From Desulfomonilaceae bacterium (GTDB taxonomy: Bacteria > Desulfobacterota > Desulfomonilia > Desulfomonilales > Desulfomonilaceae), in the NCBI GenBank assembly GCA_031082285.1, contig JAVHLK010000015.1, positions 1 through 34,995 on the forward strand: DNA of 34,995 nucleotides, in the 5' to 3' direction. Positions 1-34,995 of the stretch are shown here, one piece after another. A model generated the notes under the pieces. It saw nothing but the letters and a program-made list of their open reading frames with translations, was not told the origin of the DNA and made no database searches. How positions within the stretch are numbered: position 1 is the stretch's first letter; each line of letters starts with the position of its first letter. Position numbers and translations under genes: made by a program.

Positions 1-2
1 AA

Positions 3-1100
3 AGGGAGACGGTCGCAGCAGAAAACGACATCGTGTGCAGACTCCTTTCTCGTCGCGATGAGAAAATTCTTGACATCCTCCGCAGAAGACGAGTTAGTGA
101 GGAAACCATCACGGCTGTCAGAGATTTCATAGACACTGACACTACAACGCGCTACCAAGGATCAGAGTGCGAAAGACGCCTTGACCTCTCAGGCAAAGCT
201 AAGATCGGGCTCACGCACCTACTGGGACGGACCATATCTGAAAGGCGCGGGGAGGCCGGCAGGCTGGTAAAAGACTACGACCATGTGCAAGGCTCGCTGG
301 AGCAACTGCGACGAACCGTAGCTATCGTCCCGGATGATGCGACAGCTCGTGATGCTGCGGACGAACTCAAGGCCATAATTGCTGAGTGCGCCTCTCTCGA
401 TCAAGAAATGAAACGACTGGAAAGACAGCTTGTCTCTTTAAGGCTGGACCGCGAGAATCTGGAAAAACAACTGCAGCGGACATGCAGCAAGATAGTCGAG
501 GAAGAGATACGGTCAGAGGAAGAATCTCGGCTAGGCTGGCTGGTAATACGTACGCAGGACACGATGAAGGAGTTCATCTCCCGATCTTTGACGAGGAAAG
601 TGAGTCGGCTCTCCGAACTTATAACGGATTCTCTTTGTTTCCTGCTACGAAAGAAGACACTGATTGCGAGCGTTCAAATTGATCCAAGAACGTTAGGACT
701 CAAACTGTACGACCATTCGGGTAGCCTCATTCCAAAGCATCGCCTCTCAGAGGGGGAGAAACAGATCCTGGCAATTTCCGTCTTGTGGGGCATGTCACAG
801 GCGGCGGCTCGCCCAATACCGACAATTGTTGACACGCCGATGGCTAGACTTGACCGGATACACCGACAAAGACTTGTGAAAAGATACTTTCCGCACGCCA
901 GTCACCAGGTAATCGTTTTGTCCACAGATACAGAAGTCGATGCCCAGTACTTTGAATTTCTTGAACCGTACACGTCGCGGGCATATCACCTGAACTATGA
1001 CGATAACAACAGGATGACCGTCGTTAAGGAAGGTTTTTTCTGGGACTCCGGTGGGATAGCCCCCCGCTTCGGGAATGGTTCGAAGGACGGTGTTGCGTAA
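3..1100 (+). CDS. dndD: DndD, ATPase subunit of DNA phosphorothioation (5' end outside window)
   Basis: DndD is the SMC/Rad50-like ATPase that works with DndC and DndE to put sulfur into the DNA backbone. The reading frame is open from base 3, so only the C-terminal ~365 residues are present. Seen here: long charged heptad-like stretches (about bases 240-520) typical of the coiled-coil arms; an ABC signature LSEGEKQ at 744-764; a Walker B/D-loop segment VDTPMARLD at 828-854; and the family block STDTEVD at 921-941 in the H-loop region. The order and spacing match the DndD C-terminus, including the downstream YHL and EGFFW residues. The stop codon overlaps the dndE start by one base (TAATG), implying coupled translation. 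Base composition is clearly lower in GC than in the genes after 1500, which fits an acquired defence island. The rest of the operon (dndB, dndC) should lie to the left. Confidence 0.93.
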   Translation, partial: RETVAAENDIVCRLLSRRDEKILDILRRRRVSEETITAVRDFIDTDTTTRYQGSECERRLDLSGKAKIGLTHLLGRTISERRGEAGRLVKDYDHVQGSLEQLRRTVAIVPDDATARDAADELKAIIAECASLDQEMKRLERQLVSLRLDRENLEKQLQRTCSKIVEEEIRSEEESRLGWLVIRTQDTMKEFISRSLTRKVSRLSELITDSLCFLLRKKTLIASVQIDPRTLGLKLYDHSGSLIPKHRLSEGEKQILAISVLWGMSQAAARPIPTIVDTPMARLDRIHRQRLVKRYFPHASHQVIVLSTDTEVDAQYFEFLEPYTSRAYHLNYDDNNRMTVVKEGFFWDSGGIAPRFGNGSKDGVA

Positions 1101-1480
1101 TGATCAAGCAAATCCGACTGTCGAATCAAGCTAAGGAGCAACTTATTAGACTCAAGACCCGCACGGGAATCCCGAATTGGAACGTGCTTTGCCGCTGGGC
1201 ACTATGCGTGTCGCTCCAAGAAAGAACATCGCCTGCACCGGTGGAGATTCCTGCTGACAGCAACGTCGAAATGAGCTGGCATGTTTTCGGCGGCGAATAT
1301 CACGAGTTGTACTGGGCTGCGCTTATGGAACGATGTTTCAAAGAAGGATTAGGGACTTCACCGGAGACTCTTCAACATCAGTTTCGTCTCCATTTGCATC
1401 GTGGCATTAGTTACTTGGCAACCCCAGGTTCCATTCGAAACATCAGAGATCTTCTTGCTCTCACTTCCCCCTCAGATTGA
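1100..1480 (+). CDS. dndE: DndE, DNA sulfur modification protein
   Basis: A 126-residue protein matching DndE, the small subunit of the phosphorothioation complex. In the family it is a ribbon-helix-helix-like fold reported to bind nicked DNA. The diagnostic N-terminus is present: IRLSNQAKEQL, then LKTRTGIPNWNVLCRWAL (about residues 4-36), which is nearly invariant in DndE. Family members are about 110-130 residues, so this looks full length. The ATG overlaps the dndD stop by one base, so the two genes are co-translated. The stop at 1478-1480 is followed within about 20 bases by an unrelated amidase gene with different base composition, so this is taken as the end of the Dnd operon. No transposase or tRNA marks the boundary inside the window. 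Confidence 0.93.
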   Translation: MIKQIRLSNQAKEQLIRLKTRTGIPNWNVLCRWALCVSLQERTSPAPVEIPADSNVEMSWHVFGGEYHELYWAALMERCFKEGLGTSPETLQHQFRLHLHRGISYLATPGSIRNIRDLLALTSPSD

Positions 1481-1500
1481 TGGTTGGAGATAGAGCTCCT

Positions 1501-2721
1501 ATGACTGAATCCCGCGCATTTGTCGAGTCGTTCGCCCTGGCCCCGACGGCATCGGGCGAGCTGGACGGTCTGCGTTTCGCGGTCAAGGATCTCATTGACA
1601 TTGGGGGGCACAAGACGTCCTGCGGGAACTTCTCTTGGAGGGATACACATCCCGCGGCCGCGTCCAACGCGGTGTGTGTGGATCAATTGCTTTCCTCCGG
1701 TGCGCAGTTCGTGGGAAAGACAGTCACGGATGAACTGGCCTTCAGCCTCCTGGGGGAGAACCATTTTTACGGCACGCCTCTGAATCCCAAGGCTCCGGAC
1801 AGAGTGCCCGGAGGTTCGTCCAGCGGTTCCGCCTCCGCTGTGGCCTGCGGTCTCGCAGACTTCGCACTGGGCACCGACACGGGCGGTTCCGTGCGGGTCC
1901 CGGCAAGCAACTGCGGTATCTTCGGGATTCGGCCGACGCACGGGATTGTGTCCGTCGCCGGAGTCAATCCCCTCGCACCGACGTTTGATACGGTCGGGAT
2001 CCTGGCCAAGGATGCCGAGGTTCTCGCCAAGGCCGCAGCTGTTCTGCTCGCGTGCCGTGTTCCGGAAAGATTGGAGGTCGACCGCGTCCACCTTCTGCAC
2101 GACGCGTTCGTGATTTCCGACGTTGAGACGACGGACGCGCTTGTGCCGTTGACCGATGCACTTAGAGAGTTGTTCCCGGGCCGAGTGGTGAGCACATCCC
2201 TGCAGGAGATGGTGGGCGACTACGGGGGCGAGCCTTTTCAGGAGTGGTACGAGACGTATTGTACGCTTCAGTGGGCCGAAATCAGAAGTTGTCTCGGAAG
2301 TTGGATCGAGGACGCGAACCCCGATCTCGGTCCGAGGACCCGCATGAACTTTGAACTGACCAGGAACTTGGATCGCAGGGAAATTGCTCCGGCACATCAG
2401 CGACGCGAAGAGTTGAGCGAACGAATGAACAGTTTTCTGGGACCCGGCGCCCTGCTCTGCATGCCGACTGCACCGGCTGTCGCGCCTCTCAAGGGAAGCT
2501 TGGGGATCGACCGGCGGAAGTGTCGTTACCATTCACGAGCACTTTCGTTGACCTCGGTCGCGGGTATAGCTCGGCTGCCGCAGGTATCCGTGCCGTCGGC
2601 TCACGTCAGCCGGGCTCCCGTGGGTATGTCGCTCCTGGCAGGGAGGGGAATGGACGGATTCCTCCTCGCGGCGGTCCGGTTCCTTGCGGCAGAGAAGGCC
2701 GTCCTTGCCTCACAACGGTGA
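1501..2721 (+). CDS. Amidase-signature family hydrolase
   Basis: A 406-residue amidase-signature enzyme, expected to hydrolyse a C-N amide bond; the substrate is unknown. The Ser-cisSer-Lys triad is visible: Lys29 in AVKDLID, Ser106 in GGSSSGSAS, and Ser130 in GTDTGGSVRVPAS. The spacing (77 and 24 residues) is the same as in plant AMI1-type indole-acetamide hydrolases. Residues 100-140 hold the Gly/Ser-rich signature. At about 400 residues it is shorter than GatA (~480), and there is no gatB or gatC nearby, so a tRNA amidotransferase role is unlikely. ATG 1501 is preferred, with GGAG at 1485-1488. ATG 1480, which overlaps the dndE stop, or TTG 1477 would add 7-8 residues. GC is higher than in dndDE, so this is probably the first native gene after the Dnd island. 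Confidence 0.85.
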   Translation: MTESRAFVESFALAPTASGELDGLRFAVKDLIDIGGHKTSCGNFSWRDTHPAAASNAVCVDQLLSSGAQFVGKTVTDELAFSLLGENHFYGTPLNPKAPDRVPGGSSSGSASAVACGLADFALGTDTGGSVRVPASNCGIFGIRPTHGIVSVAGVNPLAPTFDTVGILAKDAEVLAKAAAVLLACRVPERLEVDRVHLLHDAFVISDVETTDALVPLTDALRELFPGRVVSTSLQEMVGDYGGEPFQEWYETYCTLQWAEIRSCLGSWIEDANPDLGPRTRMNFELTRNLDRREIAPAHQRREELSERMNSFLGPGALLCMPTAPAVAPLKGSLGIDRRKCRYHSRALSLTSVAGIARLPQVSVPSAHVSRAPVGMSLLAGRGMDGFLLAAVRFLAAEKAVLASQR

Positions 2722-2900
2722 ATATTCACGAGTCCGTTGAGTTTCCGGTTTTCAGGGGGAGAGAGCGGAGCGACGCGGCAATCTCTTCCGTCTCGTCCGG
2801 ATATTGCTTTCTGCGGTTCACCTCCGGAGTCGCCGAGACATCTTGATAAAGGACATCTTCCTTGCACACGCGACAGTCTTGCGAGTCCGTTGAATTCCTG

Positions 2901-2930
2901 TTGACCGGCCGGCTATCGCGGCGTTATCCT
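2901..2930 (+). promoter_or_regulatory. Candidate sigma70-type promoter for the histidine kinase gene
   Basis: TTGACC at 2901-2906 and TATCCT at 2925-2930 are separated by 18 bases, which would put transcription start near 2937 and leave a leader of about 60 bases. It lies in the 278-base gap between the amidase and the kinase. The rest of that gap holds no gene. It contains a direct repeat, CGAGTCCGTTGA, at about 2729 and 2882, and two copies of GACCGGCCG. The call rests on sequence match alone. Confidence 0.35.
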
Positions 2931-2999
2931 GGATCATATGTTCGCCGACCGGCCGTCCCGATCCCCTAATGCCCGTCCGATGTCTTGCAGGGAGGCCCA

Positions 3000-4871
3000 A
3001 TGAGAGATGAAGATAAGAGCAAAGAGCAGCTTCTACAGGAGTTGCGAAGCCTCCGTGGTGAATTGATACGTCTCAAGGGCAAACCCGGACACGGGGCGAC
3101 GGCTGAAGCTTTGCACGCCGACGATGACGCGCAGAGTGCCGAAGGACCCGACGATTCGTCCGATCTCGTATGGAGTGAGGAAAATTTCGACATACCGTTG
3201 ATTGATGACGATGAGGGTTTCACCGAGTCGCCGAGACTGCTGTGTATCACGGGAGACAAGGGGCACAAAGGGGGGGCGGCGGGCTCGAACGACGTGACCG
3301 AAACCGGGAGTTACGACCTGACCTGGATCTCAATGGGGTCGTTCGGCAAGTTGCTCAATGCCGTTCCAATGCCGATTCTGTTGTGTGACGTATCCGGACG
3401 GATACTCTTCGAGAATCACGCGTTCACGATCATTTCAAGCGCACACTTTTCACTGTGCGGGGATTCGATCTACTCTCTGTTTCATCCTGAAGAGGAGGCC
3501 GAAAAAGCGGGAAAACTCGTCGAGCGGGTACTCCGCATGCGTATGCCCCAAGAGCGGGAAGGAGTCATCGAGGTCAATGGAAAGGCAATATGGACCAGGA
3601 TACATCTGCGTTCCATTCGATTCGGGGGAGAGAGATCCGTCCTCGCGCTCGTGGAAGACCTGTCAACCGAAAAGCGCGAACTGACGCTCAACGAAAAGTA
3701 CAGGAAGCTGGTCCACACATTTCCGATCGGTATCGCGGAGTTTGCCCTGGAGGGCAAGGTATCCAGGGATCTCAGTGAAGAGGATCTCGTCGATTCGATT
3801 ATGAATTCGCGCGTTGTCGGTGGAAACCGGCGTTTCGCACGGCTCAGCGGGTACGATGACGTGAAGGCACTCGAGGGCCTTCGGCTCCGCACGCTCCTGC
3901 CGTCCACACAGGCCGACCTCGCTCGGTACCGAATGTGGGGCAGAGGCGGCTTCTCGTTGCACAGTTTTGAAACCAAAGAGAAGTTTGACACGGACACCGT
4001 CCGCTACTTTGAGACGACACTGGTGGGAAACGTTCACGACAACGTGTTGGATCAATTCTGGGTCATGAAGCAGGATATTACCGAGCAAAAGAGGATTCAG
4101 GAGGATCTCCTTCAGAAGATCGCCACGATCGATCAGCTTTACGAACACATCGTACAGATCGGCAAAGCCAAGGCCATAGCGGAACATACGGCCACGGTGG
4201 CCCACGAATTGCGGCAACCCCTTGCCATAATCGGCGGATTTGCCAGGAGAATATCGAGAGACTGCGAATCGTGCCCGAGCAACGCGGACGGATCCAAGCA
4301 CCGGTTATTCGACGTGATCATCACCGAAGTGGAGAGGCTGGAAAAGATCCTCGGCGGCTTGATCGATTTTTCCAAACGTGACGATGTTGCGGTCAGGCGA
4401 GTAAACCCCAATGAGATCGTGGAATATATCTTGAGGATTAATCAGGAACGGATGATGGAAAAGAACCTCTGCCTCGATCTCGGTATCGGCTCGGAGGTAG
4501 GTGAAATACCCCTGGATCCCGACGGTTTTTCACAAGTGGTCAGAAATCTCGTGGCGAATGCCATCGAAGCGTCCCCTCCCGGCGAAACCTTATCCGTGGA
4601 GACGGGAGTGGCCATACCGAGCGTCAAGGCATTGCAGACGGGCCAACTGGCATCCGAGGCGTACTATGAATTGAAGATCCGGAATCGAGGGAAACCGGTC
4701 TCCAGAGAGCACCTTCAAAAGGTCTTCAATCCGTTTTTCACCACCAAGGATTCAGGTACCGGTCTCGGCCTCACCTTGTCGAAAAAGATCGTCGAGGATC
4801 ACGGCGGGTCCATTTCCGTCAAGTCGGACGTCGCCGGCACGGTGCTGACCGTGTGGCTCCCGACCGGTTGA
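3000..4871 (+). CDS. Cytoplasmic PAS-domain sensor histidine kinase (orphan)
   Basis: A 623-residue sensor kinase. Order seen: a short charged N-terminal helix (residues 5-28), an acidic linker, PAS-like domain 1 (about 118-225), PAS-like domain 2 (about 231-365), a dimerisation/phosphoacceptor helix with His402 in AHELRQPL, and a HATPase domain with N-box (512-524), FNPFFTTK and GTGLGL (586-591). There is no hydrophobic segment long enough for a membrane span and no signal peptide, so it should sense a cytoplasmic signal, possibly through a PAS-bound ligand. The G1 box, usually DxGxG, reads NRGKPV with Asn562; this N-for-D variant occurs in related kinases. ATG 3000 is chosen because AGGGAGG sits at 2989-2995; TTG 2985 is upstream but unnecessary. 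No response regulator lies next to it, so its partner is unknown. Confidence 0.88.
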   Translation: MRDEDKSKEQLLQELRSLRGELIRLKGKPGHGATAEALHADDDAQSAEGPDDSSDLVWSEENFDIPLIDDDEGFTESPRLLCITGDKGHKGGAAGSNDVTETGSYDLTWISMGSFGKLLNAVPMPILLCDVSGRILFENHAFTIISSAHFSLCGDSIYSLFHPEEEAEKAGKLVERVLRMRMPQEREGVIEVNGKAIWTRIHLRSIRFGGERSVLALVEDLSTEKRELTLNEKYRKLVHTFPIGIAEFALEGKVSRDLSEEDLVDSIMNSRVVGGNRRFARLSGYDDVKALEGLRLRTLLPSTQADLARYRMWGRGGFSLHSFETKEKFDTDTVRYFETTLVGNVHDNVLDQFWVMKQDITEQKRIQEDLLQKIATIDQLYEHIVQIGKAKAIAEHTATVAHELRQPLAIIGGFARRISRDCESCPSNADGSKHRLFDVIITEVERLEKILGGLIDFSKRDDVAVRRVNPNEIVEYILRINQERMMEKNLCLDLGIGSEVGEIPLDPDGFSQVVRNLVANAIEASPPGETLSVETGVAIPSVKALQTGQLASEAYYELKIRNRGKPVSREHLQKVFNPFFTTKDSGTGLGLTLSKKIVEDHGGSISVKSDVAGTVLTVWLPTG

Positions 4872-4916
4872 TTCCCCCTTTCGTTCCCGGCCTTCGGCCT
4901 CCAATTCCCAGAGCAA

Positions 4917-7493
4917 TTACTTTGAGAATCCACGGCCTCCGTGTGCTCTTCGCCTTTCGATAAGAAGGAGTATGGCCGGCAAGGTGGTGAGGGTTAACGC
5001 TACGGCCGCGGCCATGCCGATCACCATTGCCCAACCGAGAAATTCGAGGGAATAGTGTTGTGACGTAAGCATGGCCACGAAGCCCGTAACGTTTGCCAGA
5101 GAAGTGAATATGATGGGTCTGGTGACACGGGACATGGCTTCGTCAACGGAGCCTCCCGTGGCCGAAGAGCTTCCCATGACCACGTGCACGCCGTTGTCCA
5201 TTCCCAGACCGAAAATGAGGGGAGCGACGCCGACAATGGAAAAGGGGAGGCCCAAGCCCAGCGCACCCGTAACTCCAAGCGTAATGCAAAACGCGCCGGT
5301 CATGGGAATGAGACTCAAGAATACGCTGAGGGGATGCCGGAACAGAATGAAGAAGAAGGCCACCACGGAGAGAAGGACCACGAGCCCGAGTCTGACCAGT
5401 TCGGAAACCAGGCCGGAGAGAATCGCCTCCATGGCCTGTCGAGGACCCGAAATGTTCACGGTGATCGGCAGGTTTTGAACGGCATCCATCAGCTTGCGGT
5501 CTGCCTTGCGCAGTTCCGCCATGTCCGCTACCTGGTCGGAGTATCGTATCTGTGTGAGAAAGCGATACTTGCCGTCGATCCTGGTTTGGTACCAACTCCG
5601 TTCCAATCGTGTCAGTTCATCGATTTCTACCGTACCGGGGCCTGCCAGTTCCCCAAAGACTCGTTTCGTGGCATCGAAAGACTTTCTTGCGGTTTTTCTT
5701 GCCTTTTCGGAAAAATCGGACCGGACCAGCTCCTCGGAAAATTCCCGGTCCAGTTTGTGCCAACGGCTCGCGACATCTCCAAAAAACGCAACATTTGCTT
5801 CCCTGACCCGGTCGGGCGACATGAGATACGAGATGGAATCGATGGACGCGATCTCATGGTCGCGCTCCATCAGATTCTCAAGAACCTCATCCAGGCCGCG
5901 TTGAAAAGCCAGCCCTTCCTGCAGGTCGTCGACTTCGAATGACAACAACGTGGGCTGAGCGAAATTCGCGTGGAATTTCCGTGAGATCATTTTGGATACG
6001 TCCATGGACTCCATGTCACGGGCGAGAAAGACCTTGAAAAGATCCTTTTCATATGACACCCGCGTAGTGGACAACAGGCTCAGCAGGAGCACCAGACCGG
6101 AAACAATGATTATGACCCCGGGACCGCGCTTGTACAACCTTGAAAAGACCTTGAAGGACACCCGCATGCGAGGGAAATAGTCACGCTTTCGTGCAGCGAT
6201 CAGCGTGACCAGCGCGGGAAAAAGAAACAGCGTGGAGCACAGCGTAAGCACCAGTCCCGACGCTCCGACCCACCCAAACTGTGCCATTGCTTGCTGGTCC
6301 GAAAGACACAGACAGAGGAAGGAAAGGATGGCGGTCAACCCGCCGAGCATCACCGGGGGGCCGGTACGTTCATAAACCACGTGAAGCGCATCGAGGGGAG
6401 TTGCTCCACGGTCGACCTCCTCTCTGAATCGGCCCCACAAATGGACCCCGTAGTCGACCCCAAGGCCAAAGAGTACGCCGGAAGCGCCCATCACTACCGG
6501 ATTCACCTCCTCGTACCCCAAGTAGATGAGTCCGTAGTTCGGACCGATCCCCGCGACGATCGGAGTCATCAGGATTACCGCGGACCAGAAACTCCGATAC
6601 ACGGAGAACAGCAACAGCGACACCATACTGAAAGAGAAGACGAGGATGACAAGGGTTTCCCGATCGAATATCTTGTCGGATTCGTAATGGAATGCGGTCT
6701 TTCCCGTAAGGTACCACTTCAGGTCGCCCCACTTTTCGTTGCCGCCGGGCAGCGAGCCCTTCAACTCGGAGATCTTTTCAGGAATTGCGTCCCGCATCCG
6801 ATCGATTAAGGTGACCCCCTTGAGAATGTCCGTACTCGGAAAGTCGGGCGTAATCTGTATCAAATAGACCGTGCTGTCGGGGCTCGCGATGAGAAGATAG
6901 ATGTCGCCGAGGCTCACCGAGCCGACTCTCTTCGTCACGGACTCGGAGACGAACCGACCGAGTTCCAAGGGGTCTTCCAACAATCGCTTCTGGATATAGG
7001 GGTGTTCGGAGAGAAATACGCGGTTTCTGGTTCGTCTCAACGCGTCCTGAATCCCTTGAGGACTCAAGATCGTCCCTATTTGCTCACGCTCCCGGGGATT
7101 CATACCCAGCAAGAAGTGTTTGAACAGAATTGCAATCTGATCGTAGTCCTCCGGATCCAAGAATCGGTACCTGACGCGCCGAATTTCCGGAAGGTCGGCC
7201 AGGCTCTCACCCAATCCCTTGATGAAAGGAAGTCGGTCTTCTCCGGGAGGTTCGGGAAACTCCAACACCAAAATCAGCGAGTCCTGTTCCCCGAAGACCT
7301 CGTTGTTTTCTTGAGTCAAACGAATCACCGATTTCGAATCGCCGAGCCCTTCGATGAGATTGGTACTCAGCTTGATCATCGGCATGGCTGAGAAACCCGC
7401 AACCGCAAGTGACAGGAAGATCACGATGATCAGACGGGGCCACGTCACCGAGAGCGTGCAGATCTTCATGATGAGAAATATGAGCAACCGCAT
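4917..7493 (-). CDS. RND/MMPL-family exporter, large form
   Basis: An 858-residue membrane transporter of the RND superfamily (MMPL branch, the group that includes the hopanoid exporter HpnN). It has two repeats, each with an N-terminal membrane span, a ~200-residue extracytoplasmic loop and a cluster of five further spans. The spans carry the RND motif with the acidic proton-relay residue: GVDYGVHL (Asp near residue 346) in the first half and GMDNGVHV (Asp near 766) in the second, so both halves look energised. The start is ATG at 7493, preceded on the minus strand by AGGTGA; an in-frame start at 7595 would add 34 residues that look like leader. It is transcribed away from the two related exporters at 7797-12734. 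The likely cargo is a lipid or hydrophobic envelope component; nothing in the sequence identifies it. Confidence 0.85.
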   Translation of the reverse strand: MRLLIFLIMKICTLSVTWPRLIIVIFLSLAVAGFSAMPMIKLSTNLIEGLGDSKSVIRLTQENNEVFGEQDSLILVLEFPEPPGEDRLPFIKGLGESLADLPEIRRVRYRFLDPEDYDQIAILFKHFLLGMNPREREQIGTILSPQGIQDALRRTRNRVFLSEHPYIQKRLLEDPLELGRFVSESVTKRVGSVSLGDIYLLIASPDSTVYLIQITPDFPSTDILKGVTLIDRMRDAIPEKISELKGSLPGGNEKWGDLKWYLTGKTAFHYESDKIFDRETLVILVFSFSMVSLLLFSVYRSFWSAVILMTPIVAGIGPNYGLIYLGYEEVNPVVMGASGVLFGLGVDYGVHLWGRFREEVDRGATPLDALHVVYERTGPPVMLGGLTAILSFLCLCLSDQQAMAQFGWVGASGLVLTLCSTLFLFPALVTLIAARKRDYFPRMRVSFKVFSRLYKRGPGVIIIVSGLVLLLSLLSTTRVSYEKDLFKVFLARDMESMDVSKMISRKFHANFAQPTLLSFEVDDLQEGLAFQRGLDEVLENLMERDHEIASIDSISYLMSPDRVREANVAFFGDVASRWHKLDREFSEELVRSDFSEKARKTARKSFDATKRVFGELAGPGTVEIDELTRLERSWYQTRIDGKYRFLTQIRYSDQVADMAELRKADRKLMDAVQNLPITVNISGPRQAMEAILSGLVSELVRLGLVVLLSVVAFFFILFRHPLSVFLSLIPMTGAFCITLGVTGALGLGLPFSIVGVAPLIFGLGMDNGVHVVMGSSSATGGSVDEAMSRVTRPIIFTSLANVTGFVAMLTSQHYSLEFLGWAMVIGMAAAVALTLTTLPAILLLIERRRAHGGRGFSK

Positions 7494-7796
7494 GAGATCA
7501 CCTATTTGGACATCGGAGCGATCCGTCTGATATGATCGGTGCGAGAAAACTTGCCGGGTCGAGTATTGGTAGCATATTGACCGGACATCCGGCAATGGCC
7601 TGTGCCCCGTACGCTTCGGGCCGAGAGTGAAAACCTTTGCCGGGGGGACCGGTGAGGCGATATAAGCGGTCCTTGGGACGCGATGCCTCGAATGTCGATG
7701 AGTACGGACGTTGAGGCGGCTTCAGAACCGTGCCGAGGCATGTACCCGAACCGACGGATTCACGACGATCGCGAAGACAAACCGGAGATTACGTAC
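7494..7796. other. Divergent intergenic region between MMPL exporters
   Basis: This 303-base gap separates two divergently read exporters and must carry both promoters, though none could be fixed confidently. The part from about 7722 to 7773 aligns without gaps, at roughly two-thirds identity, to the sequence upstream of the second tandem exporter (10314-10365). The original duplication therefore included part of this leader. The reading frame of the right-hand gene stays open back to 7683, but the matching frame before the second copy is stopped at 10326, so the upstream part is treated as non-coding. Confidence 0.5.
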
Positions 7797-10115
7797 GTGT
7801 TGAAACCTACGGAAAAAATGATGTCGGACCTTCTGGTAAACCGAAGGGGTTTACTGGTCTGGTTGACGGTACTGGTCACGGCAGGACTCGTGTGTTTCAT
7901 TCCGGGCATGACCACGGATCCCACCCTCAAGTCGGGCATCGACACGGATGCCCCGGACTATCGGGAATATGAGCGGTTCCTGAAAATCTTCGGGAGCGAG
8001 GAATTCATCCTGATTGCCGTGAGGAATACTGGCCCGGTTGACGATCCGAAGGTGCTGAAGTCTCTGGCTGCGATCACCGAGCAGCTGGAGGGCCTGGACA
8101 AGGTCACGGACGTGGTGAGTCTTGCCAACTTCAAGATGTTTGGGGAGAAACAAGGCCTCTTCGGCAGTTACGACCTGGTGCGAACCGAGGGTGATTCGCT
8201 GAAGCTTGCGGATGGGGCCGAGGTGGAAAAGATCAGGAAAGCCCTGCCGGTCTTTGACTTTCTTCTCTCACGCGACGGAAAGACCTTCGGGTTGCTGGTT
8301 CGGCTCGATGATGAATGGAGATTCGACATCCCGGTCATCGAGGAGACGGTCGGCCGGATAGGGTCGATCGTCCGCTCCCATGAGGCGGATGGTTCGGAGT
8401 ACCGCATCGTGGGCGCACCGATCGTACGGCAGGCAATTCACAAATACAACTTACAGACCGCCGTCCTATTCGGAATACTCTGCCTGACCATAGCCACGTC
8501 CGTTTCGTTTTATATTTTCAAGAGCTTGAGGGTGACGCTCATCGCCATGACGGTGATGACGATGTGTGTTGCATGGATCCTGGCCTTCATGTCCATCACG
8601 GGAATACCTCTGAACTCGACCACCGGCCTGTCTTTCGGCCTCGTGTTGATCGTAAGCGTGGCCGCGGTCATCCGGATCACGACCCATTTCAACGAGCGGT
8701 ACAGTCAGGTGCACGACAGGGCTGAAGCCGCCAGGCAGGCCCTGTACGTGGTCCTGGTTCCTTGCTTCATGTGTTCGACCACCACTTCGGTGGGATTCGG
8801 CAGCATCATGGTGAGCACCATCCCCATGGTGTTTCAGTTGGGCCTGATCATGTCCCTGGGCGTGATGATGTCGTTCGTCCTCTGCGTGGTCCTGACGCCG
8901 GCCTTTCTCACGAAAATGAAACCCATCAGTCCCCTCTCGTACGAGCGCATGTCCCGGGATTGGACGGCGAAGGCGTTGGCCGCCATCGAGAGAGCGATCG
9001 TCAAATACCATCGACGATGCGTCGTTATGGGCCTTGTCGGTGCACTTGTCATGACTGCGGGCATACCGTTCATCCACAGCGATACGCAAATCCTGCGAAT
9101 GCTGTCGGATCGAACCCCCGAGATGAAGGACATACACTTCGTCGAAGAGCACCTGACCCGCATACACTCGCTTGAACTGGTCATCGAGGCCGAGCCGAGA
9201 ATCTTCCGACAACCCGAGGCATGGAAGAAGGTTTCAGCCATGCAGGAGAGGCTCATGGCGCTTCCTGAGGTGGTGTCCATAGACTCCTTTCTCCCTCTCC
9301 TCGAGTACCTCACCGAGATGCTCGATTCCCCCGAGTCCTCCAAAACCGAATTGTTCAGCGATCCCCGAATGCTCACCGACCTGTTTGCTCTTGTGTCATT
9401 CAGCGCCGACGCACGAATGCTCGCGCGCAGATTCCTCGATGAGGACTTCGGCATTCTGCACCTGTCGGTGAAGATCAAGAACTCTCCGTCGGTTCCCATC
9501 GCGAACACCATCGAGGAAGTGCGTTCCGCGGCCCAATCGGCCATGGGCCACACGGGGAGAGTGTCCGTCACCGGCGATATCGCGGTCTTTGCGGCACAGG
9601 CCTCCGGACTGGTCACATCGCAGCTCTATTCCCTGATACTGGCTTTTACTGCCATCACCGCGCTGTTGATGATACACCTGCGGTCCGTCACGCTGGGGCT
9701 GATCAGCCTGATACCCAACTTGTTCCCGGTGGTCACCATTCTCGGAGTCATGGGATGGCTCGGAATATCGCTGGACACGGTTACCGTGTTCTGCGCCGCG
9801 GTGGCTCTGGGTCTTGCCGTGGATGACACGGTCCATTTCCTCAAACAGCTGAGGAACGAGTTGAAACTCAGGGGGCACGAACAGACCTTTGAACAGAGTG
9901 TTCACCGCGCGTACGAGATCACGGCAAAAGCCATGGTCTCCACATCCGCGGTACTGTTCTTCGGGTTCGTCATGCTCCTGTTGTCCCCTTTTCGCCCGGT
10001 GAACTCGTTCGGGATTCTCTCCTCAGTCGCCATTCTTACCGCACTATTCGGCGATGTTCTGTTGTTGCCTTCACTCCTCTTGTCTTCCAACTTCGTGAGA
10101 CGCCTTCTGTTACGT
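7774..10115 (+). repeat. Tandem duplication, copy A
   Basis: This segment repeats at 10366-12707 with a constant offset of 2,592 bases and no gaps. Bases 7907-9937 (2,031 bases) appear identical to copy B. Differences sit only near the ends: 7871 and 7906 on the left; 9938, 10013, 10046, 10052 and 10064 on the right; then rapid decay after about 10097. Confidence 0.95.
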
Positions 10116-10127
10116 GGGGGGGCCTAA
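7797..10127 (+). CDS. RND/MMPL-family exporter, tandem copy A
   Basis: A 776-residue RND-superfamily transporter (COG1033-like) with two six-span repeats, each with a large extracytoplasmic loop. The second half carries the acidic RND motif GLAVDDTVHFL (Asp-Asp near residues 675-676). At the equivalent place in the first half the sequence is SVAAVIRITTHF (near 285), with no acidic residue, so proton coupling is probably asymmetric. The start is GTG 7797, with GGAG at 7784-7787 and a 9-base gap. The frame is open further upstream to ATG 7683, but the leader differs from copy B, whose frame is stopped at 10326. The protein is nearly identical to copy B; visible differences are Gly/Asp in FIPGMTTD, Leu/Phe in DVLLLPSLL, and the extreme C-terminus. 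Substrate unknown; a lipid or envelope component is likely from the family. Confidence 0.87.
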   Translation: MLKPTEKMMSDLLVNRRGLLVWLTVLVTAGLVCFIPGMTTDPTLKSGIDTDAPDYREYERFLKIFGSEEFILIAVRNTGPVDDPKVLKSLAAITEQLEGLDKVTDVVSLANFKMFGEKQGLFGSYDLVRTEGDSLKLADGAEVEKIRKALPVFDFLLSRDGKTFGLLVRLDDEWRFDIPVIEETVGRIGSIVRSHEADGSEYRIVGAPIVRQAIHKYNLQTAVLFGILCLTIATSVSFYIFKSLRVTLIAMTVMTMCVAWILAFMSITGIPLNSTTGLSFGLVLIVSVAAVIRITTHFNERYSQVHDRAEAARQALYVVLVPCFMCSTTTSVGFGSIMVSTIPMVFQLGLIMSLGVMMSFVLCVVLTPAFLTKMKPISPLSYERMSRDWTAKALAAIERAIVKYHRRCVVMGLVGALVMTAGIPFIHSDTQILRMLSDRTPEMKDIHFVEEHLTRIHSLELVIEAEPRIFRQPEAWKKVSAMQERLMALPEVVSIDSFLPLLEYLTEMLDSPESSKTELFSDPRMLTDLFALVSFSADARMLARRFLDEDFGILHLSVKIKNSPSVPIANTIEEVRSAAQSAMGHTGRVSVTGDIAVFAAQASGLVTSQLYSLILAFTAITALLMIHLRSVTLGLISLIPNLFPVVTILGVMGWLGISLDTVTVFCAAVALGLAVDDTVHFLKQLRNELKLRGHEQTFEQSVHRAYEITAKAMVSTSAVLFFGFVMLLLSPFRPVNSFGILSSVAILTALFGDVLLLPSLLLSSNFVRRLLLRGGA

Positions 10128-10388
10128 TACAAGCGGTTGCCGTAGGGAGGCGTCGGGGGTGGACGTGTTCGTGAATGCGATGAGTTCCCCGTTTGGAACT
10201 TTTCTGCTACAGAGGGAGTGTGTGTGCGGAGACACATCGGCAGTCCAATACCGGGCGTTTGTCGAAGGCGATTCCACCTGGGTGGGGCATTGGTTACGGA
10301 TTTTTCGCAACTCTAAGGAGCTTGCTGAACCACGTGCCTTAACCGGCGTATTAACGAGACTCGTAAAGACAAACCGGAGATTACGTAC
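10128..10388. other. Spacer between the tandem exporter copies
   Basis: These 261 bases separate the two copies. The last ~75 bases (from about 10314) are diverged homologue of the leader of copy A and include the same GGAG ribosome-binding site, at 10376-10379. The rest resembles nothing recognised. A weak 93-codon frame crossing it is not supported as a gene. Confidence 0.5.
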
Positions 10389-12707
10389 GTGTTGAAACCT
10401 ACGGAAAAAATGATGTCGGACCTTCTGGTAAACCGAAGGGGTTTACTGGTCTGGTTGACGGTGCTGGTCACGGCAGGACTCGTGTGTTTCATTCCGGACA
10501 TGACCACGGATCCCACCCTCAAGTCGGGCATCGACACGGATGCCCCGGACTATCGGGAATATGAGCGGTTCCTGAAAATCTTCGGGAGCGAGGAATTCAT
10601 CCTGATTGCCGTGAGGAATACTGGCCCGGTTGACGATCCGAAGGTGCTGAAGTCTCTGGCTGCGATCACCGAGCAGCTGGAGGGCCTGGACAAGGTCACG
10701 GACGTGGTGAGTCTTGCCAACTTCAAGATGTTTGGGGAGAAACAAGGCCTCTTCGGCAGTTACGACCTGGTGCGAACCGAGGGTGATTCGCTGAAGCTTG
10801 CGGATGGGGCCGAGGTGGAAAAGATCAGGAAAGCCCTGCCGGTCTTTGACTTTCTTCTCTCACGCGACGGAAAGACCTTCGGGTTGCTGGTTCGGCTCGA
10901 TGATGAATGGAGATTCGACATCCCGGTCATCGAGGAGACGGTCGGCCGGATAGGGTCGATCGTCCGCTCCCATGAGGCGGATGGTTCGGAGTACCGCATC
11001 GTGGGCGCACCGATCGTACGGCAGGCAATTCACAAATACAACTTACAGACCGCCGTCCTATTCGGAATACTCTGCCTGACCATAGCCACGTCCGTTTCGT
11101 TTTATATTTTCAAGAGCTTGAGGGTGACGCTCATCGCCATGACGGTGATGACGATGTGTGTTGCATGGATCCTGGCCTTCATGTCCATCACGGGAATACC
11201 TCTGAACTCGACCACCGGCCTGTCTTTCGGCCTCGTGTTGATCGTAAGCGTGGCCGCGGTCATCCGGATCACGACCCATTTCAACGAGCGGTACAGTCAG
11301 GTGCACGACAGGGCTGAAGCCGCCAGGCAGGCCCTGTACGTGGTCCTGGTTCCTTGCTTCATGTGTTCGACCACCACTTCGGTGGGATTCGGCAGCATCA
11401 TGGTGAGCACCATCCCCATGGTGTTTCAGTTGGGCCTGATCATGTCCCTGGGCGTGATGATGTCGTTCGTCCTCTGCGTGGTCCTGACGCCGGCCTTTCT
11501 CACGAAAATGAAACCCATCAGTCCCCTCTCGTACGAGCGCATGTCCCGGGATTGGACGGCGAAGGCGTTGGCCGCCATCGAGAGAGCGATCGTCAAATAC
11601 CATCGACGATGCGTCGTTATGGGCCTTGTCGGTGCACTTGTCATGACTGCGGGCATACCGTTCATCCACAGCGATACGCAAATCCTGCGAATGCTGTCGG
11701 ATCGAACCCCCGAGATGAAGGACATACACTTCGTCGAAGAGCACCTGACCCGCATACACTCGCTTGAACTGGTCATCGAGGCCGAGCCGAGAATCTTCCG
11801 ACAACCCGAGGCATGGAAGAAGGTTTCAGCCATGCAGGAGAGGCTCATGGCGCTTCCTGAGGTGGTGTCCATAGACTCCTTTCTCCCTCTCCTCGAGTAC
11901 CTCACCGAGATGCTCGATTCCCCCGAGTCCTCCAAAACCGAATTGTTCAGCGATCCCCGAATGCTCACCGACCTGTTTGCTCTTGTGTCATTCAGCGCCG
12001 ACGCACGAATGCTCGCGCGCAGATTCCTCGATGAGGACTTCGGCATTCTGCACCTGTCGGTGAAGATCAAGAACTCTCCGTCGGTTCCCATCGCGAACAC
12101 CATCGAGGAAGTGCGTTCCGCGGCCCAATCGGCCATGGGCCACACGGGGAGAGTGTCCGTCACCGGCGATATCGCGGTCTTTGCGGCACAGGCCTCCGGA
12201 CTGGTCACATCGCAGCTCTATTCCCTGATACTGGCTTTTACTGCCATCACCGCGCTGTTGATGATACACCTGCGGTCCGTCACGCTGGGGCTGATCAGCC
12301 TGATACCCAACTTGTTCCCGGTGGTCACCATTCTCGGAGTCATGGGATGGCTCGGAATATCGCTGGACACGGTTACCGTGTTCTGCGCCGCGGTGGCTCT
12401 GGGTCTTGCCGTGGATGACACGGTCCATTTCCTCAAACAGCTGAGGAACGAGTTGAAACTCAGGGGGCACGAACAGACCTTTGAACAGAGTGTTCACCGC
12501 GCGTACGAGATCACGGCAAAAGCCATGGTTTCCACATCCGCGGTACTGTTCTTCGGGTTCGTCATGCTCCTGTTGTCCCCTTTTCGCCCGGTGAACTCGT
12601 TCGGAATTCTCTCCTCAGTCGCCATTCTTACCGCACTGTTCGGTGATGTTCTGTTCTTGCCTTCACTCCTCTTGTCTTCCAACTTCGTCAGACGGCTACT
12701 GATGAAA
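10366..12707 (+). repeat. Tandem duplication, copy B
   Basis: Partner of 7774-10115 at an offset of 2,592 bases. The central 2,031 bases (10499-12529) appear identical, while the sequence on either side is homologous but diverged. Confidence 0.95.
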
Positions 12708-12734
12708 GGAGCGGCAAAGAGGGAGCCCGCATAG
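10389..12734 (+). CDS. RND/MMPL-family exporter, tandem copy B
   Basis: A 781-residue twin of the exporter at 7797-10127, with the same two-repeat architecture, the same missing acidic residue in the first half and the same VDDTVHFL motif in the second. It differs at FIPDMTTD and DVLFLPSLL, and in the last ~12 residues (ending RLLMKGAAKREPA, against RLLLRGGA in copy A). Start GTG 10389 is well supported: an in-frame stop lies at 10326-10328 with no other usual start between, and GGAG precedes it by 9 bases. The pair may act as two subunits or raise dosage; RND transporters assemble as trimers, so mixed assemblies are conceivable. It is followed by a short convergent gap of about 120 bases before a minus-strand DUF2062 gene. 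Confidence 0.87.
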   Translation: MLKPTEKMMSDLLVNRRGLLVWLTVLVTAGLVCFIPDMTTDPTLKSGIDTDAPDYREYERFLKIFGSEEFILIAVRNTGPVDDPKVLKSLAAITEQLEGLDKVTDVVSLANFKMFGEKQGLFGSYDLVRTEGDSLKLADGAEVEKIRKALPVFDFLLSRDGKTFGLLVRLDDEWRFDIPVIEETVGRIGSIVRSHEADGSEYRIVGAPIVRQAIHKYNLQTAVLFGILCLTIATSVSFYIFKSLRVTLIAMTVMTMCVAWILAFMSITGIPLNSTTGLSFGLVLIVSVAAVIRITTHFNERYSQVHDRAEAARQALYVVLVPCFMCSTTTSVGFGSIMVSTIPMVFQLGLIMSLGVMMSFVLCVVLTPAFLTKMKPISPLSYERMSRDWTAKALAAIERAIVKYHRRCVVMGLVGALVMTAGIPFIHSDTQILRMLSDRTPEMKDIHFVEEHLTRIHSLELVIEAEPRIFRQPEAWKKVSAMQERLMALPEVVSIDSFLPLLEYLTEMLDSPESSKTELFSDPRMLTDLFALVSFSADARMLARRFLDEDFGILHLSVKIKNSPSVPIANTIEEVRSAAQSAMGHTGRVSVTGDIAVFAAQASGLVTSQLYSLILAFTAITALLMIHLRSVTLGLISLIPNLFPVVTILGVMGWLGISLDTVTVFCAAVALGLAVDDTVHFLKQLRNELKLRGHEQTFEQSVHRAYEITAKAMVSTSAVLFFGFVMLLLSPFRPVNSFGILSSVAILTALFGDVLFLPSLLLSSNFVRRLLMKGAAKREPA

Positions 12735-12853
12735 AGGCGGGTAGCAACCGCGTTTCCGGGCAAGAGCGGGCACTTGGGCACGCATCGCGCTGCCGACCGA
12801 ATATAGATTGTCGTGTTCTCCGAGGCGCAGACCGGTTCCGAAAAAGGAAGGCA

Positions 12854-13627
12854 TCAGGAGAAGCGTGTCTTGCCTGCTCGTTGAGTTGTTTGCTTGGCGG
12901 ATTGATTCACCCGTGTCTGCTGCATGCCTGCATCCGTACTCGATCGGCTCGTCCCAACGGCCTGCGGGAGGACACGTCGCTCGCTCCCACGGGATTGTTC
13001 TTCGAGATCCTGCAAGAATTCTTCATACTGCAGTCCCATTTTTCTCGCTTTTCGAATGCAGCGCATTTGCTGGATCTTGTAGGTCACCGTGTACCCGATG
13101 ATCCCGAACGTCACTGAGAGAAAGATCGCGGCTACGATCCACGTGGTGAGCAGATCCTTGCCGAGATTTGCGAACGCGGCCGTGGCCTCCCAGGAGTAGG
13201 CGGAATCACTAATGGGACTCATAAGCCGTCGGAAAACGGAGAAATCCATCGCAGTGGTTTTTCCGAGGAGGAATGCGCCGAGGCGGTAGTACCCATAGTA
13301 GACCGGTATCATGGTGAGAGGATTGGCGACAAAGCTGAATGCCAGTGCTATGATGAAGTTGAACCGATACAAGTACCTCAAGAGGCCCAATGCGATGAAC
13401 TGGGCTCCCAGCGGCACGCCGAACCCTACAGCGAGTCCGAGTGACACCCCGCGTGCGTCGTACCACGGCGGGTGGCGCGATGCGATGAGCGGAACGACAA
13501 GCGAATTGCGTATTTTACTGCGGCACCAGTCGACCCAACCATCGTATGCGGGGGATTCAGCCCCCTCATGGGCACCGGCCGCCGATTCCTTGGCCTTGGG
13601 AATGGATTCCACGTCTTGCTCCATCAT
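12854..13627 (-). CDS. DUF2062 family membrane protein
   Basis: A 257-residue membrane protein with the DUF2062 pattern. It has an N-terminal amphipathic stretch, then RHPPW followed by SLGLAVGFGVPLGAQ, a second hydrophobic block with ANPLTMIPVYYGYYRLG, and a later strong span (TTWIVAAIFLSVTFGIIGYTV). The C-terminus after this span is hydrophilic, basic and Gln/Ser-rich, and should be cytoplasmic. DUF2062 proteins have no firm biochemical role; they are often found near glycosyltransferases and envelope genes, as here. The start is uncertain: ATG 13627 has GGGAAG 8 bases upstream, while GTG 13633 would add two residues. It is divergent from tatC. Confidence 0.8.
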   Translation of the reverse strand: MMEQDVESIPKAKESAAGAHEGAESPAYDGWVDWCRSKIRNSLVVPLIASRHPPWYDARGVSLGLAVGFGVPLGAQFIALGLLRYLYRFNFIIALAFSFVANPLTMIPVYYGYYRLGAFLLGKTTAMDFSVFRRLMSPISDSAYSWEATAAFANLGKDLLTTWIVAAIFLSVTFGIIGYTVTYKIQQMRCIRKARKMGLQYEEFLQDLEEQSRGSERRVLPQAVGTSRSSTDAGMQQTRVNQSAKQTTQRAGKTRFS

Positions 13628-13940
13628 CTCCACAACTTCCCGGATCCCTTCTACGGTCGATTCTAAAACAATCGGCGCAATTTTTGTCCGAAATTCGGAA
13701 GTCGCCGGCGATTACGGACAAAGCCCACCCGGCCCACTTCAGCGGGGGCCGAACGTGCCGGCTTTGTCGTCTCGTCCCAGTTGCCCATTGCCGTCGGGGC
13801 ACTCGACATGTTACGTAGATATAACTTAGGATTCCGTGTCGGGTGGACCGACGGTTTCCCGGTCTCGGTCGCGATCGTTTCGTGAAGAGGCCGTTGAAGG
13901 GCGGGCTCACACAAGAACATACACCGAAAGAGGCGCTACG
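13628..13940. other. Divergent intergenic region, DUF2062 gene / tatC
   Basis: About 310 bases without a supported gene. A TATAAC hexamer near 13820 could be part of a promoter reading toward tatC, but no convincing -35 partner is visible. The tatC frame is open to ATG 13836, but the predicted extra residues are hydrophilic and unlike TatC N-termini. Confidence 0.35.
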
Positions 13941-14756
13941 GTGACCATCGACGAAGCGAGAATGTCGTTCTTAGACCATCTGCAAGAACTGCGCTCGAGA
14001 CTGATTCGGGCGGCTGCAGCCATCATCATCGGTTTCGGGGTATGCGTTGCCTTTGCGGAACGCCTGTTCAAACAGTTGGCGGAGCCGCTCCTCAAGCTTC
14101 TTCCCGAAGGCTCAACCCTCATTTCGACCGGTTTGCCCGATCCCTTCTTCATGTACCTGAAGGTAGCCTTTGTCGCCGGTGTCTTCATTGTTCTCCCGTA
14201 CATCATTTGGCAATTGTGGCTCTTCATTGCTCCGGGTCTCCTCGACAAGGAGCGCAAGTACGCGCTTCCCTCAATCGTGACGGCAACGCTCCTGTTCTAT
14301 TTGGGGGCCGCGTTCGCCTACTTTGTGGTATTTCCGGCCGCGTTCAAGTTCTTCCTGAGTTATCAGACCGATTACTTGAAGCCCATGATCGCCATACGGG
14401 AATACGTGTCCCTCGTCCTGATACTCATGCTGGCTTTCGGCGCGGTCTTTGAGACCCCGGTAGTGATCGTGTTCCTGGGGCTTCTGGGAATCGTTAACAG
14501 CGAGATGCTGAGTAAAGGGCGTCGGTACTTCATCGTTCTTGCCTTCATCATAGCGGCCATACTCACCCCCACCCCGGATGTGATCAATCAAACGCTCATG
14601 GCAGGTCCCATGCTCCTGTTCTACGAGATCAGCCTCAGAATCCTGAGAGTGATCGAGAAGCGTCGAAAACTGGCTGAGGAGCGGCTGGAAAAAGAGCTTT
14701 ATGAGATGGACGACGAGGATTCTTCGGCTGAGGAGCCGCGGCGGGGGGATTCGTAA
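13941..14756 (+). CDS. tatC: Twin-arginine translocase subunit TatC
   Basis: TatC is the six-span core receptor of the twin-arginine pathway, which exports folded proteins. Family landmarks: MSFLDHLQELRSRL at the N-terminus (the conserved cytoplasmic HLxELR segment); IAPGLLDKER in the first cytoplasmic loop region, with the conserved Glu; the span with FAYFVVFPAAFKF; and the final TPTPDVINQTLMAGPM. GTG 13941 gives 271 residues, close to the family norm (about 240-270), with AGAGG about 7 bases upstream; ATG 13836 would add 35 atypical residues. The C-terminal tail (about residues 235-271) is long, highly charged and acidic at the end. No tatA or tatB is present in the window, so the rest of the system is elsewhere. 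Confidence 0.95.
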   Translation: MTIDEARMSFLDHLQELRSRLIRAAAAIIIGFGVCVAFAERLFKQLAEPLLKLLPEGSTLISTGLPDPFFMYLKVAFVAGVFIVLPYIIWQLWLFIAPGLLDKERKYALPSIVTATLLFYLGAAFAYFVVFPAAFKFFLSYQTDYLKPMIAIREYVSLVLILMLAFGAVFETPVVIVFLGLLGIVNSEMLSKGRRYFIVLAFIIAAILTPTPDVINQTLMAGPMLLFYEISLRILRVIEKRRKLAEERLEKELYEMDDEDSSAEEPRRGDS

Positions 14757-14841
14757 GGACTCCCGCGGCGACGATCCGAGCGGTGAGCCTCACAGGTCCG
14801 GCTAATAAGGGAAAGTTGCCTCCATATTCTGAGAACTCGAC

Positions 14842-15645
14842 ATGAGCAGAGGAGTCTACGTCAATGCGACGGCCAAGGGCCGCACGTCGGAGCGCTTCTT
14901 ATCGCTCTTGTGGGCGCTGGTCGTCCGGGATGTGACGAGTCGGTATCGGCGATCGTCACTCGGGATGTGGTGGGCGGTTCTGCAGCCCCTGATACTCATG
15001 CTGCTGTTCAATATGCTCCGCGGCTTCGTTGACATCCCCAGCGACGGAATGCCGTACGTTCTCTTCAGCTACTCCGCGCTGGTACCGTGGACTTTCTTCA
15101 CTAATGCAATCTCATCCTGCGGTCCCTGCATCATCAATAATGCGGAGATCATCAAGAAAATTGCGCTTCCGAGAGAGGTATTTCCGCTCGCCGCCGTGGT
15201 CGCGACCCTATTTGATTTCGCCATGTCTTCGATCGTGTTGGCCTGCATGATGGTTTGGTTCAACGTGCCGGTGGGCCGGTCTTTACTATGGATTCCGGTG
15301 CTCGTCTGCATCATGACCGTCGCCGCGTTTGCCGTGGGATCTCTGCTCGCAGGTTTGGGGACGTTCCGCCGGGACTTCACGTTCGCAACCCCGTTCTTGA
15401 CCCAAGCCTGGCTTTTCGTTACACCGGTGATCTATCCTCTGAGCACGGTGCCGGAGAAATGGCGGTATGTGTACATGTTGAATCCCATGGTGGGCATCGT
15501 GGAAGGATTCCGGAACGTGTTGATAAAAGGTGCCGGTCCCCCGTGGGAACCTCTGGTGATGTCCGTCGCGATCACGGGGTTGCTGCTCGCGGTCTGCCGG
15601 CCTTTGTTCCGAAGGTTGTCCGAGTATTTTGCAGATGTACTCTGA
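14842..15645 (+). CDS. ABC-2 type polysaccharide export permease (Wzm-like)
   Basis: A 267-residue permease of the polysaccharide/polyol-phosphate ABC-2 family, with about six membrane spans. Typical blocks are RDVTSRYRRSSLGMWWAVLQP near the N-terminus (residues ~29-49), NNAEIIKKIALPREVFPLA in the middle, FRRDFTF, and the C-terminal LNPMVGIVEGFRNVL. These proteins form the membrane channel that carries a lipid-linked glycan across the inner membrane, powered by a Wzt-type ATPase; that ATPase is encoded next (15702). It opens the glycan locus. No strong Shine-Dalgarno precedes ATG 14842, and an 85-base gap separates it from tatC, so it may start a new transcript. Confidence 0.9.
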   Translation: MSRGVYVNATAKGRTSERFLSLLWALVVRDVTSRYRRSSLGMWWAVLQPLILMLLFNMLRGFVDIPSDGMPYVLFSYSALVPWTFFTNAISSCGPCIINNAEIIKKIALPREVFPLAAVVATLFDFAMSSIVLACMMVWFNVPVGRSLLWIPVLVCIMTVAAFAVGSLLAGLGTFRRDFTFATPFLTQAWLFVTPVIYPLSTVPEKWRYVYMLNPMVGIVEGFRNVLIKGAGPPWEPLVMSVAITGLLLAVCRPLFRRLSEYFADVL

Positions 15646-15701
15646 GATGGATGTGCACGAAGCGAGCCGCTGCGGCTCGAGATCATCACGCTGAAAAGAC
15701 C

Positions 15702-16919
15702 ATGCCTGAAGAAGTGACCATTCGCATTGAAGGTCTTTGGAAACGGTACGGATTCCCCATTCCCGAGTTTGTACGGCGAGGGGTGGACCGTCTCAAGAGG
15801 CGTAAGAGTGCGGACAATGACGGACCGTGGGCCCTTCGCGACATCAACCTGGAGATTCGAAGGGGCGAGACGGTCGGGATCGTAGGCCGGAACGGCGCGG
15901 GAAAGAGCACGTTGCTCAAGGTTCTGGCAGGCGTCACCACCCCCACCCGGGGGAGGGTCGAAGTGCTCGGGCGAATCTTTCCCATGATCGAGCTCAATGC
16001 AGGGTTGCACATGGAACTTACCGGCCGAGAGAACGTGCGGCTTTTGGGCGCGGTCATGGGGCTGTCGCGGCGAGAGATCGACGCGGGACTTCCGGGCATC
16101 CAGGAATTTACCGAACTCGGTGAGTGGTTCGACAAGCCGGTCCGCATGTATTCCAGCGGCATGCTGGCCCGATTGGGATTCGGCGTGGCCGTAAACATCG
16201 AGAGTGACGTCATCCTCATTGACGAAACGTTTGCCGTCGGCGACCTGAAGTTCCAAAATAAGAGCCTTGCCCGCGTGAGGGAAATGCGCGAGAGCGGCGC
16301 GACTATTCTCCTGGTGAGCCACAGTTTGGAGACCCTTCAATTCGTCGCAAGACGGGGAATTCTCGTGGAAGAGGGCCGACTTGTGGCGGAAGGGACCGCG
16401 CTCGAGGCAATCAACGCGTACGAAACGCTTGTGTTCCGGTCCGAACAGAAACGGCTTGAACACCGTGTGAGAAGCAGGATCTCGAGCGAGGAGGTCAACA
16501 TATACGCGGCGCGTCTCTACTCTGAAGACGGTGAGTCATTGTTCGAAGTTCCGGCAGGCTCTCCCTTCGGCATCGAGGTGGATATCCGGCTCAACAGGCC
16601 GTTGCGACGGCCCATGTTTTCTCTGGGAATTCTGAACGCTCAGGGGATACTCTGCAAGTGGAACATCTCGGAGGAGGACGGCCTCAAGGAAAAAGGAATA
16701 CCCGGACGGTACTTGCTGCGGGCCTGGTACCCGGAGAATCGGCTGTCAAATGGCGCGTACGAGGTGCACTTTGCCGCCAGAGACGCAACTTCCTTCGAGA
16801 CTCTGGAGCGGATCGCGGGCATCGTGAGCTTCGCGGTGACGGGTACCCGTCGCGCCCGGGGAATCGTTGCAGGGAAAATCCAATGGCAACTCATCCCGCA
16901 CAAGGACAGGCATTCCTAG
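15702..16919 (+). CDS. ABC transporter ATPase with Wzt-type C-terminal domain
   Basis: A 405-residue partner of the upstream permease. The N-terminal ATPase has Walker A GRNGAGKST (residues 62-70), signature SSGMLARLGFGVAV, Walker B VILIDETFAVGD and switch His in LLVSHS, all typical of the Wzt/TagH subgroup. Residues ~265-405 form a second, beta-rich domain (from EEVNIYAARLY to AGKIQWQL) matching the Wzt C-terminal domain, which in O-antigen systems binds the non-reducing end of the finished glycan and licenses export. That predicts a chain bearing a specific terminal cap; a methyltransferase gene follows at 18079. ATG 15702 is 56 bases after the permease stop. An in-frame ATG at 15651 is possible, and the frame extends to 15255 inside the permease, which is not credible coding. 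Confidence 0.92.
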   Translation: MPEEVTIRIEGLWKRYGFPIPEFVRRGVDRLKRRKSADNDGPWALRDINLEIRRGETVGIVGRNGAGKSTLLKVLAGVTTPTRGRVEVLGRIFPMIELNAGLHMELTGRENVRLLGAVMGLSRREIDAGLPGIQEFTELGEWFDKPVRMYSSGMLARLGFGVAVNIESDVILIDETFAVGDLKFQNKSLARVREMRESGATILLVSHSLETLQFVARRGILVEEGRLVAEGTALEAINAYETLVFRSEQKRLEHRVRSRISSEEVNIYAARLYSEDGESLFEVPAGSPFGIEVDIRLNRPLRRPMFSLGILNAQGILCKWNISEEDGLKEKGIPGRYLLRAWYPENRLSNGAYEVHFAARDATSFETLERIAGIVSFAVTGTRRARGIVAGKIQWQLIPHKDRHS

Positions 16920-16959
16920 TACTGCGCGGCGTAAACGCGGTTACAGATTCTTCCGCGCT

Positions 16960-17047
16960 GAGATTGCTTCGTCGCAGGGCTCCTCGCAAAGACATCTTCG
17001 AGGTTGTCATTGCGAGGGTCCCGCGCAGAACGCGGGATGGCAATCTC
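16960..17047. repeat. Dispersed palindromic repeat element (REP/MITE-like)
   Basis: An imperfect palindrome in the 236-base gap after the ABC ATPase. Outer arms GAGATTGC (16960-16967) and GCAATCTC (17040-17047) are exact complements. Inner arms GCTCCTCGCAAAGAC (from 16979) and GTCATTGCGAGG (17006-17017) nearly complement each other. The right arm also contains a CCCGCG/CGCGGG hairpin (17020-17036). A 12-base piece, GCAGAACGCGGG, recurs inverted at 17139-17150. The same motif pattern occurs at 24368-24430. No coding content is seen. Confidence 0.7.
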
Positions 17048-17155
17048 GACAGTTCAAGAGGAAACTGTGAGCGTAATTGTGCCACGGAGTACTAGGCAGA
17101 GCCCGGGTACGAGAAGGAAACGCTCGGTAGCGTCCCGTCCCGCGTTCTGCACGGT

Positions 17156-18082
17156 ATGCCGGGCACTCTCGGATCAATGAATAAGGATCTGCATATCCCC
17201 ATCGACGGCAAAGATTATGCCGTGACGGTCATACGCAGAGTTGTTGCGCCCGCGGAAGTTCCCCGGCTGGTGGTCGTGTCACGTCTTCCCAACGATGCAT
17301 CCGTCGGGTTGCTCGAAACCTGTGTGCGGTCCATTCGGTCCTTTACCCCGGAGCCGCATGAACTGTGGGTGGTTGACAACAATTCGCCGGAGGGCAATCT
17401 CGTGAGTTTCATGGAACGGTCCAACCTGAACCTTGTGTTGAACAGGACCGAGCCTCTTCCCCCTGATTTCCATACGGCGGATCACCCTGTGCCGGCGGAC
17501 GCGGACCAGAAACATTGGGGCAGTTATGCCAACGGGCTGGCTTTGGAACTTGCCGTGCGATTGATCGACCCACAATCCCGCTACTTGATGTCGCTGCATA
17601 TGGACGCGTTGCCCTGCCGTTCAGGGTGGCTTACGTATCTCGTCTCCAAGCTGGGGTTCGGGGTGGGTGCCGCAGGGGTACGCATGGACAGGGCCCGCAC
17701 GCCGGAAGGCGTGCTCCATGTCCTGGGTTGCGTGGTCGATTTCCAACTTTTCAAGCAACTTGGTCTGGATTTCTTCCCGGATCTCCCGCAGTTGGACACC
17801 GGGGACAAGGTAACCATAGGACTCAGGAAAGCCGGTTATAAGGTTTTTCACTGCCCGAACACAGTGTGGGAACCGGAGTTGATTGCCAATATTCCACGGT
17901 CGTCTCCTTTGAGCCGTCTCAACGTGGACCGGGCTTTTGACGATAAGGGAAACGTGATATTCCTTCACTTGGGCCGCGGAGTTCGGAAATCCACCGGAGA
18001 GCACCGGAGAGGGCCGACGGTTGAGGAATGGGTGCGGGTGATACACGATTGCATTCTTGGTGATGCGGAAGTTCAGAGATGA
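17156..18082 (+). CDS. GT2-like glycosyltransferase (GT-A fold)
   Basis: A 308-residue protein resembling family 2 glycosyltransferases. Residues ~40-80 contain VVVSRLPNDASVG, LLETCVRSIRSFTP and ELWVVDNNSPEGN, the nucleotide-binding beginning of a GT-A fold. A later MSLHMDALPCRSGWL stands where the metal-binding DxD usually is; only one Asp is kept there, so the metal site is atypical. The C-terminal third has KAGYKVFHCPNTVW and EWVRVIHDCILG. ATG 17156 is used; ATG 17177 is equally possible, and neither has a clear Shine-Dalgarno. The stop overlaps the next start by four bases (ATGA), so the downstream methyltransferase is probably co-translated. Donor and acceptor cannot be told from sequence. 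Confidence 0.72.
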   Translation: MPGTLGSMNKDLHIPIDGKDYAVTVIRRVVAPAEVPRLVVVSRLPNDASVGLLETCVRSIRSFTPEPHELWVVDNNSPEGNLVSFMERSNLNLVLNRTEPLPPDFHTADHPVPADADQKHWGSYANGLALELAVRLIDPQSRYLMSLHMDALPCRSGWLTYLVSKLGFGVGAAGVRMDRARTPEGVLHVLGCVVDFQLFKQLGLDFFPDLPQLDTGDKVTIGLRKAGYKVFHCPNTVWEPELIANIPRSSPLSRLNVDRAFDDKGNVIFLHLGRGVRKSTGEHRRGPTVEEWVRVIHDCILGDAEVQR

Positions 18083-18900
18083 CCGGGTGTGCGGTACGCA
18101 AGAACGATCGGCACGGCCCACGGCCTGGGCCCGAACGAGAAAAGCACGTGATGCCGGCACATGTCGCGGGCATGGGCGGCACGCCGAAACTCCGGTTCTT
18201 TCCGAAGTCTCATCCAATGCGAGACCTGGGATATTCACTGAGACGTCACTTTGTCGATCAGTTCCACTTCCGTCACGTGGCCGATCTCACACCGGGCGCG
18301 CTGGTGCTGGACCTGGGCGGCAACCGCATTGCCAAGCGAGGACTGTTCGACATAGAGCACTACGGGCTTCAGGTCGTCTACGCGAATCTCTCCACGGCCA
18401 AGCAGCCCCATGTTCAGATGGATGCAGCCGCATTGCCCTTTGGTGAAGGTCGATTTCACGCGGTCATTTGCTCGGAATTGCTGGAACACGTTCCCGATCC
18501 CGTGGCGGTCCAGTCTGAAATTTACCGTGTGTTGCGGCCTCAGGGGATCGCGCTCATGTGTGTTCCCTTCCTGAACAAGATCCATGGCGATCCGTACGAT
18601 TACGGCAGATACACGGAGTTCTTCTGGTCAAATCACCTGGAACGAATCGGATTTCGAGACATTGAGATCGAGAGGCACGGGAGCTTCTGGAGCGTCCTGG
18701 TTGATATGCTTCGTGATCTGGCCTGTACGATGCTCGGCCGCAGAGGATGGGGACTGGTGTCGTTGATCCGACTCGTCTCGTTCATGCTGTTCGTTGCAAA
18801 GATCAAAGCGCTCAAATGGGACGGATCGACTGACTCGAAACGCTCCCTTGTGCCGGAGGGATATACGACCGGATTCGGTATCACGGCGGTTAAGGCATGA
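18079..18900 (+). CDS. Class I SAM-dependent methyltransferase in glycan locus
   Basis: A 273-residue Methyltransf_11-like protein. Motif I reads LVLDLGGNR (about residues 75-83), an unusual version without the classic GxGxG. Later motifs are clearer: AAALPFGEGRFHAVICSELLEHV, then VQSEIYRVLRPQGIALMCVPF. The region ~205-235 is hydrophobic (ACTMLGRRGWGLVSLIRLVSF), which could hold it at the membrane. It sits between glycosyltransferase genes with four-base ATGA overlaps on both sides, so it most likely modifies the growing or finished glycan, possibly as the terminal cap recognised by the Wzt-type domain. That role is inferred from context. Confidence 0.8.
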   Translation: MTGCAVRKNDRHGPRPGPEREKHVMPAHVAGMGGTPKLRFFPKSHPMRDLGYSLRRHFVDQFHFRHVADLTPGALVLDLGGNRIAKRGLFDIEHYGLQVVYANLSTAKQPHVQMDAAALPFGEGRFHAVICSELLEHVPDPVAVQSEIYRVLRPQGIALMCVPFLNKIHGDPYDYGRYTEFFWSNHLERIGFRDIEIERHGSFWSVLVDMLRDLACTMLGRRGWGLVSLIRLVSFMLFVAKIKALKWDGSTDSKRSLVPEGYTTGFGITAVKA

Positions 18901-20915
18901 GCAAACCAAGAGTTTTCCTGACCGGCGGCGATGGGATCGGTTGGGCCGTCGATGAAGACCTGAGGCTCACGGAGCAGGCGCTGGAAGGTACTGTGGATCT
19001 TACGGATCTTCAGGATTGTCGAATCGTCCACTCCGTGTGGTGGGAAGGTCTGATGGTGCTTCCGCACGATTCGCTCGCCGGCAAAAGGATTATCTGCCAT
19101 GTTCCCGGAGAGCCCTTCCGGTACTTCTCGGTGCCGGCACATCGCCACGCGCGTGCCATGGTGGGGAAATGGGTAACGCGAACCGGTCAGGCGGCGCGTC
19201 AGCTCCAAGGATTCGGCATCGCTTGCGCGCAGATCCCGTACCTGATCGATGTGAACACGTTCAAACCCCTCGATGAAACCGATCGACGTCTTTTGGAACT
19301 GCGAGGGCGTCTCAATCTCCCCGCGGACACGTACTTGATCGGAAGTTTCCAGCGAGACACGGAAGGCTCGGATCTGGTCAGCCCCAAGCTCGCCAAAGGC
19401 CCCGACGTGCTGCTGGAGATCCTCGTGGGTTTGCGGCGCCGCAACGTCAATTTCCACGCGATCCTTGCAGGACCGCGGCGACACTGGCTGCGGAGAAGGC
19501 TCGATGAAGAGCAAATCCCGTTCACATACGTCGGCACGCCCGCCGACGGCGACGATCTCCATATGAACTCTCTGTCAAGAGCGACATTGAACGTACTCTA
19601 CAATCTTCTTGACGTGTACATCGTGTCGAGTCGCTCCGAGGGAGGTCCGCATGCCTTCCTGGAAGCCTCGGCCTCCAGGTGCAAAGTGATCGGCACGCCG
19701 GTCGGAATGGCCCACGATGTCTTGGACGAAGGGTGCATCTTCCGGTCCGTCCCCGAGGCGATCCGGATTATCGAACGGGACGCGGCGGACGATGCATTGG
19801 TCCGGACCCGAGAACGGAACTTACGGAAAGTGTACGAGAACCACCGGCCGGAGACGGCAAAGGCGTTGTTCGAGAAGCTCTATGCCGATGTGGACTCCGT
19901 GCCGGTATTCTGCGGCCGGCATAAGCGGAAGATCACGGGAAGGGGAAAGAGGGGGCAAGTCGGCCACCGGGACAATGACGAGCGTACGAGAGGAACGTCG
20001 GGTCTCACCGTCGGCCTGTGGCACAGCTTTTTCAAACCGCCGTACGGAGGCGGTAATCAATTCATGATGGCGCTGCGCAAAGGCTTGTCGGGGTTCGGAG
20101 TCACGGTGAGAGAGAACGAGCTCGAGCAGCGAATCGACGCATACGTACTCAATTCAATCCATTTCGACGTGGACCGGTTCTTGGCGTTCAGCCTGGAACA
20201 CGGACTCAACGTCGTTCATCGGATCGACGGCCCGATCCACCTTATCAGGGGCTTTGACCGTGAGAAGGACGAGCTTTGCTTCGATCTGAACTCCCGATTC
20301 GCGTCCGCGACGGTGCTCCAGTCGGCCTGGACCTATCAGCGCATCGTAGAGATGGGATACAACCCGGTCAATCCGGTTATTATCCACAACGCGGCGGACC
20401 CCGACATCTTTCACTCCAACGGGCGTGCGCCATTCGACCGCAATCGGCGAACCCGTCTGATATCGACCAGTTGGTCGAACAATCCGAGAAAGGGCGGCCC
20501 CACGTACAAGTGGATCGAAGAGCATCTCGACTGGGACAGGTTCGAGTACACGTTCGTGGGAAACTCGTCGGAAGCGTTTGACCGGATTCGGCACATTCCC
20601 CCCGTGCCGTCGCGGGAACTGGCGGATCTGCTCCGATCGCACGACGTGTACATCACCGCCGGCCGCAATGACCCGTGCTCGAACGCGCTGATCGAAGCCC
20701 TCGCCTGTGGACTGCCGGCCCTGTTCCTCAACGACGGAGGCCACCCGGAACTCGTCGGCATGGGGGGGCTTCCCTTCACGTGCCGTGAGGAGATCCCGGC
20801 TCGGCTTGACGAGATCGTGGACAACTACGAGTCTTTTCAGCGGCTGATAGCGGTTCCCAAACTCGAGGACGTCGCGGAGAAATACCTCGCACTGATTAGA
20901 GAGGTGATCCAATGA
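18897..20915 (+). CDS. Double-domain GT4/GT-B glycosyltransferase
   Basis: A 672-residue protein made of two glycosyltransferase units. Unit 1 (about 1-345) ends in a family-4 donor site, SSRSEGGPHAFLEAS, with the EX7E pair Glu248/Glu256. A basic hydrophilic linker (~345-368) follows. Unit 2 (about 370-672) begins with GLWHSFFKPPYGGGNQF, a typical GT4 N-terminal Gly-rich loop, and ends in NDPCSNALIEALACGLP, where the first Glu of the pair is Asp592 and the second is Glu600. The protein could add two sugars in succession, or one unit may be structural. It starts with an ATGA overlap with the methyltransferase stop and ends with another overlap with the next glycosyltransferase. Confidence 0.85.
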   Translation: MSKPRVFLTGGDGIGWAVDEDLRLTEQALEGTVDLTDLQDCRIVHSVWWEGLMVLPHDSLAGKRIICHVPGEPFRYFSVPAHRHARAMVGKWVTRTGQAARQLQGFGIACAQIPYLIDVNTFKPLDETDRRLLELRGRLNLPADTYLIGSFQRDTEGSDLVSPKLAKGPDVLLEILVGLRRRNVNFHAILAGPRRHWLRRRLDEEQIPFTYVGTPADGDDLHMNSLSRATLNVLYNLLDVYIVSSRSEGGPHAFLEASASRCKVIGTPVGMAHDVLDEGCIFRSVPEAIRIIERDAADDALVRTRERNLRKVYENHRPETAKALFEKLYADVDSVPVFCGRHKRKITGRGKRGQVGHRDNDERTRGTSGLTVGLWHSFFKPPYGGGNQFMMALRKGLSGFGVTVRENELEQRIDAYVLNSIHFDVDRFLAFSLEHGLNVVHRIDGPIHLIRGFDREKDELCFDLNSRFASATVLQSAWTYQRIVEMGYNPVNPVIIHNAADPDIFHSNGRAPFDRNRRTRLISTSWSNNPRKGGPTYKWIEEHLDWDRFEYTFVGNSSEAFDRIRHIPPVPSRELADLLRSHDVYITAGRNDPCSNALIEALACGLPALFLNDGGHPELVGMGGLPFTCREEIPARLDEIVDNYESFQRLIAVPKLEDVAEKYLALIREVIQ

Positions 20916-22027
20916 CCGGGCGCCTCGTTCTGTTCTTTACTCGAGGAGTGTCTCTCCGCACGTGGAGCATGGTGGGGATGCTCCACAGGGAAACGGCCTT
21001 ATACAAGCGGATGATCCAACGCGGGTTGGAGGTGGGCTTCGTCACCTATGGTGACGAGACGGACCTGTCATACGCGAAGGAACTGGGTGACATTCGCATC
21101 CTCTGCAACTCTGACGGGCTTCCGCTCCCTCAATACGAGGAAGAGCTTGCCGAAATCCATCGCAAAGAACTCGAACGCGCTCACGTCGTCAAGACAAACC
21201 AGACGTACGGCGCGGACATTGCGCTGCACGCGGCACGGCGATACGATAAGCCGTTGATTGCGCGGTGCGGTTACATGTGGTCGTGGACCGCCGGCATGGA
21301 ACACGGCATTGACTCGGCCGCGGCCGAACACGCGCGGCGAATGGAAGAAACGGTTTTCAGCGCTGCTCGCAGGGTTGTGGTGACCGCGGATGCAATGCGT
21401 TCGGACATCGTGGAGAGAATCCCGGGAACTGAATCAAGAATCAGGGTCATTCCCAATTACGTGGACACCGATCAGTTCCGGCCGATCGGCATTCCGCGCG
21501 ACTCGAACACCGCGGTGTTTGTCGGACGATTGTCTTCGGAAAAGAACCTTGCACCCCTCCTTGAAGCGACCCTATCGTTGGGCATGAGCCTGGTCGTCAT
21601 CGGCGAGGGTAGGCTCCGGCCGCAACTTCAGGAGATGTATCCCGACGCGGACGGCCGCGTACGATGGGAAGGGAATGTTCCGAATCACAGGCTCCCGCAC
21701 TACCTCAATGACGCGACGGTCTTTGTTCTTCCCTCACTGTACGAAGGACATCCCAAGGTGCTCATCGAGGCCATGGCGTGTGGCCTGCCGGTGCTGGGAG
21801 CCGACTCGCCGGGAATCAGAGACGTCATCGAGCACGAGGTCAACGGCTATCTGTGCAGTCCCGATGCAAAGGGCATTCGCCATGCGCTGGAGCAACTCTT
21901 GAAGAATCCCTCCCTCCGAGCCAAGATCGGCTGCAACGCCAGGAAGTTTGCCGCGGAAAATTATTCGCTGGACCGGGTACTCGAAATGGAACTGGCGCTG
22001 CTGAAAGAGGTCGTTGTCGGCACGTGA
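20912..22027 (+). CDS. GT4-family glycosyltransferase
   Basis: A 371-residue GT-B fold glycosyltransferase of family 4. Motifs: IPNYVDTDQFRPIG in the interdomain region, VFVGRLSSEKNLAPLLEA at the start of the C-terminal Rossmann domain (Arg and Lys bind the nucleotide-sugar phosphates), and LYEGHPKVLIEAMACGLPVLG with Glu278/Glu286 as the EX7E pair. Length and order are normal. There is no signal peptide or membrane span, so it is cytoplasmic. Its ATG overlaps the previous stop by four bases, and its own stop overlaps the next ATG by one base, giving an unbroken coupled run. Confidence 0.92.
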   Translation: MTGRLVLFFTRGVSLRTWSMVGMLHRETALYKRMIQRGLEVGFVTYGDETDLSYAKELGDIRILCNSDGLPLPQYEEELAEIHRKELERAHVVKTNQTYGADIALHAARRYDKPLIARCGYMWSWTAGMEHGIDSAAAEHARRMEETVFSAARRVVVTADAMRSDIVERIPGTESRIRVIPNYVDTDQFRPIGIPRDSNTAVFVGRLSSEKNLAPLLEATLSLGMSLVVIGEGRLRPQLQEMYPDADGRVRWEGNVPNHRLPHYLNDATVFVLPSLYEGHPKVLIEAMACGLPVLGADSPGIRDVIEHEVNGYLCSPDAKGIRHALEQLLKNPSLRAKIGCNARKFAAENYSLDRVLEMELALLKEVVVGT

Positions 22028-23025
22028 TGCGAACCCCGAGAGTTACCGTTCTCATGTCCGTTTTCAACGGCCCCGCGTGCTTGGCCGACGCGGTGGGGAG
22101 CATTCTCGGCCAGGATTTTACGGATTTTGAGTTTCTCATCATCGACGACGGGTCCACGTACACGTTTGACGACGTCATAGACTTTTTCAACGACGATCGT
22201 ATCGTGGTGATCCGTCAAGAAAATATGGGCTTGACGCGATCGTTGAACAAGGGTCTGCTCCTTGCCCGGGGAGCATATGTCGCGAGAATGGATTCCGACG
22301 ACATCTCGGCGCCGGGAAGACTGTCCGCACAAGTCGGCAGACTGGATGCGCATGACCGTCTCGATCTCGTGGGATGCTTCTTCAATGTAATAGACGGACG
22401 GGGAACGGTCGTTGAGAGGAGGAGGCCTTTCGTTGATCCCATATACCGGCTGTGGAGACTTCAATTCCACAACAACTACGGCCACGGGTCGGTCATGATG
22501 CGTAAGGAGTCGGTCATTGATGTGGGGATGTACGACGAATCCTTTCGATATGCCCAGGATTTCGATCTCTGGTCGCGCTTGTCACGGAAAGACAACACCG
22601 AGATTATCCCGGACGCTCTGTATTCATATCGAATGGTGAACAGTTCCGAGCAATCGTCGGTCCGCAACTATGACCATCAACTGGCCAACGCCGTCGTCAT
22701 CAGTAATCGGAGTTTGAAAGCCTGCAACCCGAACCTGAGCGATTCGGACTGCAGTGAGGTTCGGGCGCTTTACTGGGAGTTTGAATTTGCCGGCGTGTCC
22801 GCCGAGGGCCTTTCTCGGCTGCCTGCCACGCTGTACGGTTTCTGTGAGCGGTACGGCATCCGAAGCGCGGAGTGGACCGACCTGCTCGAACGGGTCGACC
22901 GGGACGCGCGTGAAGGGATGGTTCGATCTGAACGCATTTCGGAGGTCGATCGTGCCAAGCTGAGAAGTCGGCTCGTGAAGTTACGGGCCGGTGCGGCCGA
23001 CACGTCGCATGAGGAACAGGCATGA
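22027..23025 (+). CDS. GT2-family glycosyltransferase
   Basis: A 332-residue GT-A fold enzyme. The N-terminus TPRVTVLMSVFNGPACLADAV is the classic GT2 opening. IIDDGS (Asp40, Asp41) binds the nucleotide, MDSDD (residues 88-92) is the DxD metal site, and FRYAQDFDLWSRLS carries the QDxDLW acceptor-side motif with the likely catalytic base. The C-terminal ~110 residues are helical and charged. ATG 22027 overlaps the preceding stop (TGATG). The same frame is open back to 21778 inside the upstream gene, but those residues do not resemble the family. It is the last gene of the coupled run; a 195-base gap follows. Confidence 0.92.
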   Translation: MRTPRVTVLMSVFNGPACLADAVGSILGQDFTDFEFLIIDDGSTYTFDDVIDFFNDDRIVVIRQENMGLTRSLNKGLLLARGAYVARMDSDDISAPGRLSAQVGRLDAHDRLDLVGCFFNVIDGRGTVVERRRPFVDPIYRLWRLQFHNNYGHGSVMMRKESVIDVGMYDESFRYAQDFDLWSRLSRKDNTEIIPDALYSYRMVNSSEQSSVRNYDHQLANAVVISNRSLKACNPNLSDSDCSEVRALYWEFEFAGVSAEGLSRLPATLYGFCERYGIRSAEWTDLLERVDRDAREGMVRSERISEVDRAKLRSRLVKLRAGAADTSHEEQA

Positions 23026-23220
23026 ACGCGGATCGTTTTTGATTGAATTCCGGCCGGCCCGCTTCTATCATAATCCCAAGTGATTCTGTTGGGAATGGAG
23101 GGCGGCCTTGTCTTTCGAATGGTACTTTGGTACATGACGCCCGACATACAATGACCGAACAAACGGTACCGCGCCCCATTGCGGCAATTCTGCGGAACTG
23201 ATACGTCAAGGGGAGGTTTC

Positions 23221-24252
23221 ATGAAGGGTCGGGGCTTGATACGGAAGCTGAGTTCGTTTCTGAGCGGCATGATTCCGTCGGCAAAGAAAGAAGAAGTCCA
23301 GGCTCTGAAGAAGGAATTGGAGGTCCTGCAAAGTGAACTGGACCGGTTGCGACACAATCACCTGACAACGGTGCAGCAAGAGTTGGACATTCTTCGCAAT
23401 GAGATTCAGGAGAACATTGCCGCCATTCACAGACTGGAAATTCTGACGCTGAGCAGCAGAATCGAACTGCTCAACAATTTCGGGAGGTCTCTCCCGACCA
23501 CCTTTCCCGGGAGTACGAAGAAATCCTTTAAACCGGAAGGGTTCACCTTCGGGATCATCACCAACGGCAAGCGAAAAGAAAAAATGGTCCGATTGGTGTC
23601 TTCCATACGATCTCAGCGATTGGATCGACACCGTACAGAGATCCTCATCGCGGGGAGCGTGGGCGAGATAGAGGATTTGATCGACGTCAGAAGGTTCTCC
23701 ATGCAGACCGAAGCGGAAGAGGGCAGGCTGGGCGCGATGCGCAACGTGCTTGCCGGAGAGGCTCGATTCAACAAGTTCGTGTGCCTGGATGACGACTTCC
23801 TCCTCCATCCGAAGTGGGCGGAAGCGGTAGAAGAGATTCAGGACGATTTTGACATAGCCACGGGAATCATTGTGAATCCCGACCTGTCACGGTATTGCGA
23901 CTGGGTCAACATGATCGAGAATTACACGTTCCTTCGCGCGTATCACGAGACCTTCGACAAATGCCAATACGTCACGGGAGGATACGGGATCTATAAGGAT
24001 TTCATCTTCACCGAGCACTCGTGGAACGATGCGTTGAGGTTCTACGAGGGCGAAGACGTCTCCTTTTCAAGAAGACTATTTGATTCAGGTTATCAACTCA
24101 GGTTCATTCCCAAGGCCATCGTCATGCACGACGACGAACGCTACCGACAGAAGGGCTATGGAGTGATCCGCCTGAAATCGGCCGAAGAGTATTGCAAGGA
24201 ACCCGAATTCGCCCTGAAAATGGAAAAACTCTGTCCAAGGACCATGTCCTGA
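23221..24252 (+). CDS. GT-A glycosyltransferase with N-terminal coiled coil
   Basis: A 343-residue protein. Residues ~18-80 form a strongly predicted coiled coil (repeated VQALKKELEVLQSELDRL-type heptads). After a short linker, residues ~105-343 resemble a GT-A glycosyltransferase: FGIITNGKRKEKMVRLVSSI at the start, a metal-binding VCLDDDF (Asp190-192), VTGGYGIYKDF, and EGEDVSFSRRLFDSG, the ED-type motif of GT2 enzymes. ATG 23221 has an excellent GGGGAGG just upstream, so the gene is translated independently of the run ending at 23025. The coiled coil may set oligomeric state or act as a spacer in glycan chain-length control, as coiled coils do in WbdD-type systems; that is speculation. It closes the glycan locus. 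Confidence 0.75.
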   Translation: MKGRGLIRKLSSFLSGMIPSAKKEEVQALKKELEVLQSELDRLRHNHLTTVQQELDILRNEIQENIAAIHRLEILTLSSRIELLNNFGRSLPTTFPGSTKKSFKPEGFTFGIITNGKRKEKMVRLVSSIRSQRLDRHRTEILIAGSVGEIEDLIDVRRFSMQTEAEEGRLGAMRNVLAGEARFNKFVCLDDDFLLHPKWAEAVEEIQDDFDIATGIIVNPDLSRYCDWVNMIENYTFLRAYHETFDKCQYVTGGYGIYKDFIFTEHSWNDALRFYEGEDVSFSRRLFDSGYQLRFIPKAIVMHDDERYRQKGYGVIRLKSAEEYCKEPEFALKMEKLCPRTMS

Positions 24253-24367
24253 AATGAAGCCCTTTAGAAACGGAAGTCGGCGAGATATCCACGGGCATCC
24301 GTTCACTTACGCGTGGAGCGCGGACGCTGCCGAAAATGTCGGTGGGGGTCTCGTGCCGAACGCGCGA

Positions 24368-24430
24368 CGAAGCAATCTCGGCCATGGGGAGACGAGATTG
24401 CCCTTTGGTTCCGCTCCTCGTAACGACATG
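24368..24430. repeat. Second copy of the dispersed palindromic repeat
   Basis: GCAATCTCG (24372-24380) and CGAGATTGC (24393-24401) are exact inverted repeats. They are followed by GCTCCTCGTAACGACAT (24413-24429), which matches the GCTCCTCGCAAAGACAT of the element at 16960-17047. It lies in the 297-base gap between the coiled-coil glycosyltransferase and the CNNM fragment. Nothing else is recognised in that gap. Confidence 0.6.
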
Positions 24431-24549
24431 CCGGCGGGATCGGTCCTCCCTTGGACAATGCAAACGTGTATCCACGTAATTCCGCAGTCTCGTCCACGAT
24501 TTTTCTCACCCGTCAATCCTATCGATCGTACTCACCCAAGGAGCCCGAC

Positions 24550-24894
24550 ATGACCTTGTTGGTCCTCGTGGTAGTTATTACGGTGTTCATCTCAGCTCAC
24601 TGTTCACTCTTCGAGTCCACCCTTTTCTCGACGCGGACCGGAACGTTGGAGGCGTGCAATTCCTCCGGGCACAAGGAGAATCTCGCCAAGAAGTTCCTGG
24701 AGATGAAGAGGAACATTGCCTTGCCGATTGCCCCCATCCTGATCCTTAACACCTTGGCCAATACCGCGGGCGCCACCTTTGCCGGTCTCTATGCCGCGGA
24801 AGCTCTTGGTCCTTCAAGAGTGCCGAGACGAGCCCCAGGGATAGCTCGTTCAGAAACAGGCCCGAATCGGAGGGAGACATGTATGTTTTCTTAG
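24550..24894 (+). pseudogene. 5' fragment of a CNNM/DUF21 (CorC-like) gene
   Basis: The first ~93 codons encode a clear CNNM/DUF21 N-terminus: a membrane span, SAHCSLFESTLFSTRTGTLE, then ILILNTLANTAGATFAGLY. This lines up with the start of the gene at 25130 without gaps. After AAEALG the similarity stops and the frame continues as unrelated sequence to a stop at 24892-24894. The remaining DUF21 spans and the CBS pair are missing, so a working transporter is not expected. GC of the homologous part is like that of the surrounding genes. The start is ATG 24550; a longer frame from 24451 runs through repeat sequence and is not credible. Confidence 0.7.
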
Positions 24895-25129
24895 GACTTA
24901 CCACAAGACCTAATTCCTCGGTCACACGTCCGTCAAACTGCCCGGTATCTCGTCAAAAGAAGATGCTCACGGGGATCTCGTCAAAGTTGCCGTGGATTGT
25001 GGCGCTCCCCACTGATGTTGTGCAAATTCTACGCACATGCGAATATGGTGAATCTCTTTTTTCCGACCCCTCTCGGTATAGTTCGAGAGTCGGTAATTAT
25101 CCGCCATCGGTTTACTTGAGGATAGCTTT

Positions 25130-26164
25130 ATGACTGCATTCATTCTTGTCGTCTTGCTGGCTCTCTTTGTTTCTGCATACTGTTCACTTTTTGAAGCGAC
25201 GCTTTATTCGACACGGAGGGGAACCTTGGAGGCGGCTAGACTAGCAGGACAGCGGCCTACTTTGGCGGAACGATTTATCAGATTGAAGGATGATGTATCC
25301 AGGCCCATAGCTGCCATATTGATATTGAATACAATAGCTCACACGGCGGGAGCTACCATGGCGGGAGTATACGGAGTCGAGGTTCTAGGACAGTCTCTAA
25401 TGCCTGCGTTCTCTATCATATTCACAGCCGTCATATTAGTCTTTACAGAAATTCTTCCCAAGACCGCCGGTGTGGTTTATTGGCGCAGTATTTGGCCTTA
25501 TACCGTGTGGCCGCTAACGACAATGATCTACGCACTGTATCCTCTTATTTGGCTGACCGAAAAGATTTCTCGCCTCATCATAACATCGGGAGACGGCAAG
25601 AAAATCACTCAAGAGGAGATCGTCGCATTCATTCGCTTAGGACAAAAGGACGGGGAAATCAGCAGAGAGGAAAGTCTCCTGCTTCACAACATCATCGATC
25701 TCGACAACAAGGCCATTAAAGATATCATGACCCCTCGGATAGTCATCTTTTCCCTGGAAGCGAGTATGACCGTCGAACAGGCGGTGCAGGCGGTCGAAGG
25801 AAAAGGTCATACGCGCATTCCCATTTACGAGAAGGAACGGGAGAACATTACGGGATACATTATCGCCCCGGATCTGTTCGCGGCCAAAACCCTGGACAAA
25901 CCGAATCAACCGATCAAGTCCCTGGCCAAACCCATATCCTTTGTCCCCGAGTCCACCAACGCGCTCTCGCTGCTTACCCGATTCCTCAAGAGTCGGAGAC
26001 ACATAGCGATCGCTGTGGACGAGTACGGCGGCGTTGCCGGACTGGTGACATTGGAGGATCTCATCGAGACCTTATTGGGAGACGAGATCGTGGATGAAAC
26101 GGATCAGGTGGTTGATTTGCAGGAGAGAGCCAGGCAAATGAGACGTCAGTTGCCTTCGTCCTGA
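25130..26164 (+). CDS. CNNM (DUF21)-CBS domain membrane protein, CorC-like
   Basis: A 344-residue protein of the CNNM/CorC family, linked in other organisms to Mg2+/Co2+ efflux or homeostasis. Residues 1-~170 form the DUF21 membrane domain (MTAFILVVLLALFVSAYCSLFEA, LNTIAHTAGATMAG, FTEILPKTAG). Residues ~195-325 are a paired CBS module with IMTPRIVIFSLE, RIPIYEKERENITGYI and the second-repeat signature AIAVDEYGGVAGLVTLEDLIE. The C-terminal CorC/HlyC domain found in longer members is absent. ATG 25130 has GAGG 8 bases upstream. The first ~430 bases are clearly AT-richer than the last ~500, suggesting a mosaic gene. The 235 bases before it hold nothing recognised. Confidence 0.88.
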   Translation: MTAFILVVLLALFVSAYCSLFEATLYSTRRGTLEAARLAGQRPTLAERFIRLKDDVSRPIAAILILNTIAHTAGATMAGVYGVEVLGQSLMPAFSIIFTAVILVFTEILPKTAGVVYWRSIWPYTVWPLTTMIYALYPLIWLTEKISRLIITSGDGKKITQEEIVAFIRLGQKDGEISREESLLLHNIIDLDNKAIKDIMTPRIVIFSLEASMTVEQAVQAVEGKGHTRIPIYEKERENITGYIIAPDLFAAKTLDKPNQPIKSLAKPISFVPESTNALSLLTRFLKSRRHIAIAVDEYGGVAGLVTLEDLIETLLGDEIVDETDQVVDLQERARQMRRQLPSS

Positions 26165-26177
26165 TGGAATTATGAGC

Positions 26178-26224
26178 TTGACAATCCATTCGTTGGGGGT
26201 TAAAGATTAGTTTGACAAGTCTAA
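26178..26224 (+). promoter_or_regulatory. Candidate feo promoter with overlapping iron-regulator operator
   Basis: TTGACA at 26178-26183 and TAAAGA at 26201-26206 have a 17-base spacer. Immediately downstream, 26207-26224 is an interrupted palindrome, TTAG...CTAA, resembling the outer parts of DtxR/IdeR iron-box sites. This is the position expected for a metal-dependent repressor of ferrous iron uptake. The -10 match is weak, and the operator assignment is inferred from similarity and context only. Confidence 0.35.
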
Positions 26225-26296
26225 CATTGATAGATCTCCGTGGATGTGCCGCGTAGTTCGTGCAGGAGGTCGTGATTTTCACTTGGAGACGTTCTC

Positions 26297-26611
26297 ATGT
26301 GCCCTTCGCCAACCAAAGATATGTGTGTTGATTGCCCCGCGCTGTCGGATGACCAATGTGCCGTCGCGAGCACGGCAAAGCTGTCCAGCTACAAGCCGGG
26401 CCAGAAAGGAACCGTGTGTCAGATCTGTGGGGACCCGGACTTTCGCCTGAGAATGATGGAAATGGGTTTCGTAAGAGGCGCGGAGGTGAAGGTAGTCAAA
26501 TATGCGCCGCTGTACGATCCCATGGAGTTTGAATTGAAGGGTTATCACGTGTCACTGAGAAGAGATCAGGCGGACGATATTATTATGAATGTTCCTGAAA
26601 AAGCCGCCTGA
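26297..26611 (+). CDS. feoA: FeoA-family protein with Cys-rich N-terminus
   Basis: A 104-residue FeoA, the small SH3-like cytoplasmic partner of FeoB. The core (residues ~30-100) has YKPGQKGTV, RLRMMEMGFVRGAEVKV and a C-terminal LRRDQADDIIM, all typical of FeoA. The first 30 residues are extra compared with usual ~75-residue FeoA proteins, and six cysteines are present at 2, 10, 13, 21, 41 and 44, including CVDC and CQIC pairs. They could bind a metal or an iron-sulfur cluster, which would suit an iron-sensing role; this is inference. ATG 26297 has GGAG about 8 bases upstream. Nine bases separate its stop from feoB, so the genes form an operon. Confidence 0.9.
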   Translation: MCPSPTKDMCVDCPALSDDQCAVASTAKLSSYKPGQKGTVCQICGDPDFRLRMMEMGFVRGAEVKVVKYAPLYDPMEFELKGYHVSLRRDQADDIIMNVPEKAA

Positions 26612-26620
26612 GAATCGAGT

Positions 26621-28999
26621 ATGCCAAAAAAGATCACTCTGGCCCTCGCCGGCAATCCCAACGCCGGTAAGACCACGTTATTCAATGCCATTACCGGTGC
26701 TCGCCAACATGTGGGAAATTGGCCGGGCGTGACTGTGGAAAAGAAAGAAGGCACGATCCGACATGGAGGTCATGAGGTCCATGTGGTCGATCTGCCCGGC
26801 ACGTACTCGCTCACCGCGTATTCCCTGGAAGAAATCATCGCACGCAATTTTGTCGTCGAATCCGCGCCGGACGTGATCGTCAACGTGGTGGACGCGTCCA
26901 ATCTTGAGCGCAATCTCTACCTCACGGTCCAATTGCTCCAGATGGAAGTCAAGGTGGTACTGGCCCTCAACATGATCGACGTCGCACAGGGCCGCCACAT
27001 CAATATTGACGAGAAGCGACTGTCGGATCTTCTCGGCATACCCGTCGTCCCCACAAACGGCAAGAAGGGGATTGGGATCAAGGATCTGTTGGATACCGCA
27101 ATACGCACGGCCGGCAGTCCGGGGAACGTCAATGGCCGCGCGATCGTGAATTACGGGACCGAGGTCGAGGAGGAAGTTGCAAAGATCGAGACCAGGCTGG
27201 ACAATGTCAATTCACGATTCACGAGGTTGTCCGCTCGGTGGCTTGCGGTGAAGCTCTTGGAGGGTGACGAGGACATTACCAAGAAGTTCGAGGGAGAGTC
27301 GAACCGGCGGGGGCTTTTCGAACAGGTGGCTCAAAGCCGCCGACACCTCATGGACATCTTTGGGGATCCTCCCGAGATAATTCTTACCGATGCGCGCTAC
27401 GGCTTCATTGCCGGGGCAATGAAGCAGTCCGTGACCGTGGCGGCCGGCGATCGGGTCCATCTGAGCGAATCCATTGACAGGATCTTGACCGATCGGTTGT
27501 TCGGCCCGGTGATTCTCCTTGCATGCCTCTATGCCGTGTACGTGTTCACCTTTCAGTTCAGCGAACCACTCGTTTACTTCACGGAAGAGCTTTTCAAAAT
27601 GCTGGGAAGCGCGGTCTCCGGCGTCCTCCCCGACGGGCTTCTTCGTTCCTTGGTGGTGAGCGGAATCATAGACGGCGTCGGCGGAGTCCTGGGATTTACG
27701 CCGCTCATCGCATTCATGTTTTTCGCCATAGCCATTCTTGAAGATACGGGATACATGTCGAGGATCGCGTTCATGCTGGACAGGGTCCTTCGAGGATTCG
27801 GCCTCCATGGAGCCTCGATGCTCGCTCTCATGGTGTCCGGAGGCATTGCCGGGGGGTGCGCGGTCCCAGGCATCTTGGCCACGAGAACCATGAAAGAACC
27901 CAAGGAGAGGCTCGTCACCATCCTCGTGGCACCGTTAATGAACTGCGGTGCCAAACTCCCCGTGTACGCGTTGCTCATCGGAGCCTTTTTCCCCGGTCGG
28001 AAGGCCATGATGATGTTTCTCCTCACCCTCATCTCATGGGCCATGGCGCTGATTGCCGGCAAGATCATTCGATCGACCGTGCTTTCCGGGCCTTCCGCGC
28101 CGTTTGTCCTGGAACTGCCCCCCTACCGGGTACCCACGATTCGCGGTCTGCTTATCCATACCTGGGAACGGACATGGATGTACATCAAGAAGGCCGGAAC
28201 CGTCATACTGGCCATATCCATACTCATCTGGGCAATGATGACATTTCCCTCACTGCCCGAGGACGAGGTTCGGAAATACGACGCCATGGAGGCCGAAGTG
28301 CGGGCAGCTTTTCTGGCCGACCCGGTCGCCGGCCAAGCGTTTCGTACCCCCGAGGATATCGATGCATTTCAGGCGTACCGGGAGAAACTCACTGCTTCCG
28401 ACAACGCGGCGCTTGCAGAGGAGAATCCGCGTTTCTTCGCGCTCGCGGAAGCGTTGAAATCCGGGGACTCGCCGCGCAAGGCCCTCCCCACGGGCGCGGA
28501 CGGGTCGTCAACGGCATCCGTGGCAGAAGCGTATACCGGTTATATCGAGCGGATGACCGAAGTGGAAGAGCAGCGGCAAGCAGCCAGGCTGAGAAACACC
28601 ATCGCGGGAAGGGTCGGCGTGGCCCTGGAATGGGTATTCAAACCCATGGGGTTTGATTGGCGTACCAACGTGGCTCTCTTGGGCGGATTTGCCGCAAAAG
28701 AGGTCGTCGTCTCTACGCTCGGCACGGCCTACAGCCTTGGCGACGTGGACCCCGCTGAAGGAGGACGTCTTCAGGACAGGCTCAAAGAACAGCAGGGATG
28801 GAACCCATTGAAGGCCTTCACGCTTATTCTCTTTGTGATGCTCTACGCACCGTGCTTCGTGACGCTGGTCGTGATCAGGCGGGAGACGGGAACGTGGGGA
28901 TGGCCCCTTTTCGCAACCGCGTACACAACCACCATGGCATACGTCGTCGCGCTGACCGTGCACACGGTCGGTTCCCTGCTCGGCTTGGGAGTTTCCTGA
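26621..28999 (+). CDS. feoB: Ferrous iron transport protein FeoB
   Basis: A 792-residue inner-membrane Fe2+ transporter with an N-terminal GTPase. G1 is GNPNAGKTT (residues 11-19), G3 DLPG (57-60) and G4 NMID (117-120). A helical GDI region follows to about residue 260, then the membrane domain with two Gate repeats. It includes GGCAVPGILATRTM and APLMNCGAKLPVYALL, which carry the conserved transport-path cysteines. Between the two halves, at about 545-660, lies a long charged soluble insert (from EDEVRKYDAMEAEV to EEQRQAARL), larger than in E. coli FeoB. It acts with the FeoA just upstream and probably with the Cys-rich protein at 29194. Confidence 0.97.
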   Translation: MPKKITLALAGNPNAGKTTLFNAITGARQHVGNWPGVTVEKKEGTIRHGGHEVHVVDLPGTYSLTAYSLEEIIARNFVVESAPDVIVNVVDASNLERNLYLTVQLLQMEVKVVLALNMIDVAQGRHINIDEKRLSDLLGIPVVPTNGKKGIGIKDLLDTAIRTAGSPGNVNGRAIVNYGTEVEEEVAKIETRLDNVNSRFTRLSARWLAVKLLEGDEDITKKFEGESNRRGLFEQVAQSRRHLMDIFGDPPEIILTDARYGFIAGAMKQSVTVAAGDRVHLSESIDRILTDRLFGPVILLACLYAVYVFTFQFSEPLVYFTEELFKMLGSAVSGVLPDGLLRSLVVSGIIDGVGGVLGFTPLIAFMFFAIAILEDTGYMSRIAFMLDRVLRGFGLHGASMLALMVSGGIAGGCAVPGILATRTMKEPKERLVTILVAPLMNCGAKLPVYALLIGAFFPGRKAMMMFLLTLISWAMALIAGKIIRSTVLSGPSAPFVLELPPYRVPTIRGLLIHTWERTWMYIKKAGTVILAISILIWAMMTFPSLPEDEVRKYDAMEAEVRAAFLADPVAGQAFRTPEDIDAFQAYREKLTASDNAALAEENPRFFALAEALKSGDSPRKALPTGADGSSTASVAEAYTGYIERMTEVEEQRQAARLRNTIAGRVGVALEWVFKPMGFDWRTNVALLGGFAAKEVVVSTLGTAYSLGDVDPAEGGRLQDRLKEQQGWNPLKAFTLILFVMLYAPCFVTLVVIRRETGTWGWPLFATAYTTTMAYVVALTVHTVGSLLGLGVS

Positions 29000-29050
29000 G
29001 GCCGCGGTGAGAAGGGAACGTCACACGTTGAATTGGAGATCCACCGACGG

Positions 29051-29091
29051 GCCGTGCCCGTGCCCCGTAATAGGGCCGGGCAGAGCACGGC
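29051..29091. repeat. Nested hairpin between feoB and the Cys-rich gene
   Basis: Outer stem GCCGTGC (29051-29057) pairs with GCACGGC (29085-29091). Inner stem TGCCC (29061-29065) pairs with GGGCA (29078-29082). No T-tract follows, so it is not a standard intrinsic terminator. It could be a dispersed repeat or an RNA-processing element that lowers expression of the downstream gene relative to feoB. Confidence 0.5.
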
Positions 29092-29193
29092 GGGTACGCG
29101 TTTTCGGACAAGAGCCCTGGAACGAGAGAAGGATGTAATGAACAAGCCGGCGCCCCATGACATGACGTCACCATTACCCGAAGGAAAGCAATC

Positions 29194-29379
29194 ATGTGGC
29201 AAGAAATAGTCGTAGGAGCAATTGTAGCCCTGTGCGCAGTGTTTCTCGTGAGGCGATATCTGAAGAATCTGCGAGGGGCAAAGAGCGGCAAAGTCGCGTG
29301 CTCGTGCGATTGCACGGGATGCGACAATACGCTGAACCCACCTCCCGCGTGCGGAACGGATGAGGCTCGTAAGACCTAA
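29194..29379 (+). CDS. FeoB-associated Cys-rich membrane protein
   Basis: A 61-residue protein with one N-terminal membrane span (residues ~4-20), a basic segment RRYLKNLRGAKSGK, and a cytoplasmic Cys cluster CSCDCTGC (36-43) plus Cys53. This is the pattern of the small FeoB-associated Cys-rich proteins that replace FeoC in many anaerobes; the cysteines may bind iron or a cluster beside the FeoB pore. AGGA precedes ATG 29194 by about 8 bases. The 194-base gap after feoB holds a hairpin but no other gene, so co-transcription with feoAB is likely. Confidence 0.85.
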   Translation: MWQEIVVGAIVALCAVFLVRRYLKNLRGAKSGKVACSCDCTGCDNTLNPPPACGTDEARKT

Positions 29380-29423
29380 GTGTCCGGTGCGAAATAAACT
29401 TTTCATCTTTCCTGACTACCAGC

Positions 29424-29526
29424 CCGGCCTTGAAAGACCGGTCTACTTTCATACCGTCCCGGCGGGACGTGCTCGACCTTGCCCCGACAGGGGCTACTGA
29501 GAGTAGCCCGGTACTTCAGTGCCGGG
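29424..29526. repeat. Cluster of five hairpins, three mutually overlapping
   Basis: Successive inverted repeats: CCGG-N-CTT/AAG-N-CCGG (29424-29441), CGTCCC/GGGACG (29455-29469), GCCCC/GGGGC (29481-29494), GGGCTACT/AGTAGCCC (29491-29509) and CCCGGTAC/GTGCCGGG with one mismatch (29507-29526). The third and fourth share bases, as do the fourth and fifth, so they exclude one another. The cluster sits in the convergent gap between the Cys-rich Feo protein and the Gate-domain gene. CCGGCGGGACG (29459-29469) recurs at 31548-31558. Confidence 0.6.
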
Positions 29527-29603
29527 TTAAGAGCGCATCGGTCGAGACATGTGGTTGCGACTCGCTCTGAACAGTCACCCGCGGGCACGACAAGGAGCCG
29601 CTC

Positions 29604-30704
29604 TCAAGTCCACCAGATATAGACGACCGTTACCGCGGCCAGGGTGATGATTCGGATCACCTGGCTGAGCAGCAACAATTGGCTGCCCAGCCCCAGGCTG
29701 AATATGCCCGCATGGGTCGGAAGTTGGTGACGAACGGCCCGGATGGGAGAAGCCACAATGCTGCCGAGTACCAATGCGATCACCGTTTGCTTTACGGTCA
29801 GTGCTCCGGCTTCTACGAGTGCTCCGGCCGCGGCCATTCCGGAACTGAATTCGGCAGCCAGCGCGAAGATGACCACGCCGGCCGCTTCAACGGGAAACAT
29901 CTCACCGGAAATCCACCCTGACGTGGCCTTCCGAAGCCAAATGAACAGTCCCCAGTCGTTCAACAAGAATACCAGCACGTAAATGGGAGCGGTGTACAGT
30001 GCCAGCCGTGTGAAGCGGCCCTGAAATGTCTTCCGGATTCCCGACAGGACGTGAGCATTCTTTCGGGCGGGTTGTACGTCCGAGCCCGTTTCGGAACGCG
30101 GAGGAGGCGGGAGAGCGAGCCGGCAATATATGAGCATGGAGACCGACCTGACAAAGGCCGCTGCGAATCCTATGCACACGTAATCGATCCCAGCTCGGCC
30201 GGCCAAGGAAGCCACGATGAAGAACGTAGTGGGCAGATGCACCAGGTAGAGCGGAAGCCCGCTGTTGAGCAGATAGGTGAGGATCAGTTCCTTTCGGCTT
30301 AGCTTGTGATCGGTGTGGAAGCCCATGAGCAGGGTGTTGGCCACAATGCCCGATACAAAGCTCGCCACGAACGCGGCACCGCTTTCGGCCCGCAGATGAG
30401 CCCACCTGGTCAGGGGCCGGACCCATTGTCCAAGCTTGGATGTCCATCCCGTGGCCTCCAGGATCTGTCCCACGAGAAGCCCTATCCCGAGAAAGAAGAG
30501 GAGACGAAGCAGCGGCCACAATACCTTTGCATAGATTTCTCCCAAGGAAGCGTCTCGACTTGCGGGATGGAAAAGCTCCACCAGGAGCCCCGCCGCCGCG
30601 AGAATCGACAGGATGATGGGAATGATTCCAAGTTTCTTCTTATCTTTTTGTGGCCGCATGGAACGAAGCTTCGCTTGAAGAACTCCCGTAGGGACGGCAG
30701 GCAT
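29604..30704 (-). CDS. Nucleoside-recognition (Gate) domain membrane protein
   Basis: A ~366-residue integral membrane protein with about 8-9 spans and two Gate/nucleoside-recognition repeats. The first is near LLFFLGIGLLVGQIL, AFVASFVSGIVANTLLMGF and LNSGLPLYLVHLP; the second is around AAEFSSGMAAAGALVEAG and GSIVASPIRAVRHQLP. Gate domains also build the FeoB membrane pore and the SpmA/SpmB proteins. Such single-gene relatives are often found near feoB, but the transported molecule is unknown. ATG 30704 is chosen because AGGA lies about 8 bases upstream on the minus strand; ATG 30734 and 30659 are alternatives. It converges on the feo operon. Confidence 0.78.
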   Translation of the reverse strand: MPAVPTGVLQAKLRSMRPQKDKKKLGIIPIILSILAAAGLLVELFHPASRDASLGEIYAKVLWPLLRLLFFLGIGLLVGQILEATGWTSKLGQWVRPLTRWAHLRAESGAAFVASFVSGIVANTLLMGFHTDHKLSRKELILTYLLNSGLPLYLVHLPTTFFIVASLAGRAGIDYVCIGFAAAFVRSVSMLIYCRLALPPPPRSETGSDVQPARKNAHVLSGIRKTFQGRFTRLALYTAPIYVLVFLLNDWGLFIWLRKATSGWISGEMFPVEAAGVVIFALAAEFSSGMAAAGALVEAGALTVKQTVIALVLGSIVASPIRAVRHQLPTHAGIFSLGLGSQLLLLSQVIRIITLAAVTVVYIWWT

Positions 30705-30890
30705 CGGAGGCATCCTACCGACGCGAGGGTGCATTTGAGACGGGGGTCAGTTTAGCCCAACGTACCCGAAAACCATAGACGGAAATGGACTGTTGATCTA
30801 TCTTTGAATGGTGCCCGGTATGCGTTCAACGCGAGGTTGCCCGTCAATAGGGCCGATCCTGATGCCATGGAGGAGAGAAAAACCGTCTGC

Positions 30891-31406
30891 ATGACTTCAG
30901 ACAAGCTGTTGACCTCGCGACGGATGGAGCCCTCGGATCTGGACGAGATTCTCGAGATCGAGAGGGTCTCTTTTCCCGCCCCCTGGACCAGAGACATGTT
31001 TCTCGAAGAAATGTCCAACCGGACCGCGCGATTGATCGTCTTCACGGAAGACAAACGCATTGTCGGGTACATGTGTTTTTGGCAAGTGCTTGACGAGGCC
31101 CACCTTATGAACGTCGCGGTCCGCTCCGACTGCAGAGGCCGAGGATACGGCACGTACATGATTGACCGTTTGCAGACCCTCTGCTTGAAGGAAGGCCTCA
31201 AGAGAATTATTCTGGATGTAGGGAGAAGAAATCTTCCGGCGAGGAGACTGTACAAGAAGTGCGGATTCAGATCCATAGGATTTCGTAAGAAATATTACAG
31301 CAGTATTGGTGATGATGCCATTGTCATGGAGAAATGGCTTGGCCGGTCAGAGCCGGAGGAACGCGGTGAAGAACTTAATGACAACGAGGCCGGTGAGCAA
31401 CGGTAG
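30891..31406 (+). CDS. rimI: Ribosomal-protein-alanine N-acetyltransferase RimI
   Basis: A 171-residue GNAT-fold enzyme, predicted to acetylate the N-terminal alanine of ribosomal protein S18. The acetyl-CoA loop is RSDCRGRGYGTYM. The RimI-type ending is present: ILDVGRRNLPARRLYKKCGF, followed by KYYSSIGDDAIVMEKWL, with LDVG in place of the usual LEVR. A hydrophilic tail of about 20 residues follows. The start is unclear: ATG 30891 gives the usual RimI N-terminus, with GGAGGAG at 30868-30875 rather far away; ATG 30867 or TTG 30804 would add 8 or 29 residues. It is divergent from the Gate-domain gene; the short space between shows no clear promoter. Confidence 0.82.
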   Translation: MTSDKLLTSRRMEPSDLDEILEIERVSFPAPWTRDMFLEEMSNRTARLIVFTEDKRIVGYMCFWQVLDEAHLMNVAVRSDCRGRGYGTYMIDRLQTLCLKEGLKRIILDVGRRNLPARRLYKKCGFRSIGFRKKYYSSIGDDAIVMEKWLGRSEPEERGEELNDNEAGEQR

Positions 31407-31451
31407 GACACCATGTACCCGCGAAGTCAATGCCTTGAGTAGGTCGGGGAT

Positions 31452-31675
31452 TTCAGTAGGACCGGTACCCTACCGGTCGTCTTTGCGCGTCGGGGTAGAT
31501 TCGATGTGGTATAACCCTTCCGACCCGGAGGATTTGAAGAAGCTTAACCGGCGGGACGCCGGAGCTACCGAAGAGGTTGGGATGATGCTCGAGCCGCTCG
31601 GGGTAGGTTATGGCCGCAGGACCGGCATTCTGGCGGTTGTCTTCAGTAGGACCCGGCGTCCTTGTTGGGTGTCCA
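31452..31675. repeat. Hairpin repeat array upstream of pcm
   Basis: Three related units lie in the 271-base gap before pcm. Unit 1 has a perfect 8-base stem, GACCGGTA/TACCGGTC (31460-31478). Unit 2 (about 31615-31642) matches unit 1 at about 21 of 28 positions. Unit 3 (31642-31674) shares TTCAGTAGGACC exactly with unit 1 (31452-31463 and 31642-31653). Between them is a perfect CCGGCG/CGCCGG hairpin (31548-31562). Unit 3 ends only three bases before the pcm ATG. Confidence 0.6.
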
Positions 31676-31677
31676 AT

Positions 31678-32436
31678 ATGGCGCGAAAAACCGTTCTCAT
31701 CGTTCTGTGCGTATTCGTTCTGTACAGTGCCGCCATGATTCCCTCCGCGGCCGCGGACGTCGGCACGGGACCCGACGCGTTCTCGGAAAGAACCGAGGAA
31801 CGCAAGGAGATGGTACGGTCGCAGTTTCGCGGTATCGGACGCACGACAATCACAGACAAAGCCGTACTGGATTCCATGCTTCGAGTGCCGCGGCATTCGT
31901 TCGTTCCCGCGAAATATCGGGCCTTCGCGTATCGGGACAGCCCGATGCCCATCGGATACGGTCAAACCATATCCCAGCCGTACATCGTGGCATTGATGAC
32001 TCAGGCACTGGAACTGAAGCCGGGAATGAAGGTGTTGGAAATCGGCACCGGGTCGGGATACCAAGCCGCCGTTCTCGCCGAGATCACCGATCGGGTATAC
32101 ACTATTGAGATCATCAAGGGTCTGTACGTTTCCGCTTCGGAACGGTTATCCCATCTGGGGTACTCGAGCGTTCACACAAAATTGGGTGACGGATACCACG
32201 GATGGAAGGAGCACGCACCCTTTGACCGAATCATTGTGACCGCGGCCGCCCTGCACGTTCCGCCGCCTCTGTTCGAGCAGCTCAAGCCGGGGGGCAAAAT
32301 GGTAATTCCCGTCGGCGGACAATTCGAGACACAGCGGCTCCTCCTGGTGAAGAGAGACGACGAAGGACGCCGTACGTCCGAGACATTGACTCTCGTCCGG
32401 TTCGTACCTTTGCTCCGGGACGCTCCTGGGGACTGA
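31678..32436 (+). CDS. pcm: Protein-L-isoaspartate O-methyltransferase, exported form
   Basis: A 252-residue Pcm, which uses SAM to start repair of isoaspartyl residues in damaged proteins. Family motifs: VPRHSFVPAKYRAFAYRDSP, IGYGQTISQPYIVALMTQAL (substrate site), LEIGTGSGYQAAVLAE (SAM-binding motif I), FDRIIVTAA and LKPGGKMVIPVG. The first ~27 residues (ARK, then TVLIVLCVFVLYSAAMIPSAAA) are a Sec signal peptide, so this copy should act in the periplasm, unlike the usual cytosolic enzyme. ATG 31678 has no clear Shine-Dalgarno because a repeat unit abuts it; the frame is open upstream to 31306, but through repeat sequence that is not credible coding. Confidence 0.93.
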   Translation: MARKTVLIVLCVFVLYSAAMIPSAAADVGTGPDAFSERTEERKEMVRSQFRGIGRTTITDKAVLDSMLRVPRHSFVPAKYRAFAYRDSPMPIGYGQTISQPYIVALMTQALELKPGMKVLEIGTGSGYQAAVLAEITDRVYTIEIIKGLYVSASERLSHLGYSSVHTKLGDGYHGWKEHAPFDRIIVTAAALHVPPPLFEQLKPGGKMVIPVGGQFETQRLLLVKRDDEGRRTSETLTLVRFVPLLRDAPGD

Positions 32437-32543
32437 CATGAGAGACCGCTTCCCGCGGGATCGTTGAGCGAGTTGGGGAGGACTTTCCCACCTTGTTCGC
32501 CGGCCGCGCAGCTCGATGCAATGGATACGCATACAGCAGCTCA

Positions 32544-34995
32544 ATGAACCCGATGCACACCCACGGCAAGGCCCCGGAGCTTACGTACCGCAGGATTGCC
32601 CCGGCCATATTCCTGGTCTCGTTGGCCGTCATCGGATGGCAGCTGGCATTGATGAGATGCCTCCTCACGGCACGATATCACCATTTTTCATTTCTCATCA
32701 TCAGCTGCGCGCTCCTGGGCTTCGGGATCGGCGGCACGGTGCTTTCGTTGTGGAGAGGCCGGTGTATCGAGTACCGGGACGACATCTTTCGCTGGGGGAT
32801 ACTTTGCTTCGGGATGTCGCTGCCGATAAGCCTTCGGGTGGGAGAGACACTCCCGGTCGAAGTCTACTTTTCTCCCCTGACCGTCATATCCACCGTAGCA
32901 TGGTGGTTTGCCTTCTGGTTCGTGCATGTGGTTCCGTTTTCCCTTGCGGGCCTGCTTATCGGCCTGGCGCTCATGACGGACCGGGAGGAGGTGCATAAGG
33001 TTTACGCGGCCAATCTGGCCGGAAGCGCGGCCGGTGCTCTGGCGGGCATAGTGCTTCTTGGGCTCTTCCCGGCCAACGGCCTGGCGGTGCCCCTGTCGCT
33101 GTGCGTGATCCTGTCCGGTCTGTTCCTCATTCCCGGAAGAGGAACACGTCTTTTCGCGCCTTATCCGGTTGCCGTGCTTGCAGGCGGAGGCGTACTCGTT
33201 CTTGCCGGTTTACTCGGGGCCGATACCGTCTTCCCGTTGAAAATCGATCAGTATAAGACCCTGGCTTACGTGCAGAATTTGGAACGCCAGGGCGCCGCCC
33301 ACAGGGAACGAACCCTTCACGGGCTGCGAGGCCGAATTGACCTGTACTCCGGGCCCCATTTTCACACGCTGCTTTCCCTGAGCGCGGCCGAGTCGCCGCC
33401 GCCCATGGATTTGCTCATGAGAGACGGATTTCCCGCAGGATCCGTCCTTTCCATAAGAACCGCCGAAGAAGCCGAGTTCCTGTCGGCGACCTTGGCGGCC
33501 CTCCCGTACAGATTGATCGAGCCCAAGAGCGTTCTCATTCTGGGAGAAACGGGAGGCACGTACGTGTGGTTGGCCAGGCTCAGCAAAGCGGAATCCATTG
33601 TGGTGGTCCAGCCCGACCGAAACATCATCAAAGTGCTCGAGGAGCACGACAGTCGGGTGCTTGCCGATCCGCGGGTACGGGTGGTTACGGCGGAGCCGAG
33701 GGCGTTTCTGGATTCAAGCCGTGAGAAATTCGACATCATCCATCTCAGTGCACTGGAAGGCTTCGCACCGGGATCGGGAGGGATCGGGGGGCTTCGGGAA
33801 GACTATCTCGCCACGGTCGAAGGCTTTCACAAGTGTCTAGACTCCTTGACTCCTCACGGATTGGCCGGCGTGGTCAGAGGCATTCAGGATCCGGCGCGAG
33901 ACAACATCAAGATCGCGGCCACCTGGATTCACGCCTTCGAAGGAAGCGGAGTGCGTCGACCGGCACGACATATCCTCATGGCCCGCGACGAACTCTCCGT
34001 GGCAACCCTCGTGTCGCGATCTCCCGTGAGCACAACGGTCATCCAAGAGTTTCGGCGGGTCTGCCGAGACTCGTCATGGGATCCCGAATGGTTTCCCGGC
34101 ATTCAACCGGAGGAGACCAACCGGCGCCATGTGCTTCCCGGACCCGAAGATTCGTCCGCGTCGTGGTACCATCATGCTCTGACCCGGCTGCTGTCCGAGG
34201 ATCGGGAGACCTTCTACGGGAACTGGATCGCCGATGTCCGGCCGGCAACGGATGATTCACCGTTTTTTCACGACTTCTTTCGCCTGCAGTCGGTGGGGAA
34301 GTTACGCGATGTGTTTGGACCGTTGTGGCCGGCCAGGTCGGAAATGGGATTCCTGGTATTGATCGTGGCCGCGGTCGCAACGGCCCTCGCTGCCACCGTT
34401 TTGCTGCCCGGACCGGTAATACTTCTCAGGAGAGCTCACGATCCCCCGTCCGGCATGACGATCGCGCTTGCCGTGGTCTACTTCGCGGGACTGGGCACGG
34501 GATTCATGCTCTTGGAGATGAGTTTTATTCAGGTTTTTACACGGTTTCTCGGAGATCCCATCCCGGCCGCGGCGCTGGTCATCGGAGCATTTCTTTTCTT
34601 CGCCGGAGCCGGCAGCATGGCTCAACCCCATGTCACACGTCGCGTTCCGGCGGGAATACTCGTACCGGCGCTGGGCATTGTTTTGATCGTCGCCGTCTAT
34701 TCGGTTGTCCTTTCCACCGTGTTCGAGGCTGCCGCAGGACTGTCCGCTACGGGCAAGACAATGGTCGGCACGTGTCTGTTGGCACCGCTGGCGTTTCTTC
34801 TCGGGATGCCGTTTCCCTGGGGACTCTCTATGGTGCATCGAAAAGCCGTGGCCGCGGTCCCCGTCGCCTGGGCCGTCAACGGCTTCGCGTCTGTTGTGTC
34901 CACTTCCGTAGCCGTGCTTGTGACCATGACATATGGGTTCAAGGTCCTGTCCATCGTCGCGGCCGCGATTTACGCGCTCGCGGGGACACTGTCGG
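32544..34995 (+). CDS. Membrane protein with spermidine-synthase-like domain (3' end outside window)
   Basis: The frame is open from 32544 to the right edge (over 817 codons). It starts with 6-7 membrane spans (LVSLAVIGWQLALMRCLL, SFLIISCALLGFGIGG, HKVYAANLAGSAAGALAG). A soluble Rossmann-like domain follows (about residues 230-560), resembling polyamine aminopropyltransferases: VLILGETGGTYVWLARL, VVQPDRNIIKVLEE, RVVTAEPRAFL, and a final TDDSPFFHDFF. A second set of spans follows (residues ~590 onward). The GGGDG-type motif is GETGG, and the catalytic Asp region reads FDIIHLSALEGF, so true spermidine synthesis is unlikely. ATG 32544 lacks a Shine-Dalgarno; TTG 32493, in frame with GGGGAGG at 32475-32481, would add 17 residues. 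Confidence 0.82.
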   Translation, partial: MNPMHTHGKAPELTYRRIAPAIFLVSLAVIGWQLALMRCLLTARYHHFSFLIISCALLGFGIGGTVLSLWRGRCIEYRDDIFRWGILCFGMSLPISLRVGETLPVEVYFSPLTVISTVAWWFAFWFVHVVPFSLAGLLIGLALMTDREEVHKVYAANLAGSAAGALAGIVLLGLFPANGLAVPLSLCVILSGLFLIPGRGTRLFAPYPVAVLAGGGVLVLAGLLGADTVFPLKIDQYKTLAYVQNLERQGAAHRERTLHGLRGRIDLYSGPHFHTLLSLSAAESPPPMDLLMRDGFPAGSVLSIRTAEEAEFLSATLAALPYRLIEPKSVLILGETGGTYVWLARLSKAESIVVVQPDRNIIKVLEEHDSRVLADPRVRVVTAEPRAFLDSSREKFDIIHLSALEGFAPGSGGIGGLREDYLATVEGFHKCLDSLTPHGLAGVVRGIQDPARDNIKIAATWIHAFEGSGVRRPARHILMARDELSVATLVSRSPVSTTVIQEFRRVCRDSSWDPEWFPGIQPEETNRRHVLPGPEDSSASWYHHALTRLLSEDRETFYGNWIADVRPATDDSPFFHDFFRLQSVGKLRDVFGPLWPARSEMGFLVLIVAAVATALAATVLLPGPVILLRRAHDPPSGMTIALAVVYFAGLGTGFMLLEMSFIQVFTRFLGDPIPAAALVIGAFLFFAGAGSMAQPHVTRRVPAGILVPALGIVLIVAVYSVVLSTVFEAAAGLSATGKTMVGTCLLAPLAFLLGMPFPWGLSMVHRKAVAAVPVAWAVNGFASVVSTSVAVLVTMTYGFKVLSIVAAAIYALAGTLS

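Follow-up and report, generated by a model that had tools for sequence, protein, structure and literature searches.

What has kept the interior of two neighbouring exporter genes the same, while their two ends have diverged? The question is raised by a tandem pair of genes in the stretch of DNA analysed here (the window), which comprises 34,995 bases (positions 1-34995 of a contig of 69,348 bases) of a draft genome of 5.6 Mb with 314 contigs and a contamination estimate of 4.18. The original prediction for this locus had been an older duplication, the middle of which was homogenised by gene conversion or is under active concerted evolution.

Results

Two head-to-tail exporter genes

The pair consists of two head-to-tail genes on the forward strand. 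Copy 1 comprises 776 codons from a GTG at 7797 (7797-10127), its frame being open also from an ATG at 7683, and copy 2 comprises 781 codons from a GTG at 10389 (10389-12734) and has a C-terminal end that is five codons longer. Both products are matched in two stretches each by Pfam MMPL (PF03176), with 96.5 bits for copy 1 and 96.6 bits for copy 2 at a gathering cut-off of 20.5. The best NCBIfam models are TIGR00921 (HAE3), TIGR00833 (actII) and TIGR03480 (HpnN). With HAE3, copy 2 reaches 201.8 bits, below the curated cut-off of 351.9, and with the HpnN models TIGR03480 and NF052374 it reaches 79.4 and 41.1 bits, both below the respective cut-offs of 751.85 and 1100. The best solved chain found by profile is HpnN 6wu0 (E 2.2e-7). 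Since HAE3 and HpnN are the best families, both at scores below cut-off, there is a hint that the substrates could be hydrophobic or amphiphilic molecules.

A third, distantly related MMPL protein of 892 aa (109.6 bits) is encoded on the reverse strand at 4917-7595; its gene adjoins the tandem pair and is divergently transcribed. No Rfam family was found at gathering score anywhere in the window. A scan of 7400-12950 returned one promoter-like site (shuffle mean 2.0) and seven terminator-like sites (shuffle mean 4.6), none of either kind between the two exporter genes.

Identity along the pair

The copies align at a constant offset of 2,592 bases, and the exact core that had been described holds: bases 7907-9937 equal 10499-12529 without a single difference in 2,031 bases, and the exact match extends no further on either side. 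This core is part of a larger near-identical block (7774-10096 in copy 1, 10366-12688 in copy 2) with 7 differences in 2,323 bases, all of which are confined to its outer 133 bases on the left and 159 bases on the right. The left edge differs only at 7871 and 7906, all the way back to 7774, and the right edge at 9938, 10013, 10046, 10052 and 10064, until identity breaks down from 10097. Five of the seven differences are silent, and two change residues 37 and 756. When seven differences were placed in the block at random, a gap of at least 2,031 bases arose in 4 of 1,000,000 simulations.

Outside the block the copies are still alike in register, at a much lower level. In the 5' flank (7722-7773 against 10314-10365) 33 of 52 positions match, close to the two thirds given in the original prediction, and its figure of about 65% on the right is likewise recovered, with 23 of 34 matches over 10091-10124. 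The diverged C-terminal tail codons proper (10097-10124 against 12689-12716) match at 17 of 28 positions. An extension score as high as that of the left flank was obtained in none of 20,000 shuffles, and one as high as that of the right flank in 3 of 20,000. Beyond the flanks, 50-base windows at the same offset drop to 20-30% identity, and the spacer between the copies (10128-10313), when set against the bases lying 2,592 positions to either side, shows no likeness in register. The 5' flank is probably a leader rather than coding sequence, because its counterpart in copy 2 (10314-10365) contains in-frame stops and homologues start near the GTG of copy 1.

Identity along the pair is therefore uneven, as had been claimed, and three levels can be told apart: about 63% outside the block, about 97-98% at its edges and 100% in the core. 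The claim of a sharp fall at both ends stands for the left side only, where identity drops in a step, located at 7774 and not at 7907; on the right it declines as a ramp. Among segment models, four levels gave the lowest BIC (236.6), followed by three (239.7), five (241.0) and one (390.1). The five-level model is the one in which the left edge is split from the core. As that edge holds two differences only and the BIC rises to 241.0 against 236.6, a separate level for it is weakly supported. None of the 364 fourfold-degenerate sites of the core differs between the copies; of those in the left edge 1 of 21 does, in the right edge 4 of 36, and in the tail 5 of 6. Given a correct assembly, the copies are alike at silent sites in one part and diverged in register elsewhere, as is characteristic of concerted evolution.

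Homologues in related genomes

Some match to the exporter protein was found in 58 of 60 genomes, the own genome included, with at most 51% identity outside of it. Strong homologues are present in 15 of the 17 genomes of the same family, the other two (G001 and G006) giving weak matches only. The best relative (genome G010, locus L163) is 50-51% identical and the others are 38-46% identical; a further homologue in the own genome (C88) is 46% identical. At this protein identity, the C88 paralogue is out as donor of the identical core. A protein search of the genome contigs found no close relative, and there is no genome of the same genus among the relatives in the 60-genome comparison. On the DNA level, the block is matched in 14 of 42 genomes of the class, again including the own one, and beyond the own genome these matches are short pieces of 64-88% identity only.

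Fifteen loci of relatives were compared, five of which (L163, L165, L166, L172 and L173) have at least 2.7 kb of flanking sequence on both sides. A second copy adjacent to the gene occurs in none of these five. L165 carries two diverged homologues (531-4 and 8001-10313), inverted relative to each other and separated by about 7.5 kb. Judged by this sample of relatives, the tandem pair appears to be lineage-specific. In the nearest relative, L163, the exporter gene is preceded by genes for TatA, TatC, an ABC protein and a hydrolase and followed by one for an HD protein, and Yip1 and PrsW proteins are encoded near the C88 gene. A TatC protein is encoded close to the L163 gene as well as to the window pair, but the arrangement differs.

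Genomic neighbourhood

At its left end (3-1480) the window holds the last genes of a DNA phosphorothioation (dnd) cluster: one for a DndD-like protein, of which the C-terminal part is present (PADLOC DndD, E 9.2e-95, profile positions 317-659), and after it one for DndE. Downstream of the pair, a Wzm/Wzt-like ABC exporter with scores below curated cut-offs is encoded in 14842-24252, with genes for a methyltransferase and several glycosyltransferases behind it; this is likely a block for the export of surface polysaccharides. A gene for the ferrous-iron transporter FeoB occupies 26621-28999. Two dispersed repeats were also noted. The repeat at 16916-17096 is 98.9% identical over 181 bases to positions 9790-9970 of another contig (L125), and that at 29377-29533 recurs in the 1.07 Mb sample, with 17 matches in 17 sequences when it is itself counted; both are predicted to form long hairpins (-91.2 and -66.4 kcal/mol, respectively).

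Assembly of the identical core

Exact identity over 2 kb could also be produced by the assembly. The true divergence of the two genes would then be about 2% along their whole length, and one consensus would have been written, by the assembler or in polishing, wherever reads cannot reach the unique flanks, so that differences would survive near the ends only. The ends of 99 stretches were compared, 180 in all. Two contig ends have exactly 55 bases in common, and three more tips each have a match of exactly this length to an internal stretch; the remaining tip matches are longer or shorter, and many of them stem from dispersed repeats. In addition, two runs of N are flanked by repeats of 56 and 57 bases, as scaffold joins would be, with the proviso that not every run of N need be such a join. 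Because of these 55-base tip matches and the repeats beside the runs of N, the data suggest a short-read de Bruijn assembly with k=55. This value is the usual last k of metaSPAdes. According to a review, metaSPAdes collapses most strain differences (PMC8021871), which makes the interior identity suspect. The kept differences, moreover, reach inward by only 133 and 159 bases, approximately the length of a short read. Finally, the compared stretches (1.07 Mb of 5.6 Mb) contain no further assembled repeat that exceeds 278 bases at 95% identity or more, so the assembler probably traversed the 2 kb repeat of the pair as a loop in its graph. That the spacer is joined to the repeat on both sides would support at least two copies, without fixing their number.

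On the other hand, the differences at 7871 and 7906 lie behind a shared run of 97 bases and that at 9938 behind one of 74 bases, both longer than k, and yet they were kept. One similar case was kept elsewhere, in the dispersed repeat 16916-17096 as compared with L125, whereas plain collapse should erase all such differences. Retained differences behind runs longer than k thus argue against collapse. As a control, retained bubbles were counted in 97 repeat pairs; these three were the ones found, and only 7 of the 97 pairs have a shared run of at least 56 bases. Such a count is limited to survivors, since a difference that has been collapsed can no longer be seen. Even a collapsed interior would not account for the step to about 63% identity beyond the block, for which an older homogenisation would be required all the same. 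Overall, we consider an origin of the identity profile in the assembly unlikely, with an appreciable residual chance, and in our judgement the identity of the core is quite likely true or nearly true. Still, neither the exact identity of the 2 kb core nor the copy number is proven by what looks like a short-read assembly with k=55, which is the main caveat of this analysis.

Discussion

The pattern is probably best explained by a tandem duplication of older date whose copies were then homogenised through homologous recombination. One MMPL/RND exporter gene together with its short leader would have been duplicated head to tail. Since then, recombination between these direct repeats would have prevented the copies from drifting apart, either by gene conversion or by unequal crossing-over between sister chromosomes, and it would presumably depend on RecA. 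If exchanges start and stop within the alike block, the interior would be reset most often and its margins more rarely, and leader and tail, having diverged, would no longer join in the exchange; exchanges bounded in this way would result in the three identity levels. We infer this route, its recency and the correctness of the assembled core on which it would have acted. The older duplication with a homogenised middle thus remains the best-supported reading, as originally predicted, but the identity profile does not distinguish gene conversion from unequal crossing-over, which predicts the same pattern for this pair. The further suggestion of active concerted evolution goes beyond the data, as neither a close relative nor another carrier of the tandem turned up in the genomes searched.

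If the duplication was homogenised in this way, the cell would likely have a double dose of an almost identical exporter, with leaders and tails that differ between the copies. One may go further and suppose that cells of the natural population differ in copy number, with at least two units of core plus spacer, a number that the assembler could not have counted. The locus would then be a live, selected dosage array, in which recombination keeps the copies identical and separate leaders allow different expression. We regard this extension as rather doubtful.

A single recent duplication followed by even divergence would account for the lack of differences in the 2,031-base core. It would leave the edge differences and the in-register diverged flanks unexplained, unless the edge differences were assembly errors, and we consider it very improbable, as identity is uneven along the pair. 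An old duplication whose core was kept by selection on the protein alone is hardly credible: the protein is indeed conserved in relatives, many columns being invariant among 16 sequences, but fourfold-degenerate sites, provided that the core is correctly assembled, differ at none of 364 positions there as against 5 of 6 in the tail.

Should the core of the homogenised duplication be truly identical, the pair would clearly illustrate how a tandem exporter gene is homogenised, in a lineage that is uncultured and has Desulfomonile-like MAGs as relatives. More generally, kilobase-long exact repeats in short-read drafts call for a check of the reads before conversion is claimed.

Among known transporters, the copies resemble the HAE3/HpnN exporters in their best NCBIfam models, their Pfam MMPL score and HpnN 6wu0 as top chain. 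They differ in that they score below the curated cut-offs of these NCBIfam models, and they group with homologues of the same bacterial family at 38-50% identity. Among the papers listed for RND/MMPL exporters, tandem duplication and gene conversion, there was no evident match to such a pair. Concerted evolution of duplicated prokaryotic protein genes has been described for tuf, amoA/amoB, haoA, psbD, fla and mtrA, with fla and mtrA among the tandem pairs and with gene conversion or unequal recombination given as the usual causes (PMC6053082); the word 'transporter' is absent from the main text of that article. Like the window pair, the copies of those genes within one genome are alike at both silent and amino-acid sites, but there concerted evolution was shown across species by trees, whereas for the window pair it is deduced from the identity profile in one draft genome. 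Long reads have also revealed gene conversion and duplication between repeats within bacterial genomes (PMC12046097). As in our proposal, homologous recombination between intragenomic repeats gives rise to conversion tracts and duplications in that report, which used complete assemblies, whereas the window assembly, judging by its contig tips, is not based on long reads. The exporter pair, less well proven than these examples, is likely one more case of a phenomenon that is already known.
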